Shown: positions 1 to 64,000 of the stretch, piece by piece
Position numbering within the stretch: position 1 is the first letter of the stretch
How the letters are laid out: each line of letters opens with the position of its first letter
Assembly: GCF_014643835.1 (NCBI RefSeq)
Contig: NZ_BMKD01000003.1
Location: 124,001-188,000 of the forward strand
Reading direction: 5' to 3'
From: Mucilaginibacter rubeus
GTDB taxonomy: Bacteria > Bacteroidota > Bacteroidia > Sphingobacteriales > Sphingobacteriaceae
DNA: 64,000 nt
Made by a program: the position numbers and the translations under genes
Notes under the pieces: model-generated
What the model saw: only the letters and a program-made list of their open reading frames with translations
Told to the model about the DNA's origin: nothing
Database searches by the model: none

Positions 1-2
1 CA

Positions 3-83
3 TGGCAAATTAATTCTGCGGCCTATAGCAATATCCGTTTGCTTTTCCAATATCCCGTTAATGAGGCTAACCTTGAACATTAA
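3..83 (+). CDS. possible C-terminal end of a truncated CDS
   Basis: One frame is open from the window edge to a TAA at 81-83. It gives about 26 residues ending YPVNEANLEH, with ordinary-looking composition. The remaining 170 bases before the GH78 gene show no further reading frame. With so little sequence the family cannot be recognised, and chance openness is quite possible. An alternative frame stays open to about base 114 but has a poorer composition. Confidence 0.25.
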   Translation, partial: WQINSAAYSNIRLLFQYPVNEANLEH

Positions 84-259
84 TAATGTTACATGGCCAG
101 GGTGAAACTTTTACCAGGCTATATTACGTTTATAGGTGTATATTGCGATGAACGCACATTTTGTGGGCAGGCTCGATGAAAAATTTCAGGTGCATATCAA
201 AACAATATTGCTGTTAAAGTTTATTTAATAGCATGAACTATTAAAACCCCAAAAAAGGT

Positions 260-3031
260 ATGTGTAAAAAGGTATGCACACGCGTTATTATATTGTTTTT
301 TTCTTTTCTGCCAATAATTGTACAAGCACAAAAAGTGCCGCCTGTTCCTCCGCCGTTCCGGGTTGATAACCTGGTTTGTGAATACAAAATAAATCCCATC
401 TCTGTCGACGATGCCGCTCCCCGTCTTGGCTGGAAACTAATAACCCGGGATCGCAACATTCAGCAAATTGCCTATGAAATAAGGGTAGGCAGTAATGCCG
501 TATCCTTACTGAAAGGCAAAGACCTGCTTTGGACCTCGGGAAAAGTTAATTCCAATGAATCGCTGCATGTTTACTATGGCGGCCCCGCGCTCGCTTCACG
601 TCAGAAAGTTTACTGGCAGGTACGCGTCTGGAACAACAGGCAGCAGGTTACCCCATGGAGCATGGTTAACTCATGGAAAATGGGCCTGCTTAAACCCGCC
701 GACTGGAGTGCCAAATGGATAGAAAATAATTACCTGTCGGATACTACCGGTGGCCCATGCCCCATGTTCAGAAAAACATTTAAACTTGATCATAAGGTAC
801 GTGCGGCGCATTTATACATTACTGCCCACGGTTTGTATGAGGCGCAATTTAATGGTAAACGGATTAGCAGCGACTACTTTGCCCCCGGCTGGACGAGTTA
901 CAATAAACGCCTGCAGTACCAGGTTTATGATGTAACTGCCGACCTGTTAAAAGGCGATAACGCTGTTGGCGTAACCCTTGGCGACGGCTGGTACCGTGGT
1001 TATACCTATAATCGAAAAAAGAATGTGTATGGCACCAAGCTTGGTTTACTTTTTCAGTTAGAGGTGGTGTACACTAACGGTAAACGGATACTCATTAATT
1101 CGGATAAAACCTGGAAGGTTGCTTATGGGCCGATCCGTTCATCATCATTTTTTGATGGCGAAGTTTATGATGCCCGCAAGGAGAAGAAAGGCTGGTCGAC
1201 CATTGCTTACAAAGATTTAAACTGGGATTCGGTACGCACCGTTGATACCGTTAAAGAAAATTTAGTGGCCACATTTGGTCCGCCGGTGCGCAAGCACGAA
1301 ATGTTTAAGCCGCTTAAAGTGTTTACCACTCCTGCAGGCGAGCATGTGGTTGATTTTGGGCAAAACCTGGTTGGCTGGGTTCAGTTTAAATTAAAGGCAA
1401 AAGCAGGCGATACGGTAAAGCTGTTCCATGCCGAGGTTTTGGATCAGAAAGGGAACTTCTACACAAAAAACCTGCGTACAGCCAAGCAGGAAAACGTATA
1501 TGTTTTTAAGGGCGATAGTATTGAAACATTCGAACCTCATTTTACCTTCCAGGGGTTCAGGTATATGAAGGTTGAAGGATATGATGGCCAGTTGGATTCT
1601 ACCAATGTGGCTGCCTTTGCCTTGTACTCGGATATGGTGCAAACGGGTATGTTCTCTACCTCCAATCCGCTTATCAACCAGTTGCAGCATAATATTCAAT
1701 GGGGGCAAAAGGGCAATTTTATCGATGTACCTACCGACTGCCCCCAGCGCGACGAGCGTATGGGCTGGACGGGCGATGCCCAGGCCTTTTCCCGCACCGC
1801 TACCTTCAATATGGATGTGGCCGGATTTTTTACCAAATGGCTAAAAGATCTTTCGGCCGACCAGCATAAAAACGGCGCGGTGCCCTATGTGATCCCTAAC
1901 ATGCTGGATAGCGCTTCGGCAGCAGCCTCAGGATGGAGCGATGTGGCAACTATTGTCCCCTGGAATATTTACCTGGCTTACGGCGATAAAAAGGTATTGG
2001 AAAACCAGTATCCAAGCATGACCGCCTGGGTGGGCTACATTACCCGGCATACCCGAAACGGCCTTTGGGACACCGGTAACCACTTTGGCGACTGGCTGTT
2101 TTACGCCGGTACCGACTATGAGGATGGCGCCGCCCTTACCGATAAAAACCTGATAGCGCAGGCTTTTTATGCTTATTCAACTCAGCTGGTTATTAATGCC
2201 GCTACCATATTGGGTAAGGAAGATGATGTTAAAAAATATACCGCGCTGTTAGCTGATATCAAAAAGGCTTTCCAGGCAGAATATGTTACACCTAACGGAC
2301 GTATGATTTCGGGTACGCAAACATCATATGTACTGGCCCTCAACTTCGACCTGCTGCCGGAAAACCTGCGCGAATCTGCCGCCAAAAGGCTGGTAAACAA
2401 TATTGAAGATTATGATGAACACATTACAACAGGCTTTTTAGGCACACCTTATATCTGTCATGTGTTAAGTCGTTTCGGTCATACCGATATTGCCTATGAC
2501 CTGTTGATGAAAGAATCATACCCATCATGGCTTTATCCCGTAAAAAACGGGGCTACTACCATTTGGGAGCGCTGGGATGGCATAAAACCCAATGGTACTT
2601 TTGAAGATCCGGAGATGAACTCCTTTAACCACTATGCTTACGGCGCCATCGGCGACTGGATGTACCGGGTTATTGCAGGGATCAATACCGACGAGAGTAG
2701 CCCTGGCTTTCATAAAATAAATATCTTCCCGCATCCCGGCGGCAAATTGACCAATGCCAATGCCGAGCTGGAAACACTTTACGGAAAGGTAAAATCGGCC
2801 TGGAGTATTGATAACGGCATTTTTACCCTTGATGTAATTGTGCCGCCAAATACTACTGCTACAGTCACCCTACCGGCGGTTGATGGCCCGGTGACAGAAA
2901 ATAATATCGACATTAATACCAATAAAGATATCGCTAACATCAAACCGGCCGGCGGTGATATGCAGATGGATGTGGGCTCGGGTACTTACCAGTTCAAATA
3001 CATTTTAAAAACCCATAAAAAAAATAGCTAA
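260..3031 (+). CDS. GH78 alpha-L-rhamnosidase, exported
   Basis: This is a 923-residue protein predicted to remove terminal alpha-L-rhamnose from plant polysaccharides or glycosides in the periplasm or at the cell surface. It starts with a type I signal peptide (hydrophobic ILFFSFLPIIVQA, cleavage likely before QKV). Next comes the N-terminal beta-sandwich region with the family phrase DNLVCEYKINPISVDDAAPRLGW. The (alpha/alpha)6 barrel begins near residue 480 with DVPTDCPQRDERMGWTGDAQ, which holds the acidic residues expected of GH78. Length and domain order fit bacterial Bac_rhamnosid proteins. It heads a plus-strand run with the acyltransferase 23 bases downstream. Rhamnose release would fit rhamnogalacturonan breakdown together with the pectin genes elsewhere in the window. 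Linkage specificity cannot be read from sequence. Confidence 0.93.
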   Translation: MCKKVCTRVIILFFSFLPIIVQAQKVPPVPPPFRVDNLVCEYKINPISVDDAAPRLGWKLITRDRNIQQIAYEIRVGSNAVSLLKGKDLLWTSGKVNSNESLHVYYGGPALASRQKVYWQVRVWNNRQQVTPWSMVNSWKMGLLKPADWSAKWIENNYLSDTTGGPCPMFRKTFKLDHKVRAAHLYITAHGLYEAQFNGKRISSDYFAPGWTSYNKRLQYQVYDVTADLLKGDNAVGVTLGDGWYRGYTYNRKKNVYGTKLGLLFQLEVVYTNGKRILINSDKTWKVAYGPIRSSSFFDGEVYDARKEKKGWSTIAYKDLNWDSVRTVDTVKENLVATFGPPVRKHEMFKPLKVFTTPAGEHVVDFGQNLVGWVQFKLKAKAGDTVKLFHAEVLDQKGNFYTKNLRTAKQENVYVFKGDSIETFEPHFTFQGFRYMKVEGYDGQLDSTNVAAFALYSDMVQTGMFSTSNPLINQLQHNIQWGQKGNFIDVPTDCPQRDERMGWTGDAQAFSRTATFNMDVAGFFTKWLKDLSADQHKNGAVPYVIPNMLDSASAAASGWSDVATIVPWNIYLAYGDKKVLENQYPSMTAWVGYITRHTRNGLWDTGNHFGDWLFYAGTDYEDGAALTDKNLIAQAFYAYSTQLVINAATILGKEDDVKKYTALLADIKKAFQAEYVTPNGRMISGTQTSYVLALNFDLLPENLRESAAKRLVNNIEDYDEHITTGFLGTPYICHVLSRFGHTDIAYDLLMKESYPSWLYPVKNGATTIWERWDGIKPNGTFEDPEMNSFNHYAYGAIGDWMYRVIAGINTDESSPGFHKINIFPHPGGKLTNANAELETLYGKVKSAWSIDNGIFTLDVIVPPNTTATVTLPAVDGPVTENNIDINTNKDIANIKPAGGDMQMDVGSGTYQFKYILKTHKKNS

Positions 3032-3054
3032 TAGTACTGTAATACATAGCAACT

Positions 3055-4206
3055 ATGGTAATCAATCAGCAGGAAGCGCTTAAAAACACAGGCACAACAA
3101 AGACAAGCCGCCCAAGACTTTTGTCGCTTGATTTTTTCAGGGGATTTACCGTAGCTGCCATGATCCTGGTAAATGATCCCGGCGATTGGGGGCATATTTA
3201 CTGGCCGCTTGAACACTCCAAATGGAACGGCTGTACCCCAACAGACCTGGTGTTTCCCTTCTTCCTGTTTATGGTAGGCGTATCTATCGTATATGCCATG
3301 GAAAGTAAAAAAGCGGATATAGCTAATCATAACAAATTGCTGTTATCCATCCTGCGCCGTACGCTGATTATCATAGCCCTTGGCGTTTGTTTACCACTGA
3401 TCAACGATTTTCAATTCGCGCATTTGCGTTTTCCCGGTGTGTTGCAGCGCATCGGGCTTGTATTTGGCATAACTGCCTTGCTGTACGTTAAAACCGGTAT
3501 CCGTACACAGGTAATCATTGCTGTAGGCTGTTTAATTGGTTATTATTTATTGATGACGCTGGTACCTGTACCGGGTTTTGGTACACCTAACCTTGAACCG
3601 GCAACCAATTTGGGCGCCTGGATTGACAGATCGGTATTTACCGAAAACCACCTCTGGGGCTCATCCAAAACCTGGGACCCGGAAGGTTTGCTTGGGACAA
3701 TCCCATCTGTTGCTACCTGTTTGTTAGGTGTATTCACCGGTACCTGGCTCAAAATGGGCAAGCTTGCAACCAGTGCTGATCTGCTTAAAATAATGGGAGC
3801 CGGCATCGTATTGATCATACTGGCTTTGATCTGGGATCCATTCTTTCCCATCAACAAACAATTGTGGACAAGCTCATTCGTGTTGCTTACTGCCGGGCTG
3901 GCTATTAATATTCTTGCATTGTCATACTGGTTTATTGATATCAAAGGGAATAAAGCCCTGCTGCCGCCATTTTTAGCGTTCGGGCGTAATGCCATTGCTG
4001 CCTATGTTTTGGCCGATATTATCCCGGCTTTAATAGCTGCCATCCCGGTAGGTAAAACCAATTTATGGTCGTTCACTTATAATCAGTTATTTGTGCCATA
4101 TCTCTCGCCCGAAAACGCTTCACTGGCCGGAGCTATCCTGACTGTGCTGATCATTTTTATCCCGGTTTGGATCCTCTACAAAAGGAATATTACCATTAAG
4201 GTATAA
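3055..4206 (+). CDS. NagX-like membrane acyltransferase (DUF5009 / heparan-alpha-glucosaminide acetyltransferase family)
   Basis: This is a 383-residue polytopic inner-membrane protein with roughly ten hydrophobic segments. It carries the family start RLLSLDFFRGFTVAAMILVN and the loop GWTPTDLVFPFF-type sequence (here CTPTDLVFPFFLFMVG). Relatives include human HGSNAT and bacterial NagX, which are thought to move acetyl groups across the membrane onto amino sugars. Location between GH78 and GH20 (spacers of about 23 and 22 bases) suggests an operon and a role with GlcNAc-containing products of the hexosaminidase. The acceptor sugar is inference. There is no signal peptide; the first membrane helix begins near residue 27. 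Confidence 0.85.
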   Translation: MVINQQEALKNTGTTKTSRPRLLSLDFFRGFTVAAMILVNDPGDWGHIYWPLEHSKWNGCTPTDLVFPFFLFMVGVSIVYAMESKKADIANHNKLLLSILRRTLIIIALGVCLPLINDFQFAHLRFPGVLQRIGLVFGITALLYVKTGIRTQVIIAVGCLIGYYLLMTLVPVPGFGTPNLEPATNLGAWIDRSVFTENHLWGSSKTWDPEGLLGTIPSVATCLLGVFTGTWLKMGKLATSADLLKIMGAGIVLIILALIWDPFFPINKQLWTSSFVLLTAGLAINILALSYWFIDIKGNKALLPPFLAFGRNAIAAYVLADIIPALIAAIPVGKTNLWSFTYNQLFVPYLSPENASLAGAILTVLIIFIPVWILYKRNITIKV

Positions 4207-4228
4207 TCTTTATTCATCATCTACCGAA

Positions 4229-6499
4229 ATGAAGAAAACGCTATCTTTTAAACATATTTTACTATTCACCTCACTGCTTTTATTGGCAATAACGGTAAAC
4301 GCACAGTTTAATATTATCCCGCAGCCGGTGAGTTTAAAAGCAGGGAAGGGCAGCTTTATTTTAAGTAACAATGCGGTGATCGGGGTTAATAAAGAGACAG
4401 AACCGATAGGCAAATACCTGCAGGATTACCTTAATCAAAACTACGGCCTGCAAACAACGGTAAAAGTTTTTGAAAAGATCCCTGCCAAAACAGCCATCAG
4501 GTTAAACAATGTTTGGTCTAATGCTGAGAGTGCCTACACCATGAATGTAAACCCTGCATCGGTAAGTATCAGCGGCAGTGGGGCTGGTGTTTTTTACGGG
4601 GTACAATCACTAATTCAATTGTTGCCGACAGATAAAGCAGCACCCCTAAAAGTAACTACCTGTACCATAGCCGATCAGCCACGTTTTGGCTGGCGTGGCC
4701 TAAGCCTTGATGTAAGCCGCCATTTTTTTACGGTTGACGAAGTAAAAAAATACATCGACGTAATGGCACATTACAAACTGAATGTGTTTCATTGGCACTT
4801 AACCGACGATGAAGGCTGGCGCATCCAGATTGATAAATATCCGCGCCTTACCGAAGTTGGCGCCAGGATCAGCTACTATGCCAAACGGGGCGAATTCCGT
4901 AAGCTGGACAACCTGATAGATGACGGTCGCGACGGGTTTTATACCAAGGATGAAATTAGGGATGTGATTAAATATGCGCAGGACAGATTTGTGACCATTC
5001 TGCCCGAAATTGAAATGCCGGGCCATAGCGAGGCTGCTATTTTTGCTTACCCGCGACTGGGCTGCCAGGATTCGACAGGGGCTAAACACCGCGTGCGGAT
5101 GCTTGACCCGAGTGAATATACTTTCAAATTTATGGAAGATGTGCTGACAGAAGTGATAGCACTATTCCCGAACCAATACATTCATATCGGCGGCGATGAG
5201 GCTGAGATGGCCGACTGGCTTAAAAGCCCTACAGCAGTTGCCCTAATGAAACGTGAGCACCTGAAAAGCGAAAAAGAAGTGCAGAGTTATTTTATTAAAC
5301 GGATAGAAAAGTTCCTGCTGTCGAAAAATAAGAAGTTGGTTGGTTGGGACGAGATTTTAGAGGGTGGCCTTGCCGAATCCGCAACAGTAATGAGCTGGCA
5401 GGGTGAAGCCGGGGGCATAGCTGCCGCCAGGATGCATCATCATGTAGTAATGACGCCGCTGCCATACATGTACTTTGATGCTCCGCAGGCTAACGAAGAT
5501 TTGGAACCGATAGGCTGGAACCCGCCGGTTACCTGGCAAATGGTTTATAACTACGAGCCGCAGTCGAAAGAACTAACCAATGCCGAAGCCGGGTATATCT
5601 TAGGTGCCCAGGGCAATATCTGGAACGAAAAGGTGCCCAACGCACAGCACCTGCAATACATGGTTTACCCCCGTGCCCTCGCCGTGGCCGAACTCACCTG
5701 GAGCCCGAAAAATGAAAAAAACCTGGAGCGCTTCGGCTGGAAAATGAAAAACCAGTACGGCCTGTTTAAGTTGTGGGATTTCAACGCCCGCCTGCCTGAT
5801 ATTAACGGCGTAGACAACGTAATTACCAATAAAAGCCGGTTTAAACTAACGCTGAGCTACCCGCTGAAAGGAGCTAAAGTTCGGTACGCGTTAAACGGCA
5901 AAATGCCGGATAATAATAGCCCGGCTGTACCTTTCCCGGTAAACATTAATGTACCCTTAAAAGACAGTATCGGTTTAAGAACCTTCACCACCTGGACATT
6001 GAATGATCAGCACATTCGCCAAATGGCCAACATCAGGCGGGTGAATTTCAAGCCTGCACATGAAAAAGTTGCTAACCTCAAAACCGGTATGGCTTACGAG
6101 GTTTTTAAAACGAGGGAACGCGATATAGATAAGCTGGAAAATGAAAAGCCAACGGAAACCGGCCAAACAAGCCTGATTGTACCCGTTAAAATTGCAACCG
6201 AAGGTTTTATCAACTGGGTTAAAATTAAAGGTTTTATCAAAATAGACAAGGAAGCGGATTATGAATTAACTACCGGTTTTGAGGTTAGCCCGGCTTTGTT
6301 TTTGGATGAAGTACCGGTAATTAAACCCGGGCTGAATACTTATGTAGAACCGCAAAAAGCTTTATTACATTTGAAAAAAGGCATCTATGCTTTAAGCGGA
6401 CATTACATGGCTGATAAAGCCAACGAAAATCAAACCCTGATAGAATTGAAGGTAGCCGGAGGGGAAAAGCTTTATCCTAAGTTTTATTTGATGCATTGA
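4229..6499 (+). CDS. GH20 beta-N-acetylhexosaminidase, exported
   Basis: This 756-residue exported exo-hydrolase should release terminal GlcNAc or GalNAc from glycans. It begins with a signal peptide (LLFTSLLLLAITVNA, then QFNI). The N-terminal GH20b-type domain spans about residues 25-150 and the TIM barrel about 155-500. Diagnostic motifs are HWHLTDDEGWRIQIDKYP and the catalytic Asp-Glu pair in HIGGDEAEMADW; GH20 enzymes use these for substrate-assisted catalysis through the 2-acetamido group. The last ~230 residues form a beta-rich extension resembling chitobiase C-terminal domains. It is the third gene of the GH78-acyltransferase-GH20 run. An unusual cluster of palindromes follows its stop codon. 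Confidence 0.93.
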   Translation: MKKTLSFKHILLFTSLLLLAITVNAQFNIIPQPVSLKAGKGSFILSNNAVIGVNKETEPIGKYLQDYLNQNYGLQTTVKVFEKIPAKTAIRLNNVWSNAESAYTMNVNPASVSISGSGAGVFYGVQSLIQLLPTDKAAPLKVTTCTIADQPRFGWRGLSLDVSRHFFTVDEVKKYIDVMAHYKLNVFHWHLTDDEGWRIQIDKYPRLTEVGARISYYAKRGEFRKLDNLIDDGRDGFYTKDEIRDVIKYAQDRFVTILPEIEMPGHSEAAIFAYPRLGCQDSTGAKHRVRMLDPSEYTFKFMEDVLTEVIALFPNQYIHIGGDEAEMADWLKSPTAVALMKREHLKSEKEVQSYFIKRIEKFLLSKNKKLVGWDEILEGGLAESATVMSWQGEAGGIAAARMHHHVVMTPLPYMYFDAPQANEDLEPIGWNPPVTWQMVYNYEPQSKELTNAEAGYILGAQGNIWNEKVPNAQHLQYMVYPRALAVAELTWSPKNEKNLERFGWKMKNQYGLFKLWDFNARLPDINGVDNVITNKSRFKLTLSYPLKGAKVRYALNGKMPDNNSPAVPFPVNINVPLKDSIGLRTFTTWTLNDQHIRQMANIRRVNFKPAHEKVANLKTGMAYEVFKTRERDIDKLENEKPTETGQTSLIVPVKIATEGFINWVKIKGFIKIDKEADYELTTGFEVSPALFLDEVPVIKPGLNTYVEPQKALLHLKKGIYALSGHYMADKANENQTLIELKVAGGEKLYPKFYLMH

Positions 6500-6602
6500 G
6501 GGGATAAAATCGGTTTCTATGCCGTTGTTGGTGACAACACCATAGGTGTACGGAAGATGCAGATCAGTTGAAATTGTTGGTGTAAAAAGCCATGTCATTG
6601 CT

Positions 6603-6645
6603 GTAAAGGTTATATAATTCGGTAACAGAATTATATAACCTTTAC
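6603..6645. repeat. perfect AT-rich hairpin, 18-bp arms
   Basis: Arms 6603-6620 and 6628-6645 are exact reverse complements (18 of 18) around a 7-base loop. No T-run follows, so this is not a classical intrinsic terminator. It sits about 100 bases after the GH20 stop and abuts an intergenic repeat unit of the CATTGCGAGG family. It could limit read-through or protect the mRNA 3' end, or be a remnant of a small palindromic element. Confidence 0.85.
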
Positions 6646-6736
6646 AATTGCGAGGAGGAACGACGAAGCAATCTCCTAGTTATACAGAGCGGACATGCAT
6701 TGGCTACGAGATTGCCGCGCTACGCTCGCAATGACA
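6646..6736. repeat. palindromic intergenic repeat, CATTGCGAGG family, copy 1
   Basis: This unit of about 90 bases has outer arms ATTGCGAGG and CTCGCAATGACA, inner arms with GAAGCAATCTC and GAGATTGCC, and a centre carrying TATACAGAGCGG. Two related units lie at 13109-13196 (inverted) and 29964-30043. All three are strictly intergenic. Such dispersed REP-like units are common in this lineage. No transposase or tyrosine-recombinase gene is visible here. Confidence 0.85.
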
Positions 6737-6743
6737 TGCTCTT

Positions 6744-6884
6744 TATCCTGGTAAATGTAACGTCCCATCAGGGTCTCTCGCAGAGGACCCTGATGTCTAC
6801 GCCACGCCGGTTCGCTGTTCTGAATATCCTGGTAAATGTTTAGAACGCAAAGAACCTCAGGGTCCTCTGCGAGAGACCCTGAGG
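6744..6884. repeat. paired palindromes with flanking direct repeat
   Basis: A 15-base direct repeat (6744-6758 and 6825-6839, TATCCTGGTAAATGT) precedes two palindromes. The first has arms 6766-6775 and 6786-6795. The second has arms 6855-6864 and 6875-6884. Their cores (TCTCGCAGAG and CTCTGCGAGA) are reverse complements, so the second unit is an inverted copy of the first. The arrangement looks like small non-autonomous repeat units that were duplicated and flipped. No function is visible. Confidence 0.75.
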
Positions 6885-6901
6885 GAACATGATGAAAATA
6901 T

Positions 6902-6992
6902 GCCGTTGTTGGTGTTGTCACCAACAACTCCTATGATTTTTATTTTCTGAAATGCCGCATGAAAAGTTGTTGGTGACAACACCAACAACGGC
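6902..6992. repeat. 27-bp perfect inverted repeat
   Basis: Positions 6902-6928 and 6966-6992 are exact reverse complements over 27 bases, separated by 37 bases. Each arm contains the core GTTGTTGGTGACAACACC, itself nearly palindromic. A further copy of that core lies at 6521-6541, just after the GH20 gene. The repeats extend up to the GH3 gene, where any promoter should lie, so they may influence its expression. They may equally be intergenic repeat elements. Confidence 0.8.
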
Positions 6993-7024
6993 GAGGAGGA
7001 CAAGCAACGATGCTTTGCATGTGG

Positions 7025-7045
7025 GAGACGCATGTGATGCGTCTC
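7025..7045. repeat. short palindrome, GAGACGCAT family
   Basis: Arms GAGACGCAT (7025-7033) and ATGCGTCTC (7037-7045) flank three bases. The palindrome lies 30 bases before the chosen GH3 start. It is the last of the stacked palindromes in the gene-free stretch 6500-7074. Nothing else was recognised in that stretch. Confidence 0.7.
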
Positions 7046-7074
7046 TACATTTGAAAATTAAATATCTGGATACT

Positions 7075-9378
7075 ATGCAAAAGAAATTATGCCTACTGAT
7101 CGCGTTTGCTTTTGTAATTAACATCGCAGCCGCGCAGGTTTATAAAGACCCCAAGGCACCTGTGCCTGTACGCGTGAAAGACTTGCTAAGCCGTATGACG
7201 CTGGAAGAAAAGGTGGGCCAGATGAGCATGAACTCGTTAAAAGGCTCGATGCAAAACCCAATTGCTTATGGCGTTTGCGAAAGCCCTTTTACCAATATCA
7301 ATGATGTAGCATCACGCTCAATCGCTGCAAAAAAATATGCTAAAGAAAAAACAAGACTTGGTATCCCGCCTATACAAATAGGCGAGTGCCTGCATGGGCA
7401 ACTGGCAGCAGGCGCTACCATCTTTCCACAGGCTATAGCGCAGGGCAGCACCTGGAACCCGGCGCTGATTGAAAAAATGGGTTCGGTAATCGCTTATGAA
7501 GCGTCCTCGTCAGGAGTTGACCAGGCGCTTTCGCCTTTGTTCGATCTCATCCGCGACCCGCGTTATGGCCGTAATGAGGAATGTTATGCCGAAGATCCAT
7601 ATCTCGTAAGCAGGATGGGTACATCGTTTGTAATTGGGATGCAGGGTGATCCTTCGCAAACAATAAACGGTATTGGTAAAAACAAAGTGATGTGTACAGC
7701 CAAGCATTTCGCGGCCTACAGTATCCCCGTGGCAGGTATCAATTTAGCCCCGGCATCAGTAGGGGAAAGGGAGCTACGGTCGATGTTTTTGCCGCCTTTT
7801 AAAGATGCCGTGCAAAATGCAAATATTTACGCTGTGATGCCGGCTTACAACGAAATTGACGGCGTGCCTGCACATGCTAACCATTTCCTGCTGCAAACCA
7901 TATTGCGGGAGGAGTGGGGTTTTAAAGGCTATGTTTTTTCGGACTATGAAGGTTTAAAACATTTATACACTTTTCATCATATTGCCAAGGACGCCGAAGG
8001 CGCTGCTCCAATTGGCCTGAACGCCGGGGTTGACCTGGAAGCGCCGAGCCCCGACGTATATAATAAACTGATTGGCCTGGTGAAAAGCGGAAAAGTAAAA
8101 GAAGCGTTGGTTGATAGCGCTGTTGCCCGTATCCTTACTATAAAATTTAAAGCAGGTTTGTTTGAAAAGGCATTGCCCGATACATCAGCGCTAAAAAAAC
8201 GGGTACACACGCCTGATCATATCGCCCTGTCGCAGCAGATAGCCGAGGAATCGATCATCCTGCTTAAAAACGATAAACGGCTTTTACCGCTCAATATGAA
8301 CAGCCTGAAATCGTTGGCGGTTATCGGCCCCAATGCCAACCAGGTTCAGTATGGCGATTACAGTTCAACCCGCGACAGCCGTTCGGGTACAACGGTGTTC
8401 AATGGCATTAAGCAATTGGTGGGCAATAAAGTTAAGATTAACTATGCCAAAGGCTGTGCCCTGTCGGGCCCGGACAAAAGCGGCTTTGCTGAAGCCATCA
8501 CAGCAGCAAAAAACAGCGATGCCGTCATAGTAGTATTGGGCACCACCAGTGTGGTATTCTCCGGTGTTGGCTGGAACGGGCATGCACCCGAAAGCGAGCC
8601 TAAAGACCCATTCACCTGCGGCGAAGGCTATGATGTAACCAACATCGATCCCGATGGTGTACAACGTGAACTGTTGCAGGCTGTTTATAAAACAGGTAAA
8701 CCTGTAGTTTTGGTACTGGTACACGGCCGACCGCAAAGCATCAGCTGGGAAAAAGAGAATATCCCGGCTATTGTGGAGGCCTGGTATCCCGGCGAAAGGG
8801 GAGGCAATGCCATTGCCAACATCCTGTTCGGCAAGGTAAACCCATCAGGCAGGCTTACGGTATCTATCCCGCAGTCAACCGGGCATATCCCGGTTTTTTA
8901 TAATCATGTGGCATCCAACAAAGGTTTTTATCACAATCCGGGTTCAACCGAAAAACCGGGACAAGACTATGTTTTTTCATCGCCGGATGCGCTGTTCCCC
9001 TTTGGTTATGGATTGAGCTATACTTCATTTAAATACAGTAATCTGCAGGTATCGGCAGCTTCGTTCGGAAAAAATGAGACTATAACGGTTTCGGTAGATG
9101 TAACCAACAGCGGCAGCATGGCCGGTAAGGAAGTGGTACAAATGTACCTGGGCAATAAGTTAAATTCGGTAACTACGCCTGTAATGGCCCTCAAGGGTTT
9201 TGACAAGATCAGTCTTAAACCCGGCGAAACCAAAACGGTAAAGTTTACGGTAAAGCCCGAAGATATCGCTATCTGGAATAATCAAATGAAACAGGTAACC
9301 GAACCCGGTACATTTGATGTGATGATAGCACGCTCGGCCGAAGATGTTGTGTTAAAAAAGACAATTGAATATAAATAG
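7075..9378 (+). CDS. GH3 family beta-glycosidase, exported
   Basis: This is a 767-residue exported exo-acting enzyme of the beta-glucosidase/beta-xylosidase type. The start at 7075 is chosen because it gives a clear signal peptide (KKLCLLIAFAFVINIAAA, then QVYKD). A longer in-frame start at 6952 would translate palindromic repeats. The N-terminal TIM barrel carries the nucleophile context GYVFSDYEGL. The alpha/beta sandwich begins near residue 380 (ESIILLKND). A fibronectin type III-like domain closes the protein (SVDVTNSGSMAGKEVVQMYL). The GH92 gene follows after nine bases, so the two are probably co-transcribed. GH3 covers glucosidases, xylosidases and hexosaminidases; substrate is unresolved. 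Confidence 0.93.
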   Translation: MQKKLCLLIAFAFVINIAAAQVYKDPKAPVPVRVKDLLSRMTLEEKVGQMSMNSLKGSMQNPIAYGVCESPFTNINDVASRSIAAKKYAKEKTRLGIPPIQIGECLHGQLAAGATIFPQAIAQGSTWNPALIEKMGSVIAYEASSSGVDQALSPLFDLIRDPRYGRNEECYAEDPYLVSRMGTSFVIGMQGDPSQTINGIGKNKVMCTAKHFAAYSIPVAGINLAPASVGERELRSMFLPPFKDAVQNANIYAVMPAYNEIDGVPAHANHFLLQTILREEWGFKGYVFSDYEGLKHLYTFHHIAKDAEGAAPIGLNAGVDLEAPSPDVYNKLIGLVKSGKVKEALVDSAVARILTIKFKAGLFEKALPDTSALKKRVHTPDHIALSQQIAEESIILLKNDKRLLPLNMNSLKSLAVIGPNANQVQYGDYSSTRDSRSGTTVFNGIKQLVGNKVKINYAKGCALSGPDKSGFAEAITAAKNSDAVIVVLGTTSVVFSGVGWNGHAPESEPKDPFTCGEGYDVTNIDPDGVQRELLQAVYKTGKPVVLVLVHGRPQSISWEKENIPAIVEAWYPGERGGNAIANILFGKVNPSGRLTVSIPQSTGHIPVFYNHVASNKGFYHNPGSTEKPGQDYVFSSPDALFPFGYGLSYTSFKYSNLQVSAASFGKNETITVSVDVTNSGSMAGKEVVQMYLGNKLNSVTTPVMALKGFDKISLKPGETKTVKFTVKPEDIAIWNNQMKQVTEPGTFDVMIARSAEDVVLKKTIEYK

Positions 9379-9387
9379 TAAAAGGTC

Positions 9388-11565
9388 ATGAAAAAGCTGA
9401 TTGCCGTTTTATTAGTGTTGACTTTGGCTGTTGAGGTTAATGCGCAATCGTATAATAAATACGTAAACACCTTCATTGGCACTTCCGCAACAGGGCATAC
9501 CTTTCCGGGCGCTACGGTGCCTTTTGGTATGGTTCAGCTTAGTCCTGAGACCGGGAATTTTGGTTGGAACTACTGCTCGGGATATCGTTATGAAGATAAC
9601 GTGATCACCGGTTTCGCGCATACCCATTTAAGCGGTACAGGTGGTGTTGATTTAGGAGATGTGCTGTTTTTTCCCTTTCAGGGCGATCAACCTCAAAAGT
9701 TTCAAAGCAAATTTTCTCATCAGGAAGAAAAAGCATCTCCCGGTTATTATGAAGTGATTTTGGGCGATAACAATATTAAGGCTCAACTAACTGCTTCTGC
9801 CCATACTGGTTTGCACCGGTATACTTTTACAAAAGCCGGTAAAGCACATTTGCTTGTTGATATGCAAAGCGGACTGGTTGATAGCCCGGAGCAATTGGCT
9901 GAGCATGTTTCTGACGGGGAGATCACTATCAATAGCAAAATAACTATCAGTGGTTATGCCTTCACCAGCCAATGGGTAGATAAAAAAGTATATTTCACGG
10001 CTGTTTTTAACCGCCCGTTTACCGGACAGCATTTTATTGATGGCGATAATAAACGCCGCTTAATATTGGATTTCGATCTGAAACCCGGTGAAACTATTGA
10101 AGCTAAAGTTGGGGTATCGGGCGTAAGTATTGCCGGTGCGCGTAAAAACCTGCTGGCCGAAACACAGCACAAAACATTTGAACAGGTAAAAACGGAAGCA
10201 GCCCGTACATGGGAAAATAATCTTGGTAAACTTAAAGGCGAAGGCAGCAAAAAAGAGAAAATAGCATTTTATACCAGCCTGTACCACGCCTTGATCCAGC
10301 CTAACAACATTGCGGATGTCGACGGTCAATATCGCGGAGCCGACAGCCTGGTGCACCGATCCGCTGATAAAGTTTTCTATTCTACGCTTTCATTATGGGA
10401 TACTTACAGGGCCGCCCATCCACTGTATACTATTATTTGTCCTGAAAAAGACGGGCAAATGGTAGAGAGCATGTTACAACACAACGGCGTGGCAGGTATG
10501 CTGCCAATCTGGACGCTGTGGGGTAAGGAAAGCTACGCCATGATCGGTAACCATGCCGTACCGGTAATTGTAGATGCCGCGCTGAAAGGGATTAAAGGTT
10601 TTGATCGGCAAAAGGCATTTGCTGCCATTAAAAACACGCTCACACATAATAAAAATCCAAAATACGATTGGAGCCTATATCTGCGTTATGGCTACCTGCC
10701 ATCAGATACTGTAAAACGCGAAGCTGTTTCCCGTACACTGGAGGCCGCTTACGACGATTGGTGCGCCGCTCAATTAGCCAAGGCGCTGAACAAACAAAGT
10801 GACTACAATTATTTCATCAAACGATCTCTGTTTTATAATAGCCTGTTTGATAAAAGCACGCGTTTGATGCGTGGCCGAAAATCAAACGGCGAATGGATAC
10901 AGCCTTTTGCCAATTTAGATAGTGGCCAACTGGCCATTGGTGGTGACTATACCGAAGGCAATGCCTGGCAATATACCTGGCAGGTTCAGCATGATATTCC
11001 GGGTTTGATTAAACTCATGGGCGGCAAAAAAGCATTTTCGGGCAAGCTGGATTCATTGTTTACTATGGATTCAAAAGTGTTTGGAAAAGGCTCAACGCTT
11101 GATGTTACCGGGTTAATAGGCCAGTATGCACATGGCAACGAACCTAACCATCATGTGGCTTATTTGTACACGCTTGCCGGGAACCCTGCCAAAACCCAGG
11201 AACTGGTAAGGCAAATTGCCGACCAGTTTTATATAAACAAACCCGATGGCCTCTCTGGCAATGATGACTGCGGACAAATGTCGGCCTGGTATATCTTTAC
11301 TGCTATGGGTTTTTATCCCGTTAATCCGGCAGATGGCCGTTATGTTTTTGGTGCGCCGCTATTAGATAGGGTTAGCATTGCTTTACCTGGCGGCAAAAGT
11401 TTTGTGATAGAAGCAAAGGGGCTATCCGAAGAGAATAAATATGTGCAAAACATCAGCTTAAATGGTAAACCTTACCCCAAAGAATATATTACACATAAGG
11501 ATATTATGAAAGGGGGGAAGCTGGTATTTGTGATGGGTGATAAGGCGAAAGCGCCGGTGTTTTAA
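9388..11565 (+). CDS. GH92 alpha-mannosidase, exported
   Basis: This 725-residue protein is a predicted calcium-dependent exo-alpha-mannosidase acting on mannan or N-glycan-like chains. It has a signal peptide (LIAVLLVLTLAVEVNA, then QSYNK). Family motifs include NTFIGT, HTFPGATVPFGMVQLSPETG, the acidic and His-rich GFAHTHLSGTG, GNEPNHHVAYLY and GNDDCGQMSAWYIFTAMGFY near the C-terminus. Length is normal for the family. It follows GH3 by nine bases. With the upstream GH20 and the acyltransferase it suggests turnover of mannose- and GlcNAc-containing glycans. No SusC/SusD genes accompany it within the window. Confidence 0.94.
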   Translation: MKKLIAVLLVLTLAVEVNAQSYNKYVNTFIGTSATGHTFPGATVPFGMVQLSPETGNFGWNYCSGYRYEDNVITGFAHTHLSGTGGVDLGDVLFFPFQGDQPQKFQSKFSHQEEKASPGYYEVILGDNNIKAQLTASAHTGLHRYTFTKAGKAHLLVDMQSGLVDSPEQLAEHVSDGEITINSKITISGYAFTSQWVDKKVYFTAVFNRPFTGQHFIDGDNKRRLILDFDLKPGETIEAKVGVSGVSIAGARKNLLAETQHKTFEQVKTEAARTWENNLGKLKGEGSKKEKIAFYTSLYHALIQPNNIADVDGQYRGADSLVHRSADKVFYSTLSLWDTYRAAHPLYTIICPEKDGQMVESMLQHNGVAGMLPIWTLWGKESYAMIGNHAVPVIVDAALKGIKGFDRQKAFAAIKNTLTHNKNPKYDWSLYLRYGYLPSDTVKREAVSRTLEAAYDDWCAAQLAKALNKQSDYNYFIKRSLFYNSLFDKSTRLMRGRKSNGEWIQPFANLDSGQLAIGGDYTEGNAWQYTWQVQHDIPGLIKLMGGKKAFSGKLDSLFTMDSKVFGKGSTLDVTGLIGQYAHGNEPNHHVAYLYTLAGNPAKTQELVRQIADQFYINKPDGLSGNDDCGQMSAWYIFTAMGFYPVNPADGRYVFGAPLLDRVSIALPGGKSFVIEAKGLSEENKYVQNISLNGKPYPKEYITHKDIMKGGKLVFVMGDKAKAPVF

Positions 11566-11578
11566 GGCTTTTGAGTTC

Positions 11579-11653
11579 AAGCGTCCACGCTTACCATTTG
11601 TTAGATGTGAGCGTGGACGCTCACGCTTTGAGATGGTTCAAGCGTAGACGCTT
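11579..11653. repeat. three tandem mini-hairpins between convergent genes
   Basis: Three short palindromes share the pattern AAGCGT-NN-ACGCTT: 11579-11592, 11608-11625 (GTGAGCGT-GG-ACGCTCAC) and 11640-11653. They fill the 100-base gap between GH92 (plus) and the epimerase-like gene (minus). They may serve as a bidirectional termination zone, though there is no T-run, or be a repeat family unit. Confidence 0.75.
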
Positions 11654-11665
11654 AAACCTGCGTCA

Positions 11666-12466
11666 TTAAATCAAGACCTGGTATTGATAAGCTAATACCG
11701 GTCCAACGTTTATACTCTCCGCAACTTTCCATTCCTTCAACTCCCTGATAAACTCCGGTTTTTCAAAGCCTGAATCAAGAGCAGCCTGTGTGTAAAAATC
11801 AGCCTTAGCAGGGTGCTTAGGGGAGCAGCCGTTAAACAGATAGCCGAAAGCCTGCTTAGCCAATATTGTCTTACTGATGCCGATGCAATCATCAAGATGG
11901 ATGAGGTTTACTGGCGCGTCACCATTAGGAATCTCCTTTTTACCCGCGAAAAACCTGCCGGGATCGCGTCCGGGGCCAATCAATCCTGCAAAACGGATGA
12001 TGGTTGTTTTAAAGCTATCTTCAGCACGGAAAAGGTTCTCAGCTTCAAATAATATCCTGCCGGCTTCCGTATTGGGCTGTGGATCGGTTTGTTCATTCAC
12101 GTGCCTGTTGTTATCGGCATAAACCCCGGTGGAACTGACGAAAATCACTTGCTGTATAGCAAACCTTTTTATGGCATGGATAATGCCTTTAACCTTCTGT
12201 GAAAAAATATCACCCTCACCGCTGCGGCTTTTGGGCGGAATGGCTATCCACAAAACATCGCAATCAAAAAAATCGGCATCATATATTTCCTCACCCGGCG
12301 AAAAGTTAACTACATAGGGCCGGATGCCCAATGCAGCCAGGTTATCCATTTTTGCGGTAGAAGTGGTTGAGCCTTTTACCTGCATGCCATCGGCAATTAA
12401 CGCTTTAGCCAATGCGCTGCCGTACCAGCCGCAGCCTAAAATACTGATCTTTGTTTTACCGGGCAT
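11666..12466 (-). CDS. NAD-dependent epimerase/dehydratase-like protein (YeeZ-type atypical SDR)
   Basis: This is a 266-residue cytoplasmic Rossmann-fold protein. The N-terminus KISILGCGWYGSALAKAL matches the dinucleotide-binding Gly motif in the form used by YeeZ-like atypical SDRs. A later segment VIFVSSTGVYADNNRHVNEQ resembles the SDR Ser-Tyr region, with VY in place of the strict YxxxK. Substrate is unknown. It is transcribed away from the lipocalin gene, with about 110 bases between them, and converges on GH92. There is no signal peptide. Confidence 0.8.
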   Translation of the reverse strand: MPGKTKISILGCGWYGSALAKALIADGMQVKGSTTSTAKMDNLAALGIRPYVVNFSPGEEIYDADFFDCDVLWIAIPPKSRSGEGDIFSQKVKGIIHAIKRFAIQQVIFVSSTGVYADNNRHVNEQTDPQPNTEAGRILFEAENLFRAEDSFKTTIIRFAGLIGPGRDPGRFFAGKKEIPNGDAPVNLIHLDDCIGISKTILAKQAFGYLFNGCSPKHPAKADFYTQAALDSGFEKPEFIRELKEWKVAESINVGPVLAYQYQVLI

Positions 12467-12578
12467 GTTATAAAAATAATGCTTTGGCGCAAAGGTAATT
12501 AAATAATGATATGGCGTTTGGCTGTCGTTAATATGCTTTTGTTTTAAACTTTTTGGGCATAACAGGCGTTATTGGTTT

Positions 12579-13097
12579 ATGAAGAAAGAGATCATTGCAA
12601 CCTCTGTAGCATTAGGTTTAACTGCTTTAGCTTTACAGGCAACCCGCTGCAAACCGCTTGAAACTGTTCCTTATGTCGATTTGAAAAAATATGTTGGTTC
12701 CTGGTTTGAAATTGCCGCTTTCCCGCAATGGTTTGAGTCGGGTTGCACTTTTACTTCGGCAGCCTATGGTTTAGCAAAAGATGGTAGTATCATTGTTAAA
12801 AACCGTTGTATAAAAGATAATAAGATAAAAATTGCTGAGGGCAGTGCTGTTGTTGCTGATAAAACAAGTAACGCAAAGTTGGAAGTACAATTTCAGTGGC
12901 CATTTAAAGGTAAATACTGGATCATTGCTTTGGCTGATGATTACAGCTATGCCATGGTAGGGCACCCGAATAGAAATTACTTATGGATCCTGAGCCGCCG
13001 TTCAACACTTGATGAACGGATCTATAATCAGTTGGTAGTACAGGCTGCCAATCAGGGATTTGATGTGCGAAAGCTGGTGAAAACGGTGCAGGTGTAG
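12579..13097 (+). CDS. lipocalin family protein (Blc-like)
   Basis: This 172-residue protein has a hydrophobic N-terminus (residues 5-21) and then a lipocalin barrel. The motif YVGSWFEIAAFPQWFESGC carries the invariant GxW, and YSYAMVGHPNRNYLWILSR matches the second conserved lipocalin segment of bacterial Blc proteins, which bind lipids or lysophospholipids at the envelope. The Cys at about residue 24 is preceded by TR, a poor lipobox, so lipidation is uncertain. No neighbour explains its role. Confidence 0.88.
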   Translation: MKKEIIATSVALGLTALALQATRCKPLETVPYVDLKKYVGSWFEIAAFPQWFESGCTFTSAAYGLAKDGSIIVKNRCIKDNKIKIAEGSAVVADKTSNAKLEVQFQWPFKGKYWIIALADDYSYAMVGHPNRNYLWILSRRSTLDERIYNQLVVQAANQGFDVRKLVKTVQV

Positions 13098-13108
13098 GTG
13101 AAAAAAAT

Positions 13109-13196
13109 GTCATTGCGAGCGTAGCGCGGCAATCGCACGGAAGCAGGGCCGCTCTGTATAGCATGCGATTGCTTCGTCGTTCCTCCTCGCAATGAC
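13109..13196. repeat. palindromic intergenic repeat, CATTGCGAGG family, copy 2
   Basis: It begins GTCATTGCGAGCG and ends CTCGCAATGAC, with the centre CCGCTCTGTATA, which is the reverse complement of the centre in copies 1 and 3. It lies between the convergent lipocalin and YhcH genes, only 11 bases from the YhcH stop codon. Confidence 0.88.
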
Positions 13197-13206
13197 ATGA
13201 AAAAAT

Positions 13207-13821
13207 TTACTTCACCACTTTTATCTTAATAACCAATTTCTTCACCTTATCATAACCATCAACCTTGATATTAGGGCGGTGGCCATCACTGGGGAAAAAC
13301 AGGAAAAATTCGTTGGGAGTGGCGGTGTAGTATTTACCCTCGCCGCTGTAGTTGGCACCGTCTTTAGCCGGGTCATAGGGTTTAGTAACGGTAAGGCTTT
13401 CAATAGGGGCGACACCGATCTTTTCCTTGCCTTTGATCACATATTGCAGGTCGATATAGTTTTGGTGCGATTCCCAGGCCGATTGTTCAAACTCTTTGGA
13501 AGGGCCTTCAGTAACGGATGCATAAACATTATCGCCATCTATAGGATATTTGCCGGGAGCTATCTGATCAAGATTGCGTTCGCGCAGAAATTCAAAAGCC
13601 TTATCCCATACCGCTTTATTGGCGGCATATTGTTTCGCAAATTCGAGGTTATTGGTTGATGAGTTTAATTTAAGCTTTAACCCATTAGCCCAAATGCGGC
13701 TTTTTACCCATGTTTTTGCGCTTTTAGCTGTAAGCTCCTGCTGCTGGGCATTAGCAATGCCTGCAATAAGTAAAAAGACGGTTAGTAGCGCGATGTTTTT
13801 ATAGGCTGCTAATTGTTTCAT
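13207..13821 (-). CDS. YhcH/YjgK/YiaL (DUF386) family protein with signal peptide
   Basis: This is a 204-residue protein. A signal peptide (NIALLTVFLLIAGIANA, then QQQE) precedes a DUF386 cupin-like domain of about 150 residues, containing NYIDLQYVIKGKEKIG and the C-terminal FFLFFPSDGHRPNIKVDG with the His expected for metal binding. DUF386 proteins often sit with sialic acid or uronate genes and may act as sugar isomerases or anomerases. Most are cytoplasmic, so the signal peptide is noteworthy. It is divergent from kduI over a 266-base gap that holds a strong inverted repeat. Confidence 0.85.
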   Translation of the reverse strand: MKQLAAYKNIALLTVFLLIAGIANAQQQELTAKSAKTWVKSRIWANGLKLKLNSSTNNLEFAKQYAANKAVWDKAFEFLRERNLDQIAPGKYPIDGDNVYASVTEGPSKEFEQSAWESHQNYIDLQYVIKGKEKIGVAPIESLTVTKPYDPAKDGANYSGEGKYYTATPNEFFLFFPSDGHRPNIKVDGYDKVKKLVIKIKVVK

Positions 13822-13938
13822 AGTTTATTAGTTTACCGGTTATTGAATTGGCGTTGCCCTGGTTCGGCAGCTCATTATGTACCAATAATACAAGCTTAAT
13901 TAATTAAAATGATATATGATCTGTTAAATATTTACTTT

Positions 13939-13993
13939 AACGTTATAGTTTAGCTTTTAAATGGTTTAGTAATCGTGTTATCACTATAACGTT
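13939..13993. promoter_or_regulatory. candidate operator between divergent YhcH-family and kduI genes
   Basis: An exact 11-base inverted repeat, AACGTTATAGT at 13939-13949 and ACTATAACGTT at 13983-13993, has 33 bases between arms. The centres are 44 bases apart, about four helical turns. It lies about midway between the two divergent starts. This is a plausible pair of sites for a regulator that binds on one DNA face or loops DNA. No cognate regulator gene is adjacent, and the function is inferred only from symmetry and position. Confidence 0.5.
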
Positions 13994-14087
13994 GGAGTGA
14001 AAATAAGGCTTAAATGGCTTTTGAAATCGTTTATAAGATTGTAGAATTGTATTTATTAACAAAAGATTTTCTAAAACAACATTTGCT

Positions 14088-14918
14088 TTGAAAACAATAC
14101 ACAGCGTCCACCCAACGGATTTTAAAAGCTACGATACCACTACCATACGCGAAAGATTTTTGATAGATAAACAGGTTCAGCCCGATCAGATCAATTGCAC
14201 CTACACCCATTACGACAGGATGATTGTAGGTATGGCCAACCCGGTAAGTAAAACACTTGAGCTGCCAAATTACCCGAACCTGCGCGCCGGATATTTTTTA
14301 GAGCGCCGCGAGATTGGGATCATTAACGTAGCCGGTGCCGGTGTAGTAAGAGCCGACGGACAAGCCTTTGAAATGAATAAGCTTGATTGCCTGTACATTG
14401 GTAAAGGAACCAAAAACGTGACTTTTGAAACTGCCGATCCATCAGTGCCGGCTGTATTTTACCTGCTGTCATCACCGGCACACGCGGTATACCCAACAAC
14501 CCTGCTTACCCACGCCGATGCAGTTAAGGTTGAGTTGGGTTCGGTAGCAACGGCAAACAAACGCACTATCAATAAATATATCCACCTGGAAGGTGTACGG
14601 AGCTGCCAGCTGGTAATGGGCCTTACCATATTACATGAAGGCAGTGTTTGGAATACCATGCCGGCCCACGTGCACGACAGGCGTATGGAGGCATATTTTT
14701 ATTTCGACGTACCGGCAGGCCAAAAGATTTTTCATTACATGGGCGAAGGACAGGAAACAAGGCATATCACCATGGATAATTATGATGCTGTGGTATCGCC
14801 GCCGTGGAGCATCCACTCGGGCAGCGGTACGGCAAATTACAGCTTTATTTGGGGTATGGCAGGCGAAAACCTCGATTACACCGATATGGACGCCATAGCT
14901 ATAACAGATCTGAAATAA
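14088..14918 (+). CDS. kduI: 5-dehydro-4-deoxy-D-glucuronate isomerase KduI
   Basis: KduI converts 5-keto-4-deoxyuronate, the product of unsaturated galacturonide cleavage, to 2,5-diketo-3-deoxygluconate in the cytoplasm. The 276-residue length is normal. The cupin metal-site region is visible as MPAHVHDRRMEAYFYFD, together with the family start HPTDFKSYDTTTIRERFL. The start codon is TTG at 14088; no ATG gives the conserved N-terminus. Thirty bases downstream lies the SDR dehydrogenase. The gene marks the first part of the pectin catabolic set that resumes at 57.5 kb. Confidence 0.95.
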   Translation: MKTIHSVHPTDFKSYDTTTIRERFLIDKQVQPDQINCTYTHYDRMIVGMANPVSKTLELPNYPNLRAGYFLERREIGIINVAGAGVVRADGQAFEMNKLDCLYIGKGTKNVTFETADPSVPAVFYLLSSPAHAVYPTTLLTHADAVKVELGSVATANKRTINKYIHLEGVRSCQLVMGLTILHEGSVWNTMPAHVHDRRMEAYFYFDVPAGQKIFHYMGEGQETRHITMDNYDAVVSPPWSIHSGSGTANYSFIWGMAGENLDYTDMDAIAITDLK

Positions 14919-14948
14919 TTATACATCAACCTTAAAAATATAGTTTAA

Positions 14949-15764
14949 GTGGAGAATCAATTTTCATTAGCCGGAAAAGTAATTGTAGTAACCGGCGGAA
15001 CAGGCATATTAGGCAAAGCATTTATAGATGGTATTGTTGAGGCGGGGGGCGCGGTAGGCATTCTTGGCCGTAATGCCCAGGTAGCAGAAGAACGCGCAAA
15101 CGCGATAAATGCAGCCGGGGGCAAAGCCATAGCACTGGTAGCCGATGTAATGAACGAGGCCGAACTGGTAGCCGCCAAAGATAAATTGCTGGCAGCTTTT
15201 GGCAGGATAGATGGCCTGGTGAACGGTGCGGGCGGCAACATGCCCGAGGGGGTTTTGCAGCCCGACGAGGATATTTTTAAAATGAACATCGATGGCATGA
15301 AAAAAGTAATGGAGCTGAACCTTTGGGGTACATTGATCCCTACACAGGTTTTCGGCGAAGCCATTGCCAAAACAGGTAGAGGCAGCATTGTTAATATATC
15401 GTCAATGAATTCAAAACGCGCCATAACCAAAGTGTTAGGATACAATATGGGTAAGGCCGCTGTTGATTGCTATAACCAATGGTTTGCGGTTGAGCTGGCT
15501 AACCGTTATGGTGATGCAATAAGGATGAACGCATTGGCACCGGGTTTTTTCCTTACAGAACAAAACCGTTACCTGCTCACCAAACCCGAAGGCGGTTATA
15601 CCCAAAGAGGCGAACTGGTGATCAAACAAACGCCGTTTAAACGCTTTGGCCATGCCGATGAACTTAAAGGAGCACTGGTATGGTTGCTGAGCGATGCCTC
15701 GGTATTTGTAACCGGTTCGATGATCTGCGTTGATGGCGGGTTCTCGATTTTTGGAGGAGTTTAG
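14949..15764 (+). CDS. SDR oxidoreductase in KduD position (UxuB/YjmF-like class)
   Basis: This is a 271-residue short-chain dehydrogenase with a GTG start. It has the cofactor motif TGGTGILG, NGAGGN, the catalytic Ser-Tyr-Lys region (NISSMNS, then YNMGKAA) and the C-terminal GSMICVDGG. By position next to kduI it should reduce 2,5-diketo-3-deoxygluconate as KduD does. Yet the NGAGGN motif, the QNRYLLTKPEGGYTQRG insertion and FKRFGHADELKGALVWLLSD resemble the Bacillus YjmF / D-mannonate oxidoreductase SDR class more than classical 253-residue KduD. A fructuronate or mannonate reaction is therefore a real alternative. Confidence 0.85.
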   Translation: MENQFSLAGKVIVVTGGTGILGKAFIDGIVEAGGAVGILGRNAQVAEERANAINAAGGKAIALVADVMNEAELVAAKDKLLAAFGRIDGLVNGAGGNMPEGVLQPDEDIFKMNIDGMKKVMELNLWGTLIPTQVFGEAIAKTGRGSIVNISSMNSKRAITKVLGYNMGKAAVDCYNQWFAVELANRYGDAIRMNALAPGFFLTEQNRYLLTKPEGGYTQRGELVIKQTPFKRFGHADELKGALVWLLSDASVFVTGSMICVDGGFSIFGGV

Positions 15765-15892
15765 GGGAATAATATAACTAAGGTCATCCCGAATTTATTT
15801 CGGATCCCATTGTTAAGGTCAGCTTCATACATGACAGTTACTTGGCGGGTGGGGTGCTGAAACAAGTTACCCATGACAACGAAAAAAATGGG

Positions 15893-15964
15893 TGTCATAC
15901 TGAGCCCGTCGAAGTATGGCGGGCAGGCCTCTGCGCACGAGTCTTCGACGGGCTCAGTATGACA
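15893..15964. repeat. 22-bp perfect inverted repeat (CATACTGAGCCCGTCGAAG family)
   Basis: Arms 15893-15914 and 15943-15964 are exact reverse complements over 22 bases around a 28-base centre. It lies in the 553-base gene-free stretch after the SDR gene. A weaker, related-looking CATCCCGAATTTATTTCGG element stands at 15784-15804. The short frame that crosses the repeat is not a credible gene. Confidence 0.88.
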
Positions 15965-16058
15965 GGTGCTCTTTGTCATCTAACCTTCAAAGGCCCCGGA
16001 TTTAAATCACTCAGCATGACCGCCGAGATATATGGCTGTAAAATTGGGCACAAACAAA

Positions 16059-16243
16059 GTGTTCAATTTTCTAAAAAACAAGGTGTTCAATTTTTGATCT
16101 TGTAAAATATTAACTTGTTGATTATCAATGGACATGTGTTCATTTTTGCTAAAAAGGTAATTGTCGATAAAGTTAACTTATTGATTATCAGTGTTTTTTT
16201 TTGAAAACAAGCGAAAGTGTTTACACCTAAAAAAATTGAACAC
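16059..16243. repeat. AT-rich tandem and inverted repeat block upstream of the exported domain gene
   Basis: GTGTTCAATTTT occurs at 16059-16070, extended by one T at 16083-16095, with a near copy at 16136-16147 and an exact inverted copy (AAAAATTGAACAC) at 16231-16243. A second motif TAACTTRTTGATTATCARTG occurs at 16111-16130 and 16174-16193. Read together, 16083-16135 and 16136-16196 are two diverged copies of one unit of 53-61 bases. The block ends 75 bases before the gene at 16318. It could be a multi-site operator or a decayed repeat array. Confidence 0.7.
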
Positions 16244-16317
16244 CTGGAAAATAGATTAAAAAGTTAAAATGTATGGTGATAACACCTACCACAGGCTAAC
16301 CAAATAATAAACCTACT

Positions 16318-17097
16318 ATGAAACTAAGATTATCGCTCATCACGCTATTTATCCTTGCCGGCTTTGCCGCAAGCGGCCAAACTGTAACACTCGATTATTA
16401 TTTTAACCACGAGGTGCACAAGGGCGTAAACGGGCAACCGGAACGCTTTCATTATCTGTGGGATGAAACGGACAACAACGGTTTCAAGATTTTTGGCGAG
16501 GCTTTTACACGCCGCGGCGCTAAGCTGGATACCCTTGGCACAGCGCCTACATTGGAAAACCTGACAGGTTCATCTGTTTATATCATTGTTGACCCTGATA
16601 CTAAAAAGGAGAGCCCGAACCCAAACTATATCCAGGAAGATGATATTGAGCAAATTGCTGCCTGGGTAAAAAAAGGTGGTGTGCTGCTGCTGATGGCTAA
16701 CGACAGCGTTAATGTGGAGCTGCCTCATTTCAATAACCTTGCTGCAAAATTCGGGATGCATTTCAATAACGATCTGCAAAACCATGTAATTGATGATGCT
16801 CATTTTGAGGATGGTGCTGTGTATGTAAAAAACAATCCGGTATTGAAAACAGCTACTAAGGTTTTTATTAAAGATGCCTGTTCGATAGGTTTAACGGGGA
16901 CTGCTGTACCTGTGCTTAAAAACAAAGATGGTGCTACGATCATAGCATCTGCCAAATACGGTAAGGGGACAGTAATAGCTGTTGGCGATCCGTGGCTTTA
17001 TAATGAATATGTGAACGGCAGGTTGCCTGCCGGGTATGAGAATGACAAGGCAGTGAATGATGTCGCCCACTGGCTGTTGAAGCAGGCGAAGAGGTAA
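16318..17097 (+). CDS. exported single-domain protein, paralogue of the GH105 C-terminal domain
   Basis: This is a 259-residue protein with a signal peptide (LSLITLFILAGFAASG, then QTVTLDYYF). The mature part aligns from end to end with the last ~240 residues of the GH105 protein at 60141-62042. Shared phrases are DNNGF, VYIIVDPD, WVKKGGVLLLMANDS against WVKNGGILVVLNNDT, AKYGKGTV and AVGDPWLYNEY against AVGDPWFYNEY. The alternating strands and helices and the GDPW segment suggest a flavodoxin or amidotransferase-like fold similar to DUF4350-type domains. No catalytic triad can be named. Its place directly after KduI and the SDR gene suggests a pectin-related envelope role. Confidence 0.75.
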   Translation: MKLRLSLITLFILAGFAASGQTVTLDYYFNHEVHKGVNGQPERFHYLWDETDNNGFKIFGEAFTRRGAKLDTLGTAPTLENLTGSSVYIIVDPDTKKESPNPNYIQEDDIEQIAAWVKKGGVLLLMANDSVNVELPHFNNLAAKFGMHFNNDLQNHVIDDAHFEDGAVYVKNNPVLKTATKVFIKDACSIGLTGTAVPVLKNKDGATIIASAKYGKGTVIAVGDPWLYNEYVNGRLPAGYENDKAVNDVAHWLLKQAKR

Positions 17098-17157
17098 TTA
17101 TATATGAAAGTCATTTCAAACACACTCCGGGGTGTAAAAATGAGATTCGTATCATCA

Positions 17158-18093
17158 TCACCCCAAATAAGTAGTATAACCAAGCGTAGCATTGGCCCCT
17201 GCTCCGCCGATAACCAATTTTTGCGAGGCAGGATCGGCAAGAAGGTTCAATTGCACTTCGGTGCCTAAAGGTATAAAGTAGGATAATAATACATCAATAG
17301 CTTTTGCAGCAGATGTGCCGGGCAAAAACTCCAGCATCCGGGTGGCGCTCACCGGGCCTATGTTCATGATTAATTTTCGCTCGGCCTCAATAACCTGACC
17401 GGCAATAAAGTTTACGCCTAAAGTACCGGCGCCAAGGGCTGTTCCGCCATTTATAATGGTATTGTTTTTTTGCTTCGGGTATACCGTTTTGTAATGCAAT
17501 GATAAAGGTACATTGAACATCATATTAATGATACTGCTTACAAAATTTATATTATTGCGCTGCTCATGTATTACAGGTAAAACATGTATTAAAATAAGCA
17601 TCTGCTTTTTTGTAAAACACTCAAACTCCTGCCATTCCGTTAAAAATATATTGATCAGCTCATCGTATTCATTTTTTTTGTCGAGCCGGTTTTCATAAAG
17701 TTCGACCAGTGTTCTGAAATAGTTAAGCTCGGCCTCAAATGGGGCAAAAAAGCGGCGGGTTTGTTTTTCTTCTTCGCGGCGGGCTTTAATATCTTTGATC
17801 ATGTCCTCCTCGGTGATCATCACACTCGAAGCAGGCGGCCGGTGAAACAATCCCTCGGGCAGCATATCATAAAAGCCATCGCGGTTAACCCAAATGGTGG
17901 TTACTTGTTTTTTATCTTCACTTTTTTTATCAACGGTTATGCCTGCTATCTCCTTATCATAGGCACGCTTTTTAGGGCCTTTGGGCAGTATCATTACATC
18001 ACCGGTACTAACCATTTCATTTTCAATAATTTCGGCCGCTATAGCTGCCGCTTTAAAGTCGGTATCAATTTGATTAGGCTTTTTTATTCTCAT
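17158..18093 (-). CDS. tssG: T6SS baseplate protein TssG (subtype iii)
   Basis: This 311-residue cytoplasmic protein is predicted to join TssE, TssF and TssK in the T6SS baseplate wedge. Recognition rests on the TssG-like C-terminal half (FNVPLSLHYKTVYPKQ, the LGAGTLGVNFIAGQ turn and the NIGPVSATRMLEFLPG segment) and on context: it is divergent from tssN and tssK. It has no signal peptide or membrane segment. Subtype iii TssG proteins diverge strongly from proteobacterial ones. It lies more than 19 kb from its usual partners tssF and tssE, which is unusual. Confidence 0.78.
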   Translation of the reverse strand: MRIKKPNQIDTDFKAAAIAAEIIENEMVSTGDVMILPKGPKKRAYDKEIAGITVDKKSEDKKQVTTIWVNRDGFYDMLPEGLFHRPPASSVMITEEDMIKDIKARREEEKQTRRFFAPFEAELNYFRTLVELYENRLDKKNEYDELINIFLTEWQEFECFTKKQMLILIHVLPVIHEQRNNINFVSSIINMMFNVPLSLHYKTVYPKQKNNTIINGGTALGAGTLGVNFIAGQVIEAERKLIMNIGPVSATRMLEFLPGTSAAKAIDVLLSYFIPLGTEVQLNLLADPASQKLVIGGAGANATLGYTTYLG

Positions 18094-18206
18094 TTGTGAT
18101 TTAAATAATTGATGCTATCCAAAACAATAACCAATATTATCGGTAATTGATTATACTAAATTGAAATTTATATAAGATAGCTGCCCGGCCTACATATTTA
18201 ATACTC
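18094..18206. promoter_or_regulatory. divergent promoter region, tssG / tssN
   Basis: This AT-rich gap of 113 bases separates divergent T6SS transcripts and must hold both promoters. I see no convincing Bacteroidota -7 (TAnnTTTG) box or Shine-Dalgarno site. Individual elements cannot be placed. Confidence 0.45.
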
Positions 18207-19100
18207 ATGAACCTTAAATCGTTTTTTATAAGTTATCTGATAGCTCCTGTCCTGTTCTTCATTGCCGCGCTGATCATGTCGGTGGTGAACAAGAAAAACA
18301 AATACCTAAGCAACAGGCGCCTTATCATCACTTTACTTTTAACGGCTGTTATATTGGGAGTTCCGGGTTTTTTGGGCTTTTTAGGTATGCAGTTTATGCC
18401 GTGGGGGTACTTATTTTGCCAACTGATATATTTAGGTATGGGTGTATTTTACACCTGGCTTGCAGGCAAATACCATGAAGATCAGTTTCTTGATAAAAAA
18501 TGGTTTTTCCTCGTGGCTTCTTTAATATCATGCTTGCTGGGGATGTTTCTTTTCAAGCTGGCATTTAATTGGCTTAATGATATGCAATATGGCCTGTGGG
18601 CCTCAACCAGTATCCTAATATTTTTATTACCGCCGGTTTTTTGGTGGGGGTACATCGCCTTTTTAAGTATTCCGCTCGAAATTTACAAGGTTTGGCAATA
18701 TCCCCGTACGCCTGAAGAGATCAGCATGGAACACCTGGATTTTGACAGGCTGATGGTGCTCGAGCTCGAGCTGTATAAAAGCACCGATGATCCTGAACCG
18801 CTTAAAGTAAAGGCCAAAGCACCGCCAAATATGAACTTTGGCCAGTGGTTTCAAAAGTTTATTGATGATTATAATCTTAAATTTCCAAAATCAACGGTGC
18901 AGTATAAGCTTAATAATAATGAAAGCTATAAGTGGATCTTTTATATTAAGCCGTCGTTTTTTAAGCAACGCCACTTTATCGACCCGGACCTTAATATTAC
19001 AGAAAACCGGATAACCGAATCGGTAACCATATTTGCCAAACGTGTATCGGAAGTGGTAAGTGAACCCGCCCGTACCGGTGATCAGGCCATTTACCTGTAA
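18207..19100 (+). CDS. tssN: T6SS membrane-complex protein TssN
   Basis: This is a 297-residue inner-membrane protein with about five hydrophobic segments in the first ~160 residues, then a cytoplasmic domain of ~130 residues (from about EISMEHLDFDRL). This matches TssN of Bacteroidota T6SS, which links the TssNQOPR membrane complex to the baseplate and replaces the TssJLM complex of Proteobacteria. It precedes tssK by 21 bases and is separated from tssQOPR by about 21 kb here, whereas in Bacteroides fragilis these genes lie in one T6SS locus. Confidence 0.87.
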   Translation: MNLKSFFISYLIAPVLFFIAALIMSVVNKKNKYLSNRRLIITLLLTAVILGVPGFLGFLGMQFMPWGYLFCQLIYLGMGVFYTWLAGKYHEDQFLDKKWFFLVASLISCLLGMFLFKLAFNWLNDMQYGLWASTSILIFLLPPVFWWGYIAFLSIPLEIYKVWQYPRTPEEISMEHLDFDRLMVLELELYKSTDDPEPLKVKAKAPPNMNFGQWFQKFIDDYNLKFPKSTVQYKLNNNESYKWIFYIKPSFFKQRHFIDPDLNITENRITESVTIFAKRVSEVVSEPARTGDQAIYL

Positions 19101-19121
19101 ACTTGATTAAAACAAAAAAAC

Positions 19122-20261
19122 ATGATCAGCCCACTAAAACATAAACCTGTGAACTGGATAGATGGAATGAAAATTTCCAGCGCACATTTTGTTAATACTG
19201 ATAATTTTATTCATGATATAGTACGCGATGCCAATTCGCTGCCGCTCAACAATAATAATTTCGGGCTGCTTCCACCCGCACAAGGGCAAAGCTCATCGCT
19301 GGATATCCAGATCACCGAACGGGCATCAGGCCAGGTGCAGGTAACTTTAAACCAGTGTAACGCCATTACTGCCGAAGGTTTCAGGATTGATATTACCCGT
19401 GCCGAACAACCGTTAACATTTAGCCATTATTTTGGCCAGGAAACTATCAATGAAGCATCAGAAACCTATTATGTGCTGCTTACCGTAAACCCCTTTGAAC
19501 GTGTACCCTCAGGCACACCCGACCCGGAAGAACAGCCCATCCGCTATCCTGATATCAGCAAACATTACAGTATCACTGTTTTGCCGGCGTCACAACTGAA
19601 CAGCATCGGGGCGCATTTTATGGAGGTTGGTAAATTTGTACGAAGCGGAAGCTCCTTTCAGGCCAATGTAACCTATATCCCGCCATGTACCGCGCTGATA
19701 AGCCATGCCGGCCTCATGACCTATTATGAAAACTTTGGGGCACAGATCAACAACCTTCAGCTGCTTTCGTTCCGTATTATTGACAAGATCACCTCGAAAG
19801 ATTCGGTATCTACCATCGGTAAAAATGTGAAGCTGCTGTGCGATAAAATGCTTGATTATATCGCGAGGATCTATTTTTCATACCGAAACCTGATCTATCT
19901 TCAGCCGCCTATCCAACTGGTTTCCTGCTTTTCAGAAATGGCACATCTGTTTTTCAGTACCGTTAAAAGCATGCCGGGAGCAGAAAGGGAAGAATTGCTT
20001 AAATATTTTTATGAATGGAAGGATGTAACACCCGGTAACTTTGAAGAGCTTTTAGCCCGTTTAATCGAAATAGTTTATAATCATCATGAGATAAACTCGT
20101 CAATGACAGCGATTGATGAATTTATGCGGGTAATTGTTGCCCTGTGGAATAAGCTTAGTACATTAGAATACATAGGCCAACGCAAAGAGAACATTGTAGT
20201 TGCCGAGCAGCAAGCCATACAAACCATTCAAACTAAACGTACCTGGACATTGCTTGATTAA
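19122..20261 (+). CDS. tssK: T6SS baseplate protein TssK
   Basis: This 379-residue protein is the baseplate component that connects the wedge to the membrane complex. It starts HKPVNWIDGMKISSAHF, the TssK N-terminal signature (W..G-M..S..HF). A beta-sandwich head follows, and helical neck and C-terminal regions run from about residue 200. It is cytoplasmic. It lies directly downstream of tssN, so the connector and its membrane partner are co-transcribed. The transcript ends in a hairpin shared with the converging ankyrin gene. Confidence 0.87.
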   Translation: MISPLKHKPVNWIDGMKISSAHFVNTDNFIHDIVRDANSLPLNNNNFGLLPPAQGQSSSLDIQITERASGQVQVTLNQCNAITAEGFRIDITRAEQPLTFSHYFGQETINEASETYYVLLTVNPFERVPSGTPDPEEQPIRYPDISKHYSITVLPASQLNSIGAHFMEVGKFVRSGSSFQANVTYIPPCTALISHAGLMTYYENFGAQINNLQLLSFRIIDKITSKDSVSTIGKNVKLLCDKMLDYIARIYFSYRNLIYLQPPIQLVSCFSEMAHLFFSTVKSMPGAEREELLKYFYEWKDVTPGNFEELLARLIEIVYNHHEINSSMTAIDEFMRVIVALWNKLSTLEYIGQRKENIVVAEQQAIQTIQTKRTWTLLD

Positions 20262-20290
20262 GTATGGTTAAAAGGTTTCAATAAAATAAA

Positions 20291-20321
20291 TGCCTGCCGT
20301 TTCCATATATTGCGGCAGGCA
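20291..20321. terminator. bidirectional hairpin between tssK and ankyrin gene
   Basis: Arms TGCCTGCCG (20291-20299) and CGGCAGGCA (20313-20321) are exact complements with a 13-base loop. A-rich sequence lies on the left and T-containing sequence on the right, as expected for a terminator working from both sides. Confidence 0.75.
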
Positions 20322-20346
20322 CTCTTCATAAACCAGTATTGTTTTA

Positions 20347-21324
20347 TTACCGGCTTTCGGCACCCGCCATTAACAGTTGTTCCAGTATTTCGGTATAACC
20401 GCGCTCACTGGCAAAATCCATAGCGTGCCGGCCGTTATTATCTACAGCGTTTACATCAGCGTTGTTTTCTATTAAAAAAGCTGTAAAATCATTAAATCCG
20501 CACTGTGCTGCCAGGATAAGCGGAGTTTCGCTAAAGCTGTTGCGCGAGTTGATCTCGGCCCCTGCCTCAAGCAACATTTTGCCAAGATGATAGTTGCCCA
20601 TACCCGCCGCGTAGTGCAGTGCCGAATTACCATTCTGTACATGCAGGTTAACATCGGCGCCATTTTTAATCAACAGTCCGGCTACGTGTATATTGGAGTT
20701 ATTAACTGCAAATATCAGCGGACTAACGCCGTCGTTATTTAATCCGTTTACATCCCATATGCCCGACTTGAGCAAGGCGCTTATCGTTTCGCTATGGTTA
20801 TTATAAACCGCCTGGTGAAGCGGCGTGTTGCCGTTGTCATCTCTTTGCGCGGTTTCACCGGCCGACAATTTTGCAACCAGGTCGCGCATACCGTTGGCAG
20901 TAGCGTGATCGAGCAAACTGTAACCGGCATTGTCTTTAACGGCGATATCGGCGCCTAATGAGATCAGGTAAAGCGAGGTTTCTGTTTTACCCGCAAGTAC
21001 AGCATAAAAAAGAGGTGTTTGCCCGTGGTTATTACCGGCATTCACATCGGCACCGGCATCAGTTAATAATTTAATCAGGTCTTTACTGCCGCTGCGCGAT
21101 GCACAATGCAGGGGTGTTTCGCTTAGGTTATTGCCCAGGTTAACATCGGCGCCGGCATCTATAAGCATTTTGGCAATATCCCTTGCACTTTTTAAGCATA
21201 CATAATATAAGGGTGTATTGCCCAGGCTATCGCGTTTGTCAACATTAATCCCTCCCTTTTTCAGGAATGTTTGCACTATCCCTTTTTGTGCGTTTTTACA
21301 CGCGTTTAAAAACATATTATCCAT
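20347..21324 (-). CDS. ankyrin-repeat protein A
   Basis: This 325-residue protein is made almost wholly of about nine ankyrin repeats. Each shows the G-TPLHxA...(I/L)LLxxGADVN pattern, for instance DAGADVNAGNNHGQTPLFYA. It has no signal peptide, so it is probably cytoplasmic and acts by protein binding. It is the last of three minus-strand genes (helical-repeat protein, ankyrin B, ankyrin A) with short gaps of 2 and 20 bases. It converges on tssK. Ankyrin proteins occur as immunity proteins or chaperones near T6SS genes in other bacteria; no toxin gene lies next to it here, so the function is open. Confidence 0.88.
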   Translation of the reverse strand: MDNMFLNACKNAQKGIVQTFLKKGGINVDKRDSLGNTPLYYVCLKSARDIAKMLIDAGADVNLGNNLSETPLHCASRSGSKDLIKLLTDAGADVNAGNNHGQTPLFYAVLAGKTETSLYLISLGADIAVKDNAGYSLLDHATANGMRDLVAKLSAGETAQRDDNGNTPLHQAVYNNHSETISALLKSGIWDVNGLNNDGVSPLIFAVNNSNIHVAGLLIKNGADVNLHVQNGNSALHYAAGMGNYHLGKMLLEAGAEINSRNSFSETPLILAAQCGFNDFTAFLIENNADVNAVDNNGRHAMDFASERGYTEILEQLLMAGAESR

Positions 21325-21344
21325 AGATATCTATTTATTACAGG

Positions 21345-22781
21345 CTATGCAAGCATCAGTTTAACAACAGCTTCGTTATTATGCTGAACTGCTACATCAA
21401 CCGCTGTTTGACCGGCATTATTTACATTTTCAATCGTCGATCTGTCTTTATCCAACAACAACGAAACTATCTTTTTGCCCGACATTTTATCACCATTTGC
21501 AGCAGCGTACATCAATGCGGTGTTACCGGTTTTATCGGCGTAGGTGGTATCGGCATTATTGTCAAGCAGCAGTTCGGCAATATTGTATTTAATTTCATTT
21601 CCTTTTTGTGCAAAATTCATCAGCGGTGTTTTGCCCCAAACGTTAGGTTTATTAATATCGCAGCCAGCTTCAACCAATTCTTCTGCCAGTACAATATTTA
21701 AATCGGCCAGGTAACCGGCCTGGCATACTATGTTTAAAGCAGTATCACCATCGTTATTTACCGCTGCGTCAAGATCAAGTCCGTGCCTGATCAATATGCG
21801 CAGCATTTTCACAATATCTTTCAGGTCGCGGCTCATGCCCCTTCCAAAATTACTCACGGCCTTTGTAAGCAGTATAAAAACAGCGGTATCACCATTACCT
21901 GTCCTGAAATTCACATCTCCGCCACCTTCGGCCAGTAAACGGACCATTGGCTCTGAGGGATACTCGCAGGCCAGCATTAAAGGTGTGCGTTTGTACTGAT
22001 CAGAAAAATCATCCAGGTCTGCACCGGCTTTGATAAGTGCTTCCACGGCTGTGAAGTCACGGTTCAATACAGCTTCATGAATGCTCATCCCTCCGGTAGC
22101 TATGTCGGTTTCATCGCCCGATAGCAGTGCAGCTATTTCCTTTACCCCGCTGCGTTGCGCGTAAGTAAGGGGCGTTGTATCAAATATGTCTTTATCTTCT
22201 GTATCAATGCCGCTGTTTTCTATCAATATCTTTACAGTTTTTGTTGCTGCATCTATGGCTCCGGGTATGGTTTTGCGATGGACGAGTTTATCACAGATAA
22301 CATGTAAAAGATTTTTCCCCTCCGATTCCGTTGCATCCATCTTTACGCCGGCATTGCCCATAGCCTCGATAAAAGGGTACATATATAACTGGCCGGCCTC
22401 AAAATAGGCTAACTTGCCCGAATCGTTCTTCTTTTTAGGGTTGATACCGAGTTCCAGCAGCGCAGTGGCGGTATCAAATATTTTCTTCGCCTTATCCTCA
22501 GGTGAAGTACCCTGCAAATCAAACCTGGTGCCAGTGAGTGCGTGCAAAGCCGTGTTGCCGTATTTGTCGGCCGCGGGTTTCAAACCCGCACCAGCTAAAA
22601 ACCGGATGGCTTCCGGATCGGTAAAACGGGCTGCAAGGTGGAACAGGTTTTCTTCCTGCTCATTTACAATATTAATATCGGTTAAATCCTTATACATGCC
22701 CATCACATCAATGGCATTGGGCGCCGGATTAAACATGTTACGATGATAGGCATCCCTGATCTGGTTAAATTCGTTTGTCAT
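21345..22781 (-). CDS. ankyrin-repeat protein B
   Basis: This is a 478-residue protein of ankyrin repeats throughout, with about ten recognisable units (for example LIKAGADLDDFSDQYKRTPL and LLLDNNADTTYADKTGNTAL) and some degenerate ones. The N-terminal ~60 residues are not repeat-like. No secretion signal is seen. It lies two bases after the helical-repeat gene and 20 bases before ankyrin A, which indicates one transcript. The two ankyrin proteins differ in repeat phase and spacing, so they look like old paralogues. Their role in the secretion system is unknown. Confidence 0.88.
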   Translation of the reverse strand: MTNEFNQIRDAYHRNMFNPAPNAIDVMGMYKDLTDINIVNEQEENLFHLAARFTDPEAIRFLAGAGLKPAADKYGNTALHALTGTRFDLQGTSPEDKAKKIFDTATALLELGINPKKKNDSGKLAYFEAGQLYMYPFIEAMGNAGVKMDATESEGKNLLHVICDKLVHRKTIPGAIDAATKTVKILIENSGIDTEDKDIFDTTPLTYAQRSGVKEIAALLSGDETDIATGGMSIHEAVLNRDFTAVEALIKAGADLDDFSDQYKRTPLMLACEYPSEPMVRLLAEGGGDVNFRTGNGDTAVFILLTKAVSNFGRGMSRDLKDIVKMLRILIRHGLDLDAAVNNDGDTALNIVCQAGYLADLNIVLAEELVEAGCDINKPNVWGKTPLMNFAQKGNEIKYNIAELLLDNNADTTYADKTGNTALMYAAANGDKMSGKKIVSLLLDKDRSTIENVNNAGQTAVDVAVQHNNEAVVKLMLA

Positions 22782-22783
22782 AT

Positions 22784-23275
22784 TTAAATTCTTTCTTTAG
22801 CTATCTGCAGCGCATCGGCAATGTTTTTATAATTTTTGTGCGCAATGGGGGTAGCAATCTCAATAACCTTTTGATATACTTCAAGCTGCAGCCAGCAATC
22901 TGTTTTAATCCGCGTGATATTATCCTTCGCCAACTCAGTAAACAAGGCAATATATTTTGACGTAAGAGGCAGTTTGTATTCATCTGCAAGATTTTGCTTT
23001 TCCCTGATGGCTTTGTAAAAATTATCGCTGTTAAGGCTCATCCCGCCCTGATCAATCGGCATTAACATCCGGGCCTTATCAAGGCATACCAGTGTTTCAC
23101 GATAGCTGCCAAGCCAGTAAAAACATAAAGCCAGGTTAAACATACCTGCCGGCCGCTGGGGCGTTTCCGTTTTTAAAAGCAGGTATGCTTCGGCGTAACG
23201 GCCCTGGTAAATCAGGTTAATAATTAAAAGCTCTTCAGCACCCTCCGGAGGCACCTGTGATGATTGTAGCAGCAT
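22784..23275 (-). CDS. small TPR-like protein
   Basis: This 163-residue all-helical protein shows TPR-like segments (YAEAYLLLKTE, then GMFNLALCFYWLGSYRETLVCLDKA). It has no signal peptide or membrane span. It is first in the operon with ankyrin B and A. Such a small helical-repeat protein could be a partner or chaperone for the ankyrin proteins. No family was recognised with certainty. Confidence 0.7.
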   Translation of the reverse strand: MLLQSSQVPPEGAEELLIINLIYQGRYAEAYLLLKTETPQRPAGMFNLALCFYWLGSYRETLVCLDKARMLMPIDQGGMSLNSDNFYKAIREKQNLADEYKLPLTSKYIALFTELAKDNITRIKTDCWLQLEVYQKVIEIATPIAHKNYKNIADALQIAKERI

Positions 23276-23411
23276 AAAGCCTGTTGAATTGATTTAAACC
23301 CGGAAAGCCGACATTTGTTGGCGGTCCGGGTTCGTTAATTAAAATATAGTGACAGGTAAAAGGTAAAAATGACTTTCCGGACATCGCCGTTTGCTTGCCT
23401 TTGTATGAGAA

Positions 23412-23744
23412 TTATTTGGAGAAATCAAATTTGCCTTCAAACAATTTACCCACCACCGGCAAGGGTTTAATAGCTTCATTATTGGCGGTTATAATACCCA
23501 GCAGCAGCAATACAAACGTAAGGGCACTGATAACCAGCGATACAACCGAAAGGGCCGGTATAATAGCTGCTAATACCGCGAGAGCAACTCCCAGGATGAC
23601 TGATAAAATAATGAGGCCGAGCGACTGCCCAAGGTGATAATTAACCAAAGGACTTTTATCAACGCGCTTTTTATATTCAAGATAAGATATGATCCAACCA
23701 ATAATAGTGATGTAAGCCACAATGGACATGCTTTTGTTTGTCAT
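23412..23744 (-). CDS. DUF4870-type small membrane protein
   Basis: This protein of about 110 residues, counted from the ATG at 23744, has two or three membrane segments (IVAYITIIGWIISYLEYKK, LIILSVILGVALAVLAAIIPALS, LVISALTFVLLLLGIITA). NYHLGQSLGL in the first loop matches DUF4870 proteins, which have unknown function. A longer in-frame start at 23816 adds 24 poorly conserved residues and was not used. It is separated from the T6SS-linked operon and from the regulator gene. Confidence 0.75.
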   Translation of the reverse strand: MTNKSMSIVAYITIIGWIISYLEYKKRVDKSPLVNYHLGQSLGLIILSVILGVALAVLAAIIPALSVVSLVISALTFVLLLLGIITANNEAIKPLPVVGKLFEGKFDFSK

Positions 23745-23958
23745 AACTTTTTGTTTTTTAAGGTTAAACGATAAATGATGTGACCCAAAATTAGCTGCCC
23801 ATATACCCTCACTCAAAAAAAAGGGCGACTACAAGCCGTCTACAATCTTGATTGACAGCGTCTACAAATCATCTACAACAATTACTTAAACTTCTGTGTT
23901 ATAATGCTGATAATTAATTATCAGCTTAATACCCAAAGCAAGAAATAATACCTTTTAT

Positions 23959-25884
23959 ATGCCTTTGAAGAATAAAGTCGCCGCAATAACCTCCTTTTTT
24001 TTAGTATCATACACAACCATAGCCCAGGCCCAATCACTCGTAACTGATTCTTTACAGCAAGTTTTAAAAACTGCCGGTAACCACGAAAAACCGGTTGTAA
24101 TGGCCGAACTTGCCCGGGCCACCGTTGAAAAAAACATTGATGCATCCATAGCAAACGCAGGCAAGGCCCTAACCATGGCAAAAGAGAACGCCGATGCCGG
24201 TGCAGCCGCTTTTTGTTATGCTACCATGGGGTATTTGCTAATGCAGAAAAACCAGCAACACAGGGCTTCCCTTTTTATCGACAGCGCGGTGCAGATTGCC
24301 GTAAAATCAAAAAATAACGTGCTGGTTTCTTTTGCCTGGCTGCGCAAAGGCTGGCTGGAACTGGTAAAAGGAAATAATGAAAAGGCCATGTCAGGTTTGC
24401 TGAAAGCCGAACAACTAATACAATACGCCGACGGTCGGCGCGCATTTAGCTATAAGACGCTCATCAACCATTACATCGCCAGTATTTACGCTTATGGCAG
24501 CGATACCCTTAAACAGCGCAAATACGCGTACGATTGCCTTTCGGCGGCTAAGCAAAGCTTATATTCGGATGATTTATTGTTAGGTTACATGACGCTGGGC
24601 CACAGTTTTTTCTCCGCATTTGAAAAGAATAGGTCCAGGCGTGCGCTGCTTGATTCGTCAATGGTATATTACCGGATTGCGTTAGCCACCTACCGGCATA
24701 ATGCAGAAAAAATACTTTTGCAAAGTAACGCTTCGGCAACGGCCCTTAATATTGCAAACAGTTATTTCAAATACTATCCTTCCGCTTATAAAGACAGCGC
24801 TTATAGCTATGTTAACATGGCACTTGATATTGCCAGGCGCACCAACGGTAAGGAAATTATTGCTAATTGCTACGGCATATTAAGCGAATATGCGCTCCGC
24901 GATGGGTCGCCCAAAAAGGCAGAACAATACCTGCTCACCGGCATCTCCGAATTAAAGGATTCTGCCCCGGGCGTCGCTATCACACGGTCGCGGTTAATGT
25001 TAGGACTTGCAAACGTAGCCGAAAAAAGCGGCGACAAGGCCAAAGCGCTCGATTATTACAAAAAATATATCGACTACTACAGCAAGGTATTTGACAGCCA
25101 GAAACTGGCTACCGTTCAGCAACTGGAAGAGGAATATCAATCTGTACTTAAAGAAAATGAGATTGTCCGCCTGCGCGAACGCGCCGATTTTAATAAGCAA
25201 CTCAACTGGCTTTATGTAGCTATCGGGTCGGCAAGTATTATTTTACTCGCGCTGTTGTTAAGCTCTTACCATTACAAACTAAAAGCATCGCAGCAGCAAA
25301 AACAGCTTACCGAGCAGGAGAAAGAAGAAATAAAGCTTTTGGCACAATTACAACAAGCCGAAGCCCAGCGCTTAATGCTCGAGAAACAGGAAGCCGAACT
25401 GCAGATTTCCCTGCGCGAAAAAGAACATGCCCATGCAAAAGCCCAACAGGAGTTGTTACAGGATCGTACTGAATGGCTGGAAAAAGAGTTACTGGCCGGT
25501 TCATTGAAGATTGAAGAGAAGAACGCTATACTCGAGTTGTTAAAAGAAAAATCGCGCAAAGCCGATTCACCGGCTATGGCCAGGCAGATGGGCCGTATCA
25601 TTAACCAAAACCTGCGGATGGATAAAAGTATTGATGAGCAACAGGTCATAAGTCAAAGTCGCCCCGGTTTTTTCAAAGCCCTGCAGCAGCAAGCCGAAAA
25701 CTGCCTTACCCGCCTCGACCTAAAATATTGCTCATATATTTTAATGGGGCTCGATACCAAGGAAATAGCTAACCGCCTTGGCGTTGAGCCAAAAAGTATC
25801 CGCATGGCCAGGTACAGGCTTAAACAAAAACTTAAATTAGCTAAGGACGACGATCTTGACCAATTTATTGGCAGGGTTGGTTAA
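23959..25884 (+). CDS. TPR-transmembrane-HTH transcriptional regulator
   Basis: This is a 641-residue regulator typical of Bacteroidota. A signal peptide (AITSFFLVSYTTIAQA, then QSLV) leads into periplasmic TPR repeats (about residues 30-390). One membrane helix follows at about 416-438 (LYVAIGSASIILLALLLS). A long cytoplasmic coiled coil rich in Gln, Glu and Lys leads to a C-terminal LuxR-like helix-turn-helix near residues 590-630 (LDTKEIANRLGVEPKSIRMA). It would sense an envelope signal and bind DNA directly. It lies between the ankyrin operon and mnmE; its target genes cannot be told from sequence, but T6SS block A is close. Confidence 0.88.
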   Translation: MPLKNKVAAITSFFLVSYTTIAQAQSLVTDSLQQVLKTAGNHEKPVVMAELARATVEKNIDASIANAGKALTMAKENADAGAAAFCYATMGYLLMQKNQQHRASLFIDSAVQIAVKSKNNVLVSFAWLRKGWLELVKGNNEKAMSGLLKAEQLIQYADGRRAFSYKTLINHYIASIYAYGSDTLKQRKYAYDCLSAAKQSLYSDDLLLGYMTLGHSFFSAFEKNRSRRALLDSSMVYYRIALATYRHNAEKILLQSNASATALNIANSYFKYYPSAYKDSAYSYVNMALDIARRTNGKEIIANCYGILSEYALRDGSPKKAEQYLLTGISELKDSAPGVAITRSRLMLGLANVAEKSGDKAKALDYYKKYIDYYSKVFDSQKLATVQQLEEEYQSVLKENEIVRLRERADFNKQLNWLYVAIGSASIILLALLLSSYHYKLKASQQQKQLTEQEKEEIKLLAQLQQAEAQRLMLEKQEAELQISLREKEHAHAKAQQELLQDRTEWLEKELLAGSLKIEEKNAILELLKEKSRKADSPAMARQMGRIINQNLRMDKSIDEQQVISQSRPGFFKALQQQAENCLTRLDLKYCSYILMGLDTKEIANRLGVEPKSIRMARYRLKQKLKLAKDDDLDQFIGRVG

Positions 25885-25988
25885 TGTAAGGTAGAAGTGC
25901 AGGTGAACGCCTTCAATATTAGCAAAAAGGAATAATACCTTATTTATGAATTAATGTTTAAGTGTAAGCATTTGTCAACTTGCGTAAT

Positions 25989-27449
25989 TTACTTGCCGAT
26001 ACAAAACTTACTAAATATATTCTCCAGCAAATCATCTGTAGTAACAACACCGGTGATCTCACCGAGGTAGTGGAGTGCCTGTTTAATATCCATCGACAAA
26101 AAATCGGAAGTTATACTGCCATCAATACCGCCCAATACCCTTACAAGCGCCTCTTCAGTTTTTTGTAAGGCTTCGAGGTGGCGGATATTGGTAACGAGCG
26201 TTTCATCGCCACTGAGCTGGTCTTTTACGGCAGACGAGTAGATCTTGTGTTTCAGTTCGTCAATATGATGTTTTTCTTTGGCGGAGATAAAAATAATGTC
26301 CGGAAGTCCCAAAGCCTGTAGGAGGGAGGTAGCAGAAGTGGATAGATCCTGTTCATCAAAATCGTGATTAGCAAATAAATCCGCAAAGTTTTTTTCGGGC
26401 TTACCGACTTTCTGACTGTCGGACTTATTCAGCAGATCTGCTTTATTGGCTACCACTAACATGGTAACCCCGGGTTTTTGCAGGCTGGCGATATCACTAT
26501 TCAGTTCTTCAATAGTAATTTTAGCGGCGTCAAAAACGTAAACCAACAGGGCCGACTGGCTGATCTTTTCCATGGTGCGCTGTACGCCTATCTGTTCAAT
26601 GGCATCGGTAGCTTCCCGGATCCCGGCAGTATCAATCAGCCTGAAATTAATGCCCTGGATGTTCAGCACTTCTTCAATCGTGTCTCTTGTGGTACCGGGG
26701 ATGTGGCTCACTATGGCACGCTCTTCATTAAGCAGAGCATTCAGCAGGGTTGATTTGCCCGCATTTGGCTTGCCTGCTATTACCGTGTTTACACCATTTT
26801 TAATGGCGTTACCCAACTCAAATGAATTAATTAACCGGCCAACAATTTTGGTAATCTCGTGGATCAACTGTTTCAGCTGATCACGGTTGGCAAACTCTAC
26901 ATCTTCCTCAGCAAAATCGAGTTCCAGTTCAATGAGCGAAGCAAAGTTTACCAGTTGCTCGCGCAGGGCCTGTAATTGAGTGCTGAAACCTCCGCGAAGT
27001 TGTTGCAGGGCCACCTGCTGCGATGCTTTAGAGTTGGAGGCGATCAGATCGGCAACAGCCTCGGCCTGGCTCAGGTCGAGCTGACCATTCAGGAATGCCC
27101 TTAGCGTAAATTCGCCGGGTTTGGCCGACCGTGTACCTTTTTTGATGAACAGCTTAATGATACTTTCAATAATATAACCCGAAGCATGACATGAGATCTC
27201 AACCACGTTTTCGCGGGTGTATGACCGCGGGCCAACAAACAACGATACCAGCACCTCGTCCAAAATCAAATCGCCATCGGCAATGCTGCCGAAATGGATA
27301 GTATGCGATGCCTGTTTGCTCAGGTCTTTACCTTTAAATACACTGTTGGCTATGTTTATGGCATCAGGGCCCGAAAGGCGAATCACAGCAATGGCGCCCA
27401 CGCCGTTTGGTGTGGCAAGGGCAACTATGGTATCGGTATTATCTGTCAT
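25989..27449 (-). CDS. mnmE: tRNA modification GTPase MnmE, with an in-frame insert
   Basis: MnmE with MnmG modifies U34 of certain tRNAs. The protein has 486 residues against about 455 in most relatives. The N-terminal folate-binding domain begins DTIVALATPNGVGAIAVIRLSG. The G domain carries GKPNAGKST (G1), DTAGIRE (G3) and NKAD (G4). The C-terminus ends in CIGK, whose Cys is catalytic. The extra length falls between G4 and SAKE (G5) and reads KSDSQKVGKPEK plus some 20 residues, encoded by a repeat-like stretch. The GTPase core and catalytic Cys look intact. It is divergent from the nucleoid-associated protein gene. Confidence 0.96.
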   Translation of the reverse strand: MTDNTDTIVALATPNGVGAIAVIRLSGPDAINIANSVFKGKDLSKQASHTIHFGSIADGDLILDEVLVSLFVGPRSYTRENVVEISCHASGYIIESIIKLFIKKGTRSAKPGEFTLRAFLNGQLDLSQAEAVADLIASNSKASQQVALQQLRGGFSTQLQALREQLVNFASLIELELDFAEEDVEFANRDQLKQLIHEITKIVGRLINSFELGNAIKNGVNTVIAGKPNAGKSTLLNALLNEERAIVSHIPGTTRDTIEEVLNIQGINFRLIDTAGIREATDAIEQIGVQRTMEKISQSALLVYVFDAAKITIEELNSDIASLQKPGVTMLVVANKADLLNKSDSQKVGKPEKNFADLFANHDFDEQDLSTSATSLLQALGLPDIIFISAKEKHHIDELKHKIYSSAVKDQLSGDETLVTNIRHLEALQKTEEALVRVLGGIDGSITSDFLSMDIKQALHYLGEITGVVTTDDLLENIFSKFCIGK

Positions 27450-27460
27450 TTTTTAGTTGA

Positions 27461-27627
27461 TGGTTAATGGTTCATAGATCATAGCCTAAGCCCGCCTAAT
27501 TTACCAAAGTGCAAAGGTCGTTATTTCGTGGTGATTTTTCTCACCTACTCCTTCTAATCCATCTCCATATGACTTGAACATGAAAAACGCGGGCACACCA
27601 TGAACTATGATCCATGAACCATTAACT
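27461..27627. repeat. imperfect inverted repeat between mnmE and the nucleoid-associated protein gene
   Basis: Left arm near 27461-27487 (TTAATGGTTCATAGATCATAG core) and right arm near 27598-27627 are imperfect reverse complements built from TTCATAG/CTATGA words. Similar words occur at 31230-31302 upstream of the cystathionine gamma-synthase-type gene. The element fills the divergent promoter region, so it may belong to a dispersed intergenic repeat family or bind a regulator. Confidence 0.55.
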
Positions 27628-27652
27628 AAAATCTTTACCTTCGCAGGCAATT

Positions 27653-28711
27653 ATGGTAACTTTTTTTGAAGCTTCGCTCGAAACTATTTCGGTACATCAC
27701 GTTGGTAATCAGTCGCAGGAAGAGATGTATGCACTTTCCGAACAGCCATTGGAATTAAAGGATGAGATTATTCCCAACCTGCTTATGCAATATTTTCTGA
27801 AACCTTTTGAAAAGGCTAACGAGGTTTATCACCTGATGCACAGCAGTGGCGACCTGGAACTGAACGAACTCCATCACTTTACCACACAGGTATTTGATGA
27901 CAGCACTAAATTCCACGAAGCATCTGAGAAAATAGCGAAACATTTGTACAAGGTTACCAATCACCCTAATATTAAAAGCGGTGAACTTTATGTGGTTTAC
28001 TTTAATAAAGTACAAATTGAAGGCAACCCACTGGATGCCATCGGGATCTTCAAGTCGGAAAACAAGGAAACTTACCTTAAAGTTTATCCCGACAAGGGTG
28101 GTTTCCAGGTTGACTATGAGCAGGACGCTATCAACATTAATAAACTGGATAAGGGTGTACTCATCTTCAATATCGAAAAAGAGAACGGCTACAAGGTAGT
28201 GGTTGTTGATAAAACCAACGGCGGGCAGGAAGCTGCCCGTTTCTGGAAGGATGATTTTTTGCAGTTGAAGATCCGCAATGACAGTTTCAACCAAACCAAC
28301 AATACGTTAGGCATCTACAAAAACTTCATCACCGAAAAAATCGATGAAGAATTTGAGATGAGCAAAGCTGACAAGATAGACCTGCTGAACCGCTCCATGA
28401 AGTATTTTAAGGAGAAGGAAACCTTTGATATGGAGGAGTTTTCGAATGAAGTGATCGGCAACGAACAGGCCATTGAATCATTCAAAACTTTCAAAAACCA
28501 GTACGAGCAGGAATTTGACAGCCCTATTGCCGATAATTTTATTATATCAGAAAATGCGGTAAAAAAACAGGCCCGTGTTTACAAAAGCGTTTTAAAACTT
28601 GATAAAAACTTCCATATTTATATTCATGGCGATAAAGAACTGATTGAGAAAGGTTTTGACGATGGGAGGGCGATGAATTATTATAAGGTTTATTTTAAGG
28701 AGGAGGCGTAG
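27653..28711 (+). CDS. nucleoid-associated protein (NdpA/YejK family)
   Basis: This is a 352-residue cytoplasmic protein of the 37-kDa nucleoid-associated family. Diagnostic parts are the acidic N-terminal half (LSEQPLELKDEIIPNLLMQY), GELYVVYFNKVQIEG and the C-terminal HIYIHGDKELIEKGFDDGR. YejK-type proteins bind DNA or nucleoid proteins, and their role is poorly known. There is no signal peptide. It is divergent from mnmE. Confidence 0.85.
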   Translation: MVTFFEASLETISVHHVGNQSQEEMYALSEQPLELKDEIIPNLLMQYFLKPFEKANEVYHLMHSSGDLELNELHHFTTQVFDDSTKFHEASEKIAKHLYKVTNHPNIKSGELYVVYFNKVQIEGNPLDAIGIFKSENKETYLKVYPDKGGFQVDYEQDAININKLDKGVLIFNIEKENGYKVVVVDKTNGGQEAARFWKDDFLQLKIRNDSFNQTNNTLGIYKNFITEKIDEEFEMSKADKIDLLNRSMKYFKEKETFDMEEFSNEVIGNEQAIESFKTFKNQYEQEFDSPIADNFIISENAVKKQARVYKSVLKLDKNFHIYIHGDKELIEKGFDDGRAMNYYKVYFKEEA

Positions 28712-28847
28712 AAGATTAAGCTTTAAAATTTAATAAACCTGATACACTGCAACATCGCATCTTCAATCAGATGTTTAGTAAACCTTTCCATTTGTGAAAA
28801 GTCATACTGGTACAACACAGTATTACTAACCAAATCACAACACACAA

Positions 28848-29159
28848 ATGAAAAGGTCATTCATAATCATCTCATTGTTATTCGTCATTACAAGCTGCAG
28901 CGTATTACAAAATGGGGGCGTTCCGCAATATGCACTTGGCATGAGCGAAAAAGATTTTACAGCCTCTCAACGGTTTAACCTCTCGCTGGTCGAAGCCACA
29001 CCAGGCCATTCTATTTACAAGCGTACTGTTGAAGCCGATGCCCAAAGGGTAATTGCAAACATGTATTACTATTTTGATGATGGTAAATTAGTGCGTATGC
29101 GCCGGGTAGAAGAACCCAAACCCATAGTTGTAGTTGAGCAAAAACCAGCCACTTTATAA
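28848..29159 (+). CDS. small lipoprotein of unknown function
   Basis: This 103-residue protein has a lipoprotein signal peptide ending in the lipobox LFVITSC (Cys near residue 17). The mature part is short and ends in a Lys/Pro/Glu-rich tail. It contains GMSEKDF and YYFDDGKLVRMR, a pattern like small outer-membrane SmpA/OmlA-type folds, but no family is certain. It converges on the TIGR02757 gene, whose stop lies 11 bases away. Confidence 0.78.
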   Translation: MKRSFIIISLLFVITSCSVLQNGGVPQYALGMSEKDFTASQRFNLSLVEATPGHSIYKRTVEADAQRVIANMYYYFDDGKLVRMRRVEEPKPIVVVEQKPATL

Positions 29160-29170
29160 CCGATAAATGA

Positions 29171-29947
29171 TCAAAACTGCACTCCCCAACGCTCTTCAAT
29201 CCCCAAACCAAACAAGGCAAAATCATATTTAACCGGATCGTTAGGATCGAACTCACGGAGTCTTTCGGTTAATTCAAGGGCCGTTTGCCAGTCGGTTTGT
29301 TTACGGGTGATGAGGTTGAGTTTGCGGGAAACTCTGTCAACATGTAAATCAAGCGGGCAGATCAGGTCGGAAGGTTTGATGCGGTTCCAGATGCCAAAAT
29401 CAACGCCGTTATCGTCCTTCCGCACCATCCAGCGTAAAAACATATTTAGCCGTTTGCAGGTTGATTTTTGCGATGGTGATGACACATGTTTTTTAGTACG
29501 ATGCGGAAAATCGGGCAAAGAAAAGAAATATGATCGAAAGCCCCCCAACCCCCTAAAGGGGGAGTAATCGCCATCTTCGGGAATAAACGCGTCTTCGAGG
29601 GACTCAAAGCGCTCATAATGCTGCCTGAAGAAAGCGATAAAATATAAAGTATCCACATCATTAAAAGTGCGGTGCTTGAACTTTAATAGCTTTTTCAGAT
29701 CAGGCTCTTCATGATTGATGATGAAATCATAAGGCGCGCCATCCATCAACGTAATAAGTTCTTTGCATTTTTTGATAATGGTAACCCGTTGTCCCCAGGC
29801 CAGTGTGGCAGCCCAGAAACCCATGATCTCGATATCTTGCTTTTGGCTAAACATGTGCGGGATAGTCACCGGATCATTCTCAATAAATTCGGGGCGGTTA
29901 TATTGGGCAACTTTCGCGTCGAGGAAGGCTTTGAGATTTTCCGTCAT
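29171..29947 (-). CDS. TIGR02757 (DUF2400) family protein with an in-frame repeat insert
   Basis: This 258-residue cytoplasmic protein is of unknown function. The family is thought to resemble helix-hairpin-helix DNA glycosylases. Conserved parts are MGFWAATLAWGQRVTIIKKC, PHRTKKHVSSP and CKRLNMFLRWMVRKDDNGVDFG, and DLHVDRVSRKL. Between residues ~125 and 140 the protein reads SPFRGLGGFRS. This is encoded by 29537-29565 (AAGCCCCCCAACCCCC and TAAAGGGGGAGT), a sequence that looks like a common intergenic repeat. The frame is kept, so the protein is probably still made. Confidence 0.85.
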   Translation of the reverse strand: MTENLKAFLDAKVAQYNRPEFIENDPVTIPHMFSQKQDIEIMGFWAATLAWGQRVTIIKKCKELITLMDGAPYDFIINHEEPDLKKLLKFKHRTFNDVDTLYFIAFFRQHYERFESLEDAFIPEDGDYSPFRGLGGFRSYFFSLPDFPHRTKKHVSSPSQKSTCKRLNMFLRWMVRKDDNGVDFGIWNRIKPSDLICPLDLHVDRVSRKLNLITRKQTDWQTALELTERLREFDPNDPVKYDFALFGLGIEERWGVQF

Positions 29948-29963
29948 GGGTATTTACAAAAAC

Positions 29964-30043
29964 GTCATTGCGAGGTACGAAGCAATCCCAAACTATACAG
30001 AGCGGCTCTGCCTGTCGGGGATTGCTTCGTACCTCGCAATGAC
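29964..30043. repeat. palindromic intergenic repeat, CATTGCGAGG family, copy 3
   Basis: Arms GTCATTGCGAGGTACGAAGC and its exact reverse complement close a unit with centre CTATACAGAGCGG. This is the most symmetric of the three copies. It lies between the TIGR02757 gene and the cystathionine gamma-synthase-type gene, both on the minus strand. Confidence 0.9.
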
Positions 30044-30064
30044 GCGTATTTTTTAATATAAAAC

Positions 30065-31204
30065 TTAACTTAAAGCTTGCTTAATATCCTCAAGCAGATC
30101 CTCAATATCCTCTACCCCTACGCTCAAACGCAGCAGGTTATCAACTACGCCGGCTTTTTCGCGCTCGGCTTTGGGAATGGAGCCATGTGTCATGCTTACC
30201 GGGTGATTGATCAATGATTCAACTCCTCCTAATGACTCGGCCAATGAAAATACTTTAAATGACGACGCGATGCGGAAAGTCTCCTGCAAATCGGCGTCTT
30301 TCAATACAATCGAGATCATGCCACCAAAATCGCGCATCTGTTTTTTGGCAATGTCATGATTTGGGTGATCGGTAAAGCCCGGCCAGTAGATCTTTTCAAC
30401 CTTCGGATGATCTTTCAAAAACTCAGCAATCTGCCTGCCGTTTTCACAATGAGCTTTCATGCGCAGGTGGAGGGTTTTGATGCCTCTCAAAACGAGGAAA
30501 CTATCCATCGGTCCAGGAGTGGCTCCGCAGGCGTTATAGATGAACCAGAGCTTTTTATAAAGATCCTCATCGTTCAGCATCAGTGCACCCATCACCACAT
30601 CGCTGTGGCCACCTATGTATTTGGTTACCGAATGCATTACAATATCAGCACCCAAATCAATTGGGTTTTGCAGGTATGGTGATGCAAATGTATTATCTAC
30701 CACAAAAAGTAAATTCTTCTCTTTCGTGATCTTACCTATGGCTTCTATATCCACAATCCGCATGGTTGGGTTGGTAGGTGTTTCAATCCAAACCAGCTTA
30801 GTTTTATCATTTACATGGGCACGAACAAGTTCCGGATCAGACAGATCCAAAAAGTGGAACTTGATGCCGTAGTTAGCAAAGATCTTGGTGAAGATCCGGT
30901 ATGAACCACCGTAAAGGTCATTACCGGTAATAACTTCATCGCCGGGCGCAAGCAGTTTCATCACCGCATCAGTAGCGCCCATACCGCTCGAAAACGCCAG
31001 GCCAAACTTTGCGTTTTCCAAAGCAGCCAAACAATCTTCCAGCGCTTTACGGGTAGGGTTGGTACCACGCGAGTACTCATAGCCCTTATTATCCCCCGGC
31101 GATTTTTGCCAGTAGGTTGATGTTTGATATATTGGCGTCATGATAGCGCCGGTTGTTGGATCGGGCTCCTGCCCTGCGTGTATTGCTTTAGTTGCGAATT
31201 TCAT
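30065..31204 (-). CDS. cystathionine gamma-synthase/lyase family PLP enzyme
   Basis: This is a 379-residue enzyme counted from the ATG at 31204, which gives the family start KFATKAIHAGQEPDPTTGAI. The longer start at 31243 adds 13 residues from repeat-rich DNA and was rejected. PLP-fold motifs include YEYSRGTNPTR, GNDLYGG, VDNTFASPYLQNP and the PLP-lysine region HSVTKYIGGHSDVVMG (Lys in TKY). It should catalyse gamma-elimination or replacement in Met/Cys metabolism. The sequence cannot by itself separate synthase (MetB) from lyase (MccB) activity. Confidence 0.93.
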   Translation of the reverse strand: MKFATKAIHAGQEPDPTTGAIMTPIYQTSTYWQKSPGDNKGYEYSRGTNPTRKALEDCLAALENAKFGLAFSSGMGATDAVMKLLAPGDEVITGNDLYGGSYRIFTKIFANYGIKFHFLDLSDPELVRAHVNDKTKLVWIETPTNPTMRIVDIEAIGKITKEKNLLFVVDNTFASPYLQNPIDLGADIVMHSVTKYIGGHSDVVMGALMLNDEDLYKKLWFIYNACGATPGPMDSFLVLRGIKTLHLRMKAHCENGRQIAEFLKDHPKVEKIYWPGFTDHPNHDIAKKQMRDFGGMISIVLKDADLQETFRIASSFKVFSLAESLGGVESLINHPVSMTHGSIPKAEREKAGVVDNLLRLSVGVEDIEDLLEDIKQALS

Positions 31205-31311
31205 GAGTTGTGCTGTAAGCACGGTCCGTAGTCGATAGTTCATGGACCATAGTAAAAAAACAATTATTCATAGCTATGGACTATCGGCCATAAACTATGG
31301 ACTTTACAAAA

Positions 31312-32784
31312 TTAATACGCCCTCGCAAATAACACCCGCTGCGTCGATGGCTTACCTGTCAAAATACATTTACCTTCTTCCTGTTTATTATCTAAAGGTA
31401 TGCAACGGATTGTCGCCTTAGTTTCCTCTTTTATTTTTTGTTCGGTTTCGGATGTGCCGTCCCAGTGTGCACTGATAAAGCCGGGTTGTTCATCGAGCAT
31501 ACGTTTAAATTCATCCCAGGTATCAACTTCGGTGGTATTTTCGGCACGGAAATCAAACGCTTTTTTGTAGATGTTATTTTGGATCTCCTCGAGCAGGCTT
31601 TCTATTTTACCGGAAAGGCCTTCCTGTGTGGTTGTTTCTTTTGTTTTAGTATCACGACGGGCCAGTTCAACTGTTCCGTTCTGCATATCACGGCTGCCTA
31701 TGGCTACGCGTAATGGAACACCTTTCAGTTCGTATTCAGCAAATTTAGCTCCCGGGCGATGAGTATCGCGGTTATCAAACTTAACCGAAATACCTTTAGC
31801 CTTAAGTTCCTTTTTTAACGAGTTAACATAGGCGCTGATATTATCCAGCTCTTCCTGGTGTTTATAGATAGGCACAACTACAACCTGAATTGGTGCAAGT
31901 TTCGGAGGCAATACAAGGCCTGCGTCATCGCTGTGAGCCATGATCAATGCCCCAATTAAACGGGTTGAAACGCCCCATGAAGTAGCCCAAACGTGTTCGA
32001 TTTTATTCTCTTTGTTGGTGAACTTTACATCAAACGCTTTGGCAAAGTTCTGTCCTAAAAAGTGCGATGTACCAGCCTGTAAGGCTTTACCGTCCTGCAT
32101 CAAAGCTTCAATACAATAGGTATCCAAAGCACCGGCAAAACGCTCATTAGCAGTTTTACGGCCTTTTACTACCGGCAATGCCATCCAGTTTTCGGCAAAA
32201 TCGGCATATACGTTCAGCATTTGCTCGGTTTCGGCTACCGCTTCTTCAGCCGTTGCATGCGCGGTGTGGCCTTCCTGCCATAAAAATTCGCTGGTGCGTA
32301 AAAACAAACGGGTACGCATTTCCCAGCGCATTACGTTGGCCCACTGGTTAACCAGGATAGGCAGGTCGCGGTATGATTGGATCCAGCCCTTGTAAGTGTT
32401 CCAGATAATAGTCTCTGATGTCGGACGGATGATGAGCTCTTCTTCAAGCTTGGCTTCTTCGTCAACAATAATATTTCCTTCGCCATCATTTTTGAGGCGG
32501 TAATGAGTTACAACAGCACATTCTTTGGCAAAACCGTCAACATGGCTGGCCTCCTTACTAAAGAATGACTTGGGTATTAAAAGCGGGAAATAAGCATTAC
32601 TGTGACCGGTGTCTTTAAACATCTCGTCAAGCACCGCCTGGATCTTTTCCCATATCGAATAGCCGTACGGTTTAATGATCATACAGCCTCTAACCGGCGA
32701 ATACTCGGCCATGTCAGATTTAATTACTAAGTCGTTAAACCATTGCGAATAATCTTCGTCTTTACTAATAACACCTTTGCTCAT
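31312..32784 (-). CDS. proS: prolyl-tRNA synthetase, short archaeal/eukaryote-like type
   Basis: This 490-residue class II synthetase charges tRNA-Pro. Length and lack of the ~180-residue editing insertion place it in the ThrS-like short ProS group. Motif 2-like [40 protein letters not shown] and the anticodon-binding domain ([10 protein letters not shown] onward) are visible. The C-terminus ends [13 protein letters not shown] with a zinc-type extension. It is read after the cystathionine gamma-synthase-type gene's promoter area and divergent from the Gly/Tyr lipoprotein. Confidence 0.95.
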
Positions 32785-32884
32785 ATTGATTGGATAGAAT
32801 TTGGACTTGTGTAATTGTTGTATATTGCTGCCAAATTTATAAATTTAAAACTTATTTGACCTTGAACTTTTTACTAACCTGCAT

Positions 32885-33820
32885 ATGAAACGGAACATCG
32901 CGATAGGAATGTTTATCATCGGTGCCATGGCATTGAGTTCCTGCTCTACAACCAAGCTTGCATCAAACCAAAGTAATGACAACGTTTATTTTTCTGATGC
33001 ACGAGCGGGCGATGAACCTGTTTACGCACAACAGCCGGCTTACAACCAAACCCCGGTTGCAGAGGATGGGTATAGTGATGACGACGATGATTACTTTTAC
33101 TACGATGATTATTCGGCACGTATAAACCGTTTCAGTTACTTTTCTCCTTTCGGCTATTATGACGACTTTTATTCGGCGTACAATAACTATCCTTACTACA
33201 ACTATGGATTGAGCTATGGTGGTTTAGGATATTATGGCGGTGCTGGTTATTACAACGGCTGGGGATTGGGTTATGGCGGCTACTACGGCGGCCTTGGCTT
33301 AGGATTAGGTTATGGATACGGCGGTTATTATGGTGGCTGGGGCTTAGGCTACGGATATGGTGGATACGGCGGTTATTACGGCGGCGGTTATGGATACGGT
33401 GGATATGGCGGTTACTATGGTGGAGGCTATGCTTCGTCAGGTACAGCGCGTCCTTATCGTGGTAATGGCAATCCTTTTGCAGGCAGCGGGCGCCGCCCTG
33501 TCAGCAGTGCCACTTCCGGTATAGGCTACATTCCCGGAGGCCGTAACAGACCATTGGGCAGCAGAACGAACACTTACAGTAACGGCAGCAGCAATAGCGG
33601 AAATAACAGTTATAATAATAACAATGGCACCCGCTATGCACGCCCGGCCCGTACGGACGCGGCGCCTACCCGTGATGCACAGCCGGTTTACAGACAGCCA
33701 CAGGTTGAACGTACATCGCAGCAACCATCGTATACGCCATCACCAAGCTCAAGCGGCGGCAGTTCACGCAGCACCGGCAGCAGCAGTGGCGGCGGTGGCG
33801 GCAGACCATCAAGACCATAA
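32885..33820 (+). CDS. Gly/Tyr-rich lipoprotein
   Basis: This 311-residue protein has a lipobox (MALSSC, Cys near residue 20) and an acidic Asp/Tyr stretch (SDDDDDYFYYDDY). A run of about 70 residues made of GGYYGG/GYGYGGY repeats follows, then a Ser/Asn/Arg-rich tail ending in Gly-Ser. The low complexity suggests an exposed, self-associating surface protein. DNA in 33220-33425 is correspondingly repetitive and prone to repeat-length change. The gene is followed after 33 bases by the FadL-like porin. No enzymatic domain is visible. Confidence 0.85.
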   Translation: MKRNIAIGMFIIGAMALSSCSTTKLASNQSNDNVYFSDARAGDEPVYAQQPAYNQTPVAEDGYSDDDDDYFYYDDYSARINRFSYFSPFGYYDDFYSAYNNYPYYNYGLSYGGLGYYGGAGYYNGWGLGYGGYYGGLGLGLGYGYGGYYGGWGLGYGYGGYGGYYGGGYGYGGYGGYYGGGYASSGTARPYRGNGNPFAGSGRRPVSSATSGIGYIPGGRNRPLGSRTNTYSNGSSNSGNNSYNNNNGTRYARPARTDAAPTRDAQPVYRQPQVERTSQQPSYTPSPSSSGGSSRSTGSSSGGGGGRPSRP

Positions 33821-33853
33821 ACCTAAATCTTATATTTTATTTACCTGAATTTT

Positions 33854-35335
33854 ATGAAAATCAAGTATTTACTAAGCATAATTGCTATAGTAGCAATTAC
33901 TAAAGATAGTTTTGCGCAATACTCACAGGATGCCATCAGGTTTTCAACCTTTCAAACCGGATCAACTTCACGTATCAAAGCTATTGGGAACGCCGGCACA
34001 GCTGTAGGCGGCGATTTGAGTTCAGTTAGCGGCAATCCTGCCGGCTTAGGCTTTTTTACACACTCGGAGGTTAGTATTACCCCTGAGTATGATAACTCAA
34101 AAATAAGCTCCAGCTTTTTTGGGCAGGCAGGCAGCGCCAACCGTAACGATGTGAACATGAGCAACGCAGCCATCGTATTTTATCAGCAACTAACTACCCG
34201 TGGGCGCGACAAAAGCAAAGGCTGGCTAAGCATCAATTATGGCGCGGGCTACAGCCGTACCAATAACTTTTATGAAAACGTTGCTTACGGCGGTACAAAC
34301 CAAACCAGTTCTATTTCTGATTACTATGCCGGTATTGCCAAGCGCGAAGTATCTCAATATGGCAGTGTTAACCCTAAGGGCCTTGATGGATGGGCATATG
34401 ATCATGTCCTGATCGATAATTTCGGCCCGGCATCAGACCCGAACTCATATTCAAGCACAGTGAATGTTCCGGTAAGGCAATTGGCGGGGATTACCCGTAC
34501 CGGCGGCCAGTCGGAGTTTAACCTTTCGTTCGGTGCCAATTACAGCAATAAGCTTTACTTAGGTTTGGGACTGGCTATTACCGATATCAGGTATAATTCG
34601 CACGCCAGGTTTACCGAAAATGGCAACGCCATTATAACCAATGGCGGCAACCCTACCGACTTTTCATCCACTTTTGCGCAAGACCAAAGCACCAAAGGCT
34701 CGGGCTTTAACGCCAAATTGGGTATTATTTATAAACCTATACAAGCTTTACGCCTGGGCTTTGTATTTACCTCACCAACGTTTTATAATATTGATGATTC
34801 ATATTCCGAAGGGCTTGCCACGCAATACACAGGTGGCAAGAGTCATGAAAACGAATCCGAACCATATCAGCTAAGCTACAATCTGCGTACGCCGTTAAAA
34901 TTAGCAGGTGGCGCGTCTGTTTTCATAGGCAAATATGGTTTCATAAGCGGCGATGTTGAATATATCGATTATACCACTACTCATTTAAGCAGTAACGACA
35001 GTTATACTGCCGATGGTGACAACAGCGATATCAAATCACTTTACCGTTCAACAGTGAACCTTCATGTGGGCGCCGAAGTAAACGTGAACAGCCTCGTTTA
35101 TCTGCGCGGCGGTTACAGCCAGCAAGGTAACCCGATGAAAGACCTTGGCAGCGATATTAAAACAGTTAGCGGCGGTATAGGCTTTCATTTTGGTGCTTAT
35201 TTTGTTGACGCTACTTACGCCAGGGTAACCGGCAAGCAAACCATTTTCCCTTATGAAGTAGGTGCAACCAGTCCTTTCGCCGATTTGAAAAAAACTAACA
35301 ACAATGCATTCCTTACTTTAGGGTACCGCTTTTAA
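33854..35335 (+). CDS. OmpP1/FadL-family outer membrane protein
   Basis: This is a 493-residue beta-barrel protein with a signal peptide (LLSIIAIVAITKDSFA, then QYSQDAI). The N-terminus resembles the FadL hatch (GNAGTAVGGDLSSVSGNPAG) and the last strand ends in an aromatic (NAFLTLGYRF). FadL relatives import hydrophobic molecules; the substrate is unknown here. The gene is likely co-transcribed with the Gly/Tyr-rich lipoprotein and is followed by a hairpin terminator. Confidence 0.87.
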   Translation: MKIKYLLSIIAIVAITKDSFAQYSQDAIRFSTFQTGSTSRIKAIGNAGTAVGGDLSSVSGNPAGLGFFTHSEVSITPEYDNSKISSSFFGQAGSANRNDVNMSNAAIVFYQQLTTRGRDKSKGWLSINYGAGYSRTNNFYENVAYGGTNQTSSISDYYAGIAKREVSQYGSVNPKGLDGWAYDHVLIDNFGPASDPNSYSSTVNVPVRQLAGITRTGGQSEFNLSFGANYSNKLYLGLGLAITDIRYNSHARFTENGNAIITNGGNPTDFSSTFAQDQSTKGSGFNAKLGIIYKPIQALRLGFVFTSPTFYNIDDSYSEGLATQYTGGKSHENESEPYQLSYNLRTPLKLAGGASVFIGKYGFISGDVEYIDYTTTHLSSNDSYTADGDNSDIKSLYRSTVNLHVGAEVNVNSLVYLRGGYSQQGNPMKDLGSDIKTVSGGIGFHFGAYFVDATYARVTGKQTIFPYEVGATSPFADLKKTNNNAFLTLGYRF

Positions 35336-35379
35336 CCGTTGATTTTTTTGATTGATTACGCTTATTGCGTTGATCTGTT

Positions 35380-35412
35380 CAGCCTGGCTTTCTGTTACGG
35401 AAAGACAGGCTG
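35380..35412 (+). terminator. hairpin after FadL-like gene
   Basis: CAGCCTG (35380-35386) pairs with CAGGCTG (35406-35412). The stem continues with CTTTC/GAAAG after one mismatch, and TTTCATTT follows. It lies 45 bases past the stop codon. Confidence 0.7.
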
Positions 35413-35561
35413 TTTCATTTAACGTATATCGTTGTGCCGTTGTTGATGTCGTCGCCAGCAATGCCGAAAAAGTCAAAATGTGCTATTATCAGCGAAATCA
35501 ACGTAATCAAAAATATCAACGGTCAAATTAAGTAACTTGCCATTCATAATTTAAATTGACC

Positions 35562-37346
35562 ATGAACAAAAATCTACTTAAAAGCACCGGTTTGTTAGTG
35601 CTATTGACTGGTATCGGCATTAATGCCCGGGCGCAGCAATCAGCCGAAACAAAAGCATGGGTAGCCAAATCAAATGCGTATACCAAAATCATTATTGATC
35701 TGGATAAAAAATACTCGCCCGAATACGGATCATCACAAGGCCTGGCCGAGTATGACAGTGACATAGCTATACCAACCCTCCAAAACATCATGGCCGAACG
35801 CAAGGATGAAGAGGCCGTTGTCGCTAAACTTACCGAAGCCCTTAAGACTGAAAAAAATACTTTTATTCAACAGGATATCAATATCATTATAACCCACCTC
35901 AAACTGGGTTTTCGCCAGCAGGACTTTGAGTTGAGCCGCCAGGTCCCTTTTTTGAATGCGTCCTCAACAATTTACGGCGGACTGGAAACACTGCTTGACG
36001 ATCAAACCCCCGAAGCCCGTCGCCAGGCAGCGGTAATGCGTATCCGTAAATATGCAGGACTGGAAAAAGGTTATAAACCATTGACAACCATTTACAGGGA
36101 ACGTCTGCAGCACCAGATGGACGGCAAAAACATGATCTATCCGTCAAAGCAACGCATGGAAACCGATCTGTCGCGCAATGCGAGTATCGTAAGCGGCATC
36201 GCCGAGCTTTGTACCAAATACAAGGTGACCGGATGGGAACAACCTTATGCCACCCTGAAAAAACAGCTGGAAGATTATGACAAATGGGTAAAAGCAAACG
36301 TACTGGTGAAAGCCCGTACAGATTTCAGGCTCCCACCCGAAGAGTATGCTATGAACCTCGAAGCTTATGGTATAGATATTCCCCCTGCGAAAGTAGCTGA
36401 AATGGCACATGCCCTGTTCAATCAGATCCAGGACGAGATGAAGCCTATTGCCGGGCAGATAGCCAAAAAACGTGGCCTGCCCTCAGGTGACTATCGGGCT
36501 GTAATTCGTGAACTTAAAAAAGAGCAGATCCACGGAGATTCTATTATTCCGCTGTACGAGCAGCATTTAAAAGATATTGAAGGCATCATTCGCGATCATC
36601 AACTGGTAACGCTGCCAAACCGCCCGGCTATTATCCGTTTAGCTACGGCCGCCGAGACTGCGCAGAGCCCGGCCCCACACATGGTGCCACCGCCGTTTCT
36701 GAATAATACCGGCCAGCGTGGCGTATTTGTACTGCCATTAAACATGCCCGCATCACCCGGCGAAAAAGCTACAGACAAGTACGATGACTTTACTTTTGAT
36801 GCCGCCTCGTGGACCATCATAGCCCATGAAGCAAGGCCGGGCCACGAATTACAGTTTGATAAAATGGTGGAAGAAGGGGTATCACAGGCACGCGCCCTGT
36901 ACGCCTTTAACTCCACCAATGTGGAAGGCTGGGGCTTATATTCCGAATACATTACCCGCCCTTACATGCCTTTAGAAGGACAGTTGGTTTCGTTAGATTA
37001 TCGCTTGCTCAGGGCCGCGCGCGCCTTCCTTGATCCTGAATTGCAGGCTGGTAAGATAACCCAGCAACAGGCGCTTGATGTATTGATGAACGATGTAGTA
37101 CAATCGCGTGCCTTTGCCCGCCAGGAAGTTGAGCGTTATACCATTAACGCTCCCGGCCAGGCCAATAGCTATTTTTATGGTTTTACCAAAATGATTGCCC
37201 TGCGCAAAGATACCGAGGCTGCATTAGGCAACAAATTCAACGCTTTGCATTTCCATGATTTCATCCTGTCGCAAGGGATCCTGCCGCCGGCATTGATCCG
37301 CGAGGCGGTAATGAATGATTTTGTGCCGAAGGAGAAGGCGTTGTAA
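35562..37346 (+). CDS. DUF885 family protein (putative metallo-hydrolase), exported
   Basis: This 594-residue protein starts at the ATG at 35562, preferred over a TTG six bases upstream. It has a signal peptide (GLLVLLTGIGINARA, then QQSAETK). The DUF885 motifs HEARPGHELQ and EGWGLYSE contain the His and Glu residues of a zincin-like site (HExxH variant with distal Glu). Relatives are annotated as carboxypeptidase-like proteins, so a peptide or ester bond is the probable target. It is monocistronic and ends in a strong hairpin. Confidence 0.88.
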   Translation: MNKNLLKSTGLLVLLTGIGINARAQQSAETKAWVAKSNAYTKIIIDLDKKYSPEYGSSQGLAEYDSDIAIPTLQNIMAERKDEEAVVAKLTEALKTEKNTFIQQDINIIITHLKLGFRQQDFELSRQVPFLNASSTIYGGLETLLDDQTPEARRQAAVMRIRKYAGLEKGYKPLTTIYRERLQHQMDGKNMIYPSKQRMETDLSRNASIVSGIAELCTKYKVTGWEQPYATLKKQLEDYDKWVKANVLVKARTDFRLPPEEYAMNLEAYGIDIPPAKVAEMAHALFNQIQDEMKPIAGQIAKKRGLPSGDYRAVIRELKKEQIHGDSIIPLYEQHLKDIEGIIRDHQLVTLPNRPAIIRLATAAETAQSPAPHMVPPPFLNNTGQRGVFVLPLNMPASPGEKATDKYDDFTFDAASWTIIAHEARPGHELQFDKMVEEGVSQARALYAFNSTNVEGWGLYSEYITRPYMPLEGQLVSLDYRLLRAARAFLDPELQAGKITQQQALDVLMNDVVQSRAFARQEVERYTINAPGQANSYFYGFTKMIALRKDTEAALGNKFNALHFHDFILSQGILPPALIREAVMNDFVPKEKAL

Positions 37347-37364
37347 GTTTTCTATAAAACGCAA

Positions 37365-37395
37365 AAAGCGGGATATTTTAAAATTATCCCGCTTT
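37365..37395 (+). terminator. hairpin after DUF885 gene
   Basis: Arms AAAGCGGGATA (37365-37375) and TATCCCGCTTT (37385-37395) are exact complements with a nine-base loop, and TT-rich sequence follows. It probably marks the right edge of the housekeeping block and the start of T6SS block B. Confidence 0.85.
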
Positions 37396-37536
37396 ATTAG
37401 TTATTTACGATGTCGCGATAGAGCAGGGGGAGCAAGCGTGACAAAATAATGCAGCCCGTGATTCGGTCCGATTTGCAGGGCCAGTCGCTTAATAACAAAA
37501 GAACACAAGGGCGATGACGGTATCGATATGTATACC

Positions 37537-39384
37537 TTATTCCGTAAACACCCTATAATTAACATCCATTACGCTCCGGCTTTGCAGCTTTGATTTTAGC
37601 AGCTCAAGCAGCGTGGCCCATTCCGGTGCCGAAAGTTCATGATCGGCCGGGGTTATATAAATATCGGTTGTTTTAATAAAACCTTCTCTGGGATTGGCTG
37701 AGATACTTACCCCTTTGCTTACGCGGATGTTTTTCATTTTTGCTCCAAGCTCATATCTGCAGAAACTTGTTAGATCGGCAAGGGTAACTATGCGGTCTTT
37801 AGTGGTGAGGCCGTATTTATAGGCCTGGATCCGCTCGGAAGCTCCAAGGCTGTTTCGGCCGCCCGTGGTCGTGGTAAGGAGCCTTAAAGTATCCGGCTTA
37901 AGTTTAATGGCTTCCGCCTGTTGTAGCTTTGAGCCTTTGCGGATATTGTTGGCATTATCGGCAAGTGTTGTCCAAAAACTGAGGTATAACATGGCCGCTT
38001 TGTTTGCCGGTTTTAGTACCAGGTAATTTACCAGTTCATGATTATCTTTTGAACTTTTGGATTTTTTTTCGATAACGGAAATATTTTGCTCCAGTGTTTT
38101 TAGGGCCGTTGTTAAAAAGTCGCTTCCGTATGCGGCAAAGGCCGCTTTTTCGTCGCGAAGCAGCTCAAACAAATATTCGATGGTTTGCCGGGCGTTACGT
38201 GCATCAAAACGCTCGGCGCCACCGTTCCTGATGGAGTAACTGCCCTCATAATTAATACCGGCCTGGCTATACGGGATCTCGTTATACCGAACGTCATTGT
38301 CGTCATGCAGCTCATGGATCGATAAAAAATGATCATAAGCACCTGGTTTTATTGGGATGATATCGCTGATCTCCTTGATCCTGAATTTTTGTTGGTGAAG
38401 CCGCCTGCTCATTACCGGGAAACAGTTTAAATGTAACTGCAGTTCATCAATGGCATTTGCCGGGATTGCCGCCGGGAATACGATCTTGAACCACAGGCAG
38501 GGCTTAAGTGCTTTCAAATCCTGCTCGTTAAAAAACGACAGCAACTCAACCGGATAATTTGCTTTGAAGTCGGTAATATTGCTTAGCCGCTCATCGGTAA
38601 GCGAAATAAAATGATTGTTGTAATAGGTCCTGACGTCGCGGGTTATAAGGTTAATGATATGCTGATCATAAAAAACAGGTTTCTGATCGTCGGCTTGTTC
38701 ATCAGCGTAAATGAGGCCAGGTTCAGTATCAAGCTGTGAACCATCCAGGTAAAATTTAGTTACCTGGAGCAGGCTGTAAAAATCGGTATTGCTGATGTAA
38801 ACAGGCCAGTCGAAATAGATTCCTGCATTTTTAAAAGTATTCAATGCTACTGCTGTTTCAATGCCTATCCAAAGGGTGTTAGGTTCGCCAAAAGCACCGG
38901 TGCGGACGTTTAGCAATGTATTCTTCTGCCCATTTTCAATATGTTCCTGCAGCCTGCCCCCGTTGAAGCTGTATTTTATTTCTGCATTAAATACAGAGTT
39001 AGCACCTGCCGGTGTAAAGTAAATGTCCAGTTGGTCCGGGCTGGTTTTGCCAACCTCCGCTGCCAACTGTTTCCGGAAATAAAAATGATTGCCGATGTTC
39101 AATATTTCTGAGGCCTCGATGGGTTTACCTTTTAATATGGCATGGGCGGGCAGGGGAGCCGTTAAATAGTCGGAAGCAAGGATCCTGGATATTTTGTTCA
39201 GGATGCGATGCTCCAGGTTTTTAACATCGTTGTTTAAGTTGAACAACTCGGTGCTCAGGGCTTCAATCAAAAGCTTTACCAGCGGATCAACATCATTTAC
39301 GTTTTGAACGCCCCAAAACTCGGTAGCGTTCTTCAGCATGCGGTTCCTGATCTCTTCTTTTGAATTATAAAATATAGCGCTCAT
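37537..39384 (-). CDS. tssF: T6SS baseplate protein TssF
   Basis: This is a 615-residue cytoplasmic protein of the baseplate wedge. The N-terminus (REIRNRMLKNATEFWGVQNV, then EALSTELFNLNNDVKNLEHR) resembles subtype iii TssF. It lies four bases after tssE on the same strand, matching the conserved tssE-tssF order. Length is normal. Its natural partner TssG is encoded far away at 17.2 kb. Confidence 0.85.
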   Translation of the reverse strand: MSAIFYNSKEEIRNRMLKNATEFWGVQNVNDVDPLVKLLIEALSTELFNLNNDVKNLEHRILNKISRILASDYLTAPLPAHAILKGKPIEASEILNIGNHFYFRKQLAAEVGKTSPDQLDIYFTPAGANSVFNAEIKYSFNGGRLQEHIENGQKNTLLNVRTGAFGEPNTLWIGIETAVALNTFKNAGIYFDWPVYISNTDFYSLLQVTKFYLDGSQLDTEPGLIYADEQADDQKPVFYDQHIINLITRDVRTYYNNHFISLTDERLSNITDFKANYPVELLSFFNEQDLKALKPCLWFKIVFPAAIPANAIDELQLHLNCFPVMSRRLHQQKFRIKEISDIIPIKPGAYDHFLSIHELHDDNDVRYNEIPYSQAGINYEGSYSIRNGGAERFDARNARQTIEYLFELLRDEKAAFAAYGSDFLTTALKTLEQNISVIEKKSKSSKDNHELVNYLVLKPANKAAMLYLSFWTTLADNANNIRKGSKLQQAEAIKLKPDTLRLLTTTTGGRNSLGASERIQAYKYGLTTKDRIVTLADLTSFCRYELGAKMKNIRVSKGVSISANPREGFIKTTDIYITPADHELSAPEWATLLELLKSKLQSRSVMDVNYRVFTE

Positions 39385-39388
39385 AGGT

Positions 39389-39823
39389 TTATGCTGATAG
39401 CGGGCTTAGGAATAAAGCAGTTTTGAACAAATATGTTTCGCCGGTTTTGTTCAGTTTGCCTTTAATAGTAATATCTACTTTCTTTTTTATTTCGCTCACA
39501 TTGCGCAAGGGGTAAAATTTGTTGATCTCGGTAATGTTCACGTCGATATCAATATCATAGATCCTGTTTTCAAATTTGCTGATGGAGCGCAACAACGATT
39601 GCCTCAGCTTTTCTTCCCAAATATTCTCACTCATAATGAGTTCAAAATCCATATCCCAGATCTCGCAGCCAAATTCGGGGTTGTAGCGGTGCTCGCCAAA
39701 ACGGGTAAAAATAATGAGTTCGATGTATTGCGATATAGACGCGCCAAGGTCTTGTTTATCAAGGTCCTGGCCATTATTGATATGGCTAAAGCGGAGCGGT
39801 TTTGAATAAAGCGGGTTTAGCAT
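39389..39823 (-). CDS. tssE: T6SS baseplate protein TssE (gp25-like)
   Basis: This 144-residue protein is related to the phage T4 gp25 baseplate protein, which templates sheath assembly. The segment ISQYIELIIFTRFGEHRYNP followed by EFGCEIWD matches the GPW/gp25 motif, with the acidic Glu-Phe-Gly turn typical of TssE. It heads the short tssE-tssF transcript, divergent from tssQ. Confidence 0.9.
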   Translation of the reverse strand: MLNPLYSKPLRFSHINNGQDLDKQDLGASISQYIELIIFTRFGEHRYNPEFGCEIWDMDFELIMSENIWEEKLRQSLLRSISKFENRIYDIDIDVNITEINKFYPLRNVSEIKKKVDITIKGKLNKTGETYLFKTALFLSPLSA

Positions 39824-40042
39824 AAATGATATTATTGGATTGCGTCTGTGTTAAATTTCAACTTTTTATAAACATTTATTTTCGAAAATAGTTGTAGATA
39901 TGTTTTATTGGTTACAAATAGTTGATAAAGTATTGATTTTTTGATAATTATTACACTATTGGTTAATTAATAAATATGAGTTAAATATTATAAATGCAGC
40001 TTTTTTAGCTGTAAATAAACCGAACCGATACTATAATATTAG
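39824..40042. promoter_or_regulatory. divergent AT-rich promoter region, tssE / tssQ
   Basis: This gap of 219 bases is very AT-rich. It contains the perfect palindrome TATTTTCGAAAATA (39877-39890) and a small hairpin CAGCT/AGCTG (39997-40011) about 30 bases before the tssQ start. It must promote tssEF leftward and tssQOPRH rightward. No clear -7 box was identified. Confidence 0.5.
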
Positions 40043-40561
40043 ATGAAACCTGTAAACAATAACGACCTAAACCGGGCTTATCGCAAATTCATGATGTACC
40101 TTATTACATTACTGGGTTTTGCCATCATTATCGTTTACTTCTTTTTTGCAACCTCGGGCCGTGAGCTTGAATTATTAAATGCCCGCGTTAAAAAAACAGA
40201 TCAGCTGATAGCGCTCCGTACCGATATCAATAACAGCTTTGAATTGATCCTGCTGCGCATGCAGCAACTCTCGCAGTATGCAAAAATGAACTCGCAGGAG
40301 CTTAATAACCAAACGGTACTGCTTAATGATATCCAGGAGAGTAATCAGCATATCCGTGAGCGGCTGCAAAGTAACCCTTACCCGCTTAAAAGTTTTGAGT
40401 TGTATAAAAAGCTCAGCAACGATATTGAAACCATTGCCAGCATCAAAGATTCGCTTTTTACCACACGTTTCCAGATTGAAAGCCTTCGCTCACAGTTAGA
40501 GTCGTGCAGCCGGGTAAATAAATCGGCTATTAACCAGTTAAACCATCACTATCCGCATTAA
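40043..40561 (+). CDS. tssQ: T6SS membrane-complex protein TssQ (by position)
   Basis: This 172-residue protein has one N-terminal membrane helix (about residues 15-35, MYLITLLGFAIIIVYFFFAT) followed by a helical, coiled-coil-like periplasmic part. It is the first gene of a set read as tssQ-O-P-R. Bacteroidota membrane complexes are made of TssN, Q, O, P and R. The choice between TssQ and TssO for this gene and the next rests mainly on that gene order and could be swapped. The next start codon lies nine bases after its stop. Confidence 0.68.
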   Translation: MKPVNNNDLNRAYRKFMMYLITLLGFAIIIVYFFFATSGRELELLNARVKKTDQLIALRTDINNSFELILLRMQQLSQYAKMNSQELNNQTVLLNDIQESNQHIRERLQSNPYPLKSFELYKKLSNDIETIASIKDSLFTTRFQIESLRSQLESCSRVNKSAINQLNHHYPH

Positions 40562-40569
40562 TAAGCCAT

Positions 40570-41058
40570 ATGTTAAAATTTAGTTTAAAAGAACGGAGAG
40601 AAAAATTCCTGTTTTTCATGGGGATGTTTTTAGTGACGTCGGTGATATTGTGCGTGGCTATATTTTATAATTATGGCAACGAAGGGTTAGTATCAAAAAG
40701 CGAGTTTGCTAGAAAAGTAAACGAAGAAGAGCAGTTTGAAAGCCTTGTTACCGAAGCGTTACCAACCGTTGATACAACGTATTATAAAATAGTAAAGTTT
40801 AACCCCAACGTGCAGGCCGTTTTTTTGGAGAATGATATCAGCGGTTCAATAGGTGCCATAAAGTCATATTACAACCGCCGCCCATATGATGCGCGGTATA
40901 AATGCTTTATCCACGCTTCAAAACTGTTGCAGGCACTTTTTTATGATAAGCGCGAACTAACGGGCAATTATAACGATATCAGGAACATAAAAGGATCGGT
41001 TGATGACTGCCACATTGCACAGCGGCAATTGCAGCAAAACATGAGCATGGCCCGGTAA
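40570..41058 (+). CDS. tssO: T6SS membrane-complex protein TssO (by position)
   Basis: This 162-residue protein has one N-terminal membrane helix (FFMGMFLVTSVILCVAIFYNY) preceded by a basic cytoplasmic start, LKERREKF. A helical periplasmic domain follows and includes the YNRRPYDARY segment. It has the size and topology of TssO and sits between tssQ and tssP. It belongs to the connected plus-strand run ending with tssH. Confidence 0.72.
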   Translation: MLKFSLKERREKFLFFMGMFLVTSVILCVAIFYNYGNEGLVSKSEFARKVNEEEQFESLVTEALPTVDTTYYKIVKFNPNVQAVFLENDISGSIGAIKSYYNRRPYDARYKCFIHASKLLQALFYDKRELTGNYNDIRNIKGSVDDCHIAQRQLQQNMSMAR

Positions 41059-41095
41059 GCATCATCATACATCTACCATATATAACCTAAGCAAA

Positions 41096-42058
41096 ATGAA
41101 AAACGATTACAACGACGGGAGGCCCGTCGATACTAACCGGAACACCTACACCTTTTTATACATTTTTACTGGTGTAGTTGTTATTGCCGGTATCATTTTC
41201 CTGCTGCGTAGTTCATTGTTTGAAAAGAGAGTGATCAACGCCCGTATCCTGAAGGACGAGATAGCCCTGAACGAGCACCTGGTTTACTCGGATAATACGG
41301 CTAATGCAAAAAGCTGGCTTTGGGAGTTCGGCAATGGCGATAAATCAATTCAACAAAACGGGAGCTACCGCTTTAAAAAAACAGGCGACTATATCATACG
41401 GCTTACAGTTGACGGCAATTTGACGCAGCAATTCCCGGTTAGCGTAAAAGATAGTACCCCAACCATAGCTGCCGATACCCTGATTACAATTAACGGCCCC
41501 ACACAGGGAATTGTAAATGAACAGGTAAGACTTGAGGCGCAGGGTAACGCCCGGATTTTTGAATGGTCATTTGGGGAAACCGGCCGGGTGGATGTTAAAG
41601 GACCAACTGCACTCTACACCTTTCATAACCCCGGTACCTATTTCATCAAACTGAGCACGGATAAAAGCAGGCGCCCGGTCTATCACCGCATGCGTATTAC
41701 CAATCCCGATTCAACATTTGCCAACCAGATCGTAAACCCTGGTGAAAGTGAGCGCCGTGTAATCGATGATATCAGGGCACACCTGCAGGCCATAGCCAAC
41801 GGCGGTGATTTTAACCGCCATTATTATTACCTGGTTAGGAGGTATTTCTGCGGAGATGAGAAAGTTACCGTAAACCTTGAAGATAATGGCGAGAGCAAAC
41901 GGACTGATTTTTATTCCTACTGTATGCGGTTAACTTTTGGAGGTGGCATCAGTGTTGACGAAGCACAGGTTACCCTAAAGCCAAAATCAAACTGTTCAAG
42001 CATGCTTTCGGTAAGGCAGCATGCAACCACTGCCGCTCCCGAAAAGAGGCCCAGATAA
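41096..42058 (+). CDS. tssP: T6SS membrane-complex protein TssP with two PKD-like domains
   Basis: This is a 320-residue protein. One membrane helix lies at about residues 18-40 (FLYIFTGVVVIAGIIFLLRS). Two PKD-like Ig folds follow at about 55-120 (SWLWEFGNGDKS, YRFKKTGDYIIRLTVDG) and 130-205 (IFEWSFGE, YTFHNPGTYFIKLSTD). A C-terminal domain of about 100 residues with four Cys completes it. TssP is the PKD-bearing periplasm-spanning piece of the TssNQOPR complex. Thirty-one bases separate it from tssR. Confidence 0.87.
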   Translation: MKNDYNDGRPVDTNRNTYTFLYIFTGVVVIAGIIFLLRSSLFEKRVINARILKDEIALNEHLVYSDNTANAKSWLWEFGNGDKSIQQNGSYRFKKTGDYIIRLTVDGNLTQQFPVSVKDSTPTIAADTLITINGPTQGIVNEQVRLEAQGNARIFEWSFGETGRVDVKGPTALYTFHNPGTYFIKLSTDKSRRPVYHRMRITNPDSTFANQIVNPGESERRVIDDIRAHLQAIANGGDFNRHYYYLVRRYFCGDEKVTVNLEDNGESKRTDFYSYCMRLTFGGGISVDEAQVTLKPKSNCSSMLSVRQHATTAAPEKRPR

Positions 42059-42089
42059 TCCATTTTAAAACCTATTTGCATCAACCAAC

Positions 42090-44453
42090 ATGAAAAATAT
42101 ATTAAGCTTCGTTTTTTTAACCTGTATAGTAATTGCGGCCCGGGCGCAATCGCCGGTATCGCTTGGCAAAACAGTGGTAACGCTACCCAAAGCTTTTGAA
42201 AAACCTGATGAGCGTACCAGCATTTACAATACCGACGACCGTACTTCCCTGCCATGGATCGTATTTTCGGACAGGGCCGAAAATTATACATATACCTCGC
42301 CGGGCGGAACGCTGGTAATGAAAAAAATAAGTTTCATGGAGCCTTTTTATGTAAGTGAACAAAAAAACGGGTTTATAAAACTAATTAAGTACCAGGCCGG
42401 CATGGTACAAGGTAAAAAGCTTACCAATAAAAAAGGCTCGCAAAGTTACGGATGGATCAGCATTTCAAAGGTGTTGCCCTGGCAGTCGGCTTTTACCAGC
42501 ACAAATGGTTATCCCGAAAAATATATCACCATTATAAGTGGTGCCGGTCCGCTCACTATGCCCGATTATTATTATGACAAAACTGATTCCGCTTACATTT
42601 TTGCCGGGCCCGATCAAAGCCAGAAAAAAACCAAAGTGGCCCTGCACAATGTAGTTTATGTATACAAAAAATCTGACGACGGAAAAAAAGTATTGGTAGG
42701 GTCCGATCCGCAGTTGATTGCCGATAATGCAGCTGGCAGTGTTTATGGCTGGATAGCCGCCGACGCCGTTCATAGCTGGGGCGATAGGCTATATATCGGG
42801 TCGGCAAGGGAAAACCAGCCGTTGATCAATGATTCTATTGCAAGGTATATCAACAGTTCCCTGAAAACCAATAATAGCAAGGGAGGTACGGGCTATTTTG
42901 CTTTTGATCCCTTACTGGCCGATAATGCTCCCTTGTTATTGAGCATGCCTGTAAGCTCATCTGCTTCGGGTAATCTTAGCCTCGGCTTCGCAACCGATGT
43001 TTATGATAAAAGCCATAACAGTGTGCTTAATATCAAAGGCGGGCATTTAGCATATAAGGATTATCTCAAGATCCGCAGCAATGTTCACCACGTTAACATT
43101 GTGTTTGTGGTTGATGGCGGCAGCCCTATGCGCAATTATTTTTCGGGTATTACCAGCACTATTCAATCATTTGAAGATATTTTTGATGCGCATGCCAGGG
43201 GTAACCAGGTTAGATATGGGGCTGTAGTTTACCGTAACGCGTCCGGCTGTCAAACCGGGGGCATCCAGTCAACCCCGCTTAACGCCGATTATCGTAACCT
43301 GGTAAAATACCTCGAATCACAGTCAACAGTAACAGGTAACTGTGCCCCGGTGATAAGTTCCCAACCTGTTTTTGACGGTATCCGCACGGGCTTAAGCCTT
43401 TTTGGCAATCATCCCGACGAAACCAACCTGGTCATCCTGATTGGTGCCACCGGTGCTTTAGATCGTAATTCGGTAGGGGTTAATACGGTGGCCAGTCAGA
43501 TAGCGGCCGCCAACGCCCGCTTGTTAGCTATCCAGGTATTTAGCGATTACAACCCTATCTACAATGATTTTGTAATCCAGGCAAGACAAATTGTATCACA
43601 ATCTGCGGTAAAGCTGGCCGATTATAAAAAACAGCGCATGGTGAATGGAGAAGGCCTTACCAACGTGCAGCAATTCAATACATCACTGTCTGATTCGGTT
43701 TCCTTTTACCTCGATTATCCCAAAAAGAGCCTGATCCAGGGCGCTGTGGTATTTCCGCCCAAGAGAGTAGTAAAATCAAACCAGGCCATGAGTTTGGCAG
43801 TTGAACGCCTGATGCGCGAAACAGATTATGATATCCGTAACCAGATCCATACGCTCGACAGCGCATTCAGGCTTACCGGGCGCGAAAACCGTTATGTACA
43901 GCCGCTGGTTATGCAGCAGCAGGGGCAGCCATCAACCGATTTGGGAAACAATATGCCGCATAACGCTTTCAAATATTACCTCAGCGCCGAAGCACCCAGG
44001 AACCTGGTAAATGAAAGCAAGGGGCAGCTGCAATACCTGCTGATATTGAACGAGCAGGATTATAAGCAGCTGACAGATCTGCTGTCGCTCATGATAGGCG
44101 AAAACCTGCAGCGGGACGCGTCCGATTACCGCTCAAAATTGGTTGATAACTACGTTGATATCGCTGCCAAGCATTTAGGACTTAACTTATCTGGCGGTGA
44201 TATTAAAGACATGACCCTGGCCGATTATTTTCTGCGGGTTACCAGTTTGCCCTTACCCGGCAAAAAAGATTTCTATAATAAAAAGGTGAATGATCTTAAA
44301 CACAACGATGATATGCCGCAGGCGCAGTTTGAGGCATATATCCACTATTTGATCCATAGCAGTGATGTTATTAAACAGGCTGCTATTACCAACCAACACT
44401 TTACGTCAAACGGCAAAACCTATTATTATATAACCCAGGCTAACCTGCAATAG
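42090..44453 (+). CDS. tssR: T6SS membrane-complex protein TssR with vWA-like domain
   Basis: This 787-residue exported protein is the largest part of the Bacteroidota T6SS membrane complex. A signal peptide (ILSFVFLTCIVIAARA, then QSPV) is followed by a beta-rich region. A von Willebrand A-like domain at about residues 335-520 begins VNIVFVVDGGSPMRNYFSG. The metal-site-like motif DGGSPM departs from the classical DxSxS. A helical C-terminal part follows. tssH begins three bases after its stop. Confidence 0.88.
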   Translation: MKNILSFVFLTCIVIAARAQSPVSLGKTVVTLPKAFEKPDERTSIYNTDDRTSLPWIVFSDRAENYTYTSPGGTLVMKKISFMEPFYVSEQKNGFIKLIKYQAGMVQGKKLTNKKGSQSYGWISISKVLPWQSAFTSTNGYPEKYITIISGAGPLTMPDYYYDKTDSAYIFAGPDQSQKKTKVALHNVVYVYKKSDDGKKVLVGSDPQLIADNAAGSVYGWIAADAVHSWGDRLYIGSARENQPLINDSIARYINSSLKTNNSKGGTGYFAFDPLLADNAPLLLSMPVSSSASGNLSLGFATDVYDKSHNSVLNIKGGHLAYKDYLKIRSNVHHVNIVFVVDGGSPMRNYFSGITSTIQSFEDIFDAHARGNQVRYGAVVYRNASGCQTGGIQSTPLNADYRNLVKYLESQSTVTGNCAPVISSQPVFDGIRTGLSLFGNHPDETNLVILIGATGALDRNSVGVNTVASQIAAANARLLAIQVFSDYNPIYNDFVIQARQIVSQSAVKLADYKKQRMVNGEGLTNVQQFNTSLSDSVSFYLDYPKKSLIQGAVVFPPKRVVKSNQAMSLAVERLMRETDYDIRNQIHTLDSAFRLTGRENRYVQPLVMQQQGQPSTDLGNNMPHNAFKYYLSAEAPRNLVNESKGQLQYLLILNEQDYKQLTDLLSLMIGENLQRDASDYRSKLVDNYVDIAAKHLGLNLSGGDIKDMTLADYFLRVTSLPLPGKKDFYNKKVNDLKHNDDMPQAQFEAYIHYLIHSSDVIKQAAITNQHFTSNGKTYYYITQANLQ

Positions 44454-44456
44454 CAT

Positions 44457-46934
44457 ATGAATATAGTTAATTTAAGCGAGTCGGTGAAAACGGCGGTGCG
44501 GGTAGCGCAGTCATTAGCCAAAGAATATCACCATAAGGAATTCGGTCCGGCGCACCTTTTAAAAGGCTTGATGCACCAGGAAGTGGGGTTGAAGAACCTG
44601 CTTCAATCCATCGGGAAGGACACGGCTTATATAAGCGATTGGGCCGAAGTACGCATTGAAGATTATTCGGCCGCGTTAACCGTGCCCGACGAAATGTTAG
44701 GTAACAGCCAGGTAAAGCAGGTATTTGAAGAAGCCGATAATGTGCGCATAAAATTAGGCCAGGATTTGATTACGCCCGTTTGTGTGTTGATTGCGTTAAT
44801 AAAGCCCAATGTGGGTTTTGATGCTAACCAGCTAAAATCTTTCCCGGTAAAAGAACGCGAGTTGCTGGATATTTATTTGAGTAATGAGGATGTTAACCAT
44901 GCGGTAAATCCCTCTGCGCAGGCCACAAACGGCAGCGATGTACCCAAACAAACAACAGCATTACTCAAATACTGTGTAGACCGCACAAGCCTGGCCAAAC
45001 AGGGTAAGGTAGATCCCATCATAGGCCGGGAGCGTGAAACACGGATGGTGATGGAGATCCTGAGCCGGCGCACCAAGCCCAATGTAATGATCACCGGCGA
45101 TGCGGGCGTTGGCAAAACAGCCCTGGTTGACGGGTTCGCGCTTAGCATTGTAAACGGACAGGTACCGGCATCGCTTAAGAATGTACAGCTTTTTGAACTT
45201 GATCTGGGTTCATTGATCGCGGGGGCATCTTACAAAGGAGAAATTGAAGACAGGTTAAAAAACATCCTGCGCGAGATAAAGCAGTTTGAAAAAGCTATTC
45301 TGTTTATTGATGAGATCCATACACTGCTTGATAATAAAGGGCCGATAGGCGGCGGTGTTGGCAACCTGCTGAAACCGGAACTTGCCCGCGGCGAAATAAC
45401 GGTGATTGGTGCCACTACCATCGACGAATACCGCAAAGTGATTGAGCCCGAACAGGCATTTAGCCGCCGGTTTGAGGTGCTGCAGGTAAATGAGCCCGAT
45501 ACGCCTACAGCTATTAAAATGCTTAAAAAACTGGTGCCCCAATATGAGGAGCACCACAACTTAAAGATAGACGATAATACTGCCGAAGAGTGCGTTAGAC
45601 TGGCGCAGCGGTATATGAAAGACCGTCGCCTGCCCGACTCTGCCTTCGACCTGCTCGACCGTACCATGGCTGCTATCCGTTTAATGAACGATACCACCGA
45701 TACTGCCCTTTCCGAACTCCGCACCGAACTGAACGAATTAAAAGCACTGAATGATGCGGGTGATTTGATCGGAGCGTACAAATGGCTTTACACCGTGTAT
45801 CGCAATAAAATAAGCGCGGTGTTGTTAGGGCAGCTGGAAGATGAAACCCAGGTTGATACTTTTGAAACGCCTGATGAATACATCGCTTACTTTGAACGCA
45901 ATTTGAGCCGGCTTGAGGAATTGGCTCAAAATAAAACCGAGGTAGTAGATAAACATGATATTGCCGCTATTATCTCCTATAAAACAGGCATTCCCTTAGG
46001 CAAGATCCAGGCACAAGAGAAAGAAAGGCTTTTAGGCATGGAAGGCTTCCTGAAAAAACGGGTTGTTGGGCAGGACCAGGCGTTGAAAGCCGTTTCTGAT
46101 GCCATACTCGAATCGCGGAGCGGACTGAACAAAAAAGGGCAGCCCATCGGCTCATTCTTTTTGCTTGGCCCAACAGGCACCGGTAAAACGGAGCTGGCCA
46201 AATCAATAGCCGAGTTTTTATTTAATGACGAAAAAGCGATGATCCGCTTTGATATGTCGGAGTTTAAGGAGGAGCATTCGGCCGCATTGCTGTATGGCGC
46301 GCCGCCGGGCTATGTGGGGTATGAAGAGGGCGGCTTGCTCGTAAACAAAATAAGGCAGCAACCTTATTCGGTTGTGCTGTTTGATGAAATTGAAAAGGCA
46401 CACCCATCGGTATTTGATATCTTTTTACAGATCCTGGATGAAGGGCATATGCACGACAGGCTGGGCAAGCAAGGCGATTTTTCAAACGCGCTGGTGCTAT
46501 TTACCTCAAACCTTGGCAGCGAGTGGGTATCTGAGCAAATTAGCCGGGGGCATATGCCTACATCAAACCAATTGATGGAAGTGATGGCCAATAAGTTCAG
46601 GCCGGAGTTTTTGGCGCGGTTATCAGAAATTGTACCCTTTGCACCTATACATGAAGAAAATGTAGTACGCATCTTTGAGATCCAGCTCAAAAGCCTTATA
46701 CAGGCGCTTGAAAAAATGGGCATAAACATGCAGTTAAGTGCCGAAGCCAAAAATATGCTGGCTTTAAGCGGTTTTACACCCAAATATGGTGCACGGCAGC
46801 TATCGGCGGTGATCCGTAACCAATTGCGCAGGCCAATATCACGCTATATTATTTCGGGCGAACTGAAAAAAGGAAATACTATCGCCATAGATAAAAAAAG
46901 TGATGATACTGAATTATTGTGGAGCATTAGTTAA
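44457..46934 (+). CDS. tssH: T6SS sheath-disassembly ATPase TssH (ClpV)
   Basis: This is an 825-residue AAA+ disaggregase of the ClpB/ClpV class. It recycles contracted TssB-TssC sheath. A Clp N-domain (residues ~1-150) precedes two ATPase domains with Walker A motifs GDAGVGKTALVDG (~213) and GPTGTGKTELAKS (~571). Walker B is ILFIDEIHTLL, and VVLFDEIEKAHPSVF lies in the second domain. The middle coiled-coil is short, as in ClpV rather than ClpB. It ends the tssQOPRH run; tssB follows after 95 bases. Confidence 0.94.
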   Translation: MNIVNLSESVKTAVRVAQSLAKEYHHKEFGPAHLLKGLMHQEVGLKNLLQSIGKDTAYISDWAEVRIEDYSAALTVPDEMLGNSQVKQVFEEADNVRIKLGQDLITPVCVLIALIKPNVGFDANQLKSFPVKERELLDIYLSNEDVNHAVNPSAQATNGSDVPKQTTALLKYCVDRTSLAKQGKVDPIIGRERETRMVMEILSRRTKPNVMITGDAGVGKTALVDGFALSIVNGQVPASLKNVQLFELDLGSLIAGASYKGEIEDRLKNILREIKQFEKAILFIDEIHTLLDNKGPIGGGVGNLLKPELARGEITVIGATTIDEYRKVIEPEQAFSRRFEVLQVNEPDTPTAIKMLKKLVPQYEEHHNLKIDDNTAEECVRLAQRYMKDRRLPDSAFDLLDRTMAAIRLMNDTTDTALSELRTELNELKALNDAGDLIGAYKWLYTVYRNKISAVLLGQLEDETQVDTFETPDEYIAYFERNLSRLEELAQNKTEVVDKHDIAAIISYKTGIPLGKIQAQEKERLLGMEGFLKKRVVGQDQALKAVSDAILESRSGLNKKGQPIGSFFLLGPTGTGKTELAKSIAEFLFNDEKAMIRFDMSEFKEEHSAALLYGAPPGYVGYEEGGLLVNKIRQQPYSVVLFDEIEKAHPSVFDIFLQILDEGHMHDRLGKQGDFSNALVLFTSNLGSEWVSEQISRGHMPTSNQLMEVMANKFRPEFLARLSEIVPFAPIHEENVVRIFEIQLKSLIQALEKMGINMQLSAEAKNMLALSGFTPKYGARQLSAVIRNQLRRPISRYIISGELKKGNTIAIDKKSDDTELLWSIS

Positions 46935-47029
46935 GTAATTTAACTGAAATACATACTGTTAAAAACAATTTTATAGTTATTGCATTATAACATAAACACT
47001 TTCATACTTATCATTTATTAAATAAAGCT

Positions 47030-47470
47030 ATGTTTAATTACGAAATAGGGGGAAACGAAACAAAAGTTGATTCCTCAGAAGCATTTGGTGAGATAGCTCC
47101 CAATAAAACTTTGTTTATTCAAAAATTAACTGATAATGAGCCGCTGAGACCTGAGAAGGTTGAGGGACTTAAAAATGTTGAAGAGGTTTTTGCTCATTAC
47201 AAGCCAAAAGTAAGTGTTGAGCTTGAAAGAGAAAACGGATCAAATGTTACCGAAACGCTGCACTTTAACAATCTTGGCGATTTTGCCCCCAAAAACCTGG
47301 TACAACAAAGTAAATACCTGCATAAACTTAATATTCAGCGCGAGATGTACCTCAATATCATGAAGCAGCTGAAAACCAACAAAACGCTGAAGTCAACCCT
47401 TGATAACGCCGAAACCAAACAGGCCTTTATTGAGGCGTTAAAAAATATAGTAACCGAGCTTGACCAATAA
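47030..47470 (+). CDS. tssB: T6SS sheath protein TssB
   Basis: This 146-residue small sheath subunit pairs with TssC to form the contractile tube cover. The C-terminal helix and the LHFNNLGDFAPKNLVQQSKYL segment match TssB/VipA of subtype iii. tssC follows after 32 bases, and equimolar expression is expected. The gene may have its own promoter in the 95-base AT-rich gap after tssH. Confidence 0.9.
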   Translation: MFNYEIGGNETKVDSSEAFGEIAPNKTLFIQKLTDNEPLRPEKVEGLKNVEEVFAHYKPKVSVELERENGSNVTETLHFNNLGDFAPKNLVQQSKYLHKLNIQREMYLNIMKQLKTNKTLKSTLDNAETKQAFIEALKNIVTELDQ

Positions 47471-47502
47471 TTAGCTAATCCTAAACATTTAACAACACGA
47501 TC

Positions 47503-48885
47503 ATGGCAACACCAAACGAGCAGATCCTGAATGAAAATTCAACAGACCAGGCTCTTAAAATAAAAGAAAGAAGCGGCGCGGCACCTCTATCAACCAGTTT
47601 AGATAAACTATCAAAAGTTGGTGGTTTTGATTTGCTGGAAGCTACTATTGATGGCCTTCAAAACCTGAACCCCGAACGCAAAGCCCGTAAACAGATCTTT
47701 TTAACTGATGATGAGAAGAAAGGGGAGCGCGAAGAACTTAAGCTGAAGCTTAATCAATGGATAGAAGCTTTGGAAAGCGGCGAATCAGTTAGCGATACTA
47801 TTCAGAAAAGCGCCGAAAAACTGCAAAGCGTTGAAGAAAACCTGAACAAAAATTTACTCAATGTATTGGAAAGCACCCGCGAGCTGGAACAGGCTTACCG
47901 TACAGTGCATTTGTTTTATAAAAACACCGAACAGGATAAGCTGAAGAATGTGGTATTAATGAATGCCACGATCGATCAGTTGAAAGAGCTTGATAACCCA
48001 CGCTTTATTGAATATGCTGCAAATGAACTCAAGCAAAATTATGACAGGCTGGATCTTCGTCAAAATTATTCAATCCTGGTTGTACCCGGCTACCTTGGCT
48101 CAAACAAGGTAGTTGAACGCTGGTCAAAAATAGCCTATGATAATAAAGTAATGCTGGTGACCGATTTTGCGGATCTTGAACAACCGGATGATGTGATAGA
48201 CCTGTTTACATCAGCCAATTTAACCGGTGGCGATGCCTTTAAATCAAACACCATCATGACCTGTAACTGGCTGGTAGGCCGCGGCAAAGTTGCCGAAGCG
48301 GGTGAAGAGGATGACCTGTATATCCCGGGCTCGGCAGCATTGGCCGGTAAAATGTATTATACGCTGATGTCGCAGGTTACCGCCGGTAAAAAACACGGAG
48401 CGGTTAACGAGGTGGATGGTGTACGCTTTGACCTTAAAAAGAGCGAGATCTCGCACCTGGAGCGCATTGGCCTGGTACCCATGGTGAATGAGTATGGCAA
48501 GGTAATGGCATTCTCGGCCAAAACTTTGTTTAACGGCGATAATATCGGTTTGCAAACCTATTCGGTAGTGAGGGTATTTGATTATATCACCAAAGTATTA
48601 TTCGACTTTTTGAACCGCCGAGCTTTTGAAAACTGGACTTCAAAAACAGAGCAGGACCTGCGCTCGCAAATTGTGAAGTTTTTGGATAACATCCAGGGGC
48701 CCGACAGGCTTATCGAACGCTTTAAAATAATCAGGTTTGAGCGCGATGAACAGCAAAAGGACCGCATTCACCTTGATATTAATATCACGCCATATTTTCC
48801 CGCTAAAAGCTTTGTGGTAAAGCTTGACGGGCAAAAAGGTGAGGATGCAAGCCCAACCTGGAACAGCGAATATAAACAGCAGTAA
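47503..48885 (+). CDS. tssC: T6SS sheath protein TssC
   Basis: This is a 460-residue large sheath subunit. Key stretches are NPRFIEYAANELKQNYDRLD, SILVVPGYLGSNKVVERWSK and LRSQIVKFLDNIQGPDRLI, together with the C-terminal NITPYFPAKSFVVKLDG, where TssC contributes strands to the TssB interface. Length is typical for Bacteroidota TssC. A stable hairpin follows its stop. Confidence 0.93.
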   Translation: MATPNEQILNENSTDQALKIKERSGAAPLSTSLDKLSKVGGFDLLEATIDGLQNLNPERKARKQIFLTDDEKKGEREELKLKLNQWIEALESGESVSDTIQKSAEKLQSVEENLNKNLLNVLESTRELEQAYRTVHLFYKNTEQDKLKNVVLMNATIDQLKELDNPRFIEYAANELKQNYDRLDLRQNYSILVVPGYLGSNKVVERWSKIAYDNKVMLVTDFADLEQPDDVIDLFTSANLTGGDAFKSNTIMTCNWLVGRGKVAEAGEEDDLYIPGSAALAGKMYYTLMSQVTAGKKHGAVNEVDGVRFDLKKSEISHLERIGLVPMVNEYGKVMAFSAKTLFNGDNIGLQTYSVVRVFDYITKVLFDFLNRRAFENWTSKTEQDLRSQIVKFLDNIQGPDRLIERFKIIRFERDEQQKDRIHLDINITPYFPAKSFVVKLDGQKGEDASPTWNSEYKQQ

Positions 48886-48938
48886 TATCGCGGTACACAA
48901 CGTTGTGAAGTGGTAATGAGTCCCTTTTAAAATAAGGA

Positions 48939-48997
48939 AGCACCTACTGGAGCGATATCGGATATGTGCAAAACAATATATTGGCTCCGTAGGTGCC
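48939..48997 (+). terminator. long hairpin after tssC
   Basis: GCACCTACTGGAGC (48940-48953) pairs with GGCTCCGTAGGTGC (48983-48996), interrupted by one bulge, with a 29-base loop. No long T-run follows directly, so partial read-through or mRNA end protection is as likely as full termination. Confidence 0.65.
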
Positions 48998-49121
48998 TCT
49001 TGTTAGGAGGCGGGTTTTAAAAGCGATATTCAACCGTTAAACCAGCGCTGTGTGCATTTTAGGTTAATTTAACCGAAGGCCTAACTTTATTTATTGTTAA
49101 ATATGGTTTATGTTTGCATTG

Positions 49122-49682
49122 ATGAGGCAGCTATTGATCATTAATGCAGATATAGATAAAACACCAACCACAGCGGCATTGATCAATGCTTATAAAGACG
49201 GGGCCCAGGCCGCCGAAGCTGTAGTAAAAGAGATAGCCATCGCCGATCTTAAATTTAATCCCAACAAGCAATTCACGCTAAGCAATAACGAGCCCGAACC
49301 CGACCTGGTGCAAGCTGTAAACGCGATAAAATGGGCATCGCATGTGGTTATATTTTGCCCGGTTTATAAAGATTCGATCAACTCAAAAATTAAAGGTTTT
49401 TTTGATCGCGTTTTTATGCCCGACCAGGTTTTTATCAGCGGCTCGTCGATTAATTTCAATGGCCGGTCAGGACGTGTGGTTTCTATATTGGATGAAGCTG
49501 CCTGGCAGGACTGGCAGGTTGATATGAAGCCAACCTATCTGGCAGTAAAAAAACTAACCCTCGAAAAGCGCGGCATCAAGCCTGTGCATACCAGTACCAT
49601 CGGGCATCTCTATAACCTCGATAATGAGTACAGTAAAAAGTGGATTCAAAAATTATATTCTTTTGGGTTAAAACTTATTTAA
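49122..49682 (+). CDS. NAD(P)H-dependent flavodoxin-fold reductase
   Basis: This 186-residue protein counts from the ATG at 49122, whose MRQLLIINAD matches the family start. An upstream ATG at 49110 is possible. The flavodoxin-like fold of the NAD(P)H:quinone reductase family shows INADIDKTPTTAALINAYKD, EIAIADLKFNP and KIKGFFDRVFMPDQVF. It should use FMN or FAD. Its place between tssC and hcp is unexpected; it could be a passenger gene or cargo-related, and there is no secretion signal. It follows the tssC hairpin. Confidence 0.82.
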   Translation: MRQLLIINADIDKTPTTAALINAYKDGAQAAEAVVKEIAIADLKFNPNKQFTLSNNEPEPDLVQAVNAIKWASHVVIFCPVYKDSINSKIKGFFDRVFMPDQVFISGSSINFNGRSGRVVSILDEAAWQDWQVDMKPTYLAVKKLTLEKRGIKPVHTSTIGHLYNLDNEYSKKWIQKLYSFGLKLI

Positions 49683-49789
49683 ATAAATATTTAATATTTT
49701 CTCAAAACAATAAATTAATTACATTGTAGTTATTAAAGTAATGCGCAAAGCATCTACTTTAAATTATTAACCTCTTAAAATTTATCATT

Positions 49790-50188
49790 ATGGCTTTCAA
49801 AGCAAGATTAAATTTTTCGGGCAAGGACTACGATGTGCTCACTTGCTCCTATGCATTAAACCGCGATGTAGACTCAAAAGGACGCCCGTCCTCAGGTATT
49901 TACGGCGGTACTATCGATATCGAGATCGAGTCGACTGAAGACACCTCCATTATCGAATCAATGGTTAACAACCAGTACAAACCGATTGCCGGAACTTTGC
50001 TGATCAAAAAATCTGAGGAAGACGCTAAGATGAAAGAGTTGTCTTTTGAAGATGGCTACATCGTGAAGTATTCTGAAGGTATCGACATTACAGGCGCAAC
50101 TCCCATGAGCTTGAAGTTTGTAATCTCGGCCCGCAAGTTGAAACTGGGAAGCGCCGAGCACGTGAACGACTGGCCAGGTAAAAACTAA
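49790..50188 (+). CDS. tssD: Hcp-like tube protein TssD, copy 1
   Basis: This is a 132-residue protein forming the inner hexameric tube of the T6SS. It matches the Bacteroidota TssD type, with MAFKARL at the start, RDVDSKGRPSSG and EDTSIIESMVNNQYKP in the middle, and FVISARKLKLGSAEHVNDWP at the end. A second copy with about three-quarters identity lies 74 bases downstream. Two tubes could carry different cargo or simply raise dosage. The 100-base upstream gap is AT-rich; no certain promoter was placed. Confidence 0.92.
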   Translation: MAFKARLNFSGKDYDVLTCSYALNRDVDSKGRPSSGIYGGTIDIEIESTEDTSIIESMVNNQYKPIAGTLLIKKSEEDAKMKELSFEDGYIVKYSEGIDITGATPMSLKFVISARKLKLGSAEHVNDWPGKN

Positions 50189-50262
50189 GCCCGGCCGATT
50201 TTGTTATCTGTTTGTGCCGAAGGGGCACTTAATTTATTTATCTACTTAAAACTTTATTGATC

Positions 50263-50655
50263 ATGGCTTTCAAAGCAAGAATTAGTTTAGGATCGAAAGA
50301 ATTCGACGTGCTGCAGTGCAGCTATTCATTAAACAGGGACGTTGATTCAAAAGGCCGTCCGTCATCAGGTGTATATGGTGGTACCATCCAGGTTGAGGTT
50401 GAATCAACCGAAGATACTTCGGTTATCGAATCGATGGTGAACAGCCAGTACAAGCCAATTCATGGCACTATCACCTTCAAAAAATCTGAAGAAGATGCCA
50501 AAATGAAGGAGCTTAATTTTGAGGATGGTTACATCATTCAATATAACGAGGGGATATCGATTATCGGTAACAACCCAATGTCGTTAAGCTTTGTGATATC
50601 GGCGCGTAAGCTGAAAATAGGCAACGCCGAGCACGAAAACGACTGGCCTAAATAA
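50263..50655 (+). CDS. tssD: Hcp-like tube protein TssD, copy 2
   Basis: This 130-residue close paralogue of copy 1 starts with MAFKARISL at the ATG at 50263. A TTG six bases upstream is in frame but is not preferred, since copy 1 starts at the equivalent ATG. Differences cluster at strand edges and near the tube lumen-facing turns (GTITFKKS against GTLLIKKS; SIIGNNP against DITGATP), which could alter cargo choice. Two terminator-like hairpins follow before the effector gene. Confidence 0.92.
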   Translation: MAFKARISLGSKEFDVLQCSYSLNRDVDSKGRPSSGVYGGTIQVEVESTEDTSVIESMVNSQYKPIHGTITFKKSEEDAKMKELNFEDGYIIQYNEGISIIGNNPMSLSFVISARKLKIGNAEHENDWPK

Positions 50656-50660
50656 TATCT

Positions 50661-50687
50661 CAGTACAATTGATTTGTACTGTCTTTT
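50661..50687 (+). terminator. intrinsic terminator after hcp copy 2
   Basis: CAGTACAA (50661-50668) and TTGTACTG (50674-50681) form an eight-pair stem with a five-base loop, followed by TCTTTT. It starts five bases past the stop codon. Confidence 0.8.
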
Positions 50688-50695
50688 AAAAAGAT

Positions 50696-50735
50696 ACGGA
50701 GGAGATAGTAACATATTTTCCTCCGTGTTCTTTTT
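50696..50735 (+). terminator. second hairpin before the effector operon
   Basis: ACGGAGGA (50696-50703) pairs with TCCTCCGT (50719-50726), and GTTCTTTTT follows. Together with the first hairpin it should sharply reduce read-through from hcp into the lysozyme-like gene at 50768. Confidence 0.75.
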
Positions 50736-50767
50736 ACAGCTTTTGTTTAGGTTCAGTTATAAACCTT

Positions 50768-51667
50768 ATGAAAAGAAAGAAGAGAATAATAAACCCAGCC
50801 TTACCCACTACAAAGAAAAAGGTGAAAAAATCGTCGGTTCCAACCCCCATGGAATACGTGCAGCTTTTTAATACCTGTGTTATTAAAAAGGAAAAAATCG
50901 CTGCTGTCGATAAGATCATCGATGAAAAGGTAACCGTAAACCGCCCCCGTTACGAAAGTATTTCAAACCTGGTACGCCTTGGTACTAATGCGCCGTCGGC
51001 TGCCGGAAATAAAAATCTTTTCGCATCGGTCTACACTCCTTTTTTTGATCGTTATAACACTACACCGCTATCATTAAACCCAACGGCGGCTAATGCCAAA
51101 CCCGAAAGTGTTTTGGATATGATGACCAAACCGCAGATGACAACCGGCCTTTTGGGAGCTAATTTTTTTGACACCGGGAGGTTTACCCCAAACGATCCGT
51201 TCGCGTTTATGAACCTTTTTGGCGGCGGCGGAGCTATCCCCTGGTATTTTATTGCCTGCGTACATTATATGGAGTGTTCGTTCAGTTTCAAAAAACACCT
51301 GCACAACGGCGATCCGCTTACCGGTTATACGGTACAGGTGCCCGCCAATCGCCCAAAGGTGGGTCATGGCCCTCCGTTTACTTTTGAGGAGAGCGCTGTT
51401 GATGCTATTAAACTGATGAAGTATGATAAGGTAACCAATTGGAGCCTGCCGTTTATTTTGCAAAAGCTGGAGGGATATAACGGTTTCGGTTATAATAAAA
51501 AGGGCATTCACACGCCTTACCTCTGGAGTTTTTCGAACCAGTATGTCAAGGGCAAATATGTCAAAGACGGTGTTTTTGATGCCGAGGCGGTATCCCAGCA
51601 AATGGGCGCGGCAGTTATCCTTAAACGGATGGAAGACAGGGCACTGATTAGTATTCCCAGAAATTAA
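50768..51667 (+). CDS. lysozyme-like candidate T6SS effector
   Basis: This is a 299-residue protein with no signal peptide and a Lys-rich N-terminus, as expected for cargo moved by a secretion tube. The C-terminal ~150 residues carry IPWYFIACVHYMECSFSF, then KHLHNGDPLTGYTV, LQKLEGYNGFGY and PYLWSFSNQYVKGKYV. These stretches resemble a lysozyme-like family of putative peptidoglycan hydrolases, with Glu169 in HYMECSF the candidate acid. The N-terminal ~140 residues match nothing known to me and may be a loading domain. The gene lies three bases before a lipoprotein gene and upstream of vgrG. An antibacterial muramidase is inference. Confidence 0.75.
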   Translation: MKRKKRIINPALPTTKKKVKKSSVPTPMEYVQLFNTCVIKKEKIAAVDKIIDEKVTVNRPRYESISNLVRLGTNAPSAAGNKNLFASVYTPFFDRYNTTPLSLNPTAANAKPESVLDMMTKPQMTTGLLGANFFDTGRFTPNDPFAFMNLFGGGGAIPWYFIACVHYMECSFSFKKHLHNGDPLTGYTVQVPANRPKVGHGPPFTFEESAVDAIKLMKYDKVTNWSLPFILQKLEGYNGFGYNKKGIHTPYLWSFSNQYVKGKYVKDGVFDAEAVSQQMGAAVILKRMEDRALISIPRN

Positions 51668-51670
51668 CCA

Positions 51671-52282
51671 ATGAAAAGGATCGTTAAATATATGGTATTA
51701 TTACTGCTTGCTACCGGGTTGGCAGGTTCGGCCGTGGGCTGCAGTAGTAACCCTAAAGCCCCGGTTGCTGATACCGTCAAAACCATAGCTAAGTCGGCCT
51801 CCCGAACTGTACATAAATCGGCCCTTACCGACGAGCAGTTGTTCCGAGCCTGCCTGAAACAGTTTAAAGCCGCTGCCCTGCAAAGAAATAAAAAGCAACT
51901 GGCCGGCATGTTTTACTTCCCGCTGCAAACAACACCCCAATGGTCGAACGAAGATTTACGATCTGCTAAGATTAACCCTGCTGAAGGGCTGGTTAGCGGA
52001 GCAGAATATCCACAGTATGAGCCTACTATATTGAATGCTGACGCGCTTCGTCTTATACCCAAAAGCACAGAAGACGATCTGTCGGAAATTGACGCCGCTA
52101 CCGACGAAAACTATTATAAAGTTATTGCAAAAGTTACAGATAAAGGTAGTAAGCTTTACGAGTTGCAGCAACAATATGAGCAAAAAAATGGCAGGGAAAC
52201 ATCGTACGGGTTTGTTTTTGGCAAAGTTAACGGGCAATATAAAATTATAAGTTACTACAGCCCATGGCCTGTTAAAGGTTAA
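51671..52282 (+). CDS. lipoprotein, candidate immunity partner
   Basis: This 203-residue protein has a lipoprotein signal ending in the lipobox GSAVGC (Cys near residue 24). It starts three bases after the lysozyme-like gene, which points to translational coupling. The mature part shows a helix then strands (LFRACLKQFKAAALQRNKK, YGFVFGKVNGQYKIISYY) and could be NTF2-like. A periplasmic lipid-anchored protein is where a wall-hydrolase immunity protein should act, but no sequence family confirms it. An accessory structural role in the T6SS envelope is the main alternative. Confidence 0.7.
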   Translation: MKRIVKYMVLLLLATGLAGSAVGCSSNPKAPVADTVKTIAKSASRTVHKSALTDEQLFRACLKQFKAAALQRNKKQLAGMFYFPLQTTPQWSNEDLRSAKINPAEGLVSGAEYPQYEPTILNADALRLIPKSTEDDLSEIDAATDENYYKVIAKVTDKGSKLYELQQQYEQKNGRETSYGFVFGKVNGQYKIISYYSPWPVKG

Positions 52283-52301
52283 TGGATTTTATAGCCGAAT
52301 T

Positions 52302-54173
52302 ATGGAAAAGAAACTAAAAGTAGATATCAATATTGAAGGTACCCAGATCACCCATTTCTCTACCTTTAACCTTGACCAGCGTTTTAATGAGCACCATACT
52401 TTTCAGCTCAGGTTTAACCATGATATGGTTGAAGAGTACAACGCTGTTACGCTCGAAAACTCAAAGGACTTTATTGGTAAAAACATTACCGTGCAATTTG
52501 GCACAGCCGATAGCGGCGAAAATAAATTTAGCGGTATTGTTACCAAGGTAGAGCTTTCGCAAAGCCATGGGTTTCATGGCGATATCCTGGTGAGCGGCTT
52601 TAGTCCGACCATCCTGATTGACCGGGGCCCCGATCTCGGCTCGTACCTTAACAAAAGCCTGAGCAGCATTATTCAGTTAGCTACGCAGGATGCACCTGCA
52701 AATGATCTGAACCTCAATATCAAACCAACCAATACTTCGCCTATTGATTATATCATTCAATATCGTGAAAGCGATTTTGAGTTTATCAACCGTCTTTCGG
52801 CCGAGTATTACGAATGGTTTTATTACGATGGTGCTAAACTAAATTTCGGTAAGCCTGATAAGCTGGAGGAGGTTGCTCTAATTTACGGGCGTGATCTGCA
52901 CAGCCTGCAATATGCAATGCAGATAGCGCCTTTAAAGCATAACAAGTTTGCTTACAACCCCAGGCAGGATGAACTGCTTTCGTCGGAGCCGCAAGGCTCT
53001 TCGGGCAGTACGCCGGATCTTTCGCATGCCATCAGCGCGTCAAACAAAGTTTTCAGCAAAGTTTATAATGAACCATTGGCTGTTAGGGTAAATAACAAAA
53101 AAGAAATAGATGATTTTGTTAATAACCAGCAAAAAGCGCTGATATCCGAATTGGTTACCATTGTAGGCAATGGCGACAACCCCACGGTGGGCCTGGGCAA
53201 AATACTTAATGTAAGCATGAGTGTAAGGGGCACAGGTGCTTTTGAATTGCAGGATTTTGGCAAGTTCCTGGTTACGGCGGTTTATCACCAGATCGACGGT
53301 GTTGGCCATTACCAAAATACGTTTGAAGGCGTTACTGCCGATACGGAGCGTATCCCGGTTGCTGAAGCCGAAAAACCCAACCCGGATATGCAGCTGGCCG
53401 ATGTTACCGACAACGCCGACCCGGATGGGCATGGCCGCGTTAAAGTAAAATTTAAATGGCAATGTACCGCGAATGATGTTACCGAGTGGCTTAGAGTAGT
53501 TTCTCCTGACGCAGGCAGCTCGGATAAAGTAAGCAAGAATCGCGGGTTTGTTTTTATCCCCGAAGTTGGCGACCAGGTGCTGGTAGCATTTGAGGAGGGT
53601 AATATTGCCCGCCCGGTTATTATTGGCAGCATGTTTAGTGGTAAAACAGGCACAGGCGGCAGTCAAACCAATAAAACCAAAGCGCTTACTACCCGAAGCG
53701 GCAACACCGTGATACTGGACGATAGCAATGGCAGCATTAACGTTAAAGATCCCAGCGGTAACGTGGTAACCCTTAATGGCGACGGTACGGTAACCATTTA
53801 TGCGCCAAACACCTTAACGCTGGTATCAAAAGATATTAACATTAATGCGGGCAATAGCATTAACATAACATCATCGCCGGCCAAAGAAGGCGGGGGTGAC
53901 GGTGTTATCAATGTTACAGCCAAAAAATCGATAGCGGTAGCGGCGCAGGATGAAGGTATTACTACAAATGCGAAAAAAGATATTGCCTTTACCAGCGAAA
54001 CCGAAAGCATCAAACTTTCTGCATCAGCCAAAGACATCACTTTTGATGCGGCGGCCGGCAAACTTTCATCAAGCAGCAAATCGGCCGAGATCAGCTCGAC
54101 CGACAAAATGCATCTCAATGGCGGCAGTCTTGCGCATATTATAGCAGGCGATGTTGAAATTAACCAATCATGA
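52302..54173 (+). CDS. vgrG: T6SS spike protein TssI (VgrG)
   Basis: This is a 623-residue trimeric spike protein, homologous to phage gp27/gp5. The gp27-like base spans residues 1 to ~370, the OB fold about 375-470 (DPDGHGRVKVKFKWQ, RGFVFIPEVGDQVLVAFEEG) and the beta-helical needle about 470-610 (SGNTVILDDSNGSINVKDPS). No extra effector domain is fused at the C-terminus, so cargo must be bound through adaptors or the PAAR-like tip. The next gene overlaps its stop by four bases. Confidence 0.95.
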   Translation: MEKKLKVDINIEGTQITHFSTFNLDQRFNEHHTFQLRFNHDMVEEYNAVTLENSKDFIGKNITVQFGTADSGENKFSGIVTKVELSQSHGFHGDILVSGFSPTILIDRGPDLGSYLNKSLSSIIQLATQDAPANDLNLNIKPTNTSPIDYIIQYRESDFEFINRLSAEYYEWFYYDGAKLNFGKPDKLEEVALIYGRDLHSLQYAMQIAPLKHNKFAYNPRQDELLSSEPQGSSGSTPDLSHAISASNKVFSKVYNEPLAVRVNNKKEIDDFVNNQQKALISELVTIVGNGDNPTVGLGKILNVSMSVRGTGAFELQDFGKFLVTAVYHQIDGVGHYQNTFEGVTADTERIPVAEAEKPNPDMQLADVTDNADPDGHGRVKVKFKWQCTANDVTEWLRVVSPDAGSSDKVSKNRGFVFIPEVGDQVLVAFEEGNIARPVIIGSMFSGKTGTGGSQTNKTKALTTRSGNTVILDDSNGSINVKDPSGNVVTLNGDGTVTIYAPNTLTLVSKDININAGNSINITSSPAKEGGGDGVINVTAKKSIAVAAQDEGITTNAKKDIAFTSETESIKLSASAKDITFDAAAGKLSSSSKSAEISSTDKMHLNGGSLAHIIAGDVEINQS

Positions 54174-55051
54174 TCATGAATATATTACCGGTAAATACAG
54201 CTCAAAGTTCATGGTACCAGCTTAGCTCATCCAACCGTACTATAATCGGCACAAAAGTACTTGAGTTTGTGCAAGACAGGTGGATTGAAATAAAACTCAT
54301 TAGCCATGACGATAAGCAACGGGTTTATGAATATACCCTGCTTGATCAAAATATGGATGGTTCGGCGCTGATCCATGAATGGGCAGCAGATATGGAATGG
54401 TTCCAGTCGCCGGTACAGATCATAACAGATCTGGAAGGGAAATTTATCGGCATCAATAATTTTAATAGTATCGCTAATTGCTGGCAGCAGGGCTTCCGGT
54501 CAAAAATCGCCAAAAAATATCGTCAGCAGGATGGTATCGATGTAATGCTGTCCGAAACAGACAAATTGCTGCAGGATCCTAAACGCTTTCTGCAATCATT
54601 TATGGGGTACAGCCATTACCGGTGCTTTTTTCAACCGTTTTACAGGGAATGGCAAGCCAATGAAAGCTCTTCCCTGATACTGAAAGGTTTTTTCGGCACA
54701 ATTGACCTGCCGCTCGTCATCTACAGTTTTACCGAACAACATGGCAACACCGTAACCATAATTAACGAAGCCGAGGTTGACGAAGAAAGGTTTGAAAGAC
54801 CTGTTTTAGTGAGGATGCTAAAAGACCTTACAAATACCTATAACCTGAAGGTTGACCTGCAAACCGAGATGGAAGAGATTTACAAATTTGAAAACAACAT
54901 ACTGCAGGAGGCCGATTTGTTTTTGCAATTACATGTGCCCTCATTTTATACCGTTGTAACGGCACATCAATGCAGGCGGATTGAACAGCATGAGCTTCCG
55001 AAGGAACGCGTTGATAAGCACGAGCTGAGCAACAGTATACTGCATGTATAA
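54170..55051 (+). CDS. candidate T6SS adaptor between VgrG and the PAAR-like tip
   Basis: This 293-residue cytoplasmic protein has no recognised domain. The start at 54170 overlaps the vgrG stop as ATGA; a second ATG at 54176 is equally possible. Position between VgrG and a PAAR-like protein is that usually held by effector chaperones or adaptors (as DUF4123 or DcrB-like proteins in Proteobacteria). Visible features are mixed alpha/beta content and the aromatic run YSHYRCFFQPFYREW. Function is inferred from location only. Confidence 0.55.
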   Translation: MIMNILPVNTAQSSWYQLSSSNRTIIGTKVLEFVQDRWIEIKLISHDDKQRVYEYTLLDQNMDGSALIHEWAADMEWFQSPVQIITDLEGKFIGINNFNSIANCWQQGFRSKIAKKYRQQDGIDVMLSETDKLLQDPKRFLQSFMGYSHYRCFFQPFYREWQANESSSLILKGFFGTIDLPLVIYSFTEQHGNTVTIINEAEVDEERFERPVLVRMLKDLTNTYNLKVDLQTEMEEIYKFENNILQEADLFLQLHVPSFYTVVTAHQCRRIEQHELPKERVDKHELSNSILHV

Positions 55052-55087
55052 GGCTGAAGGTTTAGTACTAACAAAAAGTAATATCCG

Positions 55088-56458
55088 ATGTCAAAAAAAT
55101 ATATTCCAAACAATAGCTGCCTTAAGTGCGATAAAGGGTCGGCTCCTGTGCGGTTAAAGGTAACGCATCATAATAACACAAAAATTTATGGTGAGTTCCT
55201 GGCCAGTGAGGCCGATATGGTGCCGGGTGAAAATATTTTGCCTATGGGCAGGTGTTCGGTAACGGGTGGCAGCTGCAAATTTGACCCAATTTACTGGGAC
55301 AAGACCAATAAAGGTGTTAAGGTTAACGGCTACAAATTATTATTTGAAGATGCGAACCTGTTGTGCAAACAAGGCGGCAAAATAAGTGTTGACTTTAATG
55401 CGCCAAGCGGTATGAGCACAGCCGGGGCGCTTGTTACGGGTGCCGGTGCCGGAACGTTCAACTATGGTTCGTACACCAACACCCTTGATATATTGCAGCG
55501 CGGTACCATTTATGATGTTGAAAACGGCAAGATAAGCCTGGTACGGAGCAACAGCGAAAGTGATTACCGCAGGCACGGTAATTACGGGGAGATGAAGGAC
55601 AACGTTTATCATCGGCAGGAAGGTTTTCGCGACGTAAGAAGCGAGCATCCTGTAATTGATATTGATAAACCTACGGCTTCGGGCATTGACGGGGCTTATG
55701 CCAAAGATAATGGGTATAAAATTACAGACGGTAAATACAATACAGCATCAATACAAAATACGACAACCGGCCGCGAGTTAAGTGAGCGATGGACGCGAAA
55801 TCACATCGACAATAACGGGGCGATAAACCCGGCAGACGAAGCAGGGGTTAGACTGGCAAATACAGATGGCAGCCTGAACCGCGAGGTGATCAGGGTTAAG
55901 CCCGACGGAACCATGCAGTCAGAAACTATAAACTCCAACGGTTTTAAAGCTACCCGCGGGCAAAGTGAGGCCCTGGAAATAAAAACCAGCAGGGCAGGCA
56001 ATTTTATGAATGGTGTAAGGTCGTCCATGCTCAATTCAAAACCTCTTACAGCCTTGTCCGAATCTAATTTTTCGCAGGCGGTACGTAATAGCAGAATTGC
56101 CACTGGCGCAAATGACGGCCTGTTTAAGGCAAGCCAGGCAATTGCACGTTCTCCGGCTTTAAGTGTGGCTGGCAAAGTTGCCGGCCGGGGGCTTATAGTT
56201 GTTGGTATCGCCCTTGATGCAGTAAGTATCTATTCGGCGTATGAAGAAGAGGGCGGTTTTGGCAAAAAAACAAAAGAAGCGGTAGGCGGTGCTGCCGGTG
56301 GCCTTGCCGGCGGTATAGCCGGCGCCGAAATAGGTGCAATGATAGGTACTGCTATATGCCCCGGGGTTGGTACGGTGGTTGGTGGTATTGTTGGCGGGGT
56401 TATCGGAGGCCTGGCCGGAAGCGGCATTGGTAAATCAATTGCAGGATGGTTCTCATAA
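55088..56458 (+). CDS. DUF4280 PAAR-like protein with glycine-zipper C-terminal tail
   Basis: This is a 456-residue protein. Residues ~5-115 form a DUF4280 domain (CLKCDKGSAPVRLKV, MGRCSVTGGSCKFDP), a PAAR-like spike tip with conserved Cys and probable metal binding. The middle ~270 residues contain Asn/Asp-rich and Ser-rich stretches without a recognised fold. Residues ~365-456 hold a hydrophobic helix (GRGLIVVGIALDAVSIYSAY) and then a long glycine zipper (GGAAGGLAGGIAGAEIGAM, VVGGIVGGVIGGLAGSGIG). Such tails insert in membranes. I see no nuclease motif. It may be a membrane-targeting effector or a carrier whose toxin part is cryptic. The DUF1911 gene follows after 18 bases. Confidence 0.75.
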   Translation: MSKKYIPNNSCLKCDKGSAPVRLKVTHHNNTKIYGEFLASEADMVPGENILPMGRCSVTGGSCKFDPIYWDKTNKGVKVNGYKLLFEDANLLCKQGGKISVDFNAPSGMSTAGALVTGAGAGTFNYGSYTNTLDILQRGTIYDVENGKISLVRSNSESDYRRHGNYGEMKDNVYHRQEGFRDVRSEHPVIDIDKPTASGIDGAYAKDNGYKITDGKYNTASIQNTTTGRELSERWTRNHIDNNGAINPADEAGVRLANTDGSLNREVIRVKPDGTMQSETINSNGFKATRGQSEALEIKTSRAGNFMNGVRSSMLNSKPLTALSESNFSQAVRNSRIATGANDGLFKASQAIARSPALSVAGKVAGRGLIVVGIALDAVSIYSAYEEEGGFGKKTKEAVGGAAGGLAGGIAGAEIGAMIGTAICPGVGTVVGGIVGGVIGGLAGSGIGKSIAGWFS

Positions 56459-56476
56459 ATTTAAACAGCTTAAAAA

Positions 56477-57253
56477 ATGGGTTTTTTTGATAAATTATTT
56501 GGCGGAGGTGGAACCACGGCAACACCCGAAACGCAGTTAAGAGCAGAATATAAAGACGTTGCTTTCTTTAAAAAAATGTTTGATAAGAAGCAGTCGATAA
56601 TAAAAATGTACCAGGAACAAAATGTCACCCTAAAACAGCAGGAAAAGTTTCGCCCGATAAACAACTGGGTGCTTGCTATGGAACATCTTGACCTGGTTTA
56701 TTTAAACTATTCTATCGGGAATGATATCAGCCTGTGTTATAATGAATATATAGCAGCTGCCGGATACTATGGCGAAGGCTGGGATGCCGACGCGTTTTAT
56801 GCCGATATGATTGATATGGTAGCCTTAGGCAGCTTACTGAATGTACCTGATGAGGTATACGAGCCGGTTATTAATTATATCCGCCAGTCGGATAGTGGTT
56901 CCAGTTACCCAACCTGGACACCGGATGCCTTATTATGGTATATCATCAACACCAAAAAGCCGGGGAGCGGCCCGCAGCCGGATACGCTTATCACCGAAGC
57001 TTACAGGGATATTTATGATTTAACAAAAATGCCTAAAGCCGATGCGGAGCGCGAAATGAAACTTTACCTCGACAAATGGTACAGGTTGCATAAAGACGAT
57101 TCATGGTATGAAAATCATAAAAAAGAAGGCTCATATAAAGGCTACTGGAGCTGGGAGGCCGGCGCGGTAACTAAGATATTGGGACTTGATGATAGCGGTT
57201 ACGCTAATCATCCAAATTATCCTTATGATATGGTGCACTGGTCGGCTTCGTAA
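56477..57253 (+). CDS. PoNi-type immunity protein (DUF1910/DUF1911)
   Basis: This 258-residue cytoplasmic protein resembles the DUF1910-DUF1911 pair. DUF1910-like sequence lies from residue ~25 (YKDVAFFKKMFDKKQSIIKM). The DUF1911 signature GYWSWEAGAVTKILGLDDS and HPNYPYDMVHW sits near the C-terminus. Such proteins are known as immunity proteins for PoNe DNase effectors of T6SS and other systems. Here the neighbour is a DUF4280 glycine-zipper protein instead. The N-terminal GFFDKLFGGGGTT looks like a flexible leader. Two hairpin terminators follow, closing the effector operon. Confidence 0.85.
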   Translation: MGFFDKLFGGGGTTATPETQLRAEYKDVAFFKKMFDKKQSIIKMYQEQNVTLKQQEKFRPINNWVLAMEHLDLVYLNYSIGNDISLCYNEYIAAAGYYGEGWDADAFYADMIDMVALGSLLNVPDEVYEPVINYIRQSDSGSSYPTWTPDALLWYIINTKKPGSGPQPDTLITEAYRDIYDLTKMPKADAEREMKLYLDKWYRLHKDDSWYENHKKEGSYKGYWSWEAGAVTKILGLDDSGYANHPNYPYDMVHWSAS

Positions 57254-57282
57254 TTGCGCGGTATCAAATAAAATCACTATAA

Positions 57283-57328
57283 ACCGGAGTTGCTTTGAGT
57301 TTAACTGAAGAAATCCGGTCTCTTTTTT
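57283..57328 (+). terminator. hairpin with long T-run after the DUF1911 gene
   Basis: ACCGGA (57283-57288) pairs with TCCGGT (57314-57319), and a run of T residues follows (TCTTTTTTT). It marks the end of the T6SS block. Confidence 0.7.
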
Positions 57329-57344
57329 TAGCCGCTAAAACTTA

Positions 57345-57378
57345 CGCAAACGTTTCTGGGAACGTTTGCGCGGTTTTT
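57345..57378 (+). terminator. strong hairpin, second terminator
   Basis: CGCAAACGTT (57345-57354) and AACGTTTGCG (57361-57370) are exact complements, and GGTTTTTG follows. The pair of terminators isolates the T6SS operon from the pectin genes. Confidence 0.85.
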
Positions 57379-57484
57379 GTTGGGCAAATTCTTTTTTTTA
57401 TTGCCGTCAGCCTTTAATCTTGTTTAGGATTTAATGTTCCTTCACCAATTATAGGGCGATAAATAGCTGTTTTAAAATAAAAAC

Positions 57485-59140
57485 ATGTCGGTAGTAAAAA
57501 CAAGGATAGGGATAGCGGTTTTGCTTTTGGCGGGTTGCGTCACATCGCGGGTACAGGGTCAGCAGTATTCCTGGCAACATTTGCCGCGGGTAAATAAACC
57601 TGAATTTAAAAAGGATACCATCAACATTTTAAAATACGGAGCCAAAGCGGATGGCATTACGTTAAATACAACAAGTATCAATAAAGCGATAAGCGCCTGT
57701 AGCGCCAAAGGGGGCGGGGTAGTGCTTATTCCGCAAGGCTTGTGGCTAACCGGGCCGCTGGTGATGAAGAGTAATGTAAACCTGCACGTAAGCAGGGCGG
57801 CGCTGTTGCAGTTTACCGATGATAAAACTCAGTATAAACTGGTTGAAGGTAACTATGAAGGCCATGCCGCTGTGCGCAATGAATCGCCGATATCGGGTAC
57901 CAACCTTACCAATATCGCTATTACCGGCGAAGGGATCATTGATGGTCACGGCGATGTTTGGCGGGCCATCAGCAAAGACAGGCTTACTGAAGCTGAATGG
58001 AAAAAACTGGTAGCATCGGGAGGCGTAGTGAGCGAAAATGGCAGGTCATGGTACCCTTCTGAAAGTTATGTTAACGGCCTTAAAGCACCTGGGGCAGGTG
58101 TTGTTGGCAATGGGAAAACTATAAAGGACAACGAACCCTATAAAGATTTTTTCAGGCCCAACATGCTGGTACTTACCAATTGTAAAAAAGTATTGCTGCA
58201 GGGCGTTACGCTGCAAAATTCGCCCGCATGGAATATCCATACTTTACTATGCGAAGACCTTACCATACAGAACGCAAGGGTCAGGAATCCCTGGAATGCC
58301 CAGAACGGTGACGGAATCGATGTAGAATCATGCCGGAATGTGTTAATTGAAGGCAGCACTTTTGATGCCGGCGATGATGGCATCTGTATTAAATCGGGCC
58401 GGGATGAAGAAGGCCGCAAACGCGGTAAGCCCACTGAAAATGTCATTGTACGGAATAACGTGGTTTACCGTGCCCATGGCGGTTTTGTGATAGGTAGTGA
58501 AATGTCGGGCGGGGCGCGTAATATTTTCGTGTCTAACTGTACGTTTATTGGTACTGACATTGGCCTGCGTTTTAAAACCACCCGCGGCAGGGGAGGCGTA
58601 GTTGAAAATATCTTTATTAAGGATATTGCCATGAAGGATATTCTTCATGAGGCTATTCTTTTTGATATGTACTACGGAGGTAAATCGCCCGGCGAAGCGG
58701 ATGATATAAATGACCAGGCTGTTGTGCCGGTAACCGAAGCTACACCTTCGTTTCGCAAGTTTTATGTAAATAACGTAGTATGCAACGGTGCTGAAAAAGC
58801 GCTTATGATCCGGGGGCTACCCGAAATGGGGATCAAAGACATCCACATCGAAAACAGCACCTTCAAAACTGTTAAAGGAGCAGATGTAATAGAAGCACAG
58901 AACATCTTCCTGAAAAATATCCATCTCGAAAGCAAAGAAACCAACCCACTCATAAATATTCAAAATAGCAACAACCTTGCGTTTGATCATATTACCTATG
59001 GCAATACAGAGTTGTTGTTTAAGGTCAGCGGTAAAAAGTCGCAGCAAATAAAATTACTGAATACAGATGCCGCCAAGGCTAAGAACAAAGCTGAGTTTGC
59101 TTCAGGAGCAACCAAAAATGCAATAACCGGTTCAAATTAA
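57485..59140 (+). CDS. GH28 polygalacturonase family protein, exported
   Basis: This is a 551-residue pectin-active right-handed beta-helix enzyme. The signal sequence (IGIAVLLLAGCVTSRVQG) contains a Cys after LLAG, so lipoprotein processing (LLAGC) is possible. Catalytic signatures are NGDGIDVES, DAGDDGICIKSG, the His in RAHGGFVIGSEMSGG, and RFKTTRGRGG in place of the usual RIK. It overlaps the next gene by one base, so GH28, CE8 and GH105 look like one operon. It could be a rhamnogalacturonase or an exo-polygalacturonase rather than an endo-enzyme. Confidence 0.93.
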   Translation: MSVVKTRIGIAVLLLAGCVTSRVQGQQYSWQHLPRVNKPEFKKDTINILKYGAKADGITLNTTSINKAISACSAKGGGVVLIPQGLWLTGPLVMKSNVNLHVSRAALLQFTDDKTQYKLVEGNYEGHAAVRNESPISGTNLTNIAITGEGIIDGHGDVWRAISKDRLTEAEWKKLVASGGVVSENGRSWYPSESYVNGLKAPGAGVVGNGKTIKDNEPYKDFFRPNMLVLTNCKKVLLQGVTLQNSPAWNIHTLLCEDLTIQNARVRNPWNAQNGDGIDVESCRNVLIEGSTFDAGDDGICIKSGRDEEGRKRGKPTENVIVRNNVVYRAHGGFVIGSEMSGGARNIFVSNCTFIGTDIGLRFKTTRGRGGVVENIFIKDIAMKDILHEAILFDMYYGGKSPGEADDINDQAVVPVTEATPSFRKFYVNNVVCNGAEKALMIRGLPEMGIKDIHIENSTFKTVKGADVIEAQNIFLKNIHLESKETNPLINIQNSNNLAFDHITYGNTELLFKVSGKKSQQIKLLNTDAAKAKNKAEFASGATKNAITGSN

Positions 59141-60132
59141 TGAAGAGAGCGGCGCTATTGATATGGATTGTTTTTGCTCCGGCACTATTGCTGGCGCAGG
59201 CTGTTGTTTATCCGAAGCGCTTTACTGTAGCGCAGGATGGCAGCGGCGATTTCAAAACCATTCAGCAGGCCGTAAACGCTGTTCGTGACCTGTCGCAGCA
59301 AAGGGTTTGCATTTACATAAAAGCCGGAGTATACCACGAAAAACTGGTAATCCCCTCCTGGAAATGTAATATCGAACTGATAGGCGATGGCCGAGATAAC
59401 ACCATTATAACCAACAGCGATTTCTCGGGCAAAGCAAACCCGCAGAGTAAGGATGCCTTCGGAAAAGCCGAGTTTACAACCTATACTTCCTACACTGTTT
59501 TGGTGCAGGGAAATGATTTCATCGCCAGGAATTTAACCATAGCAAATGCCGCAGGCCCCGTAGGACAGGCCGTGGCTTTACATGTTGAGGGCGACAGGTG
59601 TGCCATAATCAATTGCCGGCTGCTTGGCAACCAGGATACGCTTTATGCCGGTACCGAAAACAGCCGCCAGTTTTATAAAGACTGTTATATGGAAGGTACA
59701 ACCGATTTTATTTTCGGCGAAGCCACTGCGGTTTTCCAAAACTGTGTGATCAAAAGTCTCCGAAACTCTTTTATTACGGCTCCCGCAACTACACCGCGAC
59801 AGCGATTTGGTTTTGTGTTTTTGAACTGCCGGCTTGAAGCAGCTGATACCTCTGTAACAAAGGTTTATCTGGGCAGGCCCTGGCGGCCATACGCCAGATC
59901 TGTTTTTATCAATACAACAATGGGAAGCTACATCTGCGCCCAGGGCTGGGATAACTGGCGTAACCCGGAAAATGAAAAGACCGCCTTTTTTGCCGAATAT
60001 AAAAGCAGCGGCACCAATATCAGCAAACGTGCGCCATGGTCGCATCAGTTAACTGAGGCCGAAATGAAAAAATATACATTTAATAATATTCTTGCCGGGA
60101 ATGATAACTGGGATGTAATGTCAATAAAATGA
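59140..60132 (+). CDS. CE8 pectin methylesterase, exported
   Basis: This 330-residue esterase removes methyl groups from pectin so that polygalacturonases can act. It has a signal peptide (ALLIWIVFAPALLLAQA, then VVYPK). CE8 motifs include GNQDTLYAG (Asp and oxyanion Gln), GTTDFIFGEATAVF (nucleophile Asp) and YLGRPWRPYA (Arg). Start and stop overlap both neighbours, so translation is coupled. Confidence 0.94.
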   Translation: MKRAALLIWIVFAPALLLAQAVVYPKRFTVAQDGSGDFKTIQQAVNAVRDLSQQRVCIYIKAGVYHEKLVIPSWKCNIELIGDGRDNTIITNSDFSGKANPQSKDAFGKAEFTTYTSYTVLVQGNDFIARNLTIANAAGPVGQAVALHVEGDRCAIINCRLLGNQDTLYAGTENSRQFYKDCYMEGTTDFIFGEATAVFQNCVIKSLRNSFITAPATTPRQRFGFVFLNCRLEAADTSVTKVYLGRPWRPYARSVFINTTMGSYICAQGWDNWRNPENEKTAFFAEYKSSGTNISKRAPWSHQLTEAEMKKYTFNNILAGNDNWDVMSIK

Positions 60133-60140
60133 GCTGTATA

Positions 60141-62042
60141 ATGAAGAAAATATTATTGTTATGTGCTTTCCTGTTCGCGGGCCTGGGGCTAAGGGCGCAA
60201 ACGCTGCCATGGTCACAGCGGATGGCTAACACGGCTATATATATCTGGGCAGATTCGTTAACGGGCGCCAACTGGTCGTATGACCAGGGGATTGTTTTGC
60301 AGGGGCTGCAAAGCGTTTGGCAGCAATCGGCCCGGAGTGAATATTTTACTTATATCCAAAAAGCGATGGACAGGTATGTGGGGGCAGATGGATCCATCCG
60401 TACTTACAAGGCTAAAGATTATACGCTGGATAATATCTTATCCGGCCGGAGCCTGTTGTTTTTGCAACAAGTATTAGGTACTGAAAAATACTACAAAGCT
60501 GCTTCGTTACTTCGCAAACAGTTGGACGAACAACCAAAAACACCCGAAGGTGGTTTCTGGCATAAAAAAAGATACGCTAACCAAATGTGGCTCGATGGCT
60601 TATACATGGCCGAGCCTTTTTATGCCGAATATGCTTCCGTTTACCATGAGGATGCGGACTTTGATCAGGTAGCCGATCAGTTTATCTGGATGGAGCTGCA
60701 TGCGCGCGATGCTAAAACAGGTTTGTTGTATCATGCCTGGGATCAGAGCAAAAAAGAACGCTGGGCTAACCCGCAAACCGGTCTTTCGGCCAGTTTATGG
60801 GCCCGTGCCGATGGCTGGTACGCGATGGCATTGGTTGATGTGCTGTCGTATTTTCCGGCCAATCATCCTAAACGAGCGGCACTCGTTGCCATTTTAAAGC
60901 GCCTTGCGGTGGCTATACAAGCTTGCCAGGACCAGGGCACAGGTTTGTGGTACCAGGTGCTCGACAAGGGTAATAAAAAAGGTAATTACCTGGAAGCATC
61001 GGCTTCGTGCATGTTTGTGTATGCGTTGGCTAAAGGTGCAAGGGAAGGCTATCTGCCTCAAAAATATTTGCCTGCTGCCCGAAAAGCTTATGATGGTATC
61101 ATCAAAAACTTTATTGAAACCGATGCCGATGGACAGGTAAACCTGAAAGGCACGGCAGGTGCTGTAGGCGTAGGTGGCGAACCATATCGCGATGGCAGTT
61201 ACGAATACTATACCGGAGTAAAGACTGTCACCAACGAAACCAAAGGTGTTGGTTCATTTATGCTGGCCAGTGTAGAGATGGAACGTTTAGCCAATCTGAA
61301 TGCCGGTAAAGGCAAAACCGTACTTTTAGATAGTTATTTTAATAACGAATACCATAAGGATATTACCGGTAAAAGCATCCCGTTCCACTACAAGTGGGAG
61401 GAACAGGATAATAACGGATTTTCGCTTTTTGGACGGATCTTTAATAATTACGGATTACATACCAAAACTTTAAGTGAGGCGCCGGATGATATAAATTTGA
61501 AGAAAGCTTCGGTTTATATTATTGTTGATCCTGATATACCAAAGGAAAACCCTGATGCTAAATATATTGAAGAACCACATATTAAAGCCATCAGTAACTG
61601 GGTTAAAAATGGCGGGATACTGGTTGTTTTAAATAACGATACCGGTAATGCCGAATTTGTACATCTGAACAAGCTAATGGCGAAATTTGGTATCAGCTTT
61701 AATCAAAATAGTGTTAACCGTGTAGTTGGTCGTAACTTTGAGCAAGGGGCAATAAATATTCCTGCGGATAACAGCATCTTTAAAACAGCCCGTAAAGTTT
61801 ACATTAAGGAGCTAAGTACTTTGCAATTAACCAGTCCCGCCGTTTCGCAGTTAATCAATGGTAAAGATGTAATTGTAGCTACCGCCAAATATGGTAAAGG
61901 CACTGTGTTTGCCGTTGGCGACCCCTGGTTTTATAACGAATATACAGATGGCCGAAAGCTGCCACCCGACTATGACAACTTTAAAGCAGCTAACGATTTG
62001 GTAGGCTGGCTGGTGAAGCAGATTCCTCAAACAAAAAAATAG
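60141..62042 (+). CDS. GH105 unsaturated rhamnogalacturonyl hydrolase fused to a C-terminal domain
   Basis: This 633-residue exported protein starts at the MKK codon at 60141; an ATG at 60129 adds four residues. A signal peptide (ILLLCAFLFAGLGLRA, then QTLP) precedes a GH105 (alpha/alpha)6 barrel of about 370 residues. The catalytic Asp is in WLDGLYMAEPFYAEY, and WARADGWYAMAL is also conserved. It should cleave unsaturated uronosyl ends left by pectate or rhamnogalacturonan lyases. From about residue 393 a second domain (LDSYFNNEYHKD to WLVKQIP) is homologous to the whole protein at 16318-17097. That domain is not part of standard GH105 enzymes such as YteR (about 370 residues). Confidence 0.92.
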   Translation: MKKILLLCAFLFAGLGLRAQTLPWSQRMANTAIYIWADSLTGANWSYDQGIVLQGLQSVWQQSARSEYFTYIQKAMDRYVGADGSIRTYKAKDYTLDNILSGRSLLFLQQVLGTEKYYKAASLLRKQLDEQPKTPEGGFWHKKRYANQMWLDGLYMAEPFYAEYASVYHEDADFDQVADQFIWMELHARDAKTGLLYHAWDQSKKERWANPQTGLSASLWARADGWYAMALVDVLSYFPANHPKRAALVAILKRLAVAIQACQDQGTGLWYQVLDKGNKKGNYLEASASCMFVYALAKGAREGYLPQKYLPAARKAYDGIIKNFIETDADGQVNLKGTAGAVGVGGEPYRDGSYEYYTGVKTVTNETKGVGSFMLASVEMERLANLNAGKGKTVLLDSYFNNEYHKDITGKSIPFHYKWEEQDNNGFSLFGRIFNNYGLHTKTLSEAPDDINLKKASVYIIVDPDIPKENPDAKYIEEPHIKAISNWVKNGGILVVLNNDTGNAEFVHLNKLMAKFGISFNQNSVNRVVGRNFEQGAINIPADNSIFKTARKVYIKELSTLQLTSPAVSQLINGKDVIVATAKYGKGTVFAVGDPWFYNEYTDGRKLPPDYDNFKAANDLVGWLVKQIPQTKK

Positions 62043-62066
62043 TAACTTATTACAATTCAAAAGAAC

Positions 62067-63560
62067 ATGATATTATCAAGATATAACCTCAACAAAACAA
62101 CTGTACCGGCGGCAGAATTACCTCCTGCCAATGTATTCGATCTGCCTGAAAAGGTACTGCAATTTGGTACCGGCGTACTGTTGCGTGGCCTGCCCGATTA
62201 CTTTATCGACAAGGCTAACCGTGCCGGCATTTTCAATGGCAGGGTGGCAGTTGTTAAATCAACCGATAAAGGCTCAACTACCGATTTTGATATGCAGGAT
62301 GGTTTGTACACCATTTATTCAAAGGGGATTGAAAACGGCGAAGAAGTTAATGAGCAGGTGATCTGTTCGGCGATCAGCCGAGTGCTTTCAGCCTCAGGCG
62401 AGTGGGAAGAGATCCTGGAGATAGCGCGCAGCAAAGATTTACAAATAGTGATCTCCAATACAACCGAGGTTGGCATCCAATTGGTGAAGGAAGATGTACG
62501 TAAACATCCGCCAGCATCATTCCCCGGCAAATTGCTGGCTATTTTATATGAACGATACAGGGCATTTAACGGAAGGCCCGATACCGGTTTGGTGATCATC
62601 CCAACCGAGCTGATCATTGACAACGGTAAAAAGCTGGAAGCCATAGTATTGGAACTCGCCCACCTGAATAAACTGGAGCCCGCCTTTATGGACTGGCTGG
62701 AGAGCAGCAATAGTTTCTGCAACTCGCTGGTGGATAGGATTGTGCCCGGCAGGCCGGATCAGCAATTAAGTGACGCCATGGAAACCGAGCGCGGTTATAC
62801 CGATAACCTCAGCATCATGTCCGAAACCTATAGTCTTTGGGCTATCCAGGGCGATGAGAAAATAGCCGAAGTGCTATCTTTTGCCCAGGCTGATAAGGGT
62901 GTTGTAATCACGCCTGATATTGAACTCTTCAGGGAGTTGAAACTCCGGCTGCTCAATGGAACGCATACCTTGAGTTGTGCCGTAGCCTATCTATCCGGCT
63001 TCAAAACAGTGAAGGAAGCCATGGATGATGCGCATTTTACCAAATTCATCACTCAACTGATGTTTACGGAGATCATGCCATCTATCCCATACCAGATTGA
63101 TGAAGACGTAGCCCGTGATTTTGGTAACAAGGTGCTCGACAGGTTCCGCAACCCCAACATCAGGCACGAGTGGCTGAGCATTTCGGTGCAGTACGCTACT
63201 AAAATTAAAATGCGGGTTATTCCGTTATTATTGAACTATTACAAACAAAACAATAAGGCACCTCAAATGATGGCTCTTGGTTTCGCAGCTTTTATCCGCT
63301 TTATGCAGATTACCGAGACGGCGGATGGCAAATATACCGGAACGGCCCATTCGGATAATTACGCGGTAACCGACGACCAGGCACCTAATTTAAGCAAAGC
63401 ATGGAACGGCGTTGATGCAGAAACAGCGATTGCAGCTATCCTTAAAAATAAAAGCCTTTGGGATACCGATCTGACAACGTTACCCGGCTTTACAGAAGCA
63501 GTGACAGCACAGTTTAAACTTATTAACGAACAGGGAAAGCTGGAAATAAGCGCTATTTAA
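62067..63560 (+). CDS. uxaB: tagaturonate reductase UxaB
   Basis: This is a 497-residue NAD-dependent enzyme of the mannitol dehydrogenase family. It reduces D-tagaturonate to D-altronate in galacturonate catabolism. Family stretches are VLQFGTGVLLRGLPDYFID near the N-terminus, VKSTDKGSTTDFDMQDGLYT, and the catalytic region NGTHTLSCAVAYLSG. It lies 25 bases after the GH105 gene and 13 bases before uxaA, which fits a single catabolic operon. Cytoplasmic. Confidence 0.94.
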   Translation: MILSRYNLNKTTVPAAELPPANVFDLPEKVLQFGTGVLLRGLPDYFIDKANRAGIFNGRVAVVKSTDKGSTTDFDMQDGLYTIYSKGIENGEEVNEQVICSAISRVLSASGEWEEILEIARSKDLQIVISNTTEVGIQLVKEDVRKHPPASFPGKLLAILYERYRAFNGRPDTGLVIIPTELIIDNGKKLEAIVLELAHLNKLEPAFMDWLESSNSFCNSLVDRIVPGRPDQQLSDAMETERGYTDNLSIMSETYSLWAIQGDEKIAEVLSFAQADKGVVITPDIELFRELKLRLLNGTHTLSCAVAYLSGFKTVKEAMDDAHFTKFITQLMFTEIMPSIPYQIDEDVARDFGNKVLDRFRNPNIRHEWLSISVQYATKIKMRVIPLLLNYYKQNNKAPQMMALGFAAFIRFMQITETADGKYTGTAHSDNYAVTDDQAPNLSKAWNGVDAETAIAAILKNKSLWDTDLTTLPGFTEAVTAQFKLINEQGKLEISAI

Positions 63561-63562
63561 AT

Positions 63563-63569
63563 AGGAGGA
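63563..63569 (+). promoter_or_regulatory. strong Shine-Dalgarno site of uxaA
   Basis: AGGAGGA lies three bases before the ATG at 63573. Purine-rich sites this strong are rare in this window, where most starts have none, so uxaA may be set for higher translation. The spacing is shorter than usual. Confidence 0.7.
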
Positions 63570-63572
63570 CAG

Positions 63573-64000
63573 ATGAAACAGAATATATTAAAAGTGCACC
63601 CTGCCGATAATGTGCTTGTAGCACTAACCGATTTGCAGGCTAACGAGCAGGTTACTTACAAAGGTGAAACTTATACAGTAAAAGAGTTGATCCCGGCAAA
63701 GCATAAATTCGCTGTTGTCGAAATTCCCGAAGGTGGCGAAATCATCATGTATGGCGTACTGGTGGGCAAAGCTCAAAGCCTGATCCCGGTAGGCGGGTTG
63801 CTTAGTACTGCCAATGTAAAACATGCTGCAAATAGCTTTTTAACAGGCCAGAGCCATACTGATTGGCACAGGCCTGATATCAGTAAATGGGAAGGCAAAA
63901 CATTCAACGGCTATCACCGCGGAGACGGCAGCGTAGGTACTGCGAACTATTGGTTGGTAATACCGATGGTTTTTTGCGAAAACCGAAATATTGAAGTATT
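63573..64000 (+). CDS. uxaA: altronate dehydratase UxaA, N-terminal part (cut by window end)
   Basis: About 142 residues are visible before the window ends. UxaA dehydrates D-altronate to 2-keto-3-deoxygluconate. The N-terminal SAF-like domain is present (VHPADNVLVALTDLQANEQ, IPAKHKFAVVEI), followed by HRGDGSVGTANYWLVIPMVF, which opens the catalytic domain. It completes the UxaB-UxaA pair. Nothing suggests a frameshift up to the cut. Confidence 0.93.
   Translation, partial: MKQNILKVHPADNVLVALTDLQANEQVTYKGETYTVKELIPAKHKFAVVEIPEGGEIIMYGVLVGKAQSLIPVGGLLSTANVKHAANSFLTGQSHTDWHRPDISKWEGKTFNGYHRGDGSVGTANYWLVIPMVFCENRNIEV

What the first reader, a model, noticed from the sequence alone, without database searches (positions are those of the whole stretch)
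55088..57253. PAAR-like glycine-zipper protein paired with a DNase-type (PoNi) immunity protein
DUF1910/DUF1911 proteins normally neutralise PoNe DNases, but the adjacent DUF4280 protein shows no nuclease motif and ends in a membrane helix plus a glycine zipper. Possibilities are a cryptic or new nuclease in the unassigned middle region, a membrane toxin countered by a DUF1911 protein, or loss of the original toxin.
Basis: partly seen in the sequence, partly recalled or inferred. Interest (0 to 1): 0.8.

Follow-up and report, generated by a model that had tools for sequence, protein, structure and literature searches.

The report
DNase toxin with a membrane-type tail
This soil bacterium carries a spear-tip toxin that appears to cut the DNA of rival bacteria, together with its matching antidote gene; the toxin type was already known, but this version carries an unusual greasy, membrane-type tail behind the DNA-cutting part.

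Summary
The key premise, 'no nuclease motif', is wrong. Residues ~160-283 of the PAAR-like protein are a divergent PoNe domain (PD-(D/E)xK DNase), the toxin class that DUF1910/DUF1911 (PoNi) proteins neutralise. A profile of this region finds one of 177,635 PDB sequences, VP14465, the PoNe crystallised with its PoNi (E 0.0037). It matches C-terminal PoNe domains by profile-profile comparison (98.2%, P 3e-14); the tail does not (0.2%). G167, E168, G199, D201, D214 and K216 are kept in 13 of 13 homologues. Not routine is the order of parts: PAAR-like tip, nuclease in the middle, conserved glycine-zipper tail last. Of 26 tail-less long DUF4280 proteins examined, 17 had a membrane-like segment, always before residue 220. 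The tail most likely helps the nuclease across the target's inner membrane, as Tde1's N-terminal zipper does; this is inference. A colicin-like pore domain, suggested by two searches, reached only 1.7% by profile-profile comparison. New variant of a known kind; modest interest.

The parts
37537..54173 (.). Type VI secretion locus of the Bacteroidota type that should deliver the effector: TssF-like (37537-39384 -), gp25/TssE-like (39389-39823 -), two TssO-type genes, PKD-domain protein, TssR (42090-44453), ClpB/ClpV-type ATPase (44457-46934), TssB-like (47030-47470), TssC (47503-48885), two TssD/Hcp (49790-50188, 50257-50655), VgrG (52302-54173).
   Evidence: Pfam, (TssF and one of the two TssO genes below cut-off; gp25, TssB/VipA, TssR, TssC, TssD and the VgrG domains above); ATPase by NCBIfam, below its curated cut-offs.
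54170..55051 (+). Adaptor/chaperone candidate, 293 aa, between VgrG and the effector.
   Evidence: No Pfam family above cut-off. Profile of 13 sequences (A7); best of 177,635 PDB sequences is 9jg8_A 'Bacteroides T6SS Adapter Protein C', only E 0.055. Suggestive.
55088..56458 (+). Effector gene, 456 aa: PAAR-like tip, PoNe nuclease, glycine-zipper tail.
55112..55393 (+). DUF4280 (PAAR-like) domain, aa 9-102.
   Evidence: PF14107, E 8e-13.
55565..55936 (+). PoNe PD-(D/E)xK nuclease domain, about aa 160-283; motif residues E168 (55589-55591), D201 (55688-55690), D214 (55727-55729), K216 (55733-55735).
   Evidence: Profile vs PDB, hhalign vs canonical PoNe, residues kept in 13 of 13, secondary structure of the models.
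56123..56455 (+). C-terminal hydrophobic glycine-zipper tail, aa 346-456; proposed membrane/translocation module.
   Evidence: GxxxG excess and hydropathy, 58-90% identity to P0001 in the 11 other aligned homologues; Pfam Gly-zipper_Omp matches 9 of 12 members, best E 3e-4, but the window's own tail only at E 2.
56477..57253 (+). PoNi immunity protein, 258 aa: PoNi_N aa 22-130, PoNi_C aa 149-252; short N-terminal prefix MGFFDKLFG; no hydrophobic segment.
   Evidence: (PDB 9waq_A, E 8e-12).
57345..57370 (+). Terminator-like hairpin downstream of the immunity gene (11 pairs, T-rich tail).
   Evidence: 4 such sites in the stretch against 3.0 (sd 1.8) in shuffles, so weak.

Best explanation
The two genes are an effector/immunity pair of the type VI secretion system whose locus lies just upstream. 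The DUF4280 domain sits on the VgrG tip. The middle domain (aa ~160-283) is a PoNe DNase that degrades the rival's DNA. The C-terminal glycine-zipper helices insert into the rival's inner membrane and help the nuclease into the cytoplasm, in the manner shown for the N-terminal zipper of Tde1. The PoNi protein binds the PoNe domain in the producer and its kin. Shown here by computation: the domain architecture, the PoNe/PoNi assignments, conservation of the core motif residues, linkage to the T6SS genes. Inferred from the families: tip position, DNase activity, immunity by direct binding. Inferred by analogy only: the role of the tail. The confidence given is for the PoNe/PoNi effector-immunity assignment; for the tail as a translocation aid it is about 0.55.
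For: PoNe: profile A2 finds 1 of 177,635 PDB sequences at E <= 10, VP14465 (9waq_B), E 0.0037; hhalign A2 vs four C-terminal PoNe domains (A5) 98.2%, P 3.3e-14 over 116 columns; A5 itself hits VP14465 at E 3e-18; tail control 0.2%. Of the published motif Kx3GExnGIDx2YxnYx3ExK: G167, E168, G199, D201, K216 in 13 of 13; the ExK glutamate is D in 13 of 13. D201 aligns with residue 45 of chain 9waq_B, which is D335, the residue whose mutation abolishes activity, if the chain is offset by 290; the same offset makes chain residue 106 the W396 of the PoNi/DNA interface, which aligns with W235 (weak second stretch; one search puts W235 on the PoNe tryptophan), kept in 13 of 13. Secondary structure of aa 160-299 follows VP14465's order a-b-b-b-a-a-b-b, with one strand very short. 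PoNi: both Pfam domains over cut-off; a PoNi gene directly downstream in 13 of 13 loci. Tail: conserved with two PoNe subtypes that are only 27-32% identical to each other; Tde1 precedent (passages read).
Against: No family search on single sequences calls the PoNe domain. Foldseek gives no match at E <= 0.001; the best for the domain model is a Holliday junction resolvase at E 0.1; VP14465 is not among the 50 rows shown, though that library ends in April 2026 and may not hold it. The first lysine of the PoNe motif is K in only 2 of 13 (one sequence has a gap there), Y204 in 11 of 13, Y210 in 7 of 13. The tail's role is untested: a DUF4280-PoNe protein without such a tail exists (L045), so PoNe delivery does not seem to require it, and the known zipper translocator is N-terminal, not C-terminal.
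Confidence: 0.85

Rival explanations
1. Bifunctional effector: the PoNe domain cuts DNA and the glycine-zipper tail also permeabilises the target membrane as a second toxic activity; PoNi covers only the nuclease.
For: The glycine-zipper C-terminus of EsxX is a membrane-depolarising toxin, and TelE's is described there as essential for its toxicity; the N-terminal part of Tde1 is itself toxic and not neutralised by its immunity protein. A profile search matched the tail to the pore-forming bacteriocin pyocin S5, residues 338-484, E 0.00094, and 2 of 12 members matched Pfam Colicin, best E 0.0045. The colinear hhalign score against colicin pore domains, 20, is above 59 of 60 shuffles of the tail and 60 of 60 of the colicin side.
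Against: That comparison still gives only 1.7% probability, P 0.03, and one tail shuffle scored higher, 25.4. No membrane immunity protein is evident: the three PoNi proteins tested have no hydrophobic segment and the genes beyond PoNi differ from locus to locus, read by eye.
Confidence: 0.25
2. The tail is a structural or chaperone-docking element used in the producer (loading on VgrG with the 293-aa adaptor) and plays no part in the target.
For: An adaptor-like gene lies between a VgrG-like gene and the effector in 11 of 13 loci by eye; in L068 it lies further upstream behind another gene, and L072 is cut by its contig end.
Against: Adaptor-like genes also accompany DUF4280 effectors without this tail (L045, L046; 16-18% identity to the window's in A7), so it is not tail-specific.
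Confidence: 0.2
3. Original toxin lost; PoNi is an orphan beside a structural tip protein.
For: Orphan PoNi genes seem to exist (L047; also suggested in PMC6688995).
Against: PoNe domain present, core residues intact in 13 of 13, dN/dS of the PoNe region 0.03-0.04 in the two measurable pairs with amino-acid differences.
Confidence: 0.02

Closest known systems
PoNe/PoNi (V12_14465/V12_14460 = VP14465/VP14460, Vibrio parahaemolyticus; PMC6688995, PMC13377157)
   Same: PoNe motif core (GE...G-I/L-D...[D/E]xK), predicted order of secondary structure, adjacent DUF1910/DUF1911 immunity gene, T6SS linkage. DUF4280-PoNe fusions were already reported in 2019, and that paper foresaw PoNe-like domains below its threshold next to PoNi genes.
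   Different: PoNe is internal, not C-terminal; D in place of the ExK glutamate in 13 of 13; a conserved glycine-zipper tail follows it; PAAR-like instead of FIX N-terminus.
Imm-PA2201 with Tox-REase-1 (PMC3482391, passages read)
   Same: DUF1910 + DUF1911 immunity proteins paired with a restriction-endonuclease-fold toxin, Bacteroidota included.
   Different: That survey also pairs these immunity proteins with Tox-AHH; I made no direct comparison with its Tox-REase-1 sequences.
Tde1 of Agrobacterium tumefaciens (Ntox15 DNase with glycine zipper; PMC10240207, passages read)
   Same: T6SS DNase fused to GxxxG repeats overlapping a TM-like segment.
   Different: Tde1's zipper is N-terminal (aa 12-51), its nuclease is Ntox15, and it is loaded through Tap1; here the zipper is C-terminal, the nuclease is PoNe and the protein carries its own PAAR-like domain.
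EsxX / TelE (LXG effectors with a C-terminal glycine zipper; PMC12744356 passages, PMC10434224 listing only)
   Same: C-terminal glycine zipper of an interbacterial effector.
   Different: There the zipper is the toxin, and EsxX's immunity proteins bind it or sit in the membrane; here a nuclease precedes it and the immunity protein is PoNi.
Pore-forming colicins / pyocin S5
   Same: Hydrophobic helical C-terminus; single-profile hits.
   Different: Only 1.7% by profile-profile comparison with eight colicin pore domains.

Membership tests
PoNe (Polymorphic Nuclease effector) | Sequence relationship to known PoNe domains | tested here: met
   control. Single-sequence search alone not significant (E 0.28 and 0.041).
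PoNe (Polymorphic Nuclease effector) | Motif Kx3GExnGIDx2YxnYx3ExK | tested here: inconclusive
   Met in the core: GE, G-x-D and the last lysine 13 of 13. Departures: E of ExK is D in 13 of 13 (allowed in PD-(D/E)xK), GID is GLD in 2 of 13, first K in 2 of 13, Y204 11 of 13, Y210 7 of 13.
PoNe (Polymorphic Nuclease effector) | PD-(D/E)xK fold | tested here: inconclusive
   Domain model mean pLDDT 68.8; the Foldseek list contains several PD-(D/E)xK enzymes (Hjc, splicing endonuclease, HincII, RecU) among unrelated proteins, none at E <= 0.001.
PoNe (Polymorphic Nuclease effector) | DUF1911 gene immediately downstream (1389 of 1546 in the original study) | tested here: met
   Window and 13 of 13 loci (Pfam for two of them, home-made PoNi profile for the rest).
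PoNe (Polymorphic Nuclease effector) | Mg2+-dependent DNase activity, abolished by Asp mutation | not testable with these tools
   -
PoNi | PF08928 + PF08929 over curated cut-offs | tested here: met
   closest solved structure VP14460, E 8e-12.
PoNi | Binds and neutralises the neighbouring toxin | not testable with these tools
   -
PAAR-like DUF4280 tip protein | PF14107 over cut-off, in a T6SS locus near VgrG | tested here: met
Glycine-zipper translocation module (Tde1 type) | Repeated GxxxG overlapping a TM-like segment | tested here: met
Glycine-zipper translocation module (Tde1 type) | N-terminal position in front of the nuclease | tested here: not met
   Zipper at aa 346-456, nuclease at ~160-283.
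Glycine-zipper translocation module (Tde1 type) | Zipper glycines needed for entry into target cells, not for secretion | not testable with these tools
   -
Colicin pore-forming domain | Profile homology to colicin pore domains | tested here: inconclusive
   Single-profile hits (E 0.00094 and 0.0045), but hhalign against eight colicin pore domains only 1.7%, P 0.03; above 59 of 60 tail shuffles. Not filed as a member.

The most novel reading that the evidence does not exclude
A toxin-in-the-middle T6SS effector whose C-terminal glycine zipper is a self-carried entry and/or pore module that works from behind the nuclease: the zipper stays in the target membrane and the nuclease domain, tethered between tip and zipper, is passed into the cytoplasm, possibly with membrane damage as a second blow that a single soluble immunity protein does not cover.
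Probability: 0.25. Interest if true: 0.6.

Novelty: new variant of a known kind. Interest (0 to 1): 0.35.

Why it matters
It removes a claimed paradox: the DUF1911 protein here guards against its usual partner, a PoNe nuclease that family searches miss because it is divergent. What remains is a natural test case for how T6SS nucleases cross the target's inner membrane: DUF4280 proteins of the same family of bacteria have the membrane-type segment near the front, at the very end behind the nuclease, or not at all.

Tried and rejected
Loss of the toxin: rejected on residue conservation and dN/dS. In the PoNe region the two window pairs are saturated at synonymous sites, so only L063/L064 (0.031), L061/L062 (0.041) and L067/L070 (no amino-acid change) could be measured.

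Colicin-like pore domain: a profile hit to pyocin S5 led me to fetch seven colicin pore domains besides ColE1 from E. coli plasmids. Profile-profile comparison gave 1.7%. The score, 20, exceeded 59 of 60 column shuffles of the tail (one reached 25.4) and 60 of 60 of the colicin side. Homology is not established; a weak resemblance remains.

Cassette swap with constant flanks: in L071 the PoNe region and PoNi are only 29% identical to L061 while DUF4280 is 96%, but the tail is 70% (DNA 64%, against 84% for DUF4280), so the exchange more likely took everything after DUF4280, tail included. I do not claim that the tail stayed in place.

Immunity prefix: PoNi proteins directly behind tail effectors start with an MGFFDKLFG-like stretch except in L071/L041; the 11 PoNi proteins outside their clade do not, and an orphan in L047 does. 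In a midpoint-rooted tree without printed supports the prefix-bearing proteins (20 of 35) fall in one clade that also holds L041, L071, a second L077 gene and the truncated L048 without it, so the prefix is inherited and no independent evidence.

Structure: the full-length model is poor (mean pLDDT 45.6); only aa ~160-299 is usable. Foldseek was not significant. Complexes were not predicted. A tblastn of the effector and of its tail in 'plasmids' found nothing.

Full report
What is there. The two ORFs are as reported: 55088-56458 and 56477-57253, both on the + strand, 18 bp apart. Pfam places DUF4280 at aa 9-102 of the first, and PoNi_N and PoNi_C on the second, all over the curated cut-offs. 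They close a Bacteroidota-type T6SS locus that contains TssR, TssO, TssC, two TssD and VgrG upstream. The nearest record found is Mucilaginibacter gossypii Gh-67, reported as 100% identical over the effector (rounded, at least two residues differ by eye); the window's own assembly is not held.

The nuclease. Pfam sees nothing at E <= 10 between aa 103 and 456 and NCBIfam nothing at E <= 1. A phmmer search of the whole protein gave VP14465, the PoNe DNase of Vibrio parahaemolyticus, as its best PDB match, though not significant (E 0.28; 0.041 with aa 145-301 alone). A profile of 11 homologues of this region finds VP14465 and nothing else among 177,635 PDB sequences at E <= 10 (E 0.0037). As an independent test I took four C-terminal PoNe domains that lie next to PoNi genes: two from genomes of the same family as the nearest relative, one Rhs protein of Pseudoalteromonas, one Campylobacter coli protein. 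Their profile hits VP14465 at E 3e-18. The window family matches them at 98.2% probability, P 3.3e-14, over 116 columns; the tail of the same protein scores 0.2%. The divergent subtype of L071/L041/L077 also matches (96.7%).

Residues. In 13 sequences (window, L061-L071, L077) G167, E168, G199, D201, D214, K216 and W235 are kept in 13 of 13. The ExK glutamate of the published motif is aspartate throughout, which PD-(D/E)xK allows. The first lysine of that motif is K in 2 of 13 (one gap), I200 is I in 11 and L in 2, Y204 is kept in 11 and Y210 in 7. D201 aligns with residue 45 of the VP14465 chain. With an offset of 290, which also makes chain residue 106 the W396 named in the paper, this is D335, whose mutation abolished toxicity and DNase activity. 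AlphaFold2 folds only aa ~160-299 of the full protein with any confidence; the order of elements agrees with that described for VP14465, one strand being very short. Foldseek lists several PD-(D/E)xK enzymes, among unrelated proteins, but nothing at E <= 0.001.

Conservation and neighbours. The one scan of genome contigs returned 13 loci, in records named Mucilaginibacter, Chitinophaga, Pedobacter, Flavobacterium, Zobellia, Flavihumibacter and an unnamed Bacteroidetes bacterium; L072 is cut by its contig end (the same stretch as L041) and L060 is the near-identical relative. In 13 of 13 a PoNi gene follows directly. A VgrG-like ORF is visible, by eye, in 11 of 13; the exceptions are L068 and L072. 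Genes beyond PoNi differ between loci, by eye. L066 and L077 carry two and L068 six PoNi genes in tandem (L077 is from a later search).

The tail. The last 111 residues hold 15 GxxxG (0 of 2000 shuffles reach this) and TM-like windows. It is 58-90% identical to the window's in the 11 homologues. Its position is unusual. One search recognised 31 DUF4280 proteins of at least 300 aa in 48 loci. The five with a tail match have all their hydrophobic segments after aa 354; of the 26 without it, 17 have such a segment, always within aa 46-217, and 9 have none. This is a selection and not de-duplicated: mostly long frames chosen from the list (DUF4280 in 63 of 341 genomes), plus earlier loci; one tail protein, L077, comes. 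Of the 38 loci fetched for DUF4280 gave no protein in this count, nor did L043 and L044, since my DUF4280 profile is narrow; several of the missed frames are over 1,000 aa, and I did not look at their ends. The tail itself is rare: 4 of 395 genomes of the phylum at E <= 1e-5, of which two (G001, G926) are this family.

How it works. From what is published on PoNe/PoNi (PMC6688995: abstract, passages and one section read; PMC13377157: abstract and two sections) the nuclease should degrade target DNA and PoNi should block it by binding the helical region that carries W235. PMC6688995 also says that DUF1911 genes can follow proteins in which PoNe was not detected, in part because of PoNe-like domains below its threshold; the present case fits that. 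A PoNi without hydrophobic segments fits a cytoplasmic target. The tail is best explained by analogy with Tde1, whose glycine zipper is needed to enter target cells but not for secretion (PMC10240207, passages). This is inference. Against it, L045 is a DUF4280-PoNe protein without such a tail. A pore-forming role is the main rival: the tail profile hit pyocin S5 at E 0.00094 and 2 of 12 members hit Pfam Colicin, but profile-profile comparison with eight colicin pore domains gave 1.7%, above most shuffled controls yet far from homology.

The adaptor. The 293-aa protein upstream has no Pfam family above cut-off; its profile's best PDB match is Bacteroides T6SS Adapter Protein C, at only E 0.055.

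Novelty. PoNe fused to DUF4280 and PoNi immunity are in print. I found no paper holding both 'DUF1911' and 'glycine zipper' or both 'DUF4280' and 'glycine zipper' in the open-access library searched; most subscription papers are outside it, and I could not see the supplementary lists of PMC6688995, which may name such proteins. So the arrangement nuclease-then-zipper in a PAAR-like effector may be undescribed, but it is a variant of a known kind.

Noticed in passing
L068 (Flavobacterium branchiophilum), 3103-8516: Six PoNi-type genes in tandem behind one tail-bearing PoNe effector: a poly-immunity array.
   Followed up: no
L047 (G232), 5562-6323 -: Apparently orphan PoNi with the same N-terminal prefix, beside genes that look like molybdenum-enzyme genes by eye, with no visible toxin.
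   Followed up: partly
window 56477-56506 and PoNi genes of related loci: Most PoNi proteins of this clade begin with a short MGFFDKLFG-like prefix that the 11 PoNi proteins outside the clade lack; purpose unknown.
   Followed up: partly
L044 (G211), 7701-9143 - with 5099-6568 -: A DUF4280-like protein (below cut-off) with a hydrophobic stretch inside it and an SsdA-type deaminase domain at its end lies one gene away from two tandem PoNi genes, so PoNi may sit near non-nuclease toxins as well.
   Followed up: no
L051 6015-6308 and L052 1458-4715: Other ORFs ending in a similar glycine zipper (brought in) are followed by ORFs that look membrane-bound by eye; possible true zipper toxins.
   Followed up: no
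window 50768-51667: 299-aa protein of unknown family beside the Hcp genes; similar ORFs lie in L039, L040, L042 and L044 by eye; no Pfam match.
   Followed up: no
L069 (Zobellia), 8233-9978: Right behind the pair lies a second, shorter DUF4280-like ORF (by eye) with its own PoNi gene.
   Followed up: no
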